From NCBI GenBank assembly GCA_947623175.1, contig CANQGK010000006.1:1-64000 (forward strand): a DNA stretch of 64,000 nt. The letters are read 5' to 3'. The notes below the pieces were generated by a model, which saw nothing but the letters and a program-made list of their open reading frames with translations, had not been told where the DNA came from and searched no databases. A program made the translations under genes and the position numbers. This document shows, piece after piece, positions 1-64,000 of the stretch; the first letter of the stretch is position 1; every line of letters starts with the position of its first letter. This stretch comes from an uncultured Clostridia bacterium. GTDB taxonomy: Bacteria > Bacillota > Clostridia > Oscillospirales > Acutalibacteraceae.

Positions 1-73
1 TATGGTAAGACCGTGCGACAAAGCGGGCGCGGACGTCGTTCCACGCAAAACGCATTGTAATCTGATTGCATTG
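1..73 (+). mobile_element. Partial copy of ~270-bp inverted-repeat element (MITE-like), copy 1
   Basis: The first 73 bases match the distal end of the element seen complete at 43665-43933, in the same orientation, including the terminal inverted repeat that ends near base 73. The remainder lies upstream of the window. It sits 57 bp before the start codon of the first gene. No coding sequence is apparent. Confidence 0.8.
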
Positions 74-89
74 ACTAACGGCAAATTAC

Positions 90-113
90 AAAGGGCGCGG
101 AGTCGCCTTTTTT
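90..113 (+). terminator. Terminator-like hairpin ahead of first gene
   Basis: An 8-bp stem (90-97 with 104-111, one G-U pair) closes a 6-nt loop and runs into a T tract at 108-113. It lies between the mobile repeat and the ribosome binding site of the first gene. It could terminate transcription entering from upstream or act as a leader attenuator. The choice is not resolvable from sequence. Confidence 0.4.
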
Positions 114-129
114 GGGAAATGAGGTACAT

Positions 130-1263
130 ATGAAAAATTACGATATTGCGGCATACGTCTGGCCGGCGTTTACGGGGGATGAACCGCGCACACGCATCTT
201 TTGGCCGGAGGGCATAGGCGAATGGCAGACCGTTAAAAACGAAATACGCGATTATCCGCAGTTCAGCCAAAAACGAAAGCCGTTATGGGGCTATGTGAAC
301 GAGGCGGATCCCGCCGTAATGGAGGCGCAAATCGACGCGGCTGCCGACCATGGCGTAAATGTGTTTATTTACGATTGGTATTGGTATGACGGGCGGCCCT
401 TTTTGGAGCAATGCCTGAACGACGGTTTTTTAAAAGCCAAAAATAATCATCGAATGCGCTTTTATCTGATGTGGGCAAATCATGATGCGAATTACTGTTG
501 GGACGTGCGCAACGCGGCGGAGGAATGCGGCGATACGGTCATTTGGCGCGGCGCACAGGACGAAAAGCAGTTTGATATCATTTGCGACCGCTTGATAAGC
601 AATTATTTTTGCCATCCGCAATATTACCGCATAGACGGCAAACCGGTTTTTCAAATTTATGATATCGACAATCTGATAAACGGACTCGGCGGCGTCGAAA
701 AAACGGCTCAAAAATTACGGGAGTTTCGCCGCAAATGCGAACAGGCGGGGCTTGGCGGACTTTATCTGCTCGTTACGCAATGGGGCGACGTCAAGCATAA
801 TTTAAGCGGCGTAGACAGCGGCGCGCATACGATAGATACAGCCGGCTTGGCGGCGCGCTTGGGATTTGACGGCGCCACCAATTATCAATACTGTCATTTT
901 GTCGCCGTAAACCGTGATTATAACGAAACTACCGATGACGCCGAGAAAATGTGGCGGGAGTTTTATGACCGCTATAACGGAAAATATTTTCCGCATATTT
1001 CGGTAGGCTGGGACAACAATCCGCGTTACCGAAAATTCCGCATAGATATTGTGCGAAACAACACGCCGGAAAATTTTGAAAAGGCGCTTTACAGGATCAA
1101 GCATTTTGTGGATACCCATGAAACGGACGCGCCGCTTATCACCGTAAACAGTTGGAACGAATGGACCGAAACAAGTTATCTGGAGCCGGATTATGAAAAC
1201 GGCTACGGATATTTAGAGGCTATACGGAATGTTTTCTGCCGTACCGAGGAGGAGTTCTTGTGA
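130..1263 (+). CDS. WbsX-like / GH99-like glycan protein
   Basis: A 377-residue cytosolic protein without signal peptide. The opening YVWPAFTGDEPR, the early WPEGIGEW, the aromatic FIYDWYWYDGRP segment near residue 85, and the late NSWNEWTE with YLEPD are hallmarks of the WbsX family (Pfam Glyco_tran_WbsX). That family is annotated as glycosyltransferase but is related to GH99 endo-glycosidases and is often found in catabolic loci. The start is taken as ATG 130, since the upstream TTG at 112 has no ribosome binding site while GAGG precedes 130. The next gene overlaps the stop codon, so the three genes to 3577 are an operon. In this setting a hydrolytic or glycan-processing role seems likelier than O-antigen synthesis, but that is inference. 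Confidence 0.72.
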   Translation: MKNYDIAAYVWPAFTGDEPRTRIFWPEGIGEWQTVKNEIRDYPQFSQKRKPLWGYVNEADPAVMEAQIDAAADHGVNVFIYDWYWYDGRPFLEQCLNDGFLKAKNNHRMRFYLMWANHDANYCWDVRNAAEECGDTVIWRGAQDEKQFDIICDRLISNYFCHPQYYRIDGKPVFQIYDIDNLINGLGGVEKTAQKLREFRRKCEQAGLGGLYLLVTQWGDVKHNLSGVDSGAHTIDTAGLAARLGFDGATNYQYCHFVAVNRDYNETTDDAEKMWREFYDRYNGKYFPHISVGWDNNPRYRKFRIDIVRNNTPENFEKALYRIKHFVDTHETDAPLITVNSWNEWTETSYLEPDYENGYGYLEAIRNVFCRTEEEFL

Positions 1264-2108
1264 ATATTGTAACGACCACCTGCGTATATCCGTCGGAAAT
1301 TCCCGAGGAGGAACGCTTGACGCGTCTTGCCGACATAGGCTTTACCTGCCTCGATTTGGCGCTCGACTGTCTTACACCCGATCACCCCTTGCTCGGGGAG
1401 CGTTGGCGGGATTGGCTTTCGGGTTTACGGGAAAAGGCGGAAAATCGGGGCGTTCGCTATACCCATTCGCACGCATGGGGCAACTGCGGCGCCGTCGGAC
1501 TCAACATAACCCGCTGTTTTGAGGCCTGCGCTTTTTTAAAAATCCCGTATACGGTAGTTCATCCTATTCATCAAAAACCCGACGGCAGTTTTTTCACCGA
1601 AAAGGATGAGTTTATAGAGGTCAACGCCCGCGCGGTTCGGTATATACTAAAGTTAGCGGAGGAATACGGTGTGACGGCGCTGGTCGAAAACATTTTGTGG
1701 GCGCAATCCGCCGAGCTTGACGCGATCACCGGGCTTGTTGACGCGGTCGATTCGCCGTTTTTCGGTTGGTGCTTTGATACGGGGCATATCAATTGCCTGC
1801 ATAAAGAGATATCGTCGCTTCGTACGGTATCTCGGGCGCCGCTTTCGCTGCATATTCATGATAATTACGGTAAAAGCGGTCCTTTCGGGAAGGACGCGCA
1901 TTTACTGCCGGGCGACGGCACCGTCGATTGGAAGGAATTTTTAGACATTCTGCATAAGATCGATTATAAGGGGGATCTTGTGCTGGAGGCTCATCATCAA
2001 TCGATCGAGGCGCCCGACGATCGGCGCGACGCTATTTTAAGCGAGCTGTTTTCCCGCTCGCAAAAAATGCGTGCGTATTATTTAGGCGAAACCGATAAGC
2101 TGTTCTGA
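1260..2108 (+). CDS. Sugar phosphate isomerase/epimerase-like TIM-barrel protein
   Basis: A 282-residue protein of the AP-endonuclease-2-like xylose isomerase TIM-barrel family (PF01261). Visible signatures are HSHAWG, LVENI, the CFDTGH strand, HIHDNYG and the late LEAHHQ. These supply the Glu, Asp, His and Glu metal ligands used by such isomerases and epimerases. The GTG start at 1260 overlaps the TGA of the upstream gene and is preceded by GAGGAGG, implying translational coupling. The substrate cannot be read from sequence. Context suggests it isomerises a sugar released by neighbouring enzymes. Confidence 0.75.
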   Translation: MNIVTTTCVYPSEIPEEERLTRLADIGFTCLDLALDCLTPDHPLLGERWRDWLSGLREKAENRGVRYTHSHAWGNCGAVGLNITRCFEACAFLKIPYTVVHPIHQKPDGSFFTEKDEFIEVNARAVRYILKLAEEYGVTALVENILWAQSAELDAITGLVDAVDSPFFGWCFDTGHINCLHKEISSLRTVSRAPLSLHIHDNYGKSGPFGKDAHLLPGDGTVDWKEFLDILHKIDYKGDLVLEAHHQSIEAPDDRRDAILSELFSRSQKMRAYYLGETDKLF

Positions 2109-2167
2109 ATTTTCCGAGGTTTTACGGGAAAGGCGACAGAAGAAAATACGGACTGTGGGTGAAGGAC

Positions 2168-3577
2168 ATGAAAAAGCAACTATTTTTTGACGACGGCGGA
2201 TTGTTTGCTTCCGAAAACGTCGAACGAAAATACGGAAAACCCGTATTGACGGAAACGTATAATGACGGCGTTTCGAGCAGCGATCATGCCACGGGATATG
2301 TTTTTCGTTTGGATAACGGGCTTTACCGTATGCTGTATTACGCACGCGGCAAGGATTTTGCGGGGGGAAAGCTTTTTTCCGCCGTCAGCGATGATGGTCT
2401 GCATTTCAAGCCGGAGGCCCTGTTCGATCCCGCGCGCGACGAAAAAGCGTATCCGCATGAGATAATGTCTTTAAAAGACGGTCAAGAGATAGCCTTCGTC
2501 TATGAGGATAAATATTGTGAGGATCAAAACGAACGGTATAAATTGCTGATGTCAATGTTTGACGGGAGCCTAAGCTTGGCGGATCCCATATATACCTCGC
2601 CCGATTTGATCAATTGGCGTCAAAAGGAGGGCGTGGTATGGGGCGGCGGCGCCGAGCCGCTTGCAAGCGTTTTTTACAATAGGCATAAACAGACTCATAC
2701 CATTATAGAACGACCGTTTTGGGGAGTTCGTTACGCAGGGTACAGCGAGACAAAGGATTGGCAAAATTTTACCGAATACCAGCCCTGCCTGCGGGTGGAT
2801 TCGGCGGATGAACCGCTCAGCGAAATTTACGGTATGTTCGCTTTTGAATACGATGGCATGTACATCGGTCTTCCGCACATGTACAGGGGATTAAAAAGCG
2901 AGCTTAACGCCAAGTTTTTTAACGGTGTGATCGATACGCAGCTTGCCTATTCGTATGACGGAAGATATTGGCAGCGAAGCCTGCGGCAGCCCTTTTTAAG
3001 CGGTCTGTGGGAAGACTGTGAACCGCAGTATAAATTGTTGTGGTGCTTCGGTATTCAAAGGAATACGGGCGGCGATTTATATTTATACGCATCCGCCTCC
3101 GAATTGGAGCACGGACCGGCCTTTCACCAACCGGGAACCGGCAAAATGCTCATCTACCGTTTGCGGCAAGACGGATTTATCTCCCTTGCAAGTCGAAATA
3201 AAGCGGAGCCGTCGGTCGTCGCCACGCGTGAAAAAATATGGCACGGAGGAGAGCCGCATTTTAATTTGAAGGCGAAAAACGCCACGGTGGCGGTATATAC
3301 CACCGAAGAAACCGAAGACGTCGGGGGAAACGCGCTCGCCTTTTCTCGTTTGATCGAAGGCATGGGACATGAAGACTGTCTGCCCTTCGGCGGCGACAGT
3401 ACCGATTGGTCGCCGATTTACAAAACAGGGAAAAAGGTCGATGACCTAAAGGGAAAAACGCTGGTGCTGGAGCTTCGCTTCCTCGACGGAGAAGTATTCT
3501 CGATCGCGGGGGAATATACCGACGTTTACAATACGCAGGCGGCGCGATACAGAAAATTCGGCGTCATGCCGACGTAA
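2168..3577 (+). CDS. Five-bladed beta-propeller glycosidase-like protein
   Basis: About 469 residues, no signal peptide. The LFFDD opening, the YYARG strand, SDDGLHF, SPDLINW and repeated short beta blades with W/D-rich turns resemble the GH32/GH43/GH68-like five-bladed propeller superfamily, for example uncharacterised sucrose-6-phosphate hydrolase-like proteins. The catalytic triad was not assigned with confidence. The start is uncertain: ATG 2168 is preferred over GTG 2159, but AAGGA lies only one base before it. It is the last gene of the 130-3577 operon, and its products would plausibly feed the upstream isomerase. Confidence 0.6.
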   Translation: MKKQLFFDDGGLFASENVERKYGKPVLTETYNDGVSSSDHATGYVFRLDNGLYRMLYYARGKDFAGGKLFSAVSDDGLHFKPEALFDPARDEKAYPHEIMSLKDGQEIAFVYEDKYCEDQNERYKLLMSMFDGSLSLADPIYTSPDLINWRQKEGVVWGGGAEPLASVFYNRHKQTHTIIERPFWGVRYAGYSETKDWQNFTEYQPCLRVDSADEPLSEIYGMFAFEYDGMYIGLPHMYRGLKSELNAKFFNGVIDTQLAYSYDGRYWQRSLRQPFLSGLWEDCEPQYKLLWCFGIQRNTGGDLYLYASASELEHGPAFHQPGTGKMLIYRLRQDGFISLASRNKAEPSVVATREKIWHGGEPHFNLKAKNATVAVYTTEETEDVGGNALAFSRLIEGMGHEDCLPFGGDSTDWSPIYKTGKKVDDLKGKTLVLELRFLDGEVFSIAGEYTDVYNTQAARYRKFGVMPT

Positions 3578-3585
3578 GATGCATA

Positions 3586-3614
3586 TTGACTTTCGATTTC
3601 GGGTATGATATAAT
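3586..3614 (+). promoter_or_regulatory. Sigma-A promoter for the DUF4143 ATPase
   Basis: TTGACT (3586-3591), a 17-bp spacer, then TATAAT (3609-3614). This near-consensus sigma-A promoter starts nine bases after the upstream stop codon, so the ATPase has its own transcription unit. Confidence 0.8.
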
Positions 3615-3617
3615 ATG

Positions 3618-3646
3618 ACTGATTTAGAAAACAATTCTAAATCAGT
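3618..3646 (+). promoter_or_regulatory. 12-bp perfect inverted repeat at the transcription start
   Basis: ACTGATTTAGAA (3618-3629) and its exact complement (3635-3646) flank a 5-nt spacer. The palindrome begins 4 bp after the -10 box, spanning the expected +1, and ends just before the GGAGG of the ATPase gene. It could be an operator that blocks initiation or a 5' mRNA hairpin. Confidence 0.6.
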
Positions 3647-3657
3647 CGGAGGCGCTT

Positions 3658-4917
3658 ATGAAATACATCAACCGAAAAATCGAAAGCAAATTGACCGAAT
3701 CGTCGAAATCCTTTAAGGCGGTTTTGCTTACCGGCGCCCGCCAGGTGGGCAAATCCACGGTTTTGAAAAACCGTTTTCCGGATTATAAATACGTTTCCTT
3801 GGACGATCCGTTCCTCGAGGATCAGGCGAAAAGCAACGGCGGGATGTTCTTGACCTTGAACCGGCCGCCCGTGACGATCGACGAGGTACAGCGCGCTCCC
3901 GAACTGTTCCGACATATCAAAATCGCCTGTGACGAGTCGGATCGGCGGGGGCTTTTCCTGCTTTCTGGTTCCCAGCAATTCAAATTGATGCAGGACGCGT
4001 CGGACTCTCTTTCCGGACGAGTCTGCATTGTCGAGCTTTCGGGGCTTTCCCTGCGGGAGATTATGGGGGATCCCTTTAACGAGCGCTTCGTACCGACGCC
4101 TGAGTATATCATGGAACGTTCCAAAACCGCAAAGCCGCCCCAAAACATCTGGGAGATCATCCATCGGGGCTCCTATCCCGAATTGCAGGACGAGCAGGTC
4201 GGGTGGTCGGACTTTTACGCAAGCTATGTCAAGACCTATTTGGAGCGCGACGTCAGGGAGTTGTCCGCCGTGCATGATCTTGACATATTTCGCCGGTTTA
4301 TGATCTCCGCCGCCGCGCGGACGGGAGAGGTTTTGAATTATTCGAATATAGCAAACGAAGTCGGCAAGGACGTCACGACAATCAAAAATTGGATCTCCAT
4401 TCTCGAAACATCCGGCATTATTTATCTGTTGGAGCCTTATACCGCATCGGTGCTGAATCGCGCGATCAAAACGCCCAAGCTATATTTCCGTGATACCGGC
4501 CTTGCGAGTTATCTGACAAGGTGGCTCACGCCCGAAGCGCTGGCTTACGGAGCGATGAGCGGGCATATGTTTGAAACCTTCGTAATTTCCGAAATTCTAA
4601 AATCCTTTTCAAATGCCGGTATCGATTACCGGTATTGCGTCTCGTATTATCGGGGCAAGGACAAGAAAAAACAGGTTCGAAACGGAGAGCAAATCTTCAC
4701 CGAATCCGAGATTGATTTTATCATAGAGGAAAACGGGATTCTTTATCCCGTTGAGATAAAGCAGAGCAGCAAGGTAAGCGCCGACGAAACGAGCGCCTTT
4801 ACCGTCTTGGATAAAATCCCGGATAAGAAGCGCGGGACGGGAGCCGTCGTGTGTATGTGCCCCCAACCCGGCGCTTTGCGGGATAATATTTTGCAAATCC
4901 CCGTGTGGTATATCTGA
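3658..4917 (+). CDS. AAA-family ATPase with DUF4143 domain
   Basis: A 419-residue cytosolic ATPase. The Walker A motif GARQVGKS is at residues 26-33 with K32, and the Walker B-like TIDEVQ has D75 and E76. LLSGSQQFKL gives sensor-like polar residues. The C-terminal half is the DUF4143 domain, ending in a PD-(D/E)xK-like stretch (SEIDFIIEENG, then YPVEIK), which resembles a nuclease fold. Families of this AAA_14/DUF4143 type are common and multi-copy in anaerobes, but their biological role is not established. The gene stands alone between two operons, with its own promoter and palindrome, and GGAGG supports the ATG. Confidence 0.88.
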   Translation: MKYINRKIESKLTESSKSFKAVLLTGARQVGKSTVLKNRFPDYKYVSLDDPFLEDQAKSNGGMFLTLNRPPVTIDEVQRAPELFRHIKIACDESDRRGLFLLSGSQQFKLMQDASDSLSGRVCIVELSGLSLREIMGDPFNERFVPTPEYIMERSKTAKPPQNIWEIIHRGSYPELQDEQVGWSDFYASYVKTYLERDVRELSAVHDLDIFRRFMISAAARTGEVLNYSNIANEVGKDVTTIKNWISILETSGIIYLLEPYTASVLNRAIKTPKLYFRDTGLASYLTRWLTPEALAYGAMSGHMFETFVISEILKSFSNAGIDYRYCVSYYRGKDKKKQVRNGEQIFTESEIDFIIEENGILYPVEIKQSSKVSADETSAFTVLDKIPDKKRGTGAVVCMCPQPGALRDNILQIPVWYI

Positions 4918-5019
4918 CGGTTAGATAAAATCGATACGCCGCACGGCAGAAAAAATTTAAGAAATGATCCGACCGTCTTTTGTAAATCTCGGGCGATTAG
5001 GTTCGAAGCTTTAGGCGGG

Positions 5020-7266
5020 TTAAAGTTTTTGCGCTTCTGTTTGGATTTTGGCGGTGAGGGGGCCTGCGTACAGGGTGACGGTTGCTTCCTCGACTTCAAA
5101 AATCTCGTTTACCGAGTAAACCTTAAGTTCATCATAGCTTAGTGTAAAAGTCACGGTCTTCGTTTCATGGGCGTAAATTTCGATCTTTCGGAAGCCCTTT
5201 AATTCTTTCACACGGCGTCTTACGCTATTGCCCGAACCGTGAATATACAGCATGACCGTCTCTTTTCCGGGGCGGTCGGAGACGTTTTCCACCGTTACGT
5301 CGACCTCAAATCTATTTACGCCTGTTTTACGTACTTCCATACTCTTATATTGAAACTCGGAATAGGACAGTCCGTATCCGAAAGGATAAAGAATTCTTTC
5401 CACAGTATCGCTGTATGTATTGACCGTCCATCCGTTGCCGGAGCTGTAATCCGCATCGGCAAGCCGATTGTAATATGCCGGAAGACATGTGGCGGCAGTC
5501 GGAACAGACACCGAAAGCTTTCCGGAAGGGTTGACCTTTCCGGTGAGAATATCGCAGATAGCCTCGGCGCCCTCTATTCCGGGATACCAGACTGCCAGCA
5601 CCGCGTCCGCCGCCGCGTTTGCCCGGGTGATTTCATATGGGCGCCCCTGCATAAGCAGTACAATGACGGGTTTTCCGGTTTCCTTCAAACGCTCGATAAG
5701 CTCGGTCTGATTGCCCGGGAGCTTTATATCCGATACGTCGACGCCTTCGCCGCAGTCAAGGAAGCGGTTTGTGCGCCTTACCGCTCCGGTGTTCGGATCA
5801 TAGTCGACGTTATCGATAAGCTTTGCGGTACTGCCGCCCGCGGTCACGACCACTACGTCGCTTTCCGCGGCGATTTTCAGCGCATTGTCAAAATCGTCGT
5901 ATGCGCCGCAAAAATCCCAGCCGTTTGAGAAAGAAACCGAGGCAAATTGCCGCTCAAGCGCTTTGCGAACGGTGCAGGCGTCATCCTGATTTTGATAGGC
6001 GGAATAATCGCCCAGCTGATAGTAGATGTTGTCGGCATGGGCGCCGATAAGGGCGATTTTCATATCCTTTGATAAAGGCAGAACGCCGTTGTTTTTTAAG
6101 AGTACCGCCGATTCCGCCGCCGCTTCGTATGCCAAGCTTTTTTGCTCGCCGCTTTTTAAGTAGGTCTCGAGAGCGCCGTTATCCTCCAAATAAGGGTTAT
6201 CAAACAGACCGATCTCGTATTTCTTTTCAAGTATTCTTGTGACCGCCGCGTCAATAAGCGATTCATCGATATAGCCCTTTTTACAGGCTTCTTCCAAACA
6301 CAAATATGCGCCGTCCGTATCTGCCAAGCTCAAATCCACACCGGCTCGCAGAACGGCGGCGCTTCCTTTTTCCATGTCATAGCCCATCTGATTTATCGCG
6401 CGCTGTACGCCGAAACCGTCCGATAATACAATACCCTCAAAGCCCAACTCTTCGCGCAGAACGGTACGCAGCAGATAACCGTTCATATGCCCGGGTATGC
6501 CGTCGATCACGTTGTATGCCGCCATAAATACGTCGGCGCCCGCTTTGACCGCTTTTTCCGCCGGCGGGAGGTGAATATCATGCAGCTCGCGGTGACCGAT
6601 GCTGACTTCGCCCACGTTAATGCCGCCGAATCCGTCGCCGGTCGCGCAGTAATGCTTACAGCAAATCAAGCGCCCCTCGGATTTATAGCCCGTTACGCCC
6701 TTTTCGGCAAACTGCGACGCAAGGTAAGGGTCCTCCGAAAAAAATTCCTCCGTACGCCCCCATCGCGGATCCCGCGCCATATCGAGCATGGTGGTAAATG
6801 CCATGTGATTTGCCGACAGCCTCATTTCCTTGCCTATCGTTTTCATTATTTTTCGGTACAATTCGGGATTAAAGGTACAGCCGATGCCGAGGTTTGTCGG
6901 GAACATGACGCTTCCGAGCGCCTGGATACCGTGATTTGCTTCCACCTCGATCAAGACGGGAATTTGCAGGCGGGAATGCTCCAAAACCCGTTTTTGCAAA
7001 GCGTTGGCGACCTTCACCCGGTGCCGCGGCTCGATTCCGGTGTTCCAATCATGCTTTGTAAAGGCGTCTGCGCGCAGAATATTACTGATAGCCCCCATAG
7101 GGCCGTATTGCTCTGTAAAATCGTCCAATTCTTTCGAAAACGTAAATTCCTCTCCGCTGCGCTCAAAACAACGATACCCGGCTACCTTTTGGCATAGCTG
7201 GGCAACTTTTTCTCTAAGCGTCATCTTTGCAAGCATTTGTTTGGCAAAAATCGTATATTTACTCAT
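5020..7266 (-). CDS. Glycoside hydrolase family 3 beta-glycosidase
   Basis: A 748-residue GH3 enzyme without signal peptide, so probably cytosolic, removing terminal beta-linked sugars from imported oligosaccharides. The N-terminal GH3 barrel carries CKHYC (K204-H205) and GIVLSDGFG, with D283 as the expected nucleophile. The GH3 C-terminal domain (about 390-600, with LLKNNGVLPL and the QGRPYEI segment) and a fibronectin-like domain (about 655-735) follow. GGAGG lies a suitable distance before the ATG. It is 54 bp downstream of the AraC regulator on the same strand and probably co-transcribed. Family identity is firm; beta-glucosidase versus xylosidase specificity is not. Confidence 0.93.
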   Translation of the reverse strand: MSKYTIFAKQMLAKMTLREKVAQLCQKVAGYRCFERSGEEFTFSKELDDFTEQYGPMGAISNILRADAFTKHDWNTGIEPRHRVKVANALQKRVLEHSRLQIPVLIEVEANHGIQALGSVMFPTNLGIGCTFNPELYRKIMKTIGKEMRLSANHMAFTTMLDMARDPRWGRTEEFFSEDPYLASQFAEKGVTGYKSEGRLICCKHYCATGDGFGGINVGEVSIGHRELHDIHLPPAEKAVKAGADVFMAAYNVIDGIPGHMNGYLLRTVLREELGFEGIVLSDGFGVQRAINQMGYDMEKGSAAVLRAGVDLSLADTDGAYLCLEEACKKGYIDESLIDAAVTRILEKKYEIGLFDNPYLEDNGALETYLKSGEQKSLAYEAAAESAVLLKNNGVLPLSKDMKIALIGAHADNIYYQLGDYSAYQNQDDACTVRKALERQFASVSFSNGWDFCGAYDDFDNALKIAAESDVVVVTAGGSTAKLIDNVDYDPNTGAVRRTNRFLDCGEGVDVSDIKLPGNQTELIERLKETGKPVIVLLMQGRPYEITRANAAADAVLAVWYPGIEGAEAICDILTGKVNPSGKLSVSVPTAATCLPAYYNRLADADYSSGNGWTVNTYSDTVERILYPFGYGLSYSEFQYKSMEVRKTGVNRFEVDVTVENVSDRPGKETVMLYIHGSGNSVRRRVKELKGFRKIEIYAHETKTVTFTLSYDELKVYSVNEIFEVEEATVTLYAGPLTAKIQTEAQKL

Positions 7267-7320
7267 TTTCTTTTCCTCCGAAGCTTTTATGAATCTGCGT
7301 TGCAGTAATATATTTTTTTT

Positions 7321-8181
7321 CTATTTATCGATATTTTTCGAAAATTTTTCCTTGTATCCCTTTGGGGACAAACCCGTTAATTTTTTGAAATAACGGCTGA
7401 AATAGTAAGGATCGCCAAAGCCCACTATCTGTGAAATTTGATTTATGCCGAGATCGGTATTGGTTATAAGATTTTTGGCGTGGTTTATCCGAAGCTTCAG
7501 CTTATAATTAAGGGGTGAAGTGCCCGTAGCCTGCTTAAAGCATCTTAAAAAATGGGGAAGGCTCAGTCCGCATTTGTAAGCGTAATCCCGGTTGGAGGAA
7601 TTGTCGGAAAAGTTGACTTTGATATCGTCTATTATTTCATCTATTTTGGAAAAATTGTTATTGGTAAGATATTTGAATTGAGCTATCTTTGCAAGCAGAC
7701 TGTAAAGCTCGGCGCACATAATATCGTGTGAAAACAGGTGCGGCGCATTGATTTCGTTCATGATTTTTTTGATGGTTTTCGGAATAGAGATGGACATATC
7801 CGTAAGATGCAGTATCTTTACGTCATGAATACAAAGCCTTTTCATCAGCTTTTCCGCTTCGGTGCCGTCGAAGTGGATCCAATAAACAATAGCTTCATCC
7901 TTTTTGGTATAGTAATATTTTTGCTTTTCATACGGTCGGTAAATGATAATATCATCGGTTTGGGCGGTATATCCCCGATCGCCTATCGTATAAGTAATGG
8001 AGTTTTTGCAGTTTTTTATATAAATAAGCTGATAATTCGGCGTTCCGTTCGGACGGTAGGAAAGTCCTCCCGTTTCGCTCTCGGTTTCGAGCGACAGATA
8101 TCCGGCGCCTATTACGTCCATGGGAACGTCCGTAATAGGGGTGAAGAGATCCCTTTTTTTATTATAAGCGGCGATAAACAT
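7321..8181 (-). CDS. AraC-family transcriptional regulator
   Basis: A 286-residue regulator. The N-terminal half (about 1-160) is a cupin-like AraC ligand-binding domain. The C-terminal 100 residues hold two helix-turn-helix motifs with the family signature IVGFGDPYYFSRYFKKLTG, and the first helix includes LSLPHFLRCFKQATG. GGGAGG precedes the ATG. It is transcribed toward the GH3 gene and divergently from the 8830 operon, so it probably senses a sugar and controls one or both. A mobile repeat occupies its leader. AraC proteins bind direct repeats about 21 bp apart, the geometry seen at 36274 and 43560, but linking this protein to those sites is speculative. Confidence 0.93.
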   Translation of the reverse strand: MFIAAYNKKRDLFTPITDVPMDVIGAGYLSLETESETGGLSYRPNGTPNYQLIYIKNCKNSITYTIGDRGYTAQTDDIIIYRPYEKQKYYYTKKDEAIVYWIHFDGTEAEKLMKRLCIHDVKILHLTDMSISIPKTIKKIMNEINAPHLFSHDIMCAELYSLLAKIAQFKYLTNNNFSKIDEIIDDIKVNFSDNSSNRDYAYKCGLSLPHFLRCFKQATGTSPLNYKLKLRINHAKNLITNTDLGINQISQIVGFGDPYYFSRYFKKLTGLSPKGYKEKFSKNIDK

Positions 8182-8210
8182 AAATTCGCCTCCCGATTCG
8201 TTATGTTATG

Positions 8211-8480
8211 GCAATGCAATCATATTACAATGCGTTTTGCGTGGAACGACGTCCGCGCCCGCTTTGTCCGCACGGTCTTACCATACGACAGTATGCTCTC
8301 AACCGTGCTTCGCGCGGAACACGAACGGCGTTCTCACGCAAAATCTTCGACCCGAGTCGGAGCGGATTTTTTCGTCCGGCAAGGAAGAGGACGCGGGAAT
8401 ATTGTCGTATTTCAAGGACGATGACACAGGCGGCGGAGAAATCCGACCGCCTCGGGCGCATTGTAATCTGATTGCATTGC
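8211..8480 (-). mobile_element. Complete ~270-bp inverted-repeat element (MITE-like), copy 2
   Basis: The element is bounded by 24-bp terminal inverted repeats (8211-8234 and 8457-8480, one mismatch). It is the reverse complement of the 43665-43933 copy with very few differences. It contains no convincing gene, only short overlapping ORFs in several frames. It starts 29 bp upstream of the AraC start codon and is transcribed in that gene's leader if the promoter at 8490-8518 is used. TATG and TATA flank it, suggesting a TA-rich target. Confidence 0.85.
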
Positions 8481-8489
8481 TATACGATA

Positions 8490-8518
8490 AGGATATAATA
8501 TTTCTGCCGCCTTGTCAA
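8490..8518 (-). promoter_or_regulatory. Candidate promoter of the AraC regulator
   Basis: On the minus strand a perfect TTGACA (8513-8518) is followed after 17 bp by TATCCT (8490-8495). Initiation would fall at about 8483, at the very edge of the repeat element, so the whole element would be the 5' leader of the araC-GH3 transcript. Confidence 0.5.
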
Positions 8519-8612
8519 GTCGAAAAGATACTTTTCTCTCAATATTAAATTTTTGTTCGGGTATTTGTTTCGGTTTTGCGGGCGAAATTTGCACAAACTA
8601 TCGGCACACTAT

Positions 8613-8621
8613 TGGTATAAT
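8613..8621 (+). promoter_or_regulatory. Extended -10 promoter candidate for the 8830 super-operon
   Basis: TGGTATAAT fits the extended -10 consensus TGnTATAAT. No good -35 lies at the normal distance. A leader of roughly 200 nt would follow. The remaining gene-free sequence to 8829 is AT-rich and shows no clear riboswitch or terminator, although a second TATAAT at 8779-8784 could also serve. Confidence 0.4.
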
Positions 8622-8829
8622 TGATGAAAAATAGCTTTAAACGGTAAATTGTGTATGTGAATAATGGTGCGTTAGCGAAGAGTTTTGAGAAAATTTTGTA
8701 AAAATCTCGCAAAATGCCGAAATGATACTTTTGTTCATTTTATTTAATTGTTTTTATACATTTACAATACAACCGCCTTATAATAAAATATAAAAAGGAA
8801 AATTTAAAACTTTATCGGAGGAGTTTTTT

Positions 8830-10269
8830 ATGAAAATGTTTGGAAAGTATTTGAGGATTTTGTTAAGCGTCCTTTTATGCCTTGCGATGATTTTTGCCGT
8901 GTCCGCCTGCAAAAACGGCAAGGAGACGTCGGAACCCGAAATTTTATACGGTGACGAGACCGACGACGGATTCGGCGACGGCGATACGGACGGAGACGTT
9001 ATAACCTCTACGACTACCACGTCCTCAAAGACCGGCAGCGCCAATACACAAACCTACGATGACGGCCTTGTAAACAAAAACAAGATAAACGAAAGCGCGA
9101 AAACCGACTTCCTTTCAAGCGTTCCCAAGAAGCTTTCCGGTACGGAGGTCTCCATTCTCATATGGTGGCCCGAGTTTGATTACGAGGTAAAGAAGATGGA
9201 GCGCTTTACCAAGGCTACCGGCATTAAGGTAAAGTTCGTTTATGCCGACCAAAGCTCGTATATGCAGAAACTTTCATCCTTAAAGCTTCAGAAGAATTTA
9301 CCGGATATCGCCTGTATCATGTCGGATCAATATCCGAACGCGATCATTCAGGATTATTTCCAGCCCGTAGACAACAGCAAGCTCAGCATGAATAAAAACA
9401 CCTTCGATTTGGCGTCGATGGATAAGCTTAAATGGAACGGCAAGCGGTACGGCGCCGTTATAAAGGGCAACTCGCATATTAACTTCGGAATTATGCTTTA
9501 CAATGCCGATCTGTTCAAAAAGTACGGCGTTACCGATCCGCATACCCTTTGGCAGAAGAAAAATTGGAATTGGGGTACGCTCATAAGCACCGCTCAGCAA
9601 ATTCAGCAAAAATCGGGAGTTACCGCGCTTTCGACCGAGTATCACGCTTACCGTTTATCCCAAAGCTCCGGCGAAGATGCGGTAGTCTTCCAAAACGGCA
9701 AGCTTGTCAACAACACCGGCAGTGAAAATTACCGCGATGCATACAAGCTTATTTACAACCTCAGCAACAACGGTCAATACAAGGTCATGGATATGGGGCT
9801 CAACCGCGACGGATTTATGGAAGGCAAATGCGCAATGTTCTTGGAGGATTCATGGTCATTGCAGAGCGGCGAACGGTATGAGGATCTGCCCTTTACGTTG
9901 GGATTTGCGCCGGTTCCCTGTAAAAAAGGCGTCAACGTTGCGCCATGCGATATGCAGCTTTGGGGCTTTCCGGTAGGCGCCAAAAATACCGAGGCGGCGG
10001 CGTATGCGCTCGAATATTGGCTCTCTCCGCAGTTTGACGAAAAGGGTCATACCACTTGGGTAAACGAGTCGGCGGCGGCTATGCTTGACTATCTCTGGGA
10101 TCAGTCTAAGGTATTTAAGCTCAGCACGGGCGTTATCGAGTACGGCGGAGACTATGATTGGTTTAGCTACAACCAGCAGTGCGCATTAAACGGTAATGAT
10201 ATAAGCTCTACTATGGACAGATGGTCGAACGTTATTACCGAAAATCTCAGAAAACTATACTTAAATTGA
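8830..10269 (+). CDS. Sugar ABC transporter substrate-binding lipoprotein
   Basis: A 479-residue family 1 extracellular solute-binding protein. A signal peptide ends in the lipobox AVSAC, so it is membrane-anchored by lipid. A low-complexity Asp/Gly/Thr/Ser linker (about 40-75) precedes the binding domain, which shows ISILIWWP-like strand 1 (VSILIWWPEFD), a KWNGKRYGAV segment and a C-terminal tryptophan-rich region. GGAGG supports the ATG. No permease is adjacent. The pair at 26171-28046 at the end of the same run could be its partner. It opens a run of ten closely spaced genes. Confidence 0.9.
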   Translation: MKMFGKYLRILLSVLLCLAMIFAVSACKNGKETSEPEILYGDETDDGFGDGDTDGDVITSTTTTSSKTGSANTQTYDDGLVNKNKINESAKTDFLSSVPKKLSGTEVSILIWWPEFDYEVKKMERFTKATGIKVKFVYADQSSYMQKLSSLKLQKNLPDIACIMSDQYPNAIIQDYFQPVDNSKLSMNKNTFDLASMDKLKWNGKRYGAVIKGNSHINFGIMLYNADLFKKYGVTDPHTLWQKKNWNWGTLISTAQQIQQKSGVTALSTEYHAYRLSQSSGEDAVVFQNGKLVNNTGSENYRDAYKLIYNLSNNGQYKVMDMGLNRDGFMEGKCAMFLEDSWSLQSGERYEDLPFTLGFAPVPCKKGVNVAPCDMQLWGFPVGAKNTEAAAYALEYWLSPQFDEKGHTTWVNESAAAMLDYLWDQSKVFKLSTGVIEYGGDYDWFSYNQQCALNGNDISSTMDRWSNVITENLRKLYLN

Positions 10270-10289
10270 TTTAAAGGGACGAGAAACTT

Positions 10290-12395
10290 ATGAACTTTTC
10301 TCGAAAAATATTAATTCCCGTATTCGCCTGTATTACGGCGGCAGTTATATCGGCGGTTTCCTTGGCGGAAGATACGATTTTTAATATTGCCTGTTATTCC
10401 GGACAAAGCGTCTCTGCCGAAAGCCGGGATACTACCGTGGCGCACGGTATAACCCGTAAAGCCGACGGTTCGTTTGATTTTTCGGTAAACGGCGTTACAT
10501 ACAAAAACGAATACGAGCGTATTTTAGCCGAGGACGGATTTATTTACGGTATAGACTATAACAAATTCGGCACATACGCGCAGTATTCGCAGGGTATAGG
10601 CGATAACGTTATAACCGGCAGAAAGTCGGTTTATAAGGCCGAATACGTTGAACGTTCTTTATACAATCTTAAAGCGCTGGGCTTTACCGCCATAAATCCC
10701 TGGATTTTGGCGGGCGGCTCCGGCTTTACCTACGACGAAAACGGTTTGGTCACGGGAATAGGGGACAGATTTGTCGAAGATTTAAGAAATCTTATGGAAT
10801 CCTGCCGCAGAGTCGGTATGGACGTCGTGCCCACAATATTGGTTCACGGTTGGGGTCATCTCTTTAACTACGAATACAACGGACTTTCTCCTTATGAAAT
10901 AAGACTTAAATACTTCCGTTATTATTACGATGATGCGGCGCGCGAAGCCTACGTCGATAACGGCGTAAGCAAGGTTTGCGGGATTTTAAGCGAATATCAG
11001 GATATTATTCCTATCGTCAACCTCACGGTAGAAAACGGTACGCTCACAAACGACACGGAAAACGGCATGCTCTACGCCGAGGACGGTGTTTCCTGGAAGG
11101 ATTTTGCATCCCTTTTAAACCTTTTGCACGATACCTCTAAAAAGTATATGCCCGATATACCCACGAGCGTTGAAGACGTGGGCTGGGATATCAACGGCTT
11201 TAAGTATAACGATCTTAAGGTTGATATTATCGGTTACAATTACTACAGCGTTAAGGGAACCCCGAATCTCGAAACCCGATTTCAACAGCGCCCGGCATAC
11301 CTCGGAGAGCTTAATGTAGGCGAATCCGAAAACGTTAACCAATATTCCGACGAGGTGCTGAATGCCGCGCGCGTTCGGCACTACCGCAGCGCGGTGGAGG
11401 GCGGATATTTAGGCGCTTTCTTTTTCTGCGTTCACACTATGGCTCCCGGCAGAAACAGCAACCTTTTTGCCGAATACCGTACGGATGATTATTCGCTTTT
11501 ACAGGACTATGCGCTCGACCTTTCGTACACGATAACCGACCTTAAAAACGAATACAAGGGTATAAAGCCTATAATGGACAAACCCGTCATGCTTTATAAT
11601 TTCGATTCCGATACCAACTATTGGATAGGCGGCCGCGGCGTCGACTATTTTACGCTCGAACGCAGCGATAACGGCGGTAAGTGGCATGTTATAGCCGACA
11701 ATATCGATTCTATGGATAATTCTATGGACAACGGCCTTATCACCTATACGGACGATACCCGCATAGCGGGGGTTAAGTACCGTTACCGCGTCATTGCCGT
11801 AGATTACGACGGTAATAAAATGACCTCCGATCCGACGAATGAAAACGAGGTTTACGTGCCGACCGAAATGTTTGTCGACGCGAACGGAAACTATGCCGGC
11901 GGCTTTGAGGACGGGGAATACAAGGCGACTTATGACGACGATCATCTGTCCGAAAACAGCAACGGCTGGTACGTTTATAACGACGATAGAGGCAATCCGA
12001 ATAACTGCGGCCGGTTTACCGCGGAGGAAGCCCACAGCGGCAAATATTCCTTTAAGGTAGATTACGAAAACGGCATAGGTACTGCGGGTCAATACACGAC
12101 CTTTATGGTTTATAACCTTAAATTAGAGCCATCAAGAACCTATCATTTCGGTATGTGGTATAAGACAAAGCGCGGTTCGATTTCCATTACCGTGCGCCCC
12201 GTAGGCAGTACGGATAACCTTTGCTATACGGGACTTACCAACACCGAAGAGGATGATACCGAATGGCATTATACGGAGGTCGATTTTAATTCACCGGATG
12301 ACGGATTGGTGCGCGTCGTTATAATGAACAGCTCTAAGACCGTTACCGATACGAGGTTTTATATCGACGATATGACAATCACCGAATTCAGATAA
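10290..12395 (+). CDS. Secreted clan GH-A-like hydrolase with FN3 and CBM domains
   Basis: A 701-residue protein with an N-terminal hydrophobic export segment. Residues about 75-420 look like a GH5-type TIM barrel: WILAGGSGF, PTILVHGWGHL, NLTVENG with E248, GYNYYS, and YLGELNVGE with E340, which would be the acid/base and nucleophile in clan GH-A. The acid/base motif is not the canonical Asn-Glu, so activity is not certain. A fibronectin-like region (about 430-525, KYRYRVIAVDYDGN) and a C-terminal CBM4/9-like beta sandwich (about 530-700, ending IDDMTITEF) follow. Spacing of 20 and 17 bp to its neighbours indicates co-transcription. Mannan or glucan cleavage is a guess. Confidence 0.62.
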   Translation: MNFSRKILIPVFACITAAVISAVSLAEDTIFNIACYSGQSVSAESRDTTVAHGITRKADGSFDFSVNGVTYKNEYERILAEDGFIYGIDYNKFGTYAQYSQGIGDNVITGRKSVYKAEYVERSLYNLKALGFTAINPWILAGGSGFTYDENGLVTGIGDRFVEDLRNLMESCRRVGMDVVPTILVHGWGHLFNYEYNGLSPYEIRLKYFRYYYDDAAREAYVDNGVSKVCGILSEYQDIIPIVNLTVENGTLTNDTENGMLYAEDGVSWKDFASLLNLLHDTSKKYMPDIPTSVEDVGWDINGFKYNDLKVDIIGYNYYSVKGTPNLETRFQQRPAYLGELNVGESENVNQYSDEVLNAARVRHYRSAVEGGYLGAFFFCVHTMAPGRNSNLFAEYRTDDYSLLQDYALDLSYTITDLKNEYKGIKPIMDKPVMLYNFDSDTNYWIGGRGVDYFTLERSDNGGKWHVIADNIDSMDNSMDNGLITYTDDTRIAGVKYRYRVIAVDYDGNKMTSDPTNENEVYVPTEMFVDANGNYAGGFEDGEYKATYDDDHLSENSNGWYVYNDDRGNPNNCGRFTAEEAHSGKYSFKVDYENGIGTAGQYTTFMVYNLKLEPSRTYHFGMWYKTKRGSISITVRPVGSTDNLCYTGLTNTEEDDTEWHYTEVDFNSPDDGLVRVVIMNSSKTVTDTRFYIDDMTITEFR

Positions 12396-12412
12396 CAGAA
12401 AGGGAGTAAATT

Positions 12413-15400
12413 ATGCTTAAAATATTTAAAAACAATTTAAGCCGCGCGGTTTCTGTTATATTGATGTTGGTGATAATATCGGCGTCAATTCCGTTTTTCT
12501 CCGCAATAACCACCAAAGGCGAACGCGCAGAGTACGGCTATATTACCGGCGGAAGCTTTGAAACGGATGTGTTTTGGGCGGACGGCAGAGTAAAGTCCGC
12601 CGAAGCCTTTGACGGCGACTATATAGTAAAGGGGCAAAGCGACAGCGCCTACGTTTATTCGAAAAGCGTTTCACTCGAAAAAAAGGTCAACTATACCTTC
12701 CGATTTTGGTATCGCAACCCGACTGCCGACTCGAACGATAAAGTCGCCGTGTTTTATAACTTAAACGGCAGTTACAGGCGCATTAAAAGCGTAGAACTCG
12801 AAAAAGCCGAGGAATGGACCTTAGGTTCCTTCGTATTTACGCATTCCGCCTATTCCGATTTTTATTTCGGAGTTCAGGGAAGCGACGTTGAGATAGACGC
12901 CGTATCCATTCCGGAAACAAGCGCGAAAAGCGCCAAAAACATCCTGTCAAACGGTTCCTTTGAAAATGAGGAGGAAAAAAGCTGGAATACTGTCGGAGAC
13001 GGCGAGGTGGTATTAAAGGGCAACGGAGTCGACGGCTTCGTTGCGGCGCAGTTGCCGAGCGGCAAGGACAGCGGAATATACTTCGATTTTCCAACCGAAA
13101 AGGAAACATATTATACCGTCACCTTCAAATACAAGGGCTCGGGCGCCGACGCTTCCTGGGCGATAGCCCGTGTGCGCGATGAAATCGGCAAAAATGATAT
13201 TATCGGCGAGAAGCACAGCCTCGAAGTTTCGGAGGATTGGAAAACCGAAAGCTATACCTTTTCTTCGATGTACCGAACCGAGCACCGTTTAATTATCCTG
13301 ACGGGGGAGGGCGGCGAGCTTACCGTAGACGGCGTATGCGTAAGCCTTGACGATACCGACAATCTCATTATAAACGGCGGATTTGAGGACGGTTTCAACA
13401 ATTGGAAGAAAAATACGGGCAGTCAAACGATCGTTTCGGCTCCCGTAAACAGCGGTGAAAAAGCCTTAAAACAGCCGACCGCGAAATACAGCAAGGTATG
13501 GCAGGCGGTAGACGTTGAGCCGAATACACGCTATCAGATATCCTTTGCTTATACCTTTTCGACCGAAAGCGCGGCAACGAGCTGGCTGCACTGGTCGGTA
13601 TGCGACGCAAGCGGCGATTCGCAAAGCGGCTTTAGCCCCGCTATTAATGCGACGGATAACGGCTATATCGCGGGCGAGTCGCATGTCATAAACGATCCCA
13701 ATTGGAATAACTTCGTTTTTACGCTGGACAGCGGCAGTTATACCCGAATTGCGATCGCTTTCCAGACCGCATCCTCCAATCCGGCTTATTTTGACGACGT
13801 TGTAATAAAGAAGGTAAACGTTCCGGCTAAAACGGAGTCTATTCTGAAAAATCCCGGCTTTGAATCCGGCACTGCCGATTGGCAGCAGACGACCGACTCC
13901 GTGGTATACACAAAGGGCAGCGTCGCAAGCTCGGGCACGGGCTCGCTTACGATGACGGATCATACCTATTATCCCAAGATCCACCAAGCTTTTAAGGTCG
14001 AAAAGGGCGAAAGATATATCGCCATATTCAGCTCCTACGGACAAATGGGTTCTTCCAGGTGGGCGGTGACCAAGGCGTTCGACGCCGACGGCGCGCCTTT
14101 AGTGACCGTCGAACCCTCCAACGCCGGGTCCGGGTATATTACCGGCGGAAATATCGGCTCCTCGGAGAATTGGAAAACGGTAATAAGCGATATATTCACT
14201 CCCGCCGAGGACGATACCTACCGTATTACCTTTCAGGCGCACGACTGCAAAAAAGATTCGGCGTTTATAGACGACGTTATCATATTTAAAATAAACGACG
14301 CTGGCTCAAAGCTTATAAACGGCGACTTTAGTCTGGGTGAAATCGCCTGGGCGTTTGATTCCGAGTATTTCGAGTTTACTGACGAAAACTACGGCGTCGA
14401 CGGTTACGGCATGAACGTTTTGGCGGGCAATCACAAAACCTTGAGCCAAAGCTTTAAAACCGAGAAAAATACGAATTACGAGATCTCCTTTTATTATAAG
14501 GGCGAATTTGATGAAGAAATGTCGGCATACTGCATTTCAAAGGATAATACCTTTGATTTTGAATCGGCGGTTACGAAAGGCGTTCTGCAAAACTCCGACA
14601 CATGGAGAAAGCATTCGTTTGTTGTAAACAGCGGAAATTACACCTCGCTTTATCTGATTTTCCAGACCATGAACGATTCGCAATATTATATTGACGATAT
14701 AAAGGTTTTGCAGACCGACAAGGCTGCCGATACCTTGGGCGATCAAACGAGGGCGTATTTTGTCGATTATCATAACGCTACCCCGTATAATGATTACCCT
14801 TATATAACCGATGCGGCAAACAACCTTTTTGCGGACGGCGGTTTCGAAAAGGGTACGAGCTTCGTCGGCGACGGCAGTGAGATACGTTCCGATTCGACGG
14901 CATTTAAGGGAGACAATTATCTTCACTTTGAAGCCGGCAGTACGGAAAATGCAGCTTATATAACCCTGCCGCTTAAGAAGAATACCACATATTATGCCAC
15001 CCTGTTTACAAGATATCCCGAAACCGACGGCGCCAAATTCGGAAACAGCCATATTTCTTTCGGATTTGCCGATCCCGATACCGAGGACTTTATTTTGACT
15101 TCGAATCCCGATTCGGAAACGGGCAGGATGTATACCGAGACAACACAGTGTTCACCTGCGGCGGCGGACAACGAATGGCATATTATAAGCTTCAGTATTA
15201 AGTCTAACGACGCTCAATCCCTTAAATTCTTAATAAGAGGTACCAACGATACCATAGATATAGACGAGCTTTATATTTTCGAAGAAAAGGACGCCGTAAA
15301 GTACGTCTCCGATTTTGAGAAAAAAGCGGACGTTACGATAACCGACTTGAACCCAAAGTTATTGGGTACGAAAACGGCAGACGATAATCTGGTAGGCGAC

Positions 15401-17167
15401 TTTGATTTCGAAAACGGCTATAAGTATTGGACGGTTACCGACAGTACGCTTTTGGGTACCGCTCAAAACGACGGGGATCTTAATGCCGTCAACAGCAGAC
15501 ACAGCATTCAGAAAAATGCGCTCTTGTACGAGAGCACAAAGCGTTATCCCAATAAAATTTACTATATTCGTTGGATAGACGTAGAGCCGAATACCGAATA
15601 CACCTTTTCCGCCAAATGCGCGCTTACGAAAACCGGCGGCGGCGCGGTAGGTATCATAAGCGGTTACAGATCCGACGGTTATTCCGACGTTACCGAGAAT
15701 ATGAAGCTGCCGACGGTAATAAAGAGGTTCACCTTCGGCAACGAAAACTTTATCGATAACTGCGATTGGCAGAGCTTCGGCGTTTCCTTTAATACCAACG
15801 ATCGCAACCGCGTCGGAATAATGGTATATGACGGCGGCGGCACGGCTTATTTTGACGATTTTCGGCTTTTTAAAACGGCTGACGCCGCAAAGCTTACGGA
15901 ACCCGTAAGCACTTTCCCGAAAACGCTTGCCGCGTCAAAGAAAGCATATAAGCTTTCGGGCGGACTTTTAACGGGGGTAGATAAAAATACCGCGATAAAA
16001 ACCCTGCTCGGCGGCCTTAAAAATTCGAAATATATCCGAGTTTTTGCGGCGGACGGCAGCGAAATAACCGATTTCGGCGGTTATATCGGTACGGGAATGC
16101 AGGTACGGCTTATGGACGGCCCGGTTATCAAGGACAGGGCAACCGTCATAATCTACGGCGACGTAACCGGCGACGGAAAGGCGGACGGCAAGGATTCTAC
16201 CGCGATATTAAAGCATTTGTCCGAAACCGAATTGCTTACGGGAAATTATCTTAAGGCGGCGGACGTCGACCGCGACGGCAAGGTCACGGTATATGACAGC
16301 CGGCTTTCGTCAAAATCCGCCAAAACGGGCAGCGCGTCCTTCCGTGTGGAGGGCCCGACAAGCTTTGCCGTAGGCGATGAAATAAGGGTGGTCCTCGTTT
16401 GCGATACCGATAATATCACTGCATTAAACGGCAGAATAACCCTCACGTCGGGGCTTATATTCCTTGACGCAAAGGCCGACAAAAAGGGAAGCGAATTTTA
16501 CTTTACCGAACAGGATAAGGATATCGTATTTTCCTTTGCGCCGGGAAGCGGCAAATTAAAGAAGGGCGAAACGGTCGTTACCTTTACTTTGCAGGTGGGC
16601 AATATCGCGCGATACAGCGACGCCGCGGTTACCCTCTCGGATACCTTTGCCACTACGGGCAAGGATCTTTTAAAGGCGGATTCCTATCGCTGGACAAACG
16701 TAACCGTAAAGGGCGAAGAAGAGGATAATTCCGAGATTATCATAACCGAGGAGACCACCGAAACGCTTCTAAGCACAAGACTTTCGCTGCTTAAGCTTGA
16801 CGAAGCGGAAATATCCCCCGAATTTGATCCCGAAATCAAGGAGTATACCGCGACTGTGCCTTACAAAATCGACAAGGTTACGGTCACCGCCGTTCCCGAA
16901 TACGAAAACGCGGTCGTCACCGTGGGAGACTCCAATCTCGAATACGTGGGCAACAATATCGTTAAAGTATTGGTCGAAACCGAAAACGGCGGCAGAAGAA
17001 CCTACAAAATCACGGTAAAACGCGAAGCCCCCGAAAAGAAGGCGACGGCAGACAGCGGTTTGCCGCTTTGGGCGATTACGGCGATTATTGCGGGTGCGAT
17101 ACTGCTGCTTGCGGTAATTGCCGCGGTCGTCATAATTTTAATAAAACGCAAGAAGAAAACGGCGTAA
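12413..17167 (+). CDS. Giant anchored protein: seven CBM-like modules, dockerin, cohesin-like, cadherin-like, TM
   Basis: A 1584-residue surface protein. After a signal sequence come about seven CBM4/9-like modules starting near residues 43, 178, 318, 475, 635, 800 and 985. Many open with NG(S/G/D)FE-type motifs and end in a Y(F/I)DD(V/I) strand. A two-repeat dockerin begins near 1247 (DVTGDGKADGKD, then DVDRDGKVTVYD), and a cohesin-like sandwich runs about 1305-1440. A cadherin-like Ig domain (about 1455-1550) precedes a transmembrane helix (about 1553-1577) and a Lys/Arg-rich tail. It would hold glycan near the membrane and may both recruit and be recruited through dockerin-cohesin contacts. 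The individual CBM ligands are unknown. Confidence 0.8.
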   Translation: MLKIFKNNLSRAVSVILMLVIISASIPFFSAITTKGERAEYGYITGGSFETDVFWADGRVKSAEAFDGDYIVKGQSDSAYVYSKSVSLEKKVNYTFRFWYRNPTADSNDKVAVFYNLNGSYRRIKSVELEKAEEWTLGSFVFTHSAYSDFYFGVQGSDVEIDAVSIPETSAKSAKNILSNGSFENEEEKSWNTVGDGEVVLKGNGVDGFVAAQLPSGKDSGIYFDFPTEKETYYTVTFKYKGSGADASWAIARVRDEIGKNDIIGEKHSLEVSEDWKTESYTFSSMYRTEHRLIILTGEGGELTVDGVCVSLDDTDNLIINGGFEDGFNNWKKNTGSQTIVSAPVNSGEKALKQPTAKYSKVWQAVDVEPNTRYQISFAYTFSTESAATSWLHWSVCDASGDSQSGFSPAINATDNGYIAGESHVINDPNWNNFVFTLDSGSYTRIAIAFQTASSNPAYFDDVVIKKVNVPAKTESILKNPGFESGTADWQQTTDSVVYTKGSVASSGTGSLTMTDHTYYPKIHQAFKVEKGERYIAIFSSYGQMGSSRWAVTKAFDADGAPLVTVEPSNAGSGYITGGNIGSSENWKTVISDIFTPAEDDTYRITFQAHDCKKDSAFIDDVIIFKINDAGSKLINGDFSLGEIAWAFDSEYFEFTDENYGVDGYGMNVLAGNHKTLSQSFKTEKNTNYEISFYYKGEFDEEMSAYCISKDNTFDFESAVTKGVLQNSDTWRKHSFVVNSGNYTSLYLIFQTMNDSQYYIDDIKVLQTDKAADTLGDQTRAYFVDYHNATPYNDYPYITDAANNLFADGGFEKGTSFVGDGSEIRSDSTAFKGDNYLHFEAGSTENAAYITLPLKKNTTYYATLFTRYPETDGAKFGNSHISFGFADPDTEDFILTSNPDSETGRMYTETTQCSPAAADNEWHIISFSIKSNDAQSLKFLIRGTNDTIDIDELYIFEEKDAVKYVSDFEKKADVTITDLNPKLLGTKTADDNLVGDFDFENGYKYWTVTDSTLLGTAQNDGDLNAVNSRHSIQKNALLYESTKRYPNKIYYIRWIDVEPNTEYTFSAKCALTKTGGGAVGIISGYRSDGYSDVTENMKLPTVIKRFTFGNENFIDNCDWQSFGVSFNTNDRNRVGIMVYDGGGTAYFDDFRLFKTADAAKLTEPVSTFPKTLAASKKAYKLSGGLLTGVDKNTAIKTLLGGLKNSKYIRVFAADGSEITDFGGYIGTGMQVRLMDGPVIKDRATVIIYGDVTGDGKADGKDSTAILKHLSETELLTGNYLKAADVDRDGKVTVYDSRLSSKSAKTGSASFRVEGPTSFAVGDEIRVVLVCDTDNITALNGRITLTSGLIFLDAKADKKGSEFYFTEQDKDIVFSFAPGSGKLKKGETVVTFTLQVGNIARYSDAAVTLSDTFATTGKDLLKADSYRWTNVTVKGEEEDNSEIIITEETTETLLSTRLSLLKLDEAEISPEFDPEIKEYTATVPYKIDKVTVTAVPEYENAVVTVGDSNLEYVGNNIVKVLVETENGGRRTYKITVKREAPEKKATADSGLPLWAITAIIAGAILLLAVIAAVVIILIKRKKKTA

Positions 17168-17205
17168 AGGCTTAAATTTATATTCTGTTCAAAAGGAGGC
17201 AGCTT

Positions 17206-19962
17206 ATGAAAAGACGGATAATTTCCTTCTCGGCGGCATTGTTGTTATCCCTGTCGGGCATAACCGTATCTGCCGCGCCCGTATCCGAAACCGAAACCGC
17301 AAAGCCGGATATTTCCGATATAGGCTTAAGCGCTGCCTTCGATGGATATACCGCATATTTATCGGAATTTGAAGCTTTTAAAAATGCGAATGCCCCGATC
17401 GATTTAGGCGTTCCCGCTCAAACGGACGACAGTTTTGTCTTTAAAGTTACGGTACCCGAAAACGCTTGGTATATGCCGGTGCTTACCTACGGTACGATAG
17501 CGGGCAACGGGAACGACGTCGAGCTTTCGTTGAGGGTGGACGGCAAATCACCCTACGAGCAAGCGGAAAACTTCTTGGTTTACAGGGTATGGAAGAATAA
17601 TACCGATGAATTTTCCGCAAATTCGGACGGCGACGAATTCTCTCCCGAGCAGGAGGAGATATTCGTAAGCAGTACCGCAAAGCTATATGACAGCGAGGGA
17701 TTTGTGACCAAGCCGCTTTGCCTGGCGCTGAGCAAAGGCGAGCATTCGATTACGATCTCTTTGGAGGAAGAACCGGCAAAAATCGAAAAATTGGTTTTAG
17801 CCGTTCCCGAAACGCTTCCCACCTATAAGGAATACGCCGCAAAATACAAAAATTCTCGGAATTATACCGGAAAAGAAATCGTTTTGGAGGGCGAAAAGGC
17901 GACCGCCAAAAGCCAAAAAAGCTTTGTGCCTTTGGCAGACCGCAACAGCGCCGAGGTATCGCCCGCGGATCCCTTTAATAAAAGGATCAATTATATCGGC
18001 GGCACGAATTGGAATCGGCTCGGCGGGTCTATCGGCTGGAGCTTTGAGGCGCCGTCCGACGGTTGGTACAAGCTCGGCTTTCATTACAGGCAGAACTATT
18101 TACAGGAGGGCATTTCTTACAGAAGATTGTCCATAGACGGCGAAATACCTTTCGGCGAAGCCGAAGCGATAGCCTTCCCTTATAAGAGCGGCTGGCAGTA
18201 TTTTACGCTCGCAGACGAAAACGGCAAAGAAATGCCTATTTATCTTTCAAAGGGAGAGCATACCGTAACCTTGACCGTTACTTTGGGCGAGCTTGCGGAG
18301 TATGCCTCGGAGCTTAAGGACATTACCGATATTTTGGGTACGCTTTACCGCAAAATCGTAAAAATCACGGGCGAATCCCCCGACGCCAACCGCGATTATG
18401 ATTTGTTCGCCGCGATCCCGGAGCTTAATGACGAGCTGCCCGACGTTGCCGAAAGGCTCGAAAAAATGGCGGTTTTAAGCGAAGAAATATCCGGAGCGAA
18501 GGGCGGTTCCAACGCCCAGATCATGCGCAAAGCCGCCGTTACGATAAATCAGATGCTTAAAGTAAAGTTTGAGGCGCATACAAAGCTTTCTGCCTTTTAC
18601 GATAATTATTCATCCCTTTGCTCCTGGCTTTACGAAATGCAGAATATGGCGCTCGATATCGACACCGTATTGTTGACACAGCCCGGTAAAGATTTTCAAA
18701 AGGGAAATATCGGATTTTTCGACAAAACGGTTTTTTCCGTAAAAAGACTGCTCGCCTCTTACGCGGACGATTATGAACGGGATAAAACCGATCGCGAATC
18801 GTTGGTTTTATGGCTTAATTGGGGACGCGACCAGATAACCTTGCTCGAAAATTTGGTTTCCAATGATTTTACCCCCAAAACGGGAATAGACGTCGATATT
18901 AAAATTACGGCAACTACCCTGGTACAGGCGGGACTTGCGGGGAAGGGCCCCGATTTTCAGCTGAACGTTGCAAGAACCGATCCGCTCAACTACGCCATGC
19001 GAGGTCTCCTTTACGATTTGACCGAATTTTCGGATTACCGAGAAATAGTAAAACGTTTCAGCAAGACCGCCGGCGTACCCTACGAGTACAAAGGCGGAGT
19101 ATACGGGCTTCCGAGTACCGAAACCTTTAATATGCTCTTTATAAGAACCGATATATTTGAGGAATTGGGGCTCGAAATTCCCAAAACGTGGGATGAATTT
19201 ATAAATGCCGCCAAGGTAATAACCCTTAATAACATGAATTGCGGTATGACTACCGACGGATTTATGTTTATGACGCAAATGGGAGTGGCGCCCTATAATG
19301 AGGATCGTACCGCCACAAACCTGACGTCGGCGGGAGCGGTGGAAGCCTATACCTTTATGACCGACTTTTTCACAAAATACAAATTCCCGAAAACCTACAG
19401 CTTTTTCAACCGCTTCAGAACGGGGCTTATGCCGATGGCGATAGCCTCCTATGCCGAAAATGCCACTTTGAGAGCGGCGGCGCCCGAAATCAACGGCAAA
19501 TGGCGCATGGTAGAAATTCCCGGCTTTAAAAACGAGGACGACAGTATTTCCAACGCGGTAAACGGCACCGGAACCGCTAACGTAATACTCGATTGGTCGG
19601 ACAAAAAGGATAAGGCTTGGGAATTTTTAAAATGGTGGACGTCGGACGATATTCAGTACCGATTTTCAACCAATATCGAATCGATTTTAGGCGCTTCGGG
19701 AAGATACGAGTCGGCAAATCTCAATGCGGTTTACAGACTCGGATGGGATAAAGCTACGCTTAAAGCCTTGCAAAATCAATTTGACAAGGTGCAGAATTTA
19801 CCCGAGGTTCCCGGCAGCTATTATGTGTCGCGGTCGGTTCAGCAGGTATTTTGGAACGTTGTAAACAACGGGCAAAACGTAGAGGATATGCTCGAAAAAT
19901 GGATTCCCGAGGCGGACGACGAAATTCGCCGTAAAACGCGGGAATACGCAAGCGCTAAGTAA
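17206..19962 (+). CDS. Giant solute-binding protein with N-terminal carbohydrate-binding domains
   Basis: A 918-residue exported protein whose signal peptide ends at TVSAAP and lacks a lipobox cysteine. Residues about 30-390 form beta-rich segments including CBM6/35-like stretches (YIGGTNW, SYRRLSIDGEIPF, KGEHTVTL). A helical linker (about 400-510) leads to a family 1 solute-binding domain (about 520-910), recognised by VLWLNWG, PKTGIDV, PKTWDEFINAAK and AWEFLKWWTS. Ordinary family members are about 430 residues, so this is twice the usual length. The following two genes are its permeases. A close paralogue is at 56446 with the same domain order. Confidence 0.85.
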   Translation: MKRRIISFSAALLLSLSGITVSAAPVSETETAKPDISDIGLSAAFDGYTAYLSEFEAFKNANAPIDLGVPAQTDDSFVFKVTVPENAWYMPVLTYGTIAGNGNDVELSLRVDGKSPYEQAENFLVYRVWKNNTDEFSANSDGDEFSPEQEEIFVSSTAKLYDSEGFVTKPLCLALSKGEHSITISLEEEPAKIEKLVLAVPETLPTYKEYAAKYKNSRNYTGKEIVLEGEKATAKSQKSFVPLADRNSAEVSPADPFNKRINYIGGTNWNRLGGSIGWSFEAPSDGWYKLGFHYRQNYLQEGISYRRLSIDGEIPFGEAEAIAFPYKSGWQYFTLADENGKEMPIYLSKGEHTVTLTVTLGELAEYASELKDITDILGTLYRKIVKITGESPDANRDYDLFAAIPELNDELPDVAERLEKMAVLSEEISGAKGGSNAQIMRKAAVTINQMLKVKFEAHTKLSAFYDNYSSLCSWLYEMQNMALDIDTVLLTQPGKDFQKGNIGFFDKTVFSVKRLLASYADDYERDKTDRESLVLWLNWGRDQITLLENLVSNDFTPKTGIDVDIKITATTLVQAGLAGKGPDFQLNVARTDPLNYAMRGLLYDLTEFSDYREIVKRFSKTAGVPYEYKGGVYGLPSTETFNMLFIRTDIFEELGLEIPKTWDEFINAAKVITLNNMNCGMTTDGFMFMTQMGVAPYNEDRTATNLTSAGAVEAYTFMTDFFTKYKFPKTYSFFNRFRTGLMPMAIASYAENATLRAAAPEINGKWRMVEIPGFKNEDDSISNAVNGTGTANVILDWSDKKDKAWEFLKWWTSDDIQYRFSTNIESILGASGRYESANLNAVYRLGWDKATLKALQNQFDKVQNLPEVPGSYYVSRSVQQVFWNVVNNGQNVEDMLEKWIPEADDEIRRKTREYASAK

Positions 19963-20014
19963 CGGCAATAAAACGAAGCCGGATCAAATTTAGGCAGGGA
20001 AGGAGCGACTTTAG

Positions 20015-20920
20015 GTGAAAAAAACTAAGGGGATCAGCAAATGGAGCACGGGCGATAAAATCACACTTTCGCTTATGATGCTGCCTTTTTTGGCGGTATT
20101 TGTCCTGTTTATGATCGTGCCGGTTATTTCTTCCCTCGTACTCAGCTTTACAGAGTACGATATGATAAACGCTCCCAAATTCTCGGGCCTTAAAAATTAT
20201 TTCAGAATGTTTATAGAAGACAAGGTATTTATGATAGCCATAAAAAATACCCTCATGTTTGCCGTGGTTACGGGGCCCGTAGGGTTTATGCTGTCGTTTA
20301 TGCTTGCCTGGATGATAAACGAATTGAGTCCGACCGTCAGAACGGTACTCTCCTTTTTGTTTTATTCTCCGGCGCTCATGGGAAACGTTTATTTTATATG
20401 GCAGGTAATGTTCAGCGGCGACAGCTACGGTTACGTAAACAGTCTGCTGTTGTCCTTGAACGTTATTTCCGAACCGATACAATGGTTCAATGACGCCCGT
20501 TACGCTATGACGCTTGTAATAATCGTCCAATTGTGGATGAGCATGGGCGTCTCCTTCCTTGCCAATATTTCGGGTCTGCAAAACGTGGACGTCGCGCTTT
20601 ACGAGGCGGGCGCGATAGACGGTATCAGAAACCGTTGGCAGGAATTGTGGTACATAACGATGCCTTCTATGAGTAATATTTTGCTTTTCAGCGCGGTTAT
20701 GCAAATACAGTCATCCTTCTCTGTAAGCACTATCGCTACCACGCTTACGGGTTTTCCAAGCGTCAATTACTCCACTCATACGATAGTTACGCATTTAAGC
20801 GACGTTTCGAGCACTCGCTTTGAAATGGGATATGCGGCGGCGCTTTCGGTATTTTTGTTTGCGTTAATGGCAGTAACCCGCATAGTTATCGGCAAATTGA
20901 TCGATTCGACGGGAAAGTGA
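20015..20920 (+). CDS. Sugar ABC transporter permease, MalF/UgpA type
   Basis: A 301-residue membrane protein with about six transmembrane helices. The coupling EAA loop is LYEAGAIDGIRNRWQELWYITMP-like, with the conserved EAG...DG. The GTG start at 20015 is preceded by AAGGAG at a suitable distance. It pairs with the MalG-type gene 10 bp downstream and the binding protein upstream. No ATPase is encoded in the run, so a shared ATP-binding subunit elsewhere is expected. It is strongly similar to the product at 59300. Confidence 0.93.
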   Translation: MKKTKGISKWSTGDKITLSLMMLPFLAVFVLFMIVPVISSLVLSFTEYDMINAPKFSGLKNYFRMFIEDKVFMIAIKNTLMFAVVTGPVGFMLSFMLAWMINELSPTVRTVLSFLFYSPALMGNVYFIWQVMFSGDSYGYVNSLLLSLNVISEPIQWFNDARYAMTLVIIVQLWMSMGVSFLANISGLQNVDVALYEAGAIDGIRNRWQELWYITMPSMSNILLFSAVMQIQSSFSVSTIATTLTGFPSVNYSTHTIVTHLSDVSSTRFEMGYAAALSVFLFALMAVTRIVIGKLIDSTGK

Positions 20921-20930
20921 GAGGGAGCGC

Positions 20931-21797
20931 ATGAAAAAACAAACGGCTCGATATAAGCGTTTTACCCGTTCTCGCTTCGGAAACGCGGTTTATTCGATTA
21001 TTTTGATATTAGCGGGGCTTTTTACGATAATTCCGCTTATCTATTCGGTTGTGACCTCGTTTAAGCCCTTGGATGAATTGCTTGCCTTTCCGCCGAGGTT
21101 TTTCGTGGTAAGACCTACCTTTAAGAATTATATCGCATTACCCGAGCTGCTCTCGAATTTAGAGGTGCCCTTAAGCCGATACGTTATGAACACCCTGTTC
21201 GTGACTGTTTCGATCACGGTATTGCAGGTATTGGTTTCCTCAATGGCGGCGTTCGTTACGTGTCAGGTCAAAAACAGGTGGACGAAGCTGTTTTTTATGC
21301 TCGTTCAGTTTGCGCTTCTTTATAACGGCACGACGCTTGCGGTACCGCAGTATTTGATTTTCGCGAAAATCGGTATCATCGATACCTATTGGGCGTATAT
21401 ACTGCCGGCTTTGGCGAGCACGATGGGCGTATTTTTAATAAAACAGTTTATGGAATCAAACGTTCCCGAGGTGCTTATCGAGGCGGCGAGAATAGACGGC
21501 GCGGGCGCGGGCAGAATTTTTTGGCGGCTCGTAATGCCCCTCTCCAAGCCCGCATGGCTTACCCTTACGCTTTTCAGCTTTCAATCTGCCTGGACCGCTA
21601 CGGGCGGCAATCTTATCTTTTCCGAAAGTCTCAAAACTCTGCCGAGCGTTATGGGCTCGGTAGTGTCAAGCGGCCTTGCGCGTTCGGGCTCCGCCATGGC
21701 GGTTACAGTGCTTATGATGATCCCGCCGGTGCTTATTTATATGGCTACACAGTCAAACGTGCTTGAAACCATGAGCAGCGCCGGAATTAAGGATTAG
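20931..21797 (+). CDS. Sugar ABC transporter permease, MalG/UgpE type
   Basis: A 288-residue inner-membrane permease of the binding-protein-dependent family. It has an N-terminal RYTRSRFG-like basic segment, a TSFKPLDE motif after the first helix, the EAA loop LIEAARIDGAG, and the typical C-terminal MSSAGIKD. GAGGGAG precedes the ATG. The stop is TAG directly after the conserved C-terminus, showing that TAG acts as a normal terminator in this genome. The next gene starts almost at once. Paralogue at 60234. Confidence 0.93.
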   Translation: MKKQTARYKRFTRSRFGNAVYSIILILAGLFTIIPLIYSVVTSFKPLDELLAFPPRFFVVRPTFKNYIALPELLSNLEVPLSRYVMNTLFVTVSITVLQVLVSSMAAFVTCQVKNRWTKLFFMLVQFALLYNGTTLAVPQYLIFAKIGIIDTYWAYILPALASTMGVFLIKQFMESNVPEVLIEAARIDGAGAGRIFWRLVMPLSKPAWLTLTLFSFQSAWTATGGNLIFSESLKTLPSVMGSVVSSGLARSGSAMAVTVLMMIPPVLIYMATQSNVLETMSSAGIKD

Positions 21798-21808
21798 GGG
21801 TGGAAGAT

Positions 21809-23941
21809 ATGAAGAGCAAAAAAACAATATCCCGACTCCTATCGTTAATACTTTCGGCGGCGTTTATATTCGGCGGCGCAATTACCGTCAAAGCCGAATC
21901 AATTGAGGATATACCCTACACGACCTATACCTATTGGGAGGGCTATGCCAACAAGACCGCGGTAAAAACCAAGGCTACGCATAAAACGGCGGGCATTATA
22001 GAAGGAAATCTTTTGGGTATAGGCGAATTTACCGAGCTTCAGCATTTGGCTTGCTTTAACGGACTTTTATATGTCCTTGACAGCGGCAACGGACGAATAG
22101 TTATCCTTGACGAAAATTATAAGGTAAAAGAACAAATTTCGAATTTAAGCTATAAGGGTGAAAAAATAAGCTTTACGGGCGCCAAGGGATTGTTTGTCGA
22201 CGAGAGCGGGCTTTATATCGCGGATACGCTTAACAAACGGCTGCTTTGCACCAAAAACGGCGAGATATTTAAAATCATTACAAAGCCCGAGGACGCCTCC
22301 GTACCCGAAACCTTTGATTTTGCTCCGACGAAGCTTGTAAGAGACAGCAACGGATATATTTATCTTTTGTGCCAGGGCTCTTATTACGGTATGATGGTCT
22401 TTTCGGATACTTATGAGTTTTTCGGCTTTTTCGGCGCGAATAACGTTACGACCTCCTTTTCAAACGCGATTAAAAACTTTATAACCTCGCTTTTCGAAAC
22501 CGAAGAAAAGCATAACGCCTCGGTAAAACAGCTTCCCTTTTCCCTTATCGATATTTGTATCGACAGCGAAGGCTTCGTTTCGGGTCTTACGGGGAATACC
22601 AGCGGGCAGATACGCAGATTCGGGCTTTCGGGAACGAATATCCTTGTAAAAAATTCCGCTTTTTCGAGCAATACCTCGAACGGCTTTAATTTTGCGGATT
22701 ATCCCGTGGCGTTTACCAATATGCTTTCCAAATACCGCACCTCCTTAAAAAGCGCCTTTTGCGCTTTGACCGCCGACCAAAACGGCTACTATTACGCGGT
22801 GGACGGTACGCATGGCAGAATATTTATCTACGACGTCGCCTGCAACGTGATATCCGTATTCGGCGGAGGCAAGCAAAAAGGCGAGCAGGCGGGCACCTTC
22901 GTCTCTCCGAGCAGTATATGCGTTTTCGGGGACGATTTGCTGGTATCCGATTTCTCTACGGGCAAGATAACGCGCTTTAATATCACCGAATACGGCAAAA
23001 TGTTAATGACTGCAGAAAGCCTCACCGTAAAAAGCAAATATGAGGACGCAAAGCCTTATTGGGAACAGATAAACGCCGAGGATAAAAACTGTCAATTGGC
23101 GTACAGAGGTCTTGCGAAGGCGGCATTAAAGGAAAAGGATTATAAGACGGCGTTGGCTTATGCAAAAACCGGTCTTGACCGCGAGACCTACGCCTTGGCG
23201 TTTACGGAGGTAAGAGATAAATTTATTTCCGATAATTTTTGGTGGATATCCCTGCTCGTCTTAGGTTTTGCGGCGGCATTGGTCGTATTTGTAATACAAA
23301 GCCGAAAGCATAATCTCATACTTATAAAAAACGCAAAGCTGAGAGTGGCTTTGAGAACGCCGATACATCCGTTCGAAAGCTTACAGGATATCAAATCGAA
23401 GAATATGGGATCTTTGGCGGTGGCAACGTCGCTTATGTTACTCTTTTACGTCGCTACCGTACTTACCGATTTAGCCGGCGGTTTCAGCTTCAAAATCACC
23501 GACCTTTCAAACTTTAACGCGATACTGCCGCTTATAGGCACGGTGGGGCTCGTACTTCTTTGGACGGCGGCAAATTGGCTCGTCTGCATCCTGTTTGAGG
23601 GCAAGGGCAAAATCAAGGAAATATACTGCGCGACCTGTTATTCGTTGATCCCGCTTATCATTTACAATTTCGCCTATATCATCCTTTCCAACGTTTTGAT
23701 ACCTTCGTCAAATTCGCCCTTTGAGCTGCTCGGCAACATATGTTATTTGTTTACCGCCGTTTTACTGCTGCTTAGCATAACCGTGATCCACGATTTTAGC
23801 TTCTTTAAGGCGATAGGCGCCGCAATCGCTGTTTTGCTCGGCATGGCGATAGTAGCATTTGTACTTTTCTCGATGCTTACGCTTTGGCAGGATATTTTAG
23901 GCTTTATACTGAGCGTATTCAACGAAGTTACACTGAGATAG
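21809..23941 (+). CDS. NHL-propeller / TPR / Yip1-domain membrane protein
   Basis: About 710 residues. A signal peptide leads into an extracellular NHL-like beta-propeller (about 60-400; LYVLDSGNGRIVILD, LYIADTLNKRLL, YAVDGTHGRIFIYD, LLVSDFSTGKITRF). A short TPR-like helical hairpin (AYRGLAKAALKEKDYKTAL) follows. Then come one transmembrane helix and a C-terminal Yip1-like domain of about five helices with KTPIHPFES-type entry (RTPIHPFESLQDIK). The start ATG 21809 sits behind AGGGGTGG; GTG 21800 is possible. It lies between the permeases and the DUF5696 lipoprotein, and the same order recurs at 61151. A sensory, scaffold or transporter-coupling role is inference; no enzymatic motif was seen. 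Confidence 0.78.
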   Translation: MKSKKTISRLLSLILSAAFIFGGAITVKAESIEDIPYTTYTYWEGYANKTAVKTKATHKTAGIIEGNLLGIGEFTELQHLACFNGLLYVLDSGNGRIVILDENYKVKEQISNLSYKGEKISFTGAKGLFVDESGLYIADTLNKRLLCTKNGEIFKIITKPEDASVPETFDFAPTKLVRDSNGYIYLLCQGSYYGMMVFSDTYEFFGFFGANNVTTSFSNAIKNFITSLFETEEKHNASVKQLPFSLIDICIDSEGFVSGLTGNTSGQIRRFGLSGTNILVKNSAFSSNTSNGFNFADYPVAFTNMLSKYRTSLKSAFCALTADQNGYYYAVDGTHGRIFIYDVACNVISVFGGGKQKGEQAGTFVSPSSICVFGDDLLVSDFSTGKITRFNITEYGKMLMTAESLTVKSKYEDAKPYWEQINAEDKNCQLAYRGLAKAALKEKDYKTALAYAKTGLDRETYALAFTEVRDKFISDNFWWISLLVLGFAAALVVFVIQSRKHNLILIKNAKLRVALRTPIHPFESLQDIKSKNMGSLAVATSLMLLFYVATVLTDLAGGFSFKITDLSNFNAILPLIGTVGLVLLWTAANWLVCILFEGKGKIKEIYCATCYSLIPLIIYNFAYIILSNVLIPSSNSPFELLGNICYLFTAVLLLLSITVIHDFSFFKAIGAAIAVLLGMAIVAFVLFSMLTLWQDILGFILSVFNEVTLR

Positions 23942-23956
23942 GGGAGGAAACACGCC

Positions 23957-26167
23957 GTGAAACGAATTTTAGCTTTATTATCGGCAGTCGTGTTATCCGT
24001 CCTGTCTCTTTGCGGCTGCGGAAAAAAAGAAAATCTCAATTTACTCAAAGCTTATAAGCTGCCCGAAAGCGTTTCGAGCGTAAAGTCGGGAATTGTCGCC
24101 GAAAACGATAATTTGGAGCTTACGTGGGATTTGGATCGACTTTGCGTAATCGTAAAGAATAAGCAAAGCGGCGATATATGGTCGACGATACCCTACGATT
24201 TTTATGCTTCGGGCAAAACTGCCGACGCTTACAAGGCGGACGGTATTTGCTCGGCTATCCGCGTCACCTATCTCGACGCAAAAAACAAGACCGAGAATGA
24301 GATCAACACAAACTCGGATTTGTCTTACATCAACGCTCAAAAATCCGATACGGGTATAAGGCTCACCTATTATTTTGACAAGGCGAATATATCCGTTCCC
24401 ATAACCTTTATTTTAGAGGACGACTGCCTTTCGGTATCCGTGGAAAACGCCCTTATGACCGAGGGCGAAAATAAAATTCTGCGCGTATCGCTTCTGCCGT
24501 TTTTTGTGTCGGCGGTAAATGATGAGCGTTCCTATCTTTTCGCCCCTTCGGGCAGCGGCGCGCTGATGTATACCGACGATACTCAAAGGCAGGCGCGAAA
24601 ATATACCGAGCAGGTCTACGGCAAGGACGCGTCGGCGCAAACGATTTATGAGGATACCGAAACCGAAAGTATAAGAATGCCGGTATTCGGCGCCAAATCC
24701 GAGGACAAGGGAATTTTTGCGATTATTGCCGCGGGCGCGGAAACCGCCGAGATATCCGCCGTGGTGGGGGACGCTCAGTACGGTTTTTCGGGAATTTACC
24801 CGACCTTTTATATGCGCGGCAGCGCTTCTTCGCTGGTAAAGGGCTCCGCGAATACCAATAACGACATTACGAAATATTCCGAGGACGTCGTAAAGCTTTC
24901 CAAATGTACGGTCAAATATTATTTACTCGGCAAGGAGAATAACGACTATAACGGAATGGCGGAATGTTACCGCGATTATTTGGAGAAAAACAGCGAATTA
25001 AAGCAAAGCAAGACTTACGCCGACGCGATTATTACCATGCTCGGCGGAATAGAAGAACGCAAGCTGTTTTTAGGCGTTCCGTATCATACTCTGTCGTCCG
25101 TTACGAATTTTACGGAAGCTCAAAATATACTTTCGGATATTCTTAAAAATACCGATTCAAAGCTTGCGGTCAATCTGAAAGGATTCGGCTCGTCGGGACT
25201 CGATTACGGCGAGGCGGGCGGCGGCTTTGCTCCCGATAAGGCCTTCGGCGGTATTAAGGGACTTAAAACCTTAAGCGGCTGGGCGGAAAAAAATAAAACG
25301 AATCTGTTTTTTAATTTGGATACGGTCTTTTTGACCGAATCGGCTTCGAATTTCAAGGTTCGCGGCGCCGCCGTTTCGGCAAACGACGTACGCGCCCGCT
25401 ATTGCGATTATAACATCGTCACCCGCGAGCAGTCCGATACCGTTTTTGCCTATCTAACAAACCGACTTACCCTTGCAAAATCGGCGTCCGTTATTGCCGA
25501 GAGCATAAACAAATCGGGTGTAAAGGGAGCGGGACTTTCAACTCTTACGAGCGTCGCTTATTCCGATTATGCGTCGCCCGACTATTACTGTAAGGCGCAT
25601 ATGTCGGACGACGTAACGAATATATTAAATTCCCTTGCCAAAAAGGGCATAAGCACCTTGGGGGAGAAAGCGAACGGCTATGCCGCGGGGCTTTTGGACT
25701 ACGTTTACCACGCGCCGGTATCTTCTTCAAAATATTATGCTTTGGATGAGGATATCCCCTTTTACCAAATGGTATTCGGGGGCTTTGCAACCCTTTCGGG
25801 CGAGCCTGTAAATCTTTCGAGCGAGCCGAGAACCGCTTTTTTGGAAACCGCGGCGACCGGCAGTGCGCTTAGCTTTTCGCTTTGCAATAACTATAACGAT
25901 ACCATATTCAAATCTCCGCACAGCGCGGTTGCAATGAGCGTTTACGCGGGTATAAGCGATACGGTTAACGGATATATCAATGAGCTGAAACCGCTTTTGG
26001 CTAAGCTTCGAGGCGCGAGGCTTATCTCCTATACAAAAGAAGGCGAGCTTTCCGTATCAAGGTTTGATAACGGCGTTACGGTGATCGTAAATTACGGCGA
26101 AAAGGATATCGAAACCGAGCTCGGCAGGGTAAAATCAATGGATTTCATATTTGGGAGAGAGGCGTAA
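23957..26167 (+). CDS. DUF5696 lipoprotein
   Basis: A 736-residue lipoprotein, with lipobox LCGC after a short hydrophobic signal. N-terminal beta-sandwich segments (NDNLELTWDLD, DIWSTIPYDF) precede the YLFAPSGSGALMY motif, which is shared with the partial paralogue at 63268. The second half (about 330-700) alternates strands and helices like a TIM barrel and could be a divergent glycosidase. No catalytic pair can be assigned. The family name DUF5696 is from recollection of such proteins beside sugar ABC genes. The GTG start follows GGGGAGG, and the stop is 4 bp before the next ATG. Confidence 0.75.
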   Translation: MKRILALLSAVVLSVLSLCGCGKKENLNLLKAYKLPESVSSVKSGIVAENDNLELTWDLDRLCVIVKNKQSGDIWSTIPYDFYASGKTADAYKADGICSAIRVTYLDAKNKTENEINTNSDLSYINAQKSDTGIRLTYYFDKANISVPITFILEDDCLSVSVENALMTEGENKILRVSLLPFFVSAVNDERSYLFAPSGSGALMYTDDTQRQARKYTEQVYGKDASAQTIYEDTETESIRMPVFGAKSEDKGIFAIIAAGAETAEISAVVGDAQYGFSGIYPTFYMRGSASSLVKGSANTNNDITKYSEDVVKLSKCTVKYYLLGKENNDYNGMAECYRDYLEKNSELKQSKTYADAIITMLGGIEERKLFLGVPYHTLSSVTNFTEAQNILSDILKNTDSKLAVNLKGFGSSGLDYGEAGGGFAPDKAFGGIKGLKTLSGWAEKNKTNLFFNLDTVFLTESASNFKVRGAAVSANDVRARYCDYNIVTREQSDTVFAYLTNRLTLAKSASVIAESINKSGVKGAGLSTLTSVAYSDYASPDYYCKAHMSDDVTNILNSLAKKGISTLGEKANGYAAGLLDYVYHAPVSSSKYYALDEDIPFYQMVFGGFATLSGEPVNLSSEPRTAFLETAATGSALSFSLCNNYNDTIFKSPHSAVAMSVYAGISDTVNGYINELKPLLAKLRGARLISYTKEGELSVSRFDNGVTVIVNYGEKDIETELGRVKSMDFIFGREA

Positions 26168-26170
26168 GGA

Positions 26171-27073
26171 ATGAAATCGATAAGGAAAAACCGCTCTATC
26201 GAAAGCAGGCACAGCCGAAACGGTTTTCTGTTCATACTGCCGTGGCTTATCGGCGTTTGCCTTTTCTTCATAAGACCGCTGATACAGACAATAGCCTTCT
26301 CTTTTACAAAGGTTTCGGTAGACCTCGGCGGCTTTCATATGAAATTCGCGGGGTTTGACAATTACAAATACGCGCTTTTTGAATCTCCCGAGTATCTCAA
26401 CAATTTGTTGGACAGCCTTACGGAGTTTTCGTATCAGATACCGATCATCCTGATTTTAAGCTTTATCGTCGCGGTGGTGCTCAATTCCGAATTTCGGGGC
26501 AGAAGCTTTTTTCGTTCTCTCTATTTTATACCGGTAATTATCATAAACAGCGTCGTTATGCAGTTTTTGGGGAACAGCTCGTCGGTGGAGAGTTTAAGCG
26601 GCGCGGCGCAAAGCGCCTATCTTAACGGACTTATCGATTTTGAGAGTATTTTTCTGCAAATGGGGATCCCCGCCGAAACGACAAATCTTATTTTCGGATA
26701 TGTAAATCAGATATTCGATCTCGTATGGCAGTGCGGCGTGCAGATCGTGCTCTTTATTTCGGGGCTTCAGTCCATACCCGAACAGCTTTATGAGGTATCA
26801 AAGGTCGAAGGCGCCTCCAAATGGGAGGAATTTTGGTATATTACCGTGCCTATGCTCGGTACTTCATTGGTGCTTGTGGTCGTGTATACCGTGGTTGAAT
26901 TTTGCGTCAGCACAAACAATAAGGTCATAATGCAGGCGTATAAGGTATTGCTCGATCAACAGATATACGATATCAGTTCCGCAATGCTCTGGCTTTATTT
27001 TGCGGTCGTGGGCGGTATTACGGCGATTTTGTTCGTAATATTCCACCGCACCTGCTTAAGGCGCTGGCAATAA
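26171..27073 (+). CDS. Sugar ABC transporter permease, MalF type (second set)
   Basis: A 300-residue permease with six predicted helices. The N-terminus NGFLFILPWLIGVCLFF and the coupling loop LYEVSKVEGASKWEEFWYITVP-like are family hallmarks. It differs from the 20015 and 59300 permeases, especially in the long FLGNSSSVES loop, so it is not a simple copy. The ribosome binding site GGGAGAGAGG lies inside the end of the upstream gene, showing tight coupling. It may pair with the otherwise partnerless binding lipoprotein at 8830. Confidence 0.92.
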   Translation: MKSIRKNRSIESRHSRNGFLFILPWLIGVCLFFIRPLIQTIAFSFTKVSVDLGGFHMKFAGFDNYKYALFESPEYLNNLLDSLTEFSYQIPIILILSFIVAVVLNSEFRGRSFFRSLYFIPVIIINSVVMQFLGNSSSVESLSGAAQSAYLNGLIDFESIFLQMGIPAETTNLIFGYVNQIFDLVWQCGVQIVLFISGLQSIPEQLYEVSKVEGASKWEEFWYITVPMLGTSLVLVVVYTVVEFCVSTNNKVIMQAYKVLLDQQIYDISSAMLWLYFAVVGGITAILFVIFHRTCLRRWQ

Positions 27074-27086
27074 GGGGGAAATCGGT

Positions 27087-28046
27087 ATGAAAAAAATTGA
27101 AATTACTCCGAGAACCCGCTATCGGCTCAAACGCAAAACCGCCGACGTTATCGTTTCGGTTATGCGTTACGCATTTCTTATAGCGATAGGATACGTTGTG
27201 CTGATACAGCTTATCTATATGTGCAGTTATGCTTTCAGAGTGCCCGACGAGGTAAACGACGCGAGCGTCGTTTGGGTGCCGAAAAGCTTTACCTTGGCGA
27301 ATTTCAAGGTAGCCTTGGAGGCTCTCGATTATTTTAAAGCTTTCTTTAATACGGTGACCGTTCAGATACTCAGCGGACTTATAGAGGTCTTTACCTGTTC
27401 CGTCGCGGCATACGGCTTTGCAAGATACAGCTTTAAGGGCAAAAAAATACTTTTTGCTGTAGTTATTCTTATGATTTTGGTTCCGCCGCAGATGACGGCG
27501 GTGTCCATGTCGCTCGATTACGCTTATTTCGATCTGTTCGGAATATTAAACGGAATAGGGAAGCTGATAGGTCGCGATATCAGACCTAATCTTTTAAATT
27601 CCGGCATGGTTTTCTGGCTGCCGTCGCTTTTCGGTGTGGGACTGCGCTCGGGGCTCTTCATATTCATTTATCATCAATTTTTCAAGGGGCTTCCGAAGGA
27701 GCTCGAAGAAGCGGCTTATATCGACGGCGCGAATGCCTTTACTACCTTCATGCGGGTGGTTTTACCCTCGTCGGGAGTAGCCTTTTTAACGGTTACGATT
27801 TTCTCGGTGGTTTGGCATTGGAACGACTATTATCTGTCCATTCTTTATCTGAATGATAATCAGCCGCTTTCGGTTTCGCTTTCAAAATTGGCGTCAAGCA
27901 TTTACAATATGTCCGGTTACGGCAGTGATTCGCTTACCTACAGTATGGCGGCGTGTATTTTATATATATTGCCCGTAATTATACTCTATCTTTTGCTCCA
28001 GCGTAAATTTATTGCAAGCATCGACCGTGTCGGTATTGTAGGCTGA
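27087..28046 (+). CDS. Sugar ABC transporter permease, MalG type (second set)
   Basis: A 319-residue permease with six helices. The motifs are FARYSFKGKK in the cytoplasmic loop, LPKELEEAAYIDGAN as the EAA loop, and a C-terminal IASIDRVGIVG. AAGGGGG precedes the ATG. It is the last gene of the 8830-28046 run. No terminator is evident before the next gene at 28155, so read-through is possible. Confidence 0.92.
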   Translation: MKKIEITPRTRYRLKRKTADVIVSVMRYAFLIAIGYVVLIQLIYMCSYAFRVPDEVNDASVVWVPKSFTLANFKVALEALDYFKAFFNTVTVQILSGLIEVFTCSVAAYGFARYSFKGKKILFAVVILMILVPPQMTAVSMSLDYAYFDLFGILNGIGKLIGRDIRPNLLNSGMVFWLPSLFGVGLRSGLFIFIYHQFFKGLPKELEEAAYIDGANAFTTFMRVVLPSSGVAFLTVTIFSVVWHWNDYYLSILYLNDNQPLSVSLSKLASSIYNMSGYGSDSLTYSMAACILYILPVIILYLLLQRKFIASIDRVGIVG

Positions 28047-28154
28047 TACTTGCAATCGATGATATGACAACCTTTTGAAAGGAGGCTTATTCACATATTT
28101 TCTGTTATAAAGCCCGCATTGATTATAAAAATTATAAAAACGGAGGTAAACAAA

Positions 28155-30788
28155 ATGAAAAAAACATTCAAAAAGCTTTTGGGGCTGCTGCTTGCAATTG
28201 CCATGATGCTTTCGTTGGTAATCGTACCGCTGTCGGCTTATGCCGAACAAAACGTCGTAAAAGGCAGATATACCGTTCAAGAGTGGAAATTCAACGATGA
28301 ATACTCTGCTCAATATCTGAATGCGGATAAAGTGACCTTCTTAAACGGCGACGAAATTGCGATAGCCAATAAATCCTATCACGACAACCAAATCGCGCCG
28401 ACTGCCCGCACGATCAAAGACGGTGTTCTGAGAGTAGACGTTAAAACAGCGTCAAATCCCACAAGCAGTAATCCGTATTATTCAACCACAAACCTTGCTT
28501 TTAGGTTGGACAGAACCTTAAAGTCGGGGCAGGAGTATACCCTTAATCTCGGCATATACAGCCCCGATAAACTCTGGTCAAACAAAACTTGGATCATGTA
28601 CAGCGATAAGGCCTCTTTGACTACGGTCGAGTTTACGCCTTATATCGCGAATAAACTCGGTCCGAGTGTTGACAGCGCCAATAACTTCGGCTGCGGCGAA
28701 GGCGGCCCCGCAAAACAACTTGTGGTAGAGCAAATAGGTCAACTTCCGACGGAAAATATCGTTCACGGCTTTAAATTTACACCCTCGGAAGATATTGAGG
28801 CAGGCAATTACATAAGAGTGGCGCTTAATACAAGAAACAAAGATGCAAATACCAAGACGTTTTACGTTACGAGCCTTGCTCTTGAAAGCGACGGCGCAGT
28901 TCCGTCCGATTTATTGAAAAAGGATTCCGACGGCAGCTTTAAGCTTCAGTCTTGGGATTTTGATTTGCCTTTTTCCGACGCCGGATTAGCCGGTAAGGAC
29001 TATGTCAACGTTATAAACAGTAAATCCGACGTCTATTTGGCATATAAAAATTATCACGACAGTACGACCTCTCCCATAGTTCGTACCGTTGGAGAAGACG
29101 GTGTGCTTAAATTGGCACTCGGCAGCTATACATCGTCAAAAACCTATTTTTCGACGACAAACCTTGCATTAAAGCTGGATAAAACCTTGAGCAAGGGTGT
29201 GGAATACACGCTTGAATTGGGAATGTACGGCGATACGAGAAAAAACGGCAGTACCGCTTGGTCAAATAATACCTGGATTATGACAAGCACCGCCGATACG
29301 CTTACCAATAACGGATTTGCAAATTATTTCGCGAACAAAAGCTCAACACCGAGTGTTGACAGTGCCGATAACTTCGGCTGCGGCACAGACGGCCCCGCAA
29401 AACTACTTGTGAAAAAGCAAATAGGCAGACTTCCGACGGAAAATACCGTTCACAGCTTTACCTTTATACCGGATGAAGATATTCCCGAAAATGACGTTAT
29501 AAGGGTAGCCCTTAATTTCCAAACCTCAAACGTTGACGCAAACGTATACGTGACAAGCATAGAGCTTAAGGCAAGCGCGGAAGAAAAGGTAGACGAATAC
29601 TTCTTCACCGACGAAGAATCACAGGAGCGCGTCTACGCAAGCGCCGAACCATCTAATACAGGCGCATACAAGAGATCGGGCAATAATTTCTATATGCAGC
29701 TTAAAGATTTCAAATTAGAGGGAAATGCCGAGTATTCCGCCGTATTTGAAGCGGCGGCTAACGTTAGCGGCTGCTATATATCGGCGTATGCCTTTACGGA
29801 ACAGCCGGAAGATTACGCGCCTAAGGATGTGAATGATAAATATTATAATCATCTTGAAAACGGCGTTTTAATAAGCAGCAAGATTGCTTCGCTTCCCGTT
29901 TCCAATACAAATGACAGAGGAACCGTAAAAGCCACCTTTAAGACTGCGGGTACGGATATTGATTTTAATAATTACAGCTATCTTGTATTCTACATCAATA
30001 ACGTTTACGGCGCCGGCGGTGAGGTAAATTGGAACCATATTATCTATGTGGATGCGCTTACCATTTACAAAACGATACCGGGCAATGCCGATTTTGCGCG
30101 TATGCCCTCCGTGGACGTCAGCTACTACAATAAGATAAAAATGACAGACGATAAATTCGCAACCTATTATCTCAAATCCGAGGACGGCGACTACACCGAG
30201 ATCGAGGGCAACGTAATTACGAACCTTAACGAAGATACAAATTACACCGTTGTTGCGAAATGGGCGGATGACGGAAGATACTATGCGTCCGAAGATTACA
30301 GCGACGAAATTACCGTAAAAACCCTTAAATACGGCGACGTTAACCGCGACGAGACGGTAAATATACTTGACCTTATCCGTATGCATAAGGGACTTTCGGC
30401 AGTTGCCGGCGATGAGATCTACGACCTCAACAACGACGGCAACGAAAACGGTATAGATTTGGTTTGCCTTAAAAAACGGCTTCTGGGTATCGAGACTTAT
30501 ACGGAACCTTCCAAATCGGAGGTTTACCTTTCGGATAACGGTAATGATCTTAATACCGCCGCAAGCCCCGCAACCGCGGCGGCAAGCCTTAATACCGCAA
30601 TCGAATTGGTCGCGGACGGCGGAACGATAAATATAGTCGATACCTATACTTTACCCGACGATTTTGCTTGGGAAAGTCATGAAAAATCGGTCGTAATCAC
30701 CGGCGGTATATTCGACGCTTCGGCGGTTACGCCTTTGAAAATAAATGACGACGTTAAGTTTACGGACTGCACCGTAAATTTTATGTAG
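28155..30788 (+). CDS. Dockerin-containing secreted protein, N-terminal part (frameshifted)
   Basis: 878 codons from ATG 28155, behind GGAGG, to TAG 30786. A signal peptide ends at SAYAEQ. Two homologous modules (about residues 35-255 and 260-475) share stretches such as DNFGCG and LPTEN and are similar even at DNA level, indicating recent tandem duplication. A third beta-sandwich (about 480-650) and an FN3-like segment precede a full dockerin near 730-785 (YGDVNRDETVNILD and YDLNNDGNENGID). A SEVYLSDNGNDLNTA-type segment then begins a beta-helix that stops abruptly. The reading frame resumes one base out, so the intact protein would be about 1171 residues. The ligands of the repeated modules are unknown. 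Confidence 0.75.
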   Translation: MKKTFKKLLGLLLAIAMMLSLVIVPLSAYAEQNVVKGRYTVQEWKFNDEYSAQYLNADKVTFLNGDEIAIANKSYHDNQIAPTARTIKDGVLRVDVKTASNPTSSNPYYSTTNLAFRLDRTLKSGQEYTLNLGIYSPDKLWSNKTWIMYSDKASLTTVEFTPYIANKLGPSVDSANNFGCGEGGPAKQLVVEQIGQLPTENIVHGFKFTPSEDIEAGNYIRVALNTRNKDANTKTFYVTSLALESDGAVPSDLLKKDSDGSFKLQSWDFDLPFSDAGLAGKDYVNVINSKSDVYLAYKNYHDSTTSPIVRTVGEDGVLKLALGSYTSSKTYFSTTNLALKLDKTLSKGVEYTLELGMYGDTRKNGSTAWSNNTWIMTSTADTLTNNGFANYFANKSSTPSVDSADNFGCGTDGPAKLLVKKQIGRLPTENTVHSFTFIPDEDIPENDVIRVALNFQTSNVDANVYVTSIELKASAEEKVDEYFFTDEESQERVYASAEPSNTGAYKRSGNNFYMQLKDFKLEGNAEYSAVFEAAANVSGCYISAYAFTEQPEDYAPKDVNDKYYNHLENGVLISSKIASLPVSNTNDRGTVKATFKTAGTDIDFNNYSYLVFYINNVYGAGGEVNWNHIIYVDALTIYKTIPGNADFARMPSVDVSYYNKIKMTDDKFATYYLKSEDGDYTEIEGNVITNLNEDTNYTVVAKWADDGRYYASEDYSDEITVKTLKYGDVNRDETVNILDLIRMHKGLSAVAGDEIYDLNNDGNENGIDLVCLKKRLLGIETYTEPSKSEVYLSDNGNDLNTAASPATAAASLNTAIELVADGGTINIVDTYTLPDDFAWESHEKSVVITGGIFDASAVTPLKINDDVKFTDCTVNFM

Positions 30789-31669
30789 GCGGTAATGTTT
30801 ACGCAAACGGCAACAAACTGTATATCGACAGCAACGTTACCGCCGACAATCTTTGCAATCTTTACGGTGGCGGAACCATGGCTGTGGCAAGCACGGACAT
30901 TACCGTTTTGGCGGGAAGCTATTATTATATCTGCGGCGGCTGCAACGGTTCCGCGGGATACGTTCTCGGCGATACAAACGTAACCGTCGGCGGCGTCGTT
31001 AATAACGATTCCGAATATGACGCGGATAACCACGGCCTCAGAAGGGTGATTTTAGGCGGCGGAGTTAATTCGTCGGTATACGGAGATACAAATCTTTTAA
31101 TAAAAGATAACGCGCAGTCGATAAACATTTACGGAGGCGGTATGGGAGCCGACGCCGAAGTGGCGGGCAAAACCAATGTTGAGATAACCGGCGGCACGCA
31201 TATGAGCGCCTACGGCGGCTCTCAAGGCGGCGTCGTTTACGAAACGAACCTGACGCTTCAAGGCGGTACTATTCAGCAGTTATTCGGCGGTTGTCTTTCG
31301 ACCTCTATGACCGGCAGTACGAACGTCTGCGTTCTCGGCGGCAAAGTGACGCGCAGAATTTACGGCGGATGTTATAACGAAGCCTCCCAAAGCGGATTGA
31401 GCCTCAAATGGGCGTCAAGCTATCACGTGACGGGCGATACAAACGTACTGCTCTCCTCAAACGCGGACGTTGTGTTTGATACAAGCTACAACGATTACGG
31501 CATTTTTGCCTGCACAAGATACGAATCACACTTTTCGGATGAAAATTCGGTACTTGTGTATGAGAATTCGGCGGCAGAAACCGAATTTAAAGGAAAAATC
31601 GGTCAAAAGCAGGGATTGCTCACATGGTTTTTCCCGTCTGCCGCCAAGACGGTCATGACAAAAAATTAA
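30785..31669 (+). pseudogene. C-terminal beta-helix part of the 28155 gene, displaced by a frameshift
   Basis: From 30785 the protein VGGNVYANGNKLYIDSN continues the beta-helix seamlessly in another frame. Restoring one T in the T run at 30780-30782 would give N-F-Y-V-G-G and join the frames. The segment is Gly/Asn-rich with repeating NVTVGG, INIYGGG and IQQLFGG turns, typical of parallel beta-helix adhesins. It has no ribosome binding site of its own. It is either a true mutation, a phase-variable homopolymer, or a sequencing or assembly error. Confidence 0.75.
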
Positions 31670-31682
31670 ACGCATTAAGCTT

Positions 31683-31718
31683 ATCGGGCAAAGCTGTATA
31701 AACTCGGCTTTGCCCGAT
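31683..31718 (+). terminator. Perfect 12-bp stem-loop after the dockerin gene
   Basis: ATCGGGCAAAGC (31683-31694) pairs exactly with 31707-31718 across a 12-nt loop. The bases that follow are only moderately T-rich. It could be a leaky terminator or an mRNA-stabilising hairpin between the dockerin gene and the next start codon 28 bp on. Confidence 0.55.
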
Positions 31719-31745
31719 TACAAAGTTATTTTAAAGGATTTATTT

Positions 31746-33434
31746 ATGAATGAAAAAAATGTTGTTTTTGCAATAAACAACGGTATAATACCCGATACGA
31801 ACGAGGACGTTTCGGGGAAAATGATCGCGCTTTTAGCGGAACATAAACAAAATGCAAAAATCATATTGGCGCCGGGCGATTATTTTATTAAATCAAGAAT
31901 AGAGACGGCAGGATTAAAAAACGTCGATATTATAGGCTACGGCGCAAGAATAATTTCAGATATTGACCTTACCGTGAATTACGGTTGCTGCGGAGGATTT
32001 TATTTTGATAGGTGTGACGATTGCGGTATATCGGGACTTGCCTTTAATACAAAGCGGGCTACGAACGTTGCCGCAAGAGTCACGGCAATTGATTTGGAAA
32101 ACAATACCTTTGACGTAAAGGTTGACGATAATTTTGAATTTGCGGGTAATGAAAAAATATTCGGACTTGACAGTATGAATGAGAATTACTCCGCAAATTT
32201 TCATATGGGGCTTTCGGATAACAATTCATATAAATACGAAATGATCGGGGAGCGGCATTTGAGAATATCGCTTTGGTATACGGTTGCCTATACCCTTAAA
32301 AATATATCCGTAGGCGAGCTTATCTGTTTAAGGCATGCTCTTTATTCGAGGCCGCCCTTTGTATTTAAGGGCTGTAATCGGATCCTTTTGGAGGACATTA
32401 CGGTTGAGAGTACGGCGGGGCATTGCTGCGGCGTATACCCGAGAAGCAGTGATTTTACCTTCAGACGCTTTAACGTGCGTACCCCCGTAAATTCCGCTCA
32501 ACCCTATACTTCATGTACGGACGGGATACATATTAAAGGACTTACCGGTAGATTGACGCTTGAAAACTGCCATTTTTACAATATGGGCGACGACGCGCTG
32601 AATATACATAACTCGGCGGGAACGGTATTTTCGGTAAAAGACGATATTTTAAAGATAGGTATGCGTCTGCCGTCGCACCCCTTAAACGAGCCGCCGCAAA
32701 GACTTTTACCGGACGATTGGGCGCGAAAGGGAGATATTATATATCTGTACGACGAAAATACCCTCCGGCGTGTAGGCAGCTTCGAAGTGGAAGAATTTAA
32801 GACGGAGTACGGCTATAATATTGCCGAAATTCGCAATCTTAAAGGGCGGCTTTACGAGGGCGTAAAGCTTGCAAATTCGGCATATAATGCGGACGTATAT
32901 ATCAATAATTGCTCGGTTACGGGCAGCAGAGCGAGAGGCTTTTTACTGCAAACCGAAAACGTTGCGGTGGAAAATTGCAGATTTTCGCGCATCGCCTCCG
33001 CGGGACTTATGCTTTGCTGTGACGTATCGCGCTGGAATGAGTTGGGCCCTGTCAAAAACGCCGTAATCCGAAATAACGTTTTCGACGGCTGCGGGGTAAA
33101 CTTCAACCGTTTGCGCGGCTGCGGGGTGGTTATCGGCGTCGACCATAACAATTTATGTACCGGCAAAACGGAGCGCAATAAGGTTCACGGAAATATAAAA
33201 ATAAGCGGCAATACATTTATAAATTTAAAGGATCCGGCTGTTTTTGCGGACGCGGTATCGGAAATAGAAATTACCGGTAACACCTTTATTGATTGCTGTT
33301 ACGATAAAGCGAACAGACCGCAGGAATACTGTTTACAGACGGTGCTTTTTAACTGTGACGATATCGAATCGGATAAAAATGCCGTTTGGCAACAACCTAT
33401 CAAGCATAATTTTAAGGGGATAATCGGGAATTAA
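31746..33434 (+). CDS. Right-handed beta-helix protein, GH110-like
   Basis: A 562-residue protein with no clear signal peptide. NNGIIPDTNEDVSGKM and APGDYFIKS open a pectate-lyase-like fold. The central DGIHIKGLTGRLTLENCHF and MGDDALNIH match the beta-helix of GH110 alpha-galactosidases, where adjacent aspartates are catalytic; here they are D282 and D283. Asn-rich coils follow (VAVENCRFS, IRNNVFDGCG, ITGNTFIDC). ATG 31746 is preferred over TTG 31710 because AAAGGA lies 7 bp before it. If active it would remove terminal galactose. A non-GH110 parallel beta-helix hydrolase remains possible. Confidence 0.7.
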   Translation: MNEKNVVFAINNGIIPDTNEDVSGKMIALLAEHKQNAKIILAPGDYFIKSRIETAGLKNVDIIGYGARIISDIDLTVNYGCCGGFYFDRCDDCGISGLAFNTKRATNVAARVTAIDLENNTFDVKVDDNFEFAGNEKIFGLDSMNENYSANFHMGLSDNNSYKYEMIGERHLRISLWYTVAYTLKNISVGELICLRHALYSRPPFVFKGCNRILLEDITVESTAGHCCGVYPRSSDFTFRRFNVRTPVNSAQPYTSCTDGIHIKGLTGRLTLENCHFYNMGDDALNIHNSAGTVFSVKDDILKIGMRLPSHPLNEPPQRLLPDDWARKGDIIYLYDENTLRRVGSFEVEEFKTEYGYNIAEIRNLKGRLYEGVKLANSAYNADVYINNCSVTGSRARGFLLQTENVAVENCRFSRIASAGLMLCCDVSRWNELGPVKNAVIRNNVFDGCGVNFNRLRGCGVVIGVDHNNLCTGKTERNKVHGNIKISGNTFINLKDPAVFADAVSEIEITGNTFIDCCYDKANRPQEYCLQTVLFNCDDIESDKNAVWQQPIKHNFKGIIGN

Positions 33435-33510
33435 ATGAAATATTCTGACGGCGGACTCCGAGACGTTTTCTTTGGGCCTCGAGGGCAGTTTGTATCTCAC
33501 GGTAAACGGC

Positions 33511-33830
33511 GATAAGATAAATATCGAACGACCGAAGGCGGTTTTAATAAGAAAACCGGCAAATACGTTATGTGGGCGCATTATGAAAACGGACGGGACT
33601 ATTCTGCCGCCGCCATAACGCTTGCAAGCTGCGATACGCCCGACGGAGATTTTGTGTATCACGGCTTTTTCATACCGTTGGGCTCTATGTCAAGAGACTG
33701 TAATGTGTTTGAATTTGAAAACAGGATGTATTTCATTTCCGCCCCAAACGAAAACGACGAATTAAACCTCAGAAAGTGCGATGAATTTACAATATATCCA
33801 AACGGCAACGGGTTTGAAACAGTAAAATAA
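33511..33830 (+). pseudogene. GH43 glycosidase remnant
   Basis: The peptide IERPK followed, one base out of frame, by NKKTGKYVMWAHYENG, then DTPDGDFVY and SRDCNVFEF, matches the middle of GH43/GH93-type propeller enzymes (ERPKV-YN-YVMW-H, SRD). Only about 110 codons remain of a domain normally near 300, there is a frameshift near 33545, and no start or ribosome binding site. It is a decayed glycosidase gene. Confidence 0.7.
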
Positions 33831-33876
33831 TCGGCGCCGAATAGGTGGGTCATAACAAACTATGCCATGATATGAA

Positions 33877-33906
33877 AGCCGGACGAGCATATATACCCGT
33901 CCGGCT
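33877..33906 (+). terminator. Hairpin terminator candidate
   Basis: AGCCGGACG (33877-33885) pairs with 33898-33906 across a 12-nt loop, followed by a weak T-rich stretch. It lies after the GH43 remnant and was probably the terminator of the once intact gene or its operon. Confidence 0.55.
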
Positions 33907-34005
33907 CTTATATTTGTATTCATGTCCCGCTTTTAGTGCTATAAAACCTACGTATTTTTTTAGAAAGAGCAAATGAAATCTGTAAATATGTATATTTAAT
34001 TTTTT

Positions 34006-34039
34006 AAAACCCGCCAAACGTGTTTGTTTAGCGGGTTTT
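34006..34039 (+). terminator. Hairpin terminator candidate, possibly bidirectional
   Basis: AAAACCCGC (34006-34014) pairs perfectly with 34031-34039, with additional CAAAC/GTTTG pairing inside. The A and T runs on the two flanks suit termination in both directions. It separates the two glycosidase remnants. Confidence 0.65.
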
Positions 34040-34080
34040 ATTCACTTTTACTGTTGAAAACGGGGAAATGACAAAAAACA

Positions 34081-34512
34081 ATGAATCGTTCGACCTTTGA
34101 TGTTACAATAACTCTTACCGATGGTTCTAAGCGTGTAGAGTTTAATATGGACGCCGATTGGAACGAAGACGGTCGTGTGCTTCGCATTCGCTTCGAGCAT
34201 GCCGTTAAAACGGATAATGTAAGCTGTAATATACAGTTCGGTCATATTAACCGTTCTGTTCACAGCAATAATGAGTATGAAAAGGCGCAGTACGAGGTAT
34301 GCGCTCACCGTTGGATCAGAGCGGCTCAACCGTGGCTCGGCATTTCGATACTCAGTGAATGCAAATACGGTTTTTTTGCAAAAGAAAATATTATTGAAAT
34401 GGCGGCTCTTCGCTCAAGTAATCATCCCGGCCGTCATATGGAAGCGGGTAAACACAGTTTTTCCTATGCACTCTTTGCCGATAACGGTGCAAATGATTTT
34501 GTTAATGATATA
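34081..34512 (+). pseudogene. GH38 alpha-mannosidase C-terminal remnant
   Basis: The reading frame encodes DGSKRVEFNMDADWNE, IQFGHINRSVHSNNEYEKAQ, EVCAHRWI and LSECKYGFFAKEN, then MAALRSSNHPGRH and HSFSYALFADNG. These match the C-terminal domains of GH38 alpha-mannosidases (R-DF-T-DW-E, F-GH-RP-H-N, ND-KYG, LLRSP). The catalytic N-terminal region is absent, and the 3' end runs straight into a 24-bp end of the mobile repeat at 34513. The frame after that point is repeat-derived. It is a both-ends-truncated relic. Confidence 0.8.
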
Positions 34513-34536
34513 GCAATGCAATCAGATTACAATGCG
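34513..34536 (+). mobile_element. Solitary terminal repeat of the ~270-bp element
   Basis: These 24 bp are identical to the left terminal inverted repeat of the 43665 copy, including TATA just upstream. No internal element sequence follows. It marks a deletion or excision scar at the end of the mannosidase relic and lies 113 bp upstream of the ribokinase start. Confidence 0.75.
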
Positions 34537-34581
34537 ATTCGATTTAACAGTCGCCGTGGTTTAAATTTTTTGATTTAAGGG

Positions 34582-34610
34582 TTTACATTATAAATATTTT
34601 GTTATATTAT
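34582..34610 (+). promoter_or_regulatory. Sigma-A promoter of the ribokinase operon
   Basis: TTTACA (34582-34587), a 17-bp spacer and TATTAT (34605-34610), followed by a short leader and GAGGAGG before the ribokinase ATG. Confidence 0.7.
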
Positions 34611-34648
34611 AGAGTTGACAAAATAATTTATTTTGAGGAGGATTTCTT

Positions 34649-35617
34649 ATGAGGCCTAAGATTTTGGTGGTGGGTAGTTTTGTTATGGATTTGATTGCCA
34701 CCACGGCTAAATTTCCGTCTGCCGGCGAGACGGTGATCGGCAACGGGTTTTCGACCGCTCCGGGCGGCAAGGGCGCCAATCAGGCGATAGCCGCGGCTCG
34801 GCTCGGCGCCGACGTTACCATGGTCGGAAGGGTGGGCGACGATTCCTTCGGCAGAGAGATGCTTGACTCTGCGAACAAAAGCGGAGTTGATATTTCGAAC
34901 GTCACGGTAAGTCGTACGCACCCGTCGGCGGTCGGTCACATTCAAATTCAAACCAACGAGCATGGCACCGAAAACCGCATACTCGTAATTCCCGGCGCCA
35001 ATATGGACATAAAGCCCCAAAACGTCGCTTTTTTGGAAAAAGAAATAGGCAATTACGATATGGTTATGCTCCAGCTCGAAATTCCCATGGAAATAAACTG
35101 TCTGGTTGCAAAATATGCAAAGGCGGCGGGCGTTCCGGTTATGCTCAATCCTGCGCCGGCGGATAAAATTCCCGAGGAATTGCTTTCTTGTCTTACCTAC
35201 ATTTCGCCCAACGAGCATGAGGCGGCGCTCATTACCGGTATCGACGCCGTAAATGCGGAAAACATCGGAACCTGTGTGGCGCAATTGCGAAAAACCGGTG
35301 TTGAGAACGTGATTGTAACCCTCGGCAAAGAGGGGTGCGCGTTCTGCAGCGGCGGCGACGTAATTATGTCGCCGTCCGTCAAAGCGGAAAAGGTGGTCGA
35401 TCCGACGGCGGCAGGGGACAGCTTTATGGGGGCGTTTTGTACCGCGGTATCGGCGGGAATTGATATTGAGAACGCGCTGCTTTTCGCCAATTGCGTCGGC
35501 AGTATAACCGTATCAAAAATGGGTGCGCAAACCGCTCTGCCCACGCTTTGCGAGGTGCTGGAGCTTATGGCGCGGCGCGGCTTCGATACAAAGCCGTTTG
35601 AAGTTTTGAAAGGATGA
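34649..35617 (+). CDS. rbsK: Ribokinase-like PfkB sugar kinase
   Basis: A 322-residue cytosolic kinase that would phosphorylate a free sugar, typically ribose at O5. The PfkB signatures are GGKGANQA near residue 40 and DPTAAGDSFMGAF, with D257 as catalytic base and the anion hole before it. The length is usual for RbsK. GAGGAGG precedes the ATG. The stop overlaps the region of the following SIS gene, so the two are coupled. Related PfkB kinases act on deoxyribose, tagatose and nucleosides, so the symbol reflects family rather than proven substrate. Confidence 0.85.
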   Translation: MRPKILVVGSFVMDLIATTAKFPSAGETVIGNGFSTAPGGKGANQAIAAARLGADVTMVGRVGDDSFGREMLDSANKSGVDISNVTVSRTHPSAVGHIQIQTNEHGTENRILVIPGANMDIKPQNVAFLEKEIGNYDMVMLQLEIPMEINCLVAKYAKAAGVPVMLNPAPADKIPEELLSCLTYISPNEHEAALITGIDAVNAENIGTCVAQLRKTGVENVIVTLGKEGCAFCSGGDVIMSPSVKAEKVVDPTAAGDSFMGAFCTAVSAGIDIENALLFANCVGSITVSKMGAQTALPTLCEVLELMARRGFDTKPFEVLKG

Positions 35618-35622
35618 AATTT

Positions 35623-36222
35623 ATGTCGGAAAACCTTAAAAATTTTATAAAAATAAGCAAAGAAGAATTTGAAAAAACGGTAAATTCGGTCGATGAAGCG
35701 GCGCTTAAAAGGGCGGCGGATCTGATTATCGACGCCAAGAAAAAGGGTAACCGTCTGCACATCACGGGCATAGGCAAGCCTTCCCATGTCGCAACCTACG
35801 CGGCTTCGCTTTTTTCCTCCACGGGCACGCCGACCTATTATCTGCACGGCACCGAGGCGGTTCACGGCTCCTGCGGACAGCTTGTCGAGGGGGACGCGGT
35901 GATCTGCATTTCAAACAGCGGCGAAACGGCGGAGCTTAAAGCCACCGCAAACGCGATAAGAAATAATGGCTGTAAAATAATTGCCCTTACCGGCAATCCC
36001 GACAGTTGGTTGTCAAAATTTGCCGATGCGGATCTCACGGCGCATGTCGATAACGAGGGCGGCCCTCTCAATCGCGCGCCGCGAACCTCCGTTATAGCGG
36101 AAATTTTCGTTTTGCAATGCCTTTCGGTGCTTTTGCAGGACGACGCCGGCATAACGCCTTCGGAATACGTAAAGCGCCATCCCGGCGGCGCTTTGGGAAA
36201 GCTCAGAGAAAACGAAATGTAA
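35623..36222 (+). CDS. SIS-domain sugar-phosphate isomerase (KdsD/KpsF-like, no CBS domains)
   Basis: A 199-residue cytosolic protein consisting of one SIS domain. ITGIGKP, GTEAVHGSCGQ, CISNSGETAE, ALTGNPDS and the C-terminal KRHPGGALGKL are typical of arabinose-5-phosphate isomerases. The two CBS domains of KdsD are missing. ATG 35623 is chosen because AAAGGA is 8 bp upstream; ATG 35614 overlaps that site. Its place after a sugar kinase suggests isomerisation of the kinase product. A hairpin terminator follows. Confidence 0.85.
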   Translation: MSENLKNFIKISKEEFEKTVNSVDEAALKRAADLIIDAKKKGNRLHITGIGKPSHVATYAASLFSSTGTPTYYLHGTEAVHGSCGQLVEGDAVICISNSGETAELKATANAIRNNGCKIIALTGNPDSWLSKFADADLTAHVDNEGGPLNRAPRTSVIAEIFVLQCLSVLLQDDAGITPSEYVKRHPGGALGKLRENEM

Positions 36223-36236
36223 AATACGGTTATATC

Positions 36237-36271
36237 AAAGCCCGCGTATCTCACCTCGATACGCGGGCTTT
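36237..36271 (+). terminator. Rho-independent terminator after the SIS gene
   Basis: A perfect 14-bp stem (36237-36250 with 36258-36271) with a 7-nt loop, starting with AAAG and ending CTTT. T-rich sequence follows after a few bases. It ends the ribokinase-SIS unit. Confidence 0.8.
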
Positions 36272-36273
36272 GC

Positions 36274-36367
36274 ATTGTATTTCTTACTTTTTTATTAAAA
36301 CAACATTGTATTTCTTAGTTTTCAAATTGTATTTCTTATTTATTATCCGAATGCCATGGTGTACAAT
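36274..36367 (+). promoter_or_regulatory. Activator-type promoter: three ATTGTATTTCTTA repeats plus -10
   Basis: Exact copies of ATTGTATTTCTTA start at 36274, 36305 and 36326 (steps of 31 and 21 bp, close to whole helical turns). TACAAT at 36362-36367 is the likely -10. The expected -35 position abuts the last repeat and lacks a TTGACA-like box, suggesting activator dependence. It drives the oxidoreductase operon from 36429. The same arrangement occurs at 43560. Confidence 0.75.
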
Positions 36368-36428
36368 AATCTCGCAATATACATTCTGTATTAAAACGCA
36401 AATTGTAAAAACAATGGGAGGAATCAGG

Positions 36429-37682
36429 ATGAAGGACTACGATTGCAATGTCGTTGTTGTCGGCGCGGGCCCTGCCGGTATGGCGGCGGCGATATCGGCA
36501 AAGAAAAACGGCGCTCAAAGGGTCATTATTGTTGAGCGGGAAAACCGAACCGGAGGAATACTCAAGCAATGCATCCACGCGGGATTCGGTCTTCAGTATT
36601 TCGGCGAGGAGCTGACGGGGCCCGAGTATGCAGAGAGATTTTCGAATTTGGCAAAAGAAAACGAAATCGAATTTTTGCTCGATACCACGGCGCTCGAAAT
36701 CAAGGACAAGACTTTGGTTTGCGTAAATACTCGGGGGATTATCAATATCCGCTTCGGAACGCTTGTGCTTGCTATGGGCTGCCGCGAACGCACCCGCGCC
36801 AATCTTACCATTCCGGGAAGCCGCCCCGCCGGTATTTATACAGCCGGAACGGCGCAGAAGCTTATAAACGTCTACGGCCATAAGATCGGCAAGGAAGTGG
36901 TTATCCTCGGCAGCGGCGATATCGGTATGATAATGGCAAGGCGTTTATCCTTGCAGGGCGTCAAGGTCAAGGCGGTAATCGAGATCATGCCTTATCTTGC
37001 GGGGCTTGAGCGCAATAAGGTACAATGCCTCGACGACTTTAATATCCCGCTTATGCTCTCGCATACGATCGTGGATATTACGGGAATCGACCGTGTGGAA
37101 AAGGTAACCGTAGCTCCCGTTGACGAAAACCGTAAGCCGATTATGGAAAAAGCCGAAACGATCGACTGTGACACACTGCTTTTATCCGTAGGTCTCATTC
37201 CCGAAAACGAGCTTACCCGCACGGCGGATGTTGCCCTCTCGGGAATTACCAAGGGCGCGACGGTAAATCAATATAAGCAGACCGACAAGCCATATATTTT
37301 CGCCTGCGGAAACGTTTTACACGTAAACGATCTTGTGGACCATGTGAGTCACGAGAGCGAGGACGCCGGAAAATTTGCGGCATTGTACGCGGCGGGAAAG
37401 CTCGATAAAGGAGCGGAAATCCCGGTTGAAGCGGGAGAGGGCGTCAGATATGTTTGCCCGCAAAAAATGGTCTGCGCGGACGGAAACGTAGATCTGTATT
37501 TCCGTACTTTGGTTCCCGGAAGAAATACGACGCTTACCGTTTCGGACGATACGGGAGTCCTTCTCTCCAAAAAACTTATACGCACCACGCCCGGCACCAT
37601 AGAAAAGCTCACCCTTTCGGGCGAAAAAGCCAAAAACGCAAGCGGCAGGCTTGTGGTAAGCGCAGAGCATAAGGGGGCATAA
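36429..37682 (+). CDS. FAD-dependent oxidoreductase (Glp-like trio, subunit 1)
   Basis: A 417-residue cytosolic flavoprotein. VVGAGPAGMAAA at about residue 7 binds FAD, a second VVILGSGDIGM near 157 binds a dinucleotide, and AMGCRERTR and FACGNVLHVNDLVD are family landmarks. The ATG at 36429 follows GGGAGG; the open frame extends upstream but has no other initiation signal. With the next two genes it forms the set common in anaerobic Firmicutes beside glycerol-3-phosphate genes, thought to oxidise glycerol-3-phosphate or a related polyol phosphate and pass electrons on. Its regulation by the upstream repeats ties it to glycan use. Confidence 0.85.
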   Translation: MKDYDCNVVVVGAGPAGMAAAISAKKNGAQRVIIVERENRTGGILKQCIHAGFGLQYFGEELTGPEYAERFSNLAKENEIEFLLDTTALEIKDKTLVCVNTRGIINIRFGTLVLAMGCRERTRANLTIPGSRPAGIYTAGTAQKLINVYGHKIGKEVVILGSGDIGMIMARRLSLQGVKVKAVIEIMPYLAGLERNKVQCLDDFNIPLMLSHTIVDITGIDRVEKVTVAPVDENRKPIMEKAETIDCDTLLLSVGLIPENELTRTADVALSGITKGATVNQYKQTDKPYIFACGNVLHVNDLVDHVSHESEDAGKFAALYAAGKLDKGAEIPVEAGEGVRYVCPQKMVCADGNVDLYFRTLVPGRNTTLTVSDDTGVLLSKKLIRTTPGTIEKLTLSGEKAKNASGRLVVSAEHKGA

Positions 37683-37684
37683 AT

Positions 37685-38056
37685 ATGAAAAAAACAGTAA
37701 CTTGTACGGTCTGCCCGAACGGTTGTGAAATAGAAGTCGACTACACGACAAGGGAAGACGCCGCTTTGATGGGCTACGGCTGTAAAAGAGGCATAGCTTA
37801 CGCAATCGACGAATGCTTCGAGCCGAAGCGCACCTTTACCTCGTCGGTTAAAATCACGGGATCGGACAGGCGTATGATGCCGGTCAGAACCACCGCGCCG
37901 ATACCGAAGGATTTGCTGATAAAGGCGGCGCAGGCGATAAATTCCGTCACATTAGAGGCTCCCGTAAAATGCGGACAGGTGATAGACGATGATTTTCTCG
38001 GTACAAAGGTAAAGCTTGTAACCACGCTAACGCTTGAAAGGGGAGATGCGCAATGA
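37685..38056 (+). CDS. DUF1667 small cysteine protein
   Basis: A 123-residue protein with CTVCPNGC near the N-terminus and further cysteines in GYGCKRG and VKCGQ, which could bind a metal or an iron-sulfur cluster. DUF1667 proteins regularly sit between the two flavoproteins of this trio and probably mediate electron transfer. It starts 2 bp after the upstream stop and overlaps the next gene by 4 bp (ATGA). Confidence 0.88.
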   Translation: MKKTVTCTVCPNGCEIEVDYTTREDAALMGYGCKRGIAYAIDECFEPKRTFTSSVKITGSDRRMMPVRTTAPIPKDLLIKAAQAINSVTLEAPVKCGQVIDDDFLGTKVKLVTTLTLERGDAQ

Positions 38057-39483
38057 TAAAGACCGACGTACTTATTATAGGCGCAGGCGCCGTAGGCTGT
38101 GCGCTTGCAAGAGAGCTTTCAAAATACGATATAAAGGTAACGGTATGCGATAAAAACGACGACGTCGGCGGCGACGCGTCAAAATCAAACAGCGGCTTGT
38201 TTTCGACCAGCGCCACCATGCCCGTAGGCACCCTCGAATGCCGGCTCAGGACTGTGGCGCACAGTATGATTATGAAGATATGCGAGGATCTCGAGGTGCC
38301 CGTGATCGAGTGCGGAAGTATCGCTCCCGTGCTTTATCCCGAACAAATCGAGAGCGCCAAGGGGCTTATCGAGCGCGCCTTTTTAAACGGCGTTTACGAT
38401 TATGAGCTTTTGCCGGCAAAGGATATTCTGGATATGGAGCCGACCTTAAATCCCGAGATTTTGGGCGGTATTTACAGTCCGCGCGACAGACAGACAAACC
38501 AATTTATATTCGTATCCGCCATGGCGGAAAATGCCGCGGAAAACGGCGTTGAGTTTCTGCTTGACTGCAAAGTGACGGGTATGGACGTTTCGGACGGAAA
38601 AATCCACAGAGTGCATACCGAAAATGGCGATATCGAAGCCGGATGGGTAATCAACGCCGCGGGGCTTTACTGCGATGAAATAGCCAAAATGGCGGACGAA
38701 TGCGACTTTAAGGTGAACCCGAGAAAGGGCGAGTTTTTCGTATTTTCAAACGATACTCCCGTTAAGGTATCGCACATCATATCCTCCGTTCCGAGCCCGA
38801 AAACGCGCGGCGTGCTCGTGATCCCGACGGTGGATGGCAATATGCTGATAGGACCTACGGCGGACGACGTCGAGGACAAGACCGACCGCAAGACTACCTC
38901 CGAGGGGCTCGAAAGCATTAAAACGCAGGCGCTTAATATGGTGCCGGGACTGCATTTTGAAGATACGATAACGCAGTTCGTAGGCGTCCGCCCTGCCAGA
39001 ACCCCCGAAGGCTACGATATCCGTTTTTCGGAAAAAGTAAAGGGTTATATCGGCATTTCGGGCGTGCGCTCGACAGGACTTACCGCAAGCGTAGCGATCG
39101 CCTTTTATATCGTTCACGGAATGAAGGAGGCGGGCGTGACGCTCGAACGCAAGGAGGGCTGGAAGCGCACGAGAAAGGGAATCGTAAGCTTTGCGGATAA
39201 AACCGCCGAGGAAAAGGACACGCTGATAGCCGCCGATCCGCTTTACGGCAAGATAATTTGCCGCTGTGAGCAGGTTACCGAGAGCGAAATATTGCAGGCT
39301 ATTCACAGGCCTGTGGGCGCAAGGACGCTGGACGCCGTAAAACGCCGTGTTCGCGCCGGCATGGGGCGTTGTCAGGGCGGCTTTTGCAGTCCGCTTGTGA
39401 TAGAAATTCTCGCAAGAGAATTGGGTATTCCCGAAACCGAAGTAAGAAAACGCGGCGAAAAAGCCTTTATGCTGGATAAATGA
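38053..39483 (+). CDS. GlpA-like FAD oxidoreductase with C-terminal BFD-like [2Fe-2S] domain
   Basis: A 476-residue DAO-family flavoprotein. IIGAGAVGCALARELS at residue 6 is the FAD-binding fold. GVRPARTPEGYDIR and ISGVRSTGLTAS are typical of anaerobic glycerol-3-phosphate dehydrogenase-like enzymes. The C-terminus carries CRCEQVTESE and GMGRCQGGFC, a four-cysteine BFD-like [2Fe-2S] site. Overlapping ATGA junctions on both sides show translational coupling. True glycerol-3-phosphate activity is not proven; neither glycerol kinase nor glycerol facilitator is nearby, so another 2-hydroxy substrate is possible. Confidence 0.85.
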   Translation: MIKTDVLIIGAGAVGCALARELSKYDIKVTVCDKNDDVGGDASKSNSGLFSTSATMPVGTLECRLRTVAHSMIMKICEDLEVPVIECGSIAPVLYPEQIESAKGLIERAFLNGVYDYELLPAKDILDMEPTLNPEILGGIYSPRDRQTNQFIFVSAMAENAAENGVEFLLDCKVTGMDVSDGKIHRVHTENGDIEAGWVINAAGLYCDEIAKMADECDFKVNPRKGEFFVFSNDTPVKVSHIISSVPSPKTRGVLVIPTVDGNMLIGPTADDVEDKTDRKTTSEGLESIKTQALNMVPGLHFEDTITQFVGVRPARTPEGYDIRFSEKVKGYIGISGVRSTGLTASVAIAFYIVHGMKEAGVTLERKEGWKRTRKGIVSFADKTAEEKDTLIAADPLYGKIICRCEQVTESEILQAIHRPVGARTLDAVKRRVRAGMGRCQGGFCSPLVIEILARELGIPETEVRKRGEKAFMLDK

Positions 39484-40481
39484 TTATGAAAAAATTAAAC
39501 CTCGACGAAATAATACCGCTCGTTCACGGCGCCTCCGAAGTATGCGAAAAGGACGGGAAAATATCGCTTTTTCGCTTTACGAAGGAACAGCGCGAGCTTT
39601 ACAAAACCGTTTCGCGGGATTATTACCGAAAATGCTTTGCGACGGCGGGTATTACTTTGGAGTTTGATACCGACAGCGAAAATCTGACGCTTTCGGTGTC
39701 GGTAAACCCGGGCAGCTCGCGGAGGTTTTTTACCCACAGCGTTTTTGTAAACGGAAAACGGACGGGCGAGTTATCCGGCGATATAGGGGAAAAAGAAAAC
39801 GTTTTTTATACCGAGGCCTTTACTCTCGGCGGCGGCATCAAGCGGATCAAAATTCAATTTCCATGGTCTGTCTCATCGGATATTTTATCGCTCGAAATCG
39901 ACGATAACGCGAAAATCACCCCGGTTGTCAAAAAACGCAATATACTTATGTTCGGCGACTCGATAACCCAGGGGTATGACGCCGTGTATCCCGAAAACGC
40001 CTATGCGGTAAAGCTTGCGGATGCCGCGGGCGCCGAAATACGCGATAAAGCGATTGCCGGCGAGCGTTTTTTTGCAGAGCTTGCAAAAAATAAGGAAAAT
40101 TTCCGACCTGATATTATCACGGTCGCCTACGGTACGAACGATTGGTGCCACAGCGCAAAGGAAGAGTTCGAAACGCAATGCCGAAGCTTTTTTTACAATT
40201 TGCGCAATTCCTATCCCGAGGCGGAAATTATCGCCTTTACGCCGGTTTGGCGAGCGGATATTGAGGATAAAAAGCCGATTTCGCAGCCCTTCGGGTTTAT
40301 TTCGGAGTATATAAAAAAGGTTGCGGAGAATATACCGGATATCAAGGTTTTTGACGGTATCGATTTCATTCCGCATGATTTGCGCTGTTACAGCCCGGAC
40401 GGTCTGCATCCGAACGATGCGGGCTTCGAGCATTACGGTAATGCGGTTTTAAATATCATTAAAAATATCCCGCGGTACTGA
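39480..40481 (+). CDS. SGNH/GDSL-family hydrolase
   Basis: A 333-residue protein with no evident signal peptide. MFGDSITQGYD near residue 158 holds the catalytic serine, YGTNDW is block III with the Asn, and SPDGLHPNDAG near 306 supplies Asp and His. The first 150 residues form a beta-sandwich like that of carbohydrate esterases. It probably deacetylates sugars or glycans. The ATG overlaps the upstream TGA (ATGA), so it belongs to the oxidoreductase operon; ATG 39486 is an alternative. Confidence 0.85.
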   Translation: MIMKKLNLDEIIPLVHGASEVCEKDGKISLFRFTKEQRELYKTVSRDYYRKCFATAGITLEFDTDSENLTLSVSVNPGSSRRFFTHSVFVNGKRTGELSGDIGEKENVFYTEAFTLGGGIKRIKIQFPWSVSSDILSLEIDDNAKITPVVKKRNILMFGDSITQGYDAVYPENAYAVKLADAAGAEIRDKAIAGERFFAELAKNKENFRPDIITVAYGTNDWCHSAKEEFETQCRSFFYNLRNSYPEAEIIAFTPVWRADIEDKKPISQPFGFISEYIKKVAENIPDIKVFDGIDFIPHDLRCYSPDGLHPNDAGFEHYGNAVLNIIKNIPRY

Positions 40482-40490
40482 AATTATCTG

Positions 40491-40519
40491 TTGAAATTTG
40501 CGCCAAACTCTTGTATAAT
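40491..40519 (+). promoter_or_regulatory. Sigma-A promoter of the GH2 beta-galactosidase gene
   Basis: TTGAAA (40491-40496), 17 bp, TATAAT (40514-40519), just after the SGNH stop codon and 30 bp before the GH2 start. Confidence 0.8.
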
Positions 40520-40537
40520 GTAACCGAAATAAAATAA

Positions 40538-43378
<2,841 letters not shown>

Positions 43379-43394
43379 TATTTCGCAATTGTTT

Positions 43395-43427
43395 GCCGCT
43401 TTTGTGTTTTGCAAAGGCGGCTTTTTT
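43395..43427 (+). terminator. Rho-independent terminator after the GH2 gene
   Basis: A 10-bp stem (43395-43404 with 43412-43421, one weak pair) and a 7-nt loop, followed by six Ts (43422-43427). Confidence 0.85.
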
Positions 43428-43559
43428 ATTTGGAAAATTCGGGAAATTTAATTAAATATATAAAATTTTTTTCAAATTCAAAATCAAATAAATTTGAAAA
43501 ACCGCAATTTTATCGGCTTAAAGTACAGTTTTACCGTGAAATCGGGTTTGTTTGCGAAA

Positions 43560-43622
43560 ATTGTATTTCTTAGTTTTTTAATTGTATTTCTTATTTAAAG
43601 CTTATATGTAACAGTGTATAAT
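43560..43622 (+). promoter_or_regulatory. Activator-type promoter: two ATTGTATTTCTTA repeats plus -10
   Basis: Exact repeats start at 43560 and 43581 (21 bp apart), and TATAAT is at 43617-43622. The last repeat lies 36 bp before the -10, exactly as at 36326/36362. Transcription would start near 43629 and run through the mobile repeat into the GH16 gene. Apart from the adjacent terminator, the 43428-43559 sequence is AT-rich with nothing recognisable. Confidence 0.78.
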
Positions 43623-43664
43623 AATTGTACACCGAAACACGGATTTTTTTGTGAATTGTATATA

Positions 43665-43933
43665 GCAATGCAATCAGATTACAATGCGCCCGAGGCGGAC
43701 GGATTTCTCCGCCGCCTGTGTCATCGTCCTTGAAATACGACAGTATTCCCGCGTCCTCTTCCTTGCCGGACGAAAAAATCCGCTCCGACTCGGGTCGAAG
43801 ATTTTGCGTGAGAACGCCGTTCGTGTTCCGCGCGAAGCACGGTTGAGAGCATACTGTCGTATGGTAAGACCGTGCGACAAAGCGGGCGCGGACGTCGTTC
43901 CACGCAAAACGCATTGTAATATGATTGCATTGC
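43665..43933 (+). mobile_element. Complete ~269-bp inverted-repeat element (MITE-like), copy 3
   Basis: Near-perfect 24-bp terminal inverted repeats (43665-43688 and 43910-43933) with TATA on both flanks. The interior can form strong hairpins: 43775-43805 (AAAATC/GATTTT outer and CGAC/GTCG inner pairs) and 43837-43875 (GCACGGT/ACCGTGC and CATAC/GTATG). No transposase is encoded. It lies between a promoter and the GH16 gene, 120 bp before that start codon. A decayed further terminal repeat may follow at about 43937-43950. Confidence 0.87.
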
Positions 43934-44052
43934 TATAGCAGTGCAATCCGTTTGAATTGCCGTAGCATAAGACGGATGAAAGATTTAAGGACGGATTATA
44001 AAATTTGCCGACGGGGATCATGCTGCCGCGTCGGATCGAAAAGGAGGATACT

Positions 44053-45534
44053 ATGCACCCGGTTAAAAGAATTATCGCGGTACTGTTGGCTTTGATAATT
44101 TGCATCTCGGCGGCAGGCTGCGGAGAAAAAGCTTCGGGCACCAAGAAAAAGAAAAAAATCGTTATCATCAAGAAAAATCCTTCTTCCCGGGTTTCCGAAC
44201 CTGCGGAGGATACGGACGCCGACAACGGCTTTAGCGACGATTATTATTTTGACGAGGAATATATTTCGGAGCGCAAGCTTGCCTTAAAGGATACCGTCTC
44301 CGTCGAGAAAACGGTTCCGGAATATACCGTAAGAGCCGTAAATTTCAACTTGACGGGCGACTATACGGTTATTTACCCCGATGGCAATTTCCAGCTTATG
44401 CAGGCGGCAAAAAAGCTGGTCGAATATTTCTCGAAAAACGGCGTAAAGCTCGGCATCGCGTCCGACACCTCCGCCAAAAAGGACAAGGAAATTTTGGTAG
44501 GAGATACGAACAGGAAAAAATCGACGCTTTCCGACAAAAATTACGCGGTTTCGCTGTCGGGCAAAAAGCTCTTTTTTGAAAGCGGCAACTTTAACGGCGC
44601 GGTAAAGGCGGTTTCGTGGTTTACTTCTTTAAAATACCAAAAGGGAAAAATAAATACCCTTACCGGAAGCTATGATTTTTCGGCGAAGGTCAAAAGGCCC
44701 GACGGGCTTTACGAATTTGTTTGGGGCGATGAGTTCGACGGAAGCGTTCTTGACAATACCAAGTGGGAGCTTACCTCGCATATGAGCGCCGGAAGCTCGT
44801 TTAAGCTCTCTCGCGATCCCAAGGCGATAAATCTGTCCGACGGATTGTTAAAGCTGTCCGCCGTACGCTGCTTTGATCCCGAAAACAACCAGATACAGGC
44901 GATGGTACCCTATACCGTCGAGGGAAAACGGCATATGAATTTCCGGTACGGATATCTCGAAATGCGGGCAAGAATACCCTTCGGCGCGGGAGCCTGGCCC
45001 TCGCTTTGGCTGTCGGGAGCCTGCAGCGCAAATTCGGGCGCCGTGGTGAGTACGATATTTGATAACGGCGATATAATCCCCTCAAACTTCTCCGCAGAGT
45101 TCGATATAGTCGAATACACCTCGCTTCAACCCAATTTACATAAGTGGTTTTACAACGACATGCCCGGAATCGAGGGTATAATCGACCGACATTCTTCGCT
45201 CGGAGCGGTCGAAAAACCGGTAAAGAGCGAATTGCAGAACGATCCCGCTCAATCCTTTGTTTATCAGACCATAGCCTTCGATTGGACGCCGGAGGATTTG
45301 ACGATATACATAAACGGCGAAAAGTTTTACAGCTACAATTGGAAAAAGAGCGTACAGCTTGACGGACTCAACGATATGACGGATTTTCTCAATCCGGTAT
45401 TTATACGGCTTAACAACCATCTTATTCCGGAAAATATCCCGAGCGATTATTCGACCTTGCCGTGTGAGATGTTCGTCGATTACATAAGATTATACCAGAA
45501 AACAGACACAGGCGGAATTTGGTTCGCCGAGTAA
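44053..45534 (+). CDS. Secreted GH16 endo-beta-glucanase-like lipoprotein
   Basis: A 493-residue lipoprotein, with lipobox SAAGC after a hydrophobic signal and then a Lys-rich stretch. A middle domain (about 80-215) precedes the GH16 jelly roll (about 220-490). The active-site motif AEFDIVEY gives E349, D351 and E354, the bulged ExDxxE form typical of laminarinase-type GH16. WGDEFDG, FRYGYLEMRARIPFG and WPSLWLSG are further hallmarks. It should cleave beta-1,3- or mixed-linkage glucan or a related galactan at the cell surface. AAGGAGG supports ATG 44053. First gene of the second super-operon. Confidence 0.9.
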   Translation: MHPVKRIIAVLLALIICISAAGCGEKASGTKKKKKIVIIKKNPSSRVSEPAEDTDADNGFSDDYYFDEEYISERKLALKDTVSVEKTVPEYTVRAVNFNLTGDYTVIYPDGNFQLMQAAKKLVEYFSKNGVKLGIASDTSAKKDKEILVGDTNRKKSTLSDKNYAVSLSGKKLFFESGNFNGAVKAVSWFTSLKYQKGKINTLTGSYDFSAKVKRPDGLYEFVWGDEFDGSVLDNTKWELTSHMSAGSSFKLSRDPKAINLSDGLLKLSAVRCFDPENNQIQAMVPYTVEGKRHMNFRYGYLEMRARIPFGAGAWPSLWLSGACSANSGAVVSTIFDNGDIIPSNFSAEFDIVEYTSLQPNLHKWFYNDMPGIEGIIDRHSSLGAVEKPVKSELQNDPAQSFVYQTIAFDWTPEDLTIYINGEKFYSYNWKKSVQLDGLNDMTDFLNPVFIRLNNHLIPENIPSDYSTLPCEMFVDYIRLYQKTDTGGIWFAE

Positions 45535-45554
45535 TAAATAAAAGGAGAGAAATT

Positions 45555-46982
45555 ATGAAAAACATATTTATTAAAACCGGAGCATTTTTGATCGCATTAC
45601 TGCTTGTCGCCGCGTCGGCGGGATGCAAGAGCGGCAGAGACACCTCCGATTCGTCGGATGACGTTGAGATTGTTTATCAATACGAGGATGAGGAGTCGGC
45701 TGCCGACAGCACGGTAAGCGCCGATACCGGTTCGAGCGGCAGTACGTCGGATAAAACGACGAGCTCCAAAAAACCGTCCTCAAATAAAAATACCCTCGTC
45801 AACGACAACGTAAATCCGAACGATTATTCGGGCGGGTCGGTTACCTACGCCACATGGCGCAATCCCGCGCTTTACGAGGACGGACCGGTGGTAAAGGCTT
45901 TTGAAAATAAATACAATATCAAGGTAAACGTTGACCTTATGAACGAGGAGAGCTATACCAATACCGTTTTGGGCAGAATAGCCTCCGGCAAAGCGCCCGA
46001 CGTTTATTTTTCGACCTACACATTTCCCTATTGTCTTGACGCGCTTCAGCCTATCGACGCGGCAAAGCTCAATCTTAAAGAGTCTATCTGGGATAAACCG
46101 CTTATCAATATTTCGACCGTAAACGGCAAAACCTATCTCGTCGACACCGTGGGAAGCATCTGGAAAGACGAGGATATGATAGTTTACAATAAAAAGATAT
46201 TCCGCGACAACGGCTGGACGACTCCCGAGGAATACTACAAGGCGGGCAAATGGGATTACGACGCTATGGAAAAGTGCATGAAGCAGGTAGCCTCACTCGG
46301 CACCGAATATAAGGGCGGCGCCATTCACCTTGAGGGCCTTATTCACGCGGCGGGCGGCGCGGTTATAGGTATGAAGAACGGTAAGTTCTACAACGGTACC
46401 ACAAGCGCCGTTACGCAGGACATCATGCGCTGGGCGTCTACGGGACTTAAGGAAGGCTGGATCAGCACCACCTCCATATATACGGCGCTTAATCAATTCC
46501 CGTCGGGCAAGGTGGGTATCGCGGTACTGCATTCCTTCGCGCTTAAAAAGACGGGCTATTTGAGAAGCATGAAGGCGAGCGACATAGGCTTTACTTATCT
46601 GCCGTCCTATAAAGGAAAAGCATATACGCCTACCTCCTTTGTACGCGGCTGGGGTATTTGCAGAGGCGCCAAAAATCCGGTAGCCGCCGGTATATTCCTG
46701 CGGTATTATCTTGACGTCAACAACTACGACACAGGCTCCGCCTTTATTTCCAAGGACGCCGAGAACTTCTTCTTTAAGCTTACGGCAACAAATACTAAAA
46801 ACAAAAACTTCTACTTCTGCTACGGTTCGGGCGTGAACGGCGTTACCGGTAAAGAATCCGCCGTCGGCGACTATATTTCCAAGCCTGCCGCCGCCGATCC
46901 GACGCAGGTAGTTACCGAAATTTCCAAATATCAAAACGCGCTTAACGCGGATATAGCGAAATTAAATCAAAAAATCAAATAA
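45555..46982 (+). CDS. Sugar ABC transporter substrate-binding lipoprotein
   Basis: A 475-residue solute-binding protein with a lipobox (ASAGC) and a Ser/Thr/Asp-rich linker (about 30-80). The family 1 binding domain has VTYATWRNPALYEDG, KAPDVYFSTYTFP and NGKTYLVDTVGS. AAAGGAGAG precedes ATG 45555. It is only distantly similar to the 8830 lipoprotein and has no adjacent own permease; the nearest pair is at 59300-61142. It probably captures products of the upstream GH16 enzyme. Confidence 0.9.
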   Translation: MKNIFIKTGAFLIALLLVAASAGCKSGRDTSDSSDDVEIVYQYEDEESAADSTVSADTGSSGSTSDKTTSSKKPSSNKNTLVNDNVNPNDYSGGSVTYATWRNPALYEDGPVVKAFENKYNIKVNVDLMNEESYTNTVLGRIASGKAPDVYFSTYTFPYCLDALQPIDAAKLNLKESIWDKPLINISTVNGKTYLVDTVGSIWKDEDMIVYNKKIFRDNGWTTPEEYYKAGKWDYDAMEKCMKQVASLGTEYKGGAIHLEGLIHAAGGAVIGMKNGKFYNGTTSAVTQDIMRWASTGLKEGWISTTSIYTALNQFPSGKVGIAVLHSFALKKTGYLRSMKASDIGFTYLPSYKGKAYTPTSFVRGWGICRGAKNPVAAGIFLRYYLDVNNYDTGSAFISKDAENFFFKLTATNTKNKNFYFCYGSGVNGVTGKESAVGDYISKPAAADPTQVVTEISKYQNALNADIAKLNQKIK

Positions 46983-47056
46983 AATTCATCTTATCGCGCA
47001 AAAGTCGGGCGCTCGGGCGCTTACGACCTGCGGCAATTCACGAAAGGAATAAAGAG

Positions 47057-49153
47057 ATGAATATATCAAAAAACAATAAAGCGGCGGCGGTTTTTCTCAA
47101 ATTCACCGCAATAGCGGTCGCGTTTATGATACTCTTTTCGGCTGTTGCCGTCGGTATTACGAAAACCCGCGCCGAGGAACAAATTCCCGTCTGGAACGGT
47201 ACGAAATCATCCGAATTTTCCGGCGGCGACGGCAGTAAGGGAAGCCCTTATCTCATTTCTACTCCCGAACAGTTAGCATACGTCGTGAGCACCGACCTTA
47301 CCGACGGCTTGTATTTCAAGCTTATTTCGGATATTCGGATAAACGATACCTCCAAGGAAAATTGGAAGGATACCGCCCGAAATTGGGTGTGGGCGGACGT
47401 TCGCTTCGTCGGCACCTTTGACGGCAACGGGCACACTATAGACGGCCTTTATTACAAGGGCAATCAGTTTAAGCGCGGGCTTTTCTCCTACATAGGTGAT
47501 ACCGTAATAAAAAATCTTATCTTTACCAACGCTTCGATAAATACCACCTATTCGGGCGACGGCGGCTCCGGCATACTCGTAGGTCAGCTTTCGGCTTCGG
47601 CAACCATGCAAAATATTTACGTTGACGAAACCTGTGAGCTTAACGTGCCGAACGGAAACGGCGTGGCGGCGATAGCCTCCTGGGGCGGTTATAAAGCGAC
47701 GATAGACAACTGCGCCGTTTTGACCGATAAAATTGTCGGTAAAGGCTACGTGGGCGCCGTAATAGGAACCAATTGGTCAAATCAAAGCACGATAACGAAT
47801 TGCTTTACCTCCTCAAGCCTTCCGATACGCGGCTACGGCTCGATAATAGGCCCTTCGAATAACTACGCGCTGGTTGCCGACAATATAGGCACCGTCGTTT
47901 TGGAAAGCGCGGAGCACATGAAGGGCGAAAATGCAAAGCTTTATATGCCCGGGCTTGATTTTGAGGACGTATGGGAGATAACCGACGGTTATCCGGTATT
48001 ATCCCCTAAAATAACGGAGGTTTGGGACGGCAATAAAGCCGAAAGCTTTGCGGGCGGCAGCGGTACCGAGGCGGATCCCTATTTAATTGAAAACGGCGGC
48101 CAGCTTTATAAAATGGTCGCGGATTTCAGCGACACGCCGGTAGGAAGTAAGCCCGCAAGTCATACCTATTTTAAGCTTACAAAGGATATCAATCTCGGCA
48201 ATAATCAATGGTACACCGTAGAGTCTACCGCTTACCCAAATAACACGAATTACGCTGTGGGCTTCAGCGGCATAATCTACGGCGACGGGCATACGGTAAA
48301 AGGACTTTACAACGGCAAAGCGGCGGGAGTTGCGGGATTTATTCCGGTAGCCGCGCAGGGTGCGGAAATTTACGATTTGCATCTCAAGAACGGAAATTTA
48401 CCGAAGGTCGCTTGGAATACCTATGCCGTGGGCGCCTTTATCGGGCTTGCCGCGGGCGCCTCTAACTCCGCGCCGGTGATCATCGACGGCTGTTCCGTAA
48501 GGAATTTCACGGTCGAGAGCCGCGACGCTTCGTCCGCCTTTGTCGGATATTTGTATTCACAGTCGGTCGGGATATATAACAGCTGTTGTTCCGACTCCAA
48601 AATAACCTATAACGGCAATGAAGCAAAGAAAAACGCGGGCGCGTTTATAGCCGTTACGGGCGGAAACAATTATCTGAACACGATCACCGTCGCAAACAGC
48701 TACTGTGTAGACGTATCGCCCGAAATACTGTCGGACGAGGACTTTAAAAAGATCACGACTTTTGAAAACGTTTATACTCAATATTCCGATTACGACGGCT
48801 CGGTCGAGGGTATCACAAAGCTTGAAGACGATAATATGCGCGGTGAAAACGCAAAGCTGTATATGAAAGGCTTTGATTTCGATACCGCCTGGGAGATCGT
48901 CGAGGACGGATATCCGGTAAATCACATATACGTACAGCCTGACTACGTTTGGAAAGGCGATACCGCAGAGGAATTTGCCGGCGGCAGCGGAACCCCGCAG
49001 GATCCCTATTTAATAGAAAACGGCGCGCAGCTTTATAAAATGGTCAAGGAATACAGCAACGCGTCGGGAGCCGCGGACGCGCAAAACAAGCCCGAGTATT
49101 TCAAAATAACAAACGATATTTATCTCAACGACGTAAAGGCAAAGGATTTGTAG
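47057..49153 (+). CDS. Giant repeat surface protein, N-terminal part, ending at in-frame TAG
   Basis: 698 codons from ATG 47057 (AAAGGA upstream), after which TAG interrupts an otherwise continuous reading frame to 51805. A signal peptide ends at TRAEEQ. Each of the following modules of about 280-310 residues opens with W(D/N/K)G(T/D/N)-type tags and (S/A)GGxGT-xPYLI, then DGNGHTIDGLY/DGHTVKGLYNG, resembling GLUG-type beta-helix modules. Module 1 and module 2 are nearly duplicated in the 51855 gene. The protein is probably a cell-surface adhesin or glycan binder. If read through TAG the product would be 1582 residues with a C-terminal membrane anchor. Confidence 0.72.
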   Translation: MNISKNNKAAAVFLKFTAIAVAFMILFSAVAVGITKTRAEEQIPVWNGTKSSEFSGGDGSKGSPYLISTPEQLAYVVSTDLTDGLYFKLISDIRINDTSKENWKDTARNWVWADVRFVGTFDGNGHTIDGLYYKGNQFKRGLFSYIGDTVIKNLIFTNASINTTYSGDGGSGILVGQLSASATMQNIYVDETCELNVPNGNGVAAIASWGGYKATIDNCAVLTDKIVGKGYVGAVIGTNWSNQSTITNCFTSSSLPIRGYGSIIGPSNNYALVADNIGTVVLESAEHMKGENAKLYMPGLDFEDVWEITDGYPVLSPKITEVWDGNKAESFAGGSGTEADPYLIENGGQLYKMVADFSDTPVGSKPASHTYFKLTKDINLGNNQWYTVESTAYPNNTNYAVGFSGIIYGDGHTVKGLYNGKAAGVAGFIPVAAQGAEIYDLHLKNGNLPKVAWNTYAVGAFIGLAAGASNSAPVIIDGCSVRNFTVESRDASSAFVGYLYSQSVGIYNSCCSDSKITYNGNEAKKNAGAFIAVTGGNNYLNTITVANSYCVDVSPEILSDEDFKKITTFENVYTQYSDYDGSVEGITKLEDDNMRGENAKLYMKGFDFDTAWEIVEDGYPVNHIYVQPDYVWKGDTAEEFAGGSGTPQDPYLIENGAQLYKMVKEYSNASGAADAQNKPEYFKITNDIYLNDVKAKDL
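47191..48580 (+). repeat. Long direct repeat, copy A (with 52928-54317)
   Basis: It aligns without gaps to 52928-54317 at a constant offset of 5737 bp. The first ~0.8 kb differs at only scattered positions; the rest is more diverged. It encodes two surface-repeat modules. Confidence 0.85.
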
Positions 49154-51805
49154 GATCCGTCCGAGGCGTCGTGGAATGCAAAATTCAACTCCTGGTACGG
49201 CGTTTCAAACTACGGCAAGGGCTTTTGCGGAGATCTTGACGGCGGCGGACATACCGTATACGGTCTTTACAGCAGTACGGGATATTCGGGACTCATCCCT
49301 GTTCTTTTGGACGGAGGCAGCGTTCACAACCTTAATTTGAAAAATTCCTATATACGAGGCTGGGAATCGGGCGGCGGAATTGTCGGATTTGTTAAAGGCC
49401 ATTGGCGAATGGCGCCCGTTTCGGTATCCTACTGTACCGTAGACAACACGGTGGTTGAAAGCTCGAAAATATACGTCGGCGGTATTATAGGCGGCTTCGG
49501 CGACCTTAAAATCACCCTGTCAAATTGCGCGGTGACGAGAACCCGACTTATATCGACCAACGAAAACGACAATTACCTTTCCGGCTTTATAGGCAACGGC
49601 TGGGGCAACAGCGGACAAAGTGTAAGCGACAGCTTTACGGACAGCTCGGTGCATCCGGTAACCGCCACAGGCGACCGCGACCTCTTTAATACCGTTTTGG
49701 GATACGTAACCTACAGCAACGTATATACCTCCGCCAAAAAGAATTTTGCCGCAAGCGGAGTAACCTATCTTTCGGACGACAGCCTGCTGACGGGTAAAGC
49801 CGCAAGCGGGACGCTGAAAGGCTTCGATTTTACAAACGATTGGTGCGAAACCGAAGACGACTACCCCGTAATACGGGAAAACGCCGGAAATTGGAGGTAC
49901 GACGACAAGCTTCCGGGTGAAGTATGGTCGGGTAAGCCCGCGCGATTTTACGCGGCGGGCGACGGCACCGAAAAGGAGCCCTACGTTGTCGCGACGGGCG
50001 GTCAGCTGGCGTTGCTTGCAAACGACGCCTTAAACGGCAAAACCGCGAACAAATATTATAAAATAACCGAGAATATCATTCTTAACGATACTTCCGCGAA
50101 AAATTGGAAGAAAACGGCGCACGAATGGTATACGGGCGCATGGGCGCAGGCGTTCAGAGGGCATCTTGACGGCGGCTACCACACCGTTTCGGGGCTGTAT
50201 CTTGACAAAAACAAGGATAACTATGAGGGCGCCGATTATTATACCGGTTTATTCGCCTGTATCGGCAGGGACGCCGTTATAGAAAAGCTCGGAATAGTAA
50301 ACTCGAGCCTCGTATTTACCGACAGCGTTGCGCAAAGATATGCCGGCGCGTTTGCGGGCTTTGTGGATCAATATGACGCGAAGACGACTTCGTTTGAGCA
50401 ATATCCGATAATACGCGAATGCTTTGCGGATACTTCGGTTTATCTCGACGCGTCCTCCTGCGGCGGCATGATAGGCTGTGCGACAAGACCTGTCAGGATA
50501 GAGAATTGCTTCTTTACCGGCAAGGTTAATTCCACGGCGAGAGGACTTTTCGGCTACTCCAAGATGAACGCCGATTATGACGATGTTCTGATAAGGTGTT
50601 TTTACACCGCCGATTCCGATTACGCCGTACTCTCGAACCAATCATACGATAATTTTAAAGTCGAAAGCTGTTATTCTTCTTCGGCTCAGGATAAGGACGG
50701 TCTGACGCGGCTTTTCATCGATAAAATGTGCGGTAAAGCCGCCAAAGAGAATATGACCGCGCTCGATTTTAAAAACATTTGGGTCACAAGAGGCGAAAGC
50801 GAGACGCCGGGGCTTAAGGGATTTGCCGCCGACGCCTACAGCAACCGTATGTCGCCTTCGGATATCGTCGTAAGCTTTGAAACTAACTGTGACTTGACGG
50901 TCGAGCCTATGACGGGCAAGGCGTATTCCAAGCTCAAGTTACCCGTTTTGTCGCGCGAGGGTTACGCTTTTGACGGCTGGTATGCTTATTCGGAGCTCGA
51001 TATACCCTTTGACTACGATTATTATCCGACCTTCAATACCATTTTGTACGCAAAGTGGACCTTGCTCGGCCTTGGGCAGGATTTTGAGCAATATGCCGAT
51101 TCGGAGTACGATTATCACGAGGACTACGAGTATTACCGTCCTATGTCGGACAATTATTCGGCGAAATACATCCACGGCGGCGCAAAATCCATGCACAGGA
51201 AAGGCGATTCGGACGAAGAGCTCGATTTTCTCCTTTTCTACGAGGATGAGCTCGAAATCGGCAAAAAATACAAAATGGTATTCTACACGACTACCGACCG
51301 AAACGGCTCGTCGGTGGATATATCGCTTGTGCATCTTGATTGGCCGGACGTATACTCCGCCGATAACGGCGTACAAAAAATCGCCTCCCTTCGCAATCTC
51401 AAAGACGGCGTTTGGCAGGAGCATACATTTACCTTTGTCGCCCGCTCAAAATGGATAGCCATAAGAACGAGCGGCGGCAGCAGCGTTTATTTTGACGATT
51501 TTGTGCTCTACCGTACCGACGGGGCGGTCGATAACAGCGAGGTTATCGTGACTAAGCCTACGGGCTTCACACCTTCGCCCGATATCGACGACGGCTCCTA
51601 CGAGGAAGCGCCCGATGCCGACGATACGGATACAAACGACGGCAGCGACCTGTCGACCGAAACGGGTAAAGGCGGTTCCGATAAGAAAACGGACGAAAAT
51701 CCCGATTACTTGTGGATAATTATTCTTGCCGGCGGCGTTTTGGTCGCGGCGGCAGGCGCGATTATCGCGATTTGCGTAATAAAAAAGCGCAAAGCAAAAA
51801 AATAA
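49154..51805 (+). pseudogene. C-terminal part of the 47057 surface protein, after the TAG
   Basis: The frame continues unchanged for 883 codons: DPSEASWNAKF, then DLDGGGHTVYGLYSS and two further repeat modules. A Listeria-Bacteroides repeat (EGYAFDGWYAYSEL ... LYAKW) follows, then a CBM-like sandwich (about 51060-51520), an Asp/Thr-rich linker, a transmembrane helix (DYLWIIILAGGVLVAAAG) and a KKRKAKK tail. No ribosome binding site follows the stop, so independent translation is unlikely. The paralogue at 52170 has ADMENP where this has KDL-stop-DP, so a GAG to TAG change is the simplest history. Confidence 0.72.
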
Positions 51806-51854
51806 TTTTATTTGGGTGATTAAAAAATTTTTTATTAAAAAGGAGAGTAAATTT

Positions 51855-54800
51855 ATGAAAAAAGTCTGTTTGGCAAAACGTATTTTAGCATATACCCTGA
51901 CATTTTCGCTTTTCCTTTCTCAAATGATTTTGACTCCTGCGCTTTCCGCTTCGGCGGAAGAGCCCGCCGTCTGGGACGGCACCAAAGCCGAGAGCTTTGC
52001 GGGCGGAAGCGGTACCGCCTTAAGCCCCTACTTAATAGAAAACGGCGGCCAGCTTTATAAAATGGTCGCGGATTACAGCGCTGTGTCAGGCGATGACAGC
52101 GAGCTTGCAACACCTACATATTTCAAAATAATTAATGATATTTATTTGAATAATATTACCGATGCTGATATGGAGAATCCTACAACAGCCTCTTTAGAGG
52201 CAAAGGGTTTTAAACCATGGCATACTCATTATTCTCAATCAACAGGATTTTGCGGCGTAGTTGACGGCGGCGGACATACCGTATACGGTCTTTATTCTAA
52301 CGTCGGCACCTATTCGGGTCTGATACCCAATGCAGTAGATACTGTTGAAATATATAATTTGAATTTAAAAAATTCATATGTATATGCTACCGGTGCTGCC
52401 GGAGGTATTGTCGGCGGAGCTTTCGGCTCGGTTACGACTGTTTCGGTAAAGTGTTGTACGGTTGATAAAATCTTGGTTGACGGCGGTGCGAGTGTTCGTA
52501 TTGCCGGAATTATCGGCGGATTAGCGGGCAGCGTTAAAAAAGCGGCGATATCGAATTGTGCTGTAACAAGAGCAACCTTGAAAACCTCACATAAAAGTTA
52601 TCCGAATATTCAATCCGCTTTGTTGGGTTACACCGGTGAGCAGATAAAAGGTCATACTGTAACCAACTGCTATACAGACGGCTCGGCACATCCCGTAACC
52701 GATACAACAGATGCTGCCCATTTTAAAAAGTTTACCGATTACATAACCTATACCAACGTATATACAGCGGCCTCAAACACTAATAGCGCGGCAGGAGTCA
52801 CACAGCTTACAGAAGATCAAATGAAAGGCGAAGCGGCAAAAGAGTATATGCCCGGTCTTAATTTTGATTTAATTTGGCAGACAGCCGAAAACGACTATCC
52901 CGTAATTCGTGAAAACCCGATATATGTCTGGGACGGTACGAAATCATCCGTATTTTCCGGCGGCGACGGCAGTAAGGGAAGCCCTTATCTTATTTCTACT
53001 CCCGAACAGTTGGCATACGTCGTGAGCACCGATCTTACCGACGGCTTGTATTTCAAGCTTATTTCGGATATTCGAATAAATGATACCTCCAAGGAAAATT
53101 GGAAGGATACCGCCCGAAATTGGGTGTGGGCGGACGTTCGCTTCGTCGGCACCTTTGACGGTAACGGGCACACTATAGACGGCCTTTATTACAAGGGCAA
53201 TCAGTTTAAGCGCGGGCTTTTTTCCTACATAGGCGATACCGTAATAAAAAATCTTATATTTACCAACGCTTCGATAAATACCACCTATTCTGGCGACGGC
53301 GGCTCCGGTATACTCGTCGGTCAGCTTTCGGCTCCGGCAACCATGCAAAACATTTACGTTGACGAAAGCTGTGAGCTTAACGTGCCGAACGGCAACGGTG
53401 TGGCGGCGATAGCCTCCTGGGGCGGTTTTAAAGCGACGATAGACAACTGCGCCGTTTTGACCGACAAGATCGTCGGTAAAAGCTACGTGGGCGCCGTAAT
53501 AGGAACCAATTGGTCTAACCAAAGCAGTATAACCAACTGCTTTACTTCCTCAAGCCTGCCGATACGCGGCTACGGCTCGATAATAGGCTCTGCGAATAAC
53601 TACGCGCTGGTTGCCGACGACATAGGCACCGTCGTTTTGGACAGCGCGGAGCACATGAAGGGCGAAAATGCAAAGCTTTATATGCCCGGGCTTGATTTTG
53701 AGGACGTATGGGAGATAACCGACGGCTATCCGATATTATCCTCTAAAATAGCGGAGATTTGGGACGGCACCAAAGCCGAAAGCTTTGCGGGCGGCGAAGG
53801 TACCGAGGCGGAGCCTTACTTAATAGAAAACGGCGGCCAGCTTTATAAAATGGTCGCGGATTACAGCAATACGCCTGTACTCGACAAGCCGGAGAGCCAT
53901 ACCTACTTTAAGCTGACAAAGGATATCAATCTCGGCTATAATCAATGGTATACCGTAGAGTCTACGGCTTACCCCAATAACTCGAATTATACCACGGGCT
54001 TCGGCGGCATAATCTACGGCGACGGGTATACGGTAAAAGGTCTTTACAACGGCAAAGCGGCGGGAGTCGCGGGACTTATTCCGGTAACTGCGCAGGGCGC
54101 AGAAATTCACGATCTGCATCTCAAGAACGGGTATTTACCGAAGGTCGATTGGAACTCCTATGCCGCAGGCGCGCTTGTCGGGCTTGCCGCGGGTAACGCC
54201 AATTCTACGCCGATAACCGTAGAGGGCTGTTCCGTAAGGAATTTCACCGCAGGAAGCCGCGACGCTTCCTCCGCCTTTGTCGGATTTTCATATTCGCAGT
54301 CGGTAAAGATAGAAAACTGCTATTGCGCCGATTCCGATATAAGCCATACCGGCAGTGCCGGCAGAGAAAACAGCGGCGCGTTTATAGCGTATACGAACGG
54401 CAGTGCTTACGGCAACAGCATAACTATCGAAAACAGCTATTGCGCCGGCATATCGCCTACCGTATCTTATGGCGATGGTTTTGAAGAAATCACCTCCTAT
54501 AAAAACGTATATACCGACTTCGCGGATTATGAGAATACCGTAGAAGGACTTACAAAGCTTGACGTCGCTCAAATGCAGGGCGCCGCCGCAAAGGACAATT
54601 TGCAGGGCTTTAATTTCAACCAGATATGGCAATGCGGCGAAGAGGGCGAATATCCCTATCTTCGCACCTTTGAGGACAGAGCGGAGTATTGGGACGGTAC
54701 CGCAGCGGAATCGTTCGCCGGCGGTACGGGCAGCAAGGAGAGCCCCTTTGAGATTTCAAATGCGCAGCAGCTTTATCTGCTGGCTTCCTCCGACACCGAG

Positions 54801-56381
54801 AGCACTCACGGCAAATATTATAAGCTTACGGGCGACATTGATATTTCGGGCGTGCATGAAGGCTGGGAGAAGGAAAACCCCTACGTATGGGCTAAGAAGA
54901 CCGCATATCTCGACGGCTACGGCTACGGAAATTCGTTCGCCGGCGTACTTGACGGCGCGGGACACACCGTAAGCGGAATTTATTACTCGGACGACGCGGC
55001 GGACGGCAGCGCTTACGCCTACGGCCTGATACCGCTTGTAAGCGCGGACGCGGTCATCAAGAATATCACCGTTAAAAACGTAAAATCAACCGTTACGGGA
55101 AGCGCCTACGTCGGCGCCGTGGCGGGAGCGGCTCACGTCAGCGAAACCGATATTGCCAATCCCTTGAAAATGGTACAGTTTGTAGGGGTCAAGGCGCAAG
55201 AATGCGATATAACCGCCGAAAACGCCGGCGATATTTTGGGCGGCGCTTCACGCGGGGTCAAATTCGAGCTTTGCGCCGCGAATAAGCTTATCGGAAGCGG
55301 CGAAGAGAAAATATCCGTTCGCAACTGCAATTCCGACCTTGCGTACAACGACGACGTTATTATATACAACAGCCTTAATGCGGACGGTACCGCGCTTGTA
55401 AATATAAAGAAATATCTCCTTGAGACTATCGACAATTATATTACCGATATAAACGGCGACTCGGCATTTGATATAAGAGACTTGATTTCCGCCAAAAAAT
55501 GCCTCGCAATGGCGCCCGCCGATGAAGCCTTGGTATGGTCGCAGGAATTTAACGAAAACGCGCTCGATTATTCGGTTTGGACAAAACACAGCTCTATGAG
55601 CACGGGTTCTACCCTTAAATATTCGGATACGGCTGCCGTAAACGGCGGCAGCCTTACCCTTACCTGCACCGATACCGGCACGTCGGACGCAAACGGAGAT
55701 AAAATTTACGGAATAAGCTACGGGCTCAGCACTATAGACAGCATGAGCTTTAAATACGGCAGACTCGAAATGAGGGCAAAGCTCCCTTTTGACGCAGGTG
55801 CATTTCCCTCCTTTTGGCTTTCCTCAAGAAACGCCATGGGTTATGATCCCTTTTGCGAATACAGCACCGAAATAGACGTTTTTGAGCTTTTCGGAAAAGA
55901 AAAGACCAATACGAACCTGATAGCCTGTATTCATAAGTGGTATAACGAAAACGGAGTAAAAACCGGTAAGGAATGCAGCAGCGGAACCGGAATATTAGCG
56001 GGCAATACCGCGAAGGTTCCGGAAGACGCGCGCACCTACAAGGTCACCGGAAGTGCACAGAAAGAATTTCATACTTTTGTATTCGACTGGGATGAAAACA
56101 CAATGAAATTCTCGGTCGACGGCAACGTTTATTACACGGCGGAAAGAAGCAAATTGCAAAAAGGCTTTGACATAAGCGGTAAATCTACCGATATATCGGG
56201 TGTATTTGACCAATTTTTGTATGTGCGACTCAATAATCACATGTATTCCACAGGTGACGGCGCCGCATATACCTACACAGGTAACGCGTCCGATATCGAC
56301 GCGTCAAAGCTTAATTATGAAATCGATTATATACGGCTTTATCAAAAGAACGACGGAAAATCGAAAATATACCTTAAATAA
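51855..56381 (+). CDS. Giant GLUG-type repeat protein with dockerin half-repeat and C-terminal GH16
   Basis: A 1508-residue secreted protein (ATG 51855 after AAGGAGAG; signal ends near SASAEE). Four beta-helix-like modules begin near residues 35, 357, 635 and 945, each with a WDGT-SFAGG-PYLI type opening. A single dockerin-like repeat (DINGDSAFDIRD, about 1197) precedes a GH16 catalytic domain to the end. STEIDVFEL gives E1339, D1341 and E1344 (ExDxxE, laminarinase type), and FKYGRLEMRAKLPF is conserved. The first module is visibly AT-richer with different codon choice than its neighbours, suggesting module exchange. There is no membrane anchor, so it may be held by its dockerin-like element or by binding. 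Confidence 0.85.
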   Translation: MKKVCLAKRILAYTLTFSLFLSQMILTPALSASAEEPAVWDGTKAESFAGGSGTALSPYLIENGGQLYKMVADYSAVSGDDSELATPTYFKIINDIYLNNITDADMENPTTASLEAKGFKPWHTHYSQSTGFCGVVDGGGHTVYGLYSNVGTYSGLIPNAVDTVEIYNLNLKNSYVYATGAAGGIVGGAFGSVTTVSVKCCTVDKILVDGGASVRIAGIIGGLAGSVKKAAISNCAVTRATLKTSHKSYPNIQSALLGYTGEQIKGHTVTNCYTDGSAHPVTDTTDAAHFKKFTDYITYTNVYTAASNTNSAAGVTQLTEDQMKGEAAKEYMPGLNFDLIWQTAENDYPVIRENPIYVWDGTKSSVFSGGDGSKGSPYLISTPEQLAYVVSTDLTDGLYFKLISDIRINDTSKENWKDTARNWVWADVRFVGTFDGNGHTIDGLYYKGNQFKRGLFSYIGDTVIKNLIFTNASINTTYSGDGGSGILVGQLSAPATMQNIYVDESCELNVPNGNGVAAIASWGGFKATIDNCAVLTDKIVGKSYVGAVIGTNWSNQSSITNCFTSSSLPIRGYGSIIGSANNYALVADDIGTVVLDSAEHMKGENAKLYMPGLDFEDVWEITDGYPILSSKIAEIWDGTKAESFAGGEGTEAEPYLIENGGQLYKMVADYSNTPVLDKPESHTYFKLTKDINLGYNQWYTVESTAYPNNSNYTTGFGGIIYGDGYTVKGLYNGKAAGVAGLIPVTAQGAEIHDLHLKNGYLPKVDWNSYAAGALVGLAAGNANSTPITVEGCSVRNFTAGSRDASSAFVGFSYSQSVKIENCYCADSDISHTGSAGRENSGAFIAYTNGSAYGNSITIENSYCAGISPTVSYGDGFEEITSYKNVYTDFADYENTVEGLTKLDVAQMQGAAAKDNLQGFNFNQIWQCGEEGEYPYLRTFEDRAEYWDGTAAESFAGGTGSKESPFEISNAQQLYLLASSDTESTHGKYYKLTGDIDISGVHEGWEKENPYVWAKKTAYLDGYGYGNSFAGVLDGAGHTVSGIYYSDDAADGSAYAYGLIPLVSADAVIKNITVKNVKSTVTGSAYVGAVAGAAHVSETDIANPLKMVQFVGVKAQECDITAENAGDILGGASRGVKFELCAANKLIGSGEEKISVRNCNSDLAYNDDVIIYNSLNADGTALVNIKKYLLETIDNYITDINGDSAFDIRDLISAKKCLAMAPADEALVWSQEFNENALDYSVWTKHSSMSTGSTLKYSDTAAVNGGSLTLTCTDTGTSDANGDKIYGISYGLSTIDSMSFKYGRLEMRAKLPFDAGAFPSFWLSSRNAMGYDPFCEYSTEIDVFELFGKEKTNTNLIACIHKWYNENGVKTGKECSSGTGILAGNTAKVPEDARTYKVTGSAQKEFHTFVFDWDENTMKFSVDGNVYYTAERSKLQKGFDISGKSTDISGVFDQFLYVRLNNHMYSTGDGAAYTYTGNASDIDASKLNYEIDYIRLYQKNDGKSKIYLK
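52928..54317 (+). repeat. Long direct repeat, copy B (with 47191-48580)
   Basis: Partner of copy A, in phase with the reading frame. Recombination between the two would delete 5.7 kb and fuse the two surface genes in frame. Confidence 0.85.
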
Positions 56382-56394
56382 GGGTTTTATTAAG

Positions 56395-56422
56395 ATATAG
56401 GCGGAATTCGTTCCGCCTATAT
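56395..56422 (+). promoter_or_regulatory. Intercistronic hairpin with UUCG tetraloop
   Basis: A perfect 12-bp stem (56395-56406 with 56411-56422) is capped by TTCG, an exceptionally stable tetraloop. No T run follows, and the next ribosome binding site is 9 bp downstream. It is more likely an mRNA processing or 3'-end protection element, or a leaky terminator, than a strong terminator. Confidence 0.7.
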
Positions 56423-56445
56423 TAATGGCGAAGGGATTGAATATT

Positions 56446-59286
56446 GTGCTCAAAAAAATGAAAAAGAGCTTAAGCGTCATACTGTGCGTTTTAACCTTGA
56501 CGGCAGCGCCCGTTTACGCCGCGAAATCCGGCGGCGCGTCGGGTACGCCCGAGCCTTCGGCGAAGTCCGCCGTAAGCTCCGCCGCCGACAGCTATGAGCA
56601 TTATACGGAAAACAGCGGCTTAAATTACGCGGTTAAGGCTTTGCCGCTGTCGCTCGAAAAATTCACTCCCGAAAATACGAACGCCTCCTTTGCCGACGGT
56701 GTGATCGACTGGGCGGACGGCAAGGGCAGTATCGCTTTTACCGCCGATATAACCGCTCCCGCCCTTTATTCCCTAAAAATCGTATGGAAGCCCAAAGCCG
56801 CGGGTATAGATCCCGATATTTCGGTTTATATAGACGGCTCGGCGCCCTTTTCGGAAGCAAATCAAATTTCCCTCAAACGCGAATGGAAGAATATTTCGCA
56901 AACGCCGCGCGTAGACTCGAGCGGCAACGAATACGCGCAGGAGCAGGTCGAAACGGGCGAATATATCACCTCGGTTTTGCAGGATTACGTCGGAGTTACC
57001 GTAAAACCGTATACCTTTAAGCTTACAAAGGGCAGGCATACTCTGACGATAGGCGAGCCCGACGTTCCGATATATATTAAGGAAATAACCTTGATCCCGC
57101 CCGAAAAAACGAAAGCGTATTCCGAAATTTCGAAGGAATATACCCTTTTGGAAAACGACGCGAAAACCGTCACGATACAGGCGGAAAACGCGGATATTAA
57201 AAATTCCAAGGCTTTGATCCCAAAATGCAATAACAGCGACGCCGGAATGACGCCGTCGGATCCTTATACGAGTAAAATCAACTATATCGGCGGCTCCTCC
57301 TGGCAAAGCCCGGGAAGCAGTATGACCTGGCGGTTTAATATCGAAACGGACGGGTATTATTATTTAGGTCTTCGCTACAAGCAGTCGGAGCTTGTAAGCG
57401 GAGTAAGCTACCGAAAGCTCAGAATCGACGGCGAAATACCCTTTGCCGAGGCGGAAAGCATAGGCTTTCCCTACGGTACAAGATGGAAATATTTAACCTT
57501 GGAAGACGGTAATTCGCCCTATTATATATGGCTCGAAAAGGGCGAGCACACCCTTTCGTTAGAGGTCACCGCAGGCGCCGAAAGCGACTTTTTCAAAAGA
57601 CTTTCCGCCGTGGTCTCAAGACTCGGAGACGAGTATATCAAAATAGTTATGATAACCGGCGAGTCGCCCGACGTTAACCGCGATTACGAGCTGTTTAACC
57701 AAATCGAGGGCTTTAACGATACCTTGACCGACTGCCGAGAGGCGCTTGACGGTATAGCCGCCGATATGAAAAAAACCTCGGGCAGCAGGGGAAACCAGAG
57801 CATTGCGGCGATAGAAAATATGTCGCGCGTATTAAAGCAGATGCTTAAAAGTCCGTACGTTGCCCAACAGTACGTTAACGACTATTACAACAACTACACC
57901 GCGGTAAGCTCATGGCTTTACGATATGACCAATATGCCGCTGGCGCTCGACGAAATACAGATCATCCCCTACGGGAAAAAGCCGGAAAACAAAAACGCGA
58001 ATATTTTTAAAGCTATAGGCTACGGCGCTTTAAGGCTTTTGGTATCCTTTACGCAGGACTATAATTTCACCGATAAAACCGACTCGGACAAATCGATCAC
58101 CATTTGGATAAATTGGGGTCAGGACCAGGCGATGGTGCTCAATTCTCTGATAAGAGACTCCTTTACGCCGAAGACGGGCATAAACGTCCGCATCGATGTG
58201 GTAAACGCCTCGCTGATAAACGGTATACTGTCGGGAAATTTCCCCGATCTGTCACTGCAAATGGCGAGAACCGAGCCCGTAAATCTGGGAATCAGAGGCG
58301 CGCTTTACGATTTAAACAATTTTGAGGATTGCGGTGAGGTTTTAAAGCGGTTCGGAGATACCGCCGCCGATCCTTACGGCTACAACGGCGCTTTGTACGC
58401 GCTTCCCGATACGCAGAGCTTTATGCTCATGTATTACCGTAAGGATATTATGGAAAATCTGGGGCTCGGCGTGCCGAAAAATTGGAGCGAATTTAAGCAC
58501 GCGGCGATGGTAATACAGCGAAACAATATGAACGTCTACGTGCCCTATACCCAGATTACCGCCTCTACCACCGTAAATACCGGTATAGGCAGTCTTAATC
58601 TGCTGCCGACTTTGATTGCGCAAAACGGACTTTCGCTTTATAACGAGCAAAGAAACGCCACCGCGCTTAATACAAAGGAAGCTATAGACGTTTTTGAGTT
58701 TTGGACGGATCTCTATACCGAATACGGCTATTTAAAGGAAGCGGAGTTTTATAACCGCTTCAGGGTAGGCGTGGTGCCATTGGGAATAGCGCCGCTTGCG
58801 ACTTATATGAATTTATATTCCGCCGCTCCCGAAATAGCCGGCAGATGGTCGGTGGCTTCGGTACCGGCAAGCGAGGGAGGAAGCGCCGCCGTGGCGGGAG
58901 CCGGCACCGGCTGCGGAATTATAAACCTTTCCGACAAAAAGGCGGAGGCTTGGGAGTTTCTCAAATGGTGGACCTCTGCCGACACTCAGACGAGATACAA
59001 CAACAACGTCGAGTCCATACTCGGGATGATAGGCAGAACCACGACGGCAAACGTCGAGGCGTTCGGAAGACTCGCCTGGGACGGCGAGCATCTCGCGGTC
59101 ATGGAAGAACAGCGCCGTCTTGTCAAAGAGGTGCCCGAGGTTCCGGGAAGCTACTATCTGTCGCGCGCCGTGGATCAGGCGTTTTGGGCGGTAGTCAACG
59201 GCGAAAGCATACCCAAAGACGCGGTAGCCAAGTGGAGCAAAATCGCCGACGACGAGATCGCGAGAAAAATTAAAGAATATTCATAA
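56446..59286 (+). CDS. Giant solute-binding protein with N-terminal carbohydrate-binding domains (paralogue)
   Basis: About 946 residues from GTG 56446, which has AAGGGA 9 bp upstream; ATG 56425 is inside the hairpin region and less likely. The signal peptide ends at PVYAAK. CBM-like segments (about 60-400; YIGGSSW, SYRKLRIDGEIPF) and a helical linker are followed by a family 1 binding domain (ITIWINWG, TPKTGINV, PKNWSEFKHAAM, AWEFLKWWTS). Domain order and many motifs match the 17206 protein, but sequence divergence suggests a different ligand. Its two permeases follow directly. Confidence 0.85.
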   Translation: MLKKMKKSLSVILCVLTLTAAPVYAAKSGGASGTPEPSAKSAVSSAADSYEHYTENSGLNYAVKALPLSLEKFTPENTNASFADGVIDWADGKGSIAFTADITAPALYSLKIVWKPKAAGIDPDISVYIDGSAPFSEANQISLKREWKNISQTPRVDSSGNEYAQEQVETGEYITSVLQDYVGVTVKPYTFKLTKGRHTLTIGEPDVPIYIKEITLIPPEKTKAYSEISKEYTLLENDAKTVTIQAENADIKNSKALIPKCNNSDAGMTPSDPYTSKINYIGGSSWQSPGSSMTWRFNIETDGYYYLGLRYKQSELVSGVSYRKLRIDGEIPFAEAESIGFPYGTRWKYLTLEDGNSPYYIWLEKGEHTLSLEVTAGAESDFFKRLSAVVSRLGDEYIKIVMITGESPDVNRDYELFNQIEGFNDTLTDCREALDGIAADMKKTSGSRGNQSIAAIENMSRVLKQMLKSPYVAQQYVNDYYNNYTAVSSWLYDMTNMPLALDEIQIIPYGKKPENKNANIFKAIGYGALRLLVSFTQDYNFTDKTDSDKSITIWINWGQDQAMVLNSLIRDSFTPKTGINVRIDVVNASLINGILSGNFPDLSLQMARTEPVNLGIRGALYDLNNFEDCGEVLKRFGDTAADPYGYNGALYALPDTQSFMLMYYRKDIMENLGLGVPKNWSEFKHAAMVIQRNNMNVYVPYTQITASTTVNTGIGSLNLLPTLIAQNGLSLYNEQRNATALNTKEAIDVFEFWTDLYTEYGYLKEAEFYNRFRVGVVPLGIAPLATYMNLYSAAPEIAGRWSVASVPASEGGSAAVAGAGTGCGIINLSDKKAEAWEFLKWWTSADTQTRYNNNVESILGMIGRTTTANVEAFGRLAWDGEHLAVMEEQRRLVKEVPEVPGSYYLSRAVDQAFWAVVNGESIPKDAVAKWSKIADDEIARKIKEYS

Positions 59287-59299
59287 AGGAGAGAATAAA

Positions 59300-60232
59300 G
59301 TGCTTGCCAATAAATACAGTCGCCCGAAAAGCCGGCGCAAAAACGCGCCAGAAGGCTCTTTCAGGGAACAATTACCCATGTTCGTAATGATTTCTCCCTT
59401 TGTTTTGTTTTTCTTGATTTTTACCGTCATACCTATTATATCTTCAATTTGTTTAAGCTTTACCTCGTATGATATGATATCCTCGCCGAGCTTTGTCGGG
59501 CTTGACAATTACCGGCGGCTTATCACAAGCGACGCCGTTTTCCCCGTAACGGTTAAAAATACCGTGGTATTTGCGGTGGTGGCGGGCCCGCTCGGATTTT
59601 TGCTCGCCTTTGTATTGGCGTGGCTCGTAAACGAGTTCACCGCGAAAAAAAGGGCGCTTCTTTCCTTTATGTTTTACGCCCCCGCGCTTGTGGGAAACAC
59701 CTATTTTATCTGGCAGGTAGCCTTCAGCGGAGACAGCTACGGCTATATAAACAGCCTTTTGTTATCCTTAGGGATTATCACGGAGCCTATAGTATGGCTC
59801 AAAAACGCAACCTATCTTATGCCCATTATCATAGTCGTGCAATTATGGCAGAGCATGGGCGTGTCCTTTCTTGCCAATATTTCGGGACTGCAAAACGTCA
59901 GCCGCGATCTGTACGAGGCGGGCGCCATAGACGGTATCCGAAACCGCTGGCAGGAATTGAGGTATATAACCCTGCCTTCGATGTCAAATATGCTGCTTTT
60001 CAGCGCGGTAATGCAAATCCAAAGCAGTTTTTCGGTAAGCCTTATCGCTATCACTCTGGCGGGTTATCCGAGCAAATCAAACGCCGTAGATACCATAGTA
60101 TCGCTTATGCAGGATATGGCAACCGTGCGTTATGAGCTCGGATACGCTTCGGCAATCGCCGTCGTGCTGTTTATTATGATGGTGACGACAAGGCTGATCG
60201 TCGGAAAAGCCCTCTCGACCGTGCAGAAATGA
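59300..60232 (+). CDS. Sugar ABC transporter permease, MalF/UgpA type (cassette 2)
   Basis: A 310-residue permease with six helices. The SGDSYGYINSLLLSL loop and the EAA loop LYEAGAIDGIRNRWQELRY match the 20015 permease closely. The GTG start has AAAGGAGAG overlapping the upstream stop. It pairs with the next gene, one base away. Confidence 0.93.
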   Translation: MLANKYSRPKSRRKNAPEGSFREQLPMFVMISPFVLFFLIFTVIPIISSICLSFTSYDMISSPSFVGLDNYRRLITSDAVFPVTVKNTVVFAVVAGPLGFLLAFVLAWLVNEFTAKKRALLSFMFYAPALVGNTYFIWQVAFSGDSYGYINSLLLSLGIITEPIVWLKNATYLMPIIIVVQLWQSMGVSFLANISGLQNVSRDLYEAGAIDGIRNRWQELRYITLPSMSNMLLFSAVMQIQSSFSVSLIAITLAGYPSKSNAVDTIVSLMQDMATVRYELGYASAIAVVLFIMMVTTRLIVGKALSTVQK

Positions 60233-60233
60233 G

Positions 60234-61142
60234 GTGTTTACGATAAAGAACAAAGCTTTGTTAAAAAGACGTCTGTCGGCAGAGCGAAAACCTGCCTACC
60301 GGCGTTACACCCGTTCGAGGTTCGGCGATTTTCTCAACGCCTTCTTGCTTATAGTGGCGGGACTTTTTACCATGCTGCCGCTCATATACGCGGTCTGCAC
60401 CTCCTTTAAGCCGTTGGATGAGCTGCTTATATTTCCGCCGCGCTTTTTTGTAAGACGCCCCACGCTCGGAAATTATCTGATACTTCCGGACCTTATGTCC
60501 TCTCTTAAGGTGCCGCTTTCGCGCTATATTTTCAACAGCCTTTTTATAAGCGCGGTTTCCACGTTTTTTTATATACTTATCGCTACGATGGCGGCGTTTG
60601 TGCTCTCAAAAGCCAAGTTTAAGGGCAGAAATCTGCTCTTTTGGGTAGTACAGTTTTCCCTTATGTTCAACGCCTATACCTTAGGCATTCCGAGATACCT
60701 GATTTTTTCGAAAATGCATATTATAGATACCTATTGGGTCTCCATTTTGCCGCATATAGCGTCAACCCTCGGCGTATTTCTGGCGAAGCAGTACATAGAG
60801 GGGTATATTCCGAACGCCCTGCTCGAGGCGGCGAAAATCGACGGCGCGAGCCATTACAGGGTATTTTGGTCTATAGTAATGCCGGTTATCAAGCCCGCAT
60901 GGCTTACGCTTATGCTTTTTGCCTTCAGGGATATTTGGGCGGAGGTGCCGAACGGTACGATTTTCAGCGAACAGCTGAAAACTTTGCCGCAAATAGTCAC
61001 TCAGATAACGGCGGGCGGCACGGCGAGAGCGGGAAGCTCGATGGCGGTCACGGTAATTATGATGATACCGCCGATTATCGTCTTTTTAATTTCACAAAGC
61101 AACGTTGTCGAAGCGATGAGCAGCGCGGGTATAAAGGAGTAG
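60234..61142 (+). CDS. Sugar ABC transporter permease, MalG/UgpE type (cassette 2)
   Basis: A 302-residue permease. RRYTRSRFGDF, TSFKPLDELL, the EAA loop LLEAAKIDGAS and the C-terminal MSSAGIKE parallel the 20931 protein. GTG 60234 immediately follows the upstream TGA; its ribosome binding site is weak, so coupled translation or a start a few codons later is likely. The stop codon is TAG, directly after the conserved end. Confidence 0.92.
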   Translation: MFTIKNKALLKRRLSAERKPAYRRYTRSRFGDFLNAFLLIVAGLFTMLPLIYAVCTSFKPLDELLIFPPRFFVRRPTLGNYLILPDLMSSLKVPLSRYIFNSLFISAVSTFFYILIATMAAFVLSKAKFKGRNLLFWVVQFSLMFNAYTLGIPRYLIFSKMHIIDTYWVSILPHIASTLGVFLAKQYIEGYIPNALLEAAKIDGASHYRVFWSIVMPVIKPAWLTLMLFAFRDIWAEVPNGTIFSEQLKTLPQIVTQITAGGTARAGSSMAVTVIMMIPPIIVFLISQSNVVEAMSSAGIKE

Positions 61143-61150
61143 GGATTGCA

Positions 61151-63250
61151 TTGAATAAACGATTATTTAAGAGTATCTTTACGGTTTTTGCGGCATTGCT
61201 CCTTTTTGTACCGGCGATTTCGGCAAGCGCCGAGGTGCCTTACGACAGCTATACCTATTGGTCGGACGTCGGCGAACAGGACAAGGCGGTATATAACCGT
61301 CCTATGTACAGCCCCGAGCGTACCTTCGATTCCTTTTCGTTGGGAATTGCGGACTTTTCAAAGATAAACGATATCGCTTTTGACGCCGACGGCAGGCTTT
61401 ATATATTAGATACCGATTCGCGGATCGTTTTGCTTGACGGCGAGTATAACTTTATCCGCGAGATAGGACTTGTAGGCGGTACCGAGAGCTACGTCGACGC
61501 CAAGGGGCTTTATACGGCAAAGGACGGCACCTTGTATATCTGCGATACCGAGGGGCACAGGATACTTCATATAAAATCCGACGGAAGCCTTATCGATACG
61601 ATTACTTTGCCTAAGTCCAATCTCATACCGGATGATTTCGATTTTCGTCCTACGGGTATGGCTGTAGATGAGTACGGATATACCTATATTTTAAGCGACG
61701 GCTCTTATTACGGAGCCCTGCTTTTCGATACGGATATGACCTTTTTGGGCTTTTACGGCGCAAATACGGTAAAAGCCACCCTCGGCAGTGTGTTTTCCAA
61801 TATAAAAAATCGGATTTTCCCCAACAACACCAAAAAGGGCAACACCTCGCAAAGACTGCCTTACTGTTTTGTGGATCTGGCGGTCGACAAGGAGGGATTT
61901 GTCTATACGAGCACCGGTTATACCGATTCGAGCCGCACCGGGCAGATAAGAAAATTGGGACCTGGACTCGGCAACAATATTTTGGGCTCGGACGAGGTGA
62001 ATTTTGCGGACGCAAAAATCAATACCACCTATAACGACGGCGCCGTATCAAAGCAGGATATTTTTGATATCGAGGTCGACGACGGCGGCTTTGTATACGG
62101 GCTCGAATCTGCGTTCGGCAAGGTCTTCGTATACGACTCCGACTGTCGAATACTGTCGGTTTTCGGCGGCGGCATGGGATTCGGAACGCAGGTGGGAACC
62201 TTTGCCACCGTATCCTCGCTCGCTATCAAGCATAACGGCGAAGAGGTACTCGTTTCCGACAGCGCGACCAATAAAATAACCGTATTTAAAATAACCGATT
62301 TCGGAAAAAAGGCAAAGGAGCTTACGGCGCTCACCCTGAAAGGCGATTATACCGGCGCCAAAGAGGGTTGGGAGGAAATTATCAAAACGGATAATAATTT
62401 CCAGCCCGCCTACGGCGCGCTTGCCCGCGCATATATAAACGAGGGCGATTACGATACCGCCCTTTCGCTTGCGAAAACCGGATATGACCGGGAAGCCTAC
62501 GCCATAGCCTTTGAGTATAAGCGCGGCGATATTATAAACGAATATTTCATGGTGATTTTTATCGGACTTGCGGCGGTGATTGCGGCGGTAATCGGATTTT
62601 TGGTCGTATCCACGCGCAAAAAGGTAAAATTTATCAAAAACAAACAGCTTGCCCTTATGTTTTCAACCCTTATACATCCGTTAAACAGCTTTACGGATAT
62701 AAAGGAAAAGGGAGAGGGCTCGGTTTTATTGTGCGGCGTTTCGGTGCTTTTGTTCTACACTGCCACCGTTCTGCAAACCTTAAAGGGCGGATTTTTGTTT
62801 ACCGTATACGACGCCGCTTCGTTTAATTCCTTTTGGTTGTTTGTAAAAACCGTGGGATTTGTTTGCCTTTGGATCATCGTGAATTGGATGGTCTGCACCC
62901 TGCTTTCGGGCAAGGGCAGGATCAAGGAAATCGCCATAGTTACCTGCTACAGCCTGCTGCCGCTGATCATCGAGAAATTCATAAGACTTGCCCTTACAAA
63001 TGTGCTGCTGCCGAGCGAAGCCGCCTTTTTGAACATTTTCCACGCCGTCGCAATGATTTATTTTATTATTTTGATGATAATAGGACTCATTAAAATTCAC
63101 GATTTCGGTATGGCAAGACTTATCGGAACGAGCGCGCTCTCGCTTGCGGGGGTTGCCGCCATAGTATTTTTGGCTATTATGACGGTTATTCTCGTACAGC
63201 AATTCGGAGGATTTATTGTGACTGTTATATCCGAGGTTTTGACGCTTTAA
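61151..63250 (+). CDS. NHL-propeller / TPR / Yip1-domain membrane protein (cassette 2)
   Basis: About 699 residues from TTG 61151, with GGAG ten bases upstream. The frame is open further back into the permease gene, but that part encodes no plausible signal sequence. The signal ends at SASAEV. An NHL propeller (LYILDTDSRIVLLDG, LYICDTEGHRILHI, VYGLESAFGKVFVYD), a TPR-like hairpin (AYGALARAYINEGDYDTAL), a transmembrane helix and a Yip1-like domain (STLIHPLNSFTDIKEKG) follow in the same order as in the 21809 protein. Being retained in both cassettes argues that it works with the transporter. Confidence 0.8.
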   Translation: MNKRLFKSIFTVFAALLLFVPAISASAEVPYDSYTYWSDVGEQDKAVYNRPMYSPERTFDSFSLGIADFSKINDIAFDADGRLYILDTDSRIVLLDGEYNFIREIGLVGGTESYVDAKGLYTAKDGTLYICDTEGHRILHIKSDGSLIDTITLPKSNLIPDDFDFRPTGMAVDEYGYTYILSDGSYYGALLFDTDMTFLGFYGANTVKATLGSVFSNIKNRIFPNNTKKGNTSQRLPYCFVDLAVDKEGFVYTSTGYTDSSRTGQIRKLGPGLGNNILGSDEVNFADAKINTTYNDGAVSKQDIFDIEVDDGGFVYGLESAFGKVFVYDSDCRILSVFGGGMGFGTQVGTFATVSSLAIKHNGEEVLVSDSATNKITVFKITDFGKKAKELTALTLKGDYTGAKEGWEEIIKTDNNFQPAYGALARAYINEGDYDTALSLAKTGYDREAYAIAFEYKRGDIINEYFMVIFIGLAAVIAAVIGFLVVSTRKKVKFIKNKQLALMFSTLIHPLNSFTDIKEKGEGSVLLCGVSVLLFYTATVLQTLKGGFLFTVYDAASFNSFWLFVKTVGFVCLWIIVNWMVCTLLSGKGRIKEIAIVTCYSLLPLIIEKFIRLALTNVLLPSEAAFLNIFHAVAMIYFIILMIIGLIKIHDFGMARLIGTSALSLAGVAAIVFLAIMTVILVQQFGGFIVTVISEVLTL

Positions 63251-63267
63251 GGAGGGAAGACGGTTTT

Positions 63268-64000
63268 ATGAAAAGATTTTTTAGCTTGATTTGCTGTATG
63301 ACGGTATTGTTATCGCTTACGGCTTGCAGCAGTACCGATTTCGGTTCGTCGCCCTACAGGGAAGCGGAAGACTCGGAAATACCGTCCGATACCCTTATTG
63401 CGGAAAATTCGCTCTACAGATTAGAGCTTACGGACTCGAATATGGGCTTTGTTCTGACCGAAAAAGCCACGGGAAAGCAATGGAGCAGTACGCCCGCGGA
63501 CGAGTCGGGCGCCGAGGTAGACGAGCTTGGTATGCCCATAAAAAAGCATCCGCGGGTTGAGTCGGTACTGTCGGTAGAATGCAAAAACTTCATAAGCGAC
63601 GAGACGAATACCTACAATTGCTACACCGACGCTTTGCAGGCGGGAAAGGTGGTCTGTAAAGCTGCCGATAACGGCATAACCGTCGACTACTATTTTTCCG
63701 AAGCACAGGTTATGATACCGCTCGAGTGCACGCTTACCGATATGGGGGTAAAGCTCTCCGTAAACCCCGAAAAAATTCTCGAAAACGACAACAAGGTAAT
63801 AAGCATTTCGATCGCGCCCTTTTTCTGCGGGGTCAAAAACGATACCGAAAATTCTTATCTGTTCGTACCCTCGGGCTCGGGAGCCATAGTCGGTACCGCC
63901 GCAAAATCTCAGCAGGGAGACTCATATTCGGCTCAAATTTACGGTTACGATCCCGCCATAGACGAGGTGGCGTCGATTTCGAACAAGGAGCCCGTGCGGC
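63268..64000 (+). CDS. DUF5696-like lipoprotein, truncated by the window end
   Basis: An open reading frame runs from ATG 63268, behind GGAGGG, without a stop to the end of the window, giving at least 244 codons. The lipobox is LTAC. SLYRLELTDSNMGFVLTE-type opening, GKQWSSTP and YLFVPSGSGAIVG align with the 23957 lipoprotein (YLFAPSGSGALMY), and the position after the Yip1 gene is the same. The rest of the protein, and possibly another permease pair, lies beyond. Confidence 0.85.
   Translation, partial: MKRFFSLICCMTVLLSLTACSSTDFGSSPYREAEDSEIPSDTLIAENSLYRLELTDSNMGFVLTEKATGKQWSSTPADESGAEVDELGMPIKKHPRVESVLSVECKNFISDETNTYNCYTDALQAGKVVCKAADNGITVDYYFSEAQVMIPLECTLTDMGVKLSVNPEKILENDNKVISISIAPFFCGVKNDTENSYLFVPSGSGAIVGTAAKSQQGDSYSAQIYGYDPAIDEVASISNKEPVR

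Follow-up and report, generated by a model that had tools for sequence, protein, structure and literature searches.

Two neighbouring operons of an uncultured Clostridia bacterium carry the same pair of 13-bp direct repeats at the same distance from their -10 boxes. The reading best supported by the sequence is that the repeats are half-sites of an activator which would lie on one helix face and co-regulate both operons. We put at roughly 70% the probability that each pair is occupied by an AraC/XylS-type activator as one dimer, with AraC267 the likeliest protein, and that both operons are switched on together. Such a mechanism is already known; the motif is new. The window referred to below is the whole stretch of DNA that was analysed, 64,000 nucleotides long.

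Paired repeats at two promoters

The box, ATTGTATTTCTTA (13 bp), occurs as an exact match at 36274, 36305, 36326, 43560 and 43581, always on the + strand. These five boxes of the genome under study (G000) are identical to each other; in its relatives the distal box differs in sequence from the proximal box. Two pairs are formed (36305/36326 and 43560/43581), both with a start-to-start period of 21 bp, and at both promoters the start of the proximal box is 36 bp from the start of the -10 hexamer, TACAAT in one case and TATAAT in the other (Table 1). The earlier note had described the exact repeats, their spacing and their distance to these hexamers, and it was correct to the base; the extra copy which it placed 31 bp further up, at 36274, was also found as an exact match. 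This extra box lies directly 3' of the hairpin trailing the upstream gene, a structure which is a possible terminator.

The first pair stands in front of a run of genes that begins with an FAD/NAD oxidoreductase gene (FAD operon), and the second in front of a run that begins with a GH16 gene (GH16 operon). Judged from the orientation and spacing of the genes, each run would be read as one transcript. The start codon of the GH16 gene (ATG at 44053) and a lipoprotein-type signal in its product were recognised by eye, and the protein has a weak carrageenase-like match below the cut-off. Past the DUF5696 gene, the contig continues with two permease genes, a GH36 melibiase gene and then an AraC-type gene on the opposite strand. 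The idea that the DUF5696 gene is broken, which its short frame had raised, was dropped because the gene continues beyond the window and can be aligned from end to end. A full-text literature search for DUF5696 found nothing.

Table 1. Features at and behind the two promoters (window positions unless a contig is named)
Feature	Position	Strand	Remark
G+C-rich hairpin, short T run only	36237..36271	+	read by eye; after SIS-domain gene, above FAD promoter
Extra single box	36274..36286	+	exact match; 31 bp (~three helical turns) above distal box 36305
Distal box, FAD-operon promoter	36305..36317	+	exact match
Proximal box, FAD-operon promoter	36326..36338	+	exact match
Weak -35 position TTTATT (3/6)	36339..36344	+	17-bp spacer to -10, FAD operon
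-10 TACAAT	36362..36367	+	FAD-operon promoter
FAD/NAD oxidoreductase (Pyr_redox_2)	36429..37682	+	FAD operon gene 1; likely start ATG 36429
DUF1667 protein	37685..38056	+	domain match
DAO + BFD [2Fe-2S] oxidoreductase, GlpA-like	38053..39483	+	NCBIfam matches all below cut-offs
SGNH/GDSL hydrolase	39480..40481	+	domain match
GH2 beta-galactosidase (LacZ type)	40550..43378	+	domain match
Terminator-like hairpin and T tail	43395..43421	+	scan; after LacZ-type gene
Distal box, GH16-operon promoter	43560..43572	+	exact match; conserved in alignment
Proximal box, GH16-operon promoter	43581..43593	+	exact match; conserved in alignment
Weak -35 position TTTAAA (4/6)	43594..43599	+	17-bp spacer; first two bases within conserved block
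-10 TATAAT	43617..43622	+	GH16-operon promoter
MITE-like repeat	43661..43937	.	between boxed promoter and GH16 gene
GH16 protein	44053..45534	+	GH16 operon gene 1; Pfam score exactly at cut-off
Solute-binding protein	45519..46982	+	domain match
Large solute-binding protein	56425..59286	+	conserved in cluster
ABC permease	59300..60232	+	domain match; cluster comparison
ABC permease	60234..61142	+	domain match; cluster comparison
DUF5696 gene	63265..64000, on past window to about contig position 65493	+	
AraC267, AraC-type protein, 267 aa	contig C6:69753-70556	-	just beyond window, same conserved cluster

We scanned the whole assembly of this genome (2,383,090 bases in 54 contigs, 94.35% complete) for the pair as 24 fixed bases with up to 3 mismatches, and used the reversed pattern as control. 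The pair was found in two places only, both in the window, and the control gave 0. With up to one mismatch, the single box gave 12 matches in the assembly, namely the 5 exact ones and 7 one-mismatch boxes elsewhere, as compared to 5 for the reversed control. The 7 were dropped as real sites, their number being close to that of the control. In the 20 kb past the window, which include the promoter of AraC267 itself, there were 10 single-box matches with up to 3 mismatches vs. 9.2 expected, a background count which we reckon among the points against the AraC267 reading. As an exact motif, ATTGTATTTCTTA was not found in a full-text literature search.

The pair in related genomes

GH16 orthologues with 65-67% identity were found in 4 of the 69 other genomes of the genus (G008, G046, G067 and G047, the last with two copies), and all five of their promoters carry the box pair. 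Counting the two window promoters, the 21-bp period is found in 7 of 7, and in each of them a TATAAT or TACAAT begins exactly 36 bp downstream of where the proximal box starts. The number of independent promoters in the relatives may be four, because pair and spacer of one G047 copy, on contig C18, are the same as those of G008 and may be contamination; the G047 genome is listed with 3% contamination. We aligned five GH16 promoters (window, G047 C5, G008, G046 and G067). Invariant columns make up 27 of the 38 of the pair with its edges and all 6 of the -10; outside these elements there are 8 among the 98 columns upstream, 2 among the 21 that separate pair and -10, and 10 among the 38 that follow. 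The last two bases of the invariant block, TT, are also the first two of the -35 position. With its flanks diverging, the GH16-operon site represents a phylogenetic footprint.

A degenerate pattern of the pair, with up to 3 mismatches, matched in 5 of 70 genus genomes (reversed control 0), and its only matches were the relatives' five GH16 promoters and the two window sites. Because the pattern was drawn from these same promoters, the hits are expected and it is the 65 misses that carry the information. In a collection of 84,980 species, made up of contigs of at least 3,000 bases and possibly lacking records near the window's own genome, the exact pattern including the -10 matched five stretches, all of them the relatives' GH16 promoters (four species). 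A motif private to its own species had been considered, as the own-species pair was present in 1 of 70 genus genomes; this was dropped when the degenerate pattern found the relatives. The earlier note had held that a pair occurring widely without -10 boxes would speak against its reading, and the genome scan gives only the two window pairs. For this purpose the own genome and the genus were searched for the pair alone, and the collection-wide pattern demanded the -10.

A candidate activator from the same cluster

AraC267 has the domains of the AraC/XylS family. These are a C-terminal double HTH, which spans about 100 residues in the family (PF12833, 1.7e-17; PF00165, 3.3e-15), and an N-terminal AraC ligand-binding/dimerisation domain, which most members possess (PF02311, 1.7e-13). 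Its two HTH regions are nearly invariant across five full-length orthologues. Its relatives in G046, G008, G004, G047 and G067 are 69-78% identical, and the next best by score are at 38-43%. An AraC267 sequence is present in 5 of 5 box-bearing genomes, and the box in 5 of 6 genomes with AraC267. The sixth is G004, where AraC267 is present and no box was found; this genome is 86% complete and has no close GH16 orthologue. Because box and regulator share descent in one small clade, their co-occurrence is close to a single event. AraC267 is full length in G000, G008, G046 and G047; in the G067 assembly it breaks off ahead of the HTH. There, the locus (L080:4400-6000) has abrupt joints from permease to melibiase and from AraC267 to other sequence, followed by the FAD gene, and the cut may reflect decay or an assembly mosaic. 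In G008, G046 and G047, the AraC267 gene comes after the cluster's GH36 gene, in the same orientation. In the own genome it is inverted relative to these three and convergent with the GH36 gene.

The regulator survey covered the AraC-type and LytTR families. The own genome has 36 AraC-type HTH_18 matches. Comparison of the own AraC-type proteins with G047 and G067 gave 38 rows with 36 distinct sequences, which stand for 34 genes, since two of the rows are truncated copies, at the ends of loci, of neighbouring entries; two of the 36 HTH_18 matches (L203 and L205) gave no comparison row. Among the 34 genes, AraC267 alone has a reciprocal best match of at least 50% in both genomes, 76% in G047 and 69% in G067 over a 196-aa fragment. 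For another AraC-type gene, at C22:25780, a match of this level (58%) exists in G067 alone.

These comparisons bear on the idea that the boxes are AraC-type sites bound by another of the genome's own AraC-type proteins, for example that encoded at 7321-8181. With 36 HTH_18 matches in the genome there are many candidates, a regulator need not adjoin its sites, and G067 has the box although AraC267 is cut in its assembly. The 7321-8181 protein and a protein of G067 are each other's best match, if at only 28%. The former has matches of only 24% and 28% in G047 and G067, however, and no gene other than that of AraC267 reaches 50% in both genomes, so we regard a different AraC-type binder as unlikely.

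LytTR response regulators bind direct repeats near the -35 with a spacing similar to that of the boxes here. The own assembly (94.35% complete) has 0 matches to the LytTR domain (PF04397), for which 5 of 14 control genomes were positive. The LytTR reading of the boxes was rejected on this ground. Of the "AraC- or LytTR-like" regulator proposed in the earlier note, the AraC half is in keeping with the 36 HTH_18 matches, one of them in the cluster, and the LytTR half falls away. OmpR/PhoB-kind response regulators, too, have direct-repeat sites close to the -35, and the pair could be a site of one of these or of another non-AraC direct-repeat activator. The period here is 21 with no half-period repeat by eye, and the cluster genes scanned (all but 51816-56381) include no recognisable response regulator or sensor, which makes this reading quite improbable.

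Promoter geometry and a proposed model of activation

The earlier note had seen no -35 box at either promoter, which is nearly right; the element is weak and not absent (TTTATT, 3/6; TTTAAA, 4/6). The -35 hexamers have 3/6 or 4/6 matches in all 7 promoters. In a promoter consensus scan, the GH16 promoter had 10/12 consensus matches overall, and because of this its activity may be partly independent of an activator.

This arrangement of boxes and -35 is in keeping with class II activation by an AraC-type dimer. In an excerpt of PMC4514859, the sites of XylS at Pm are TGCA-N6-GGNTA-N6-TGCA-N6-GGNTA direct repeats with a 21-bp period, and one and the same structure is given for XylS, MekR and AraC. 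An excerpt of PMC4225500 states that XylS sites overlap the -35 by two bases. By these excerpts, the boxes here are like XylS/Pm in the 21-bp spacing and in the two-base overlap of the proximal site with the -35. They are unlike it in that the box sequence is unrelated, the phylum is different, and regulator and inducer are putative. With AraC at araBAD I1-I2, too, the box sequence is unrelated; an extra upstream box is present here at 36274, but any looping would be speculative. New AraC-family rhamnose regulators of Bacillales, Bacteroides and Enterococcus have 21-bp direct repeats according to an excerpt of PMC3870299; judged from it, they are other regulators with another motif and pathway.

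Under the activator reading, AraC267 would bind an inducer, presumably a galactose-containing sugar. We guess at this inducer from the presence of GH2 and GH36 enzymes together with the carrageenase-like match of the GH16 protein, which is weak and below the cut-off. Each subunit of the dimer would hold one half-site, so that two adjacent major grooves are occupied, and the proximal subunit would abut the weak -35 and contact RNA polymerase (class II activation). The FAD oxidoreductase-DUF1667-GlpA-like-SGNH-LacZ and the GH16-ABC transporters-DUF5696-GH36 operons would then switch on together.

The same position of the proximal box may be read in the opposite sense. The box borders directly on the -35 position, so that a protein bound to it might keep polymerase out, and a promoter with 10/12 matches such as that of the GH16 operon might suit a repressor operator. 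Nevertheless, a -35 of only 3/6 or 4/6 in 7 of 7 promoters is as expected for activator-dependent promoters, and the geometry equals that of XylS/Pm as excerpted; we therefore give an operator for a repressor only a slight chance.

A MITE-like repeat lies in the GH16 leader, in the path of any transcript that starts at the boxed promoter. The element is ~270 bp long and has near-identical ends of ~27 bp in inverted order, with TA at the ends. Including 43661-43937, the own genome has at least 23 near-full-length copies with 96-100% identity and more in pieces; this count is a lower bound, with 40 of 89 candidates scored in a search that covered the own genome. Copies also occur at 8204-8484 and at contig ends. 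One copy lies between the AraC-type gene at 7321-8181 and a solute-binding gene at 8830. A palindromic piece at 34497-34539, made up solely of the repeat's ends, is located where a short GH38 C-terminal frame finishes, immediately upstream of a PfkB gene; it is perhaps a trace of excision or recombination. No MITE was seen in the leaders of the relatives' five GH16 promoters, and the G008, G046 and G047 C18 leaders share the own-genome sequence up to the insertion point. The stretch from the MITE to the GH16 gene holds a single promoter-like match of the scan on the + strand (43976-44004, 9/12). The genome is rich in this MITE and one copy adjoins one of the two sites, so the boxes themselves might be taken for a chance or mobile repeat that regulates nothing. 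This is hardly credible, since they are not part of the MITE, no further pair was found in the genome, and four other species have kept the pair with the same geometry.

A probable change of control of the FAD operon

In G008, G046, G047, G067 and G003, the FAD gene is divergent from another AraC-type gene, of ~290 aa. The divergent AraC proteins of the relatives are 62-91% identical to that of G008; their best match is 30% in G000 and, over part, 30% in G004. A scan built from six sites found no box pair above threshold in the FAD promoters of the five relatives. In alignment, the FAD promoters of four of them (G067's left out) share another conserved block. It covers ~60 bp between the FAD gene and the divergent AraC gene and is likely the divergent regulator's own operator. 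The best matches in G000 to two pieces of this block are 20/34 and 19/32; of 500 shuffles, 99 and 29, respectively, do as well. These values do not stand out clearly from shuffled sequence, though the G000 FAD promoter may hold a faint remnant of the block. In G004, the FAD genes directly follow AraC267 and one more gene on one strand.

Within G000, the FAD and GH16 pairs are equal in 32 of 34 bases. The promoter flanks agree in 13 of 60 bases upstream and 10 of 37 downstream, which is no more than in shuffles. A modest excess is seen from the pair to the -10 (11/23) and over the -10 and after it (11/20), each reached by fewer than 3% of 1000 shuffles. This excess would fit a copied promoter core or a common constraint.

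Taken from these comparisons, the FAD operon probably came under the boxes recently, in replacement of the dedicated divergent AraC gene that is kept in relatives. The order of events, which we infer from these relatives and not from a tree, would be that the dedicated regulator was lost and a GH16-type array was then gained. G004 may have reached the same coupling differently, by placement of the operon behind the activator's own gene. Whether we are looking at a rewiring in progress, in which the FAD operon lost its own AraC protein and gained the boxes of the neighbour's activator, G004 took another route and the genus holds three solutions, is in our judgement an evenly balanced question.

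Implications

A repeat spotted by eye has led to the prediction, for an uncultivated gut lineage, of a two-promoter regulon whose candidate regulator can be named. It would join two neighbouring sugar-use operons under a familiar type of control, with the second site apparently newly acquired in the own species. If the rewiring is true, the FAD operon would stand under a dedicated regulator in some members of the genus, under that of its neighbour by site gain in another, and behind the regulator's own gene in a third case. These genomes would then be a natural series, within one genus, for testing how bacterial regulons change hands.
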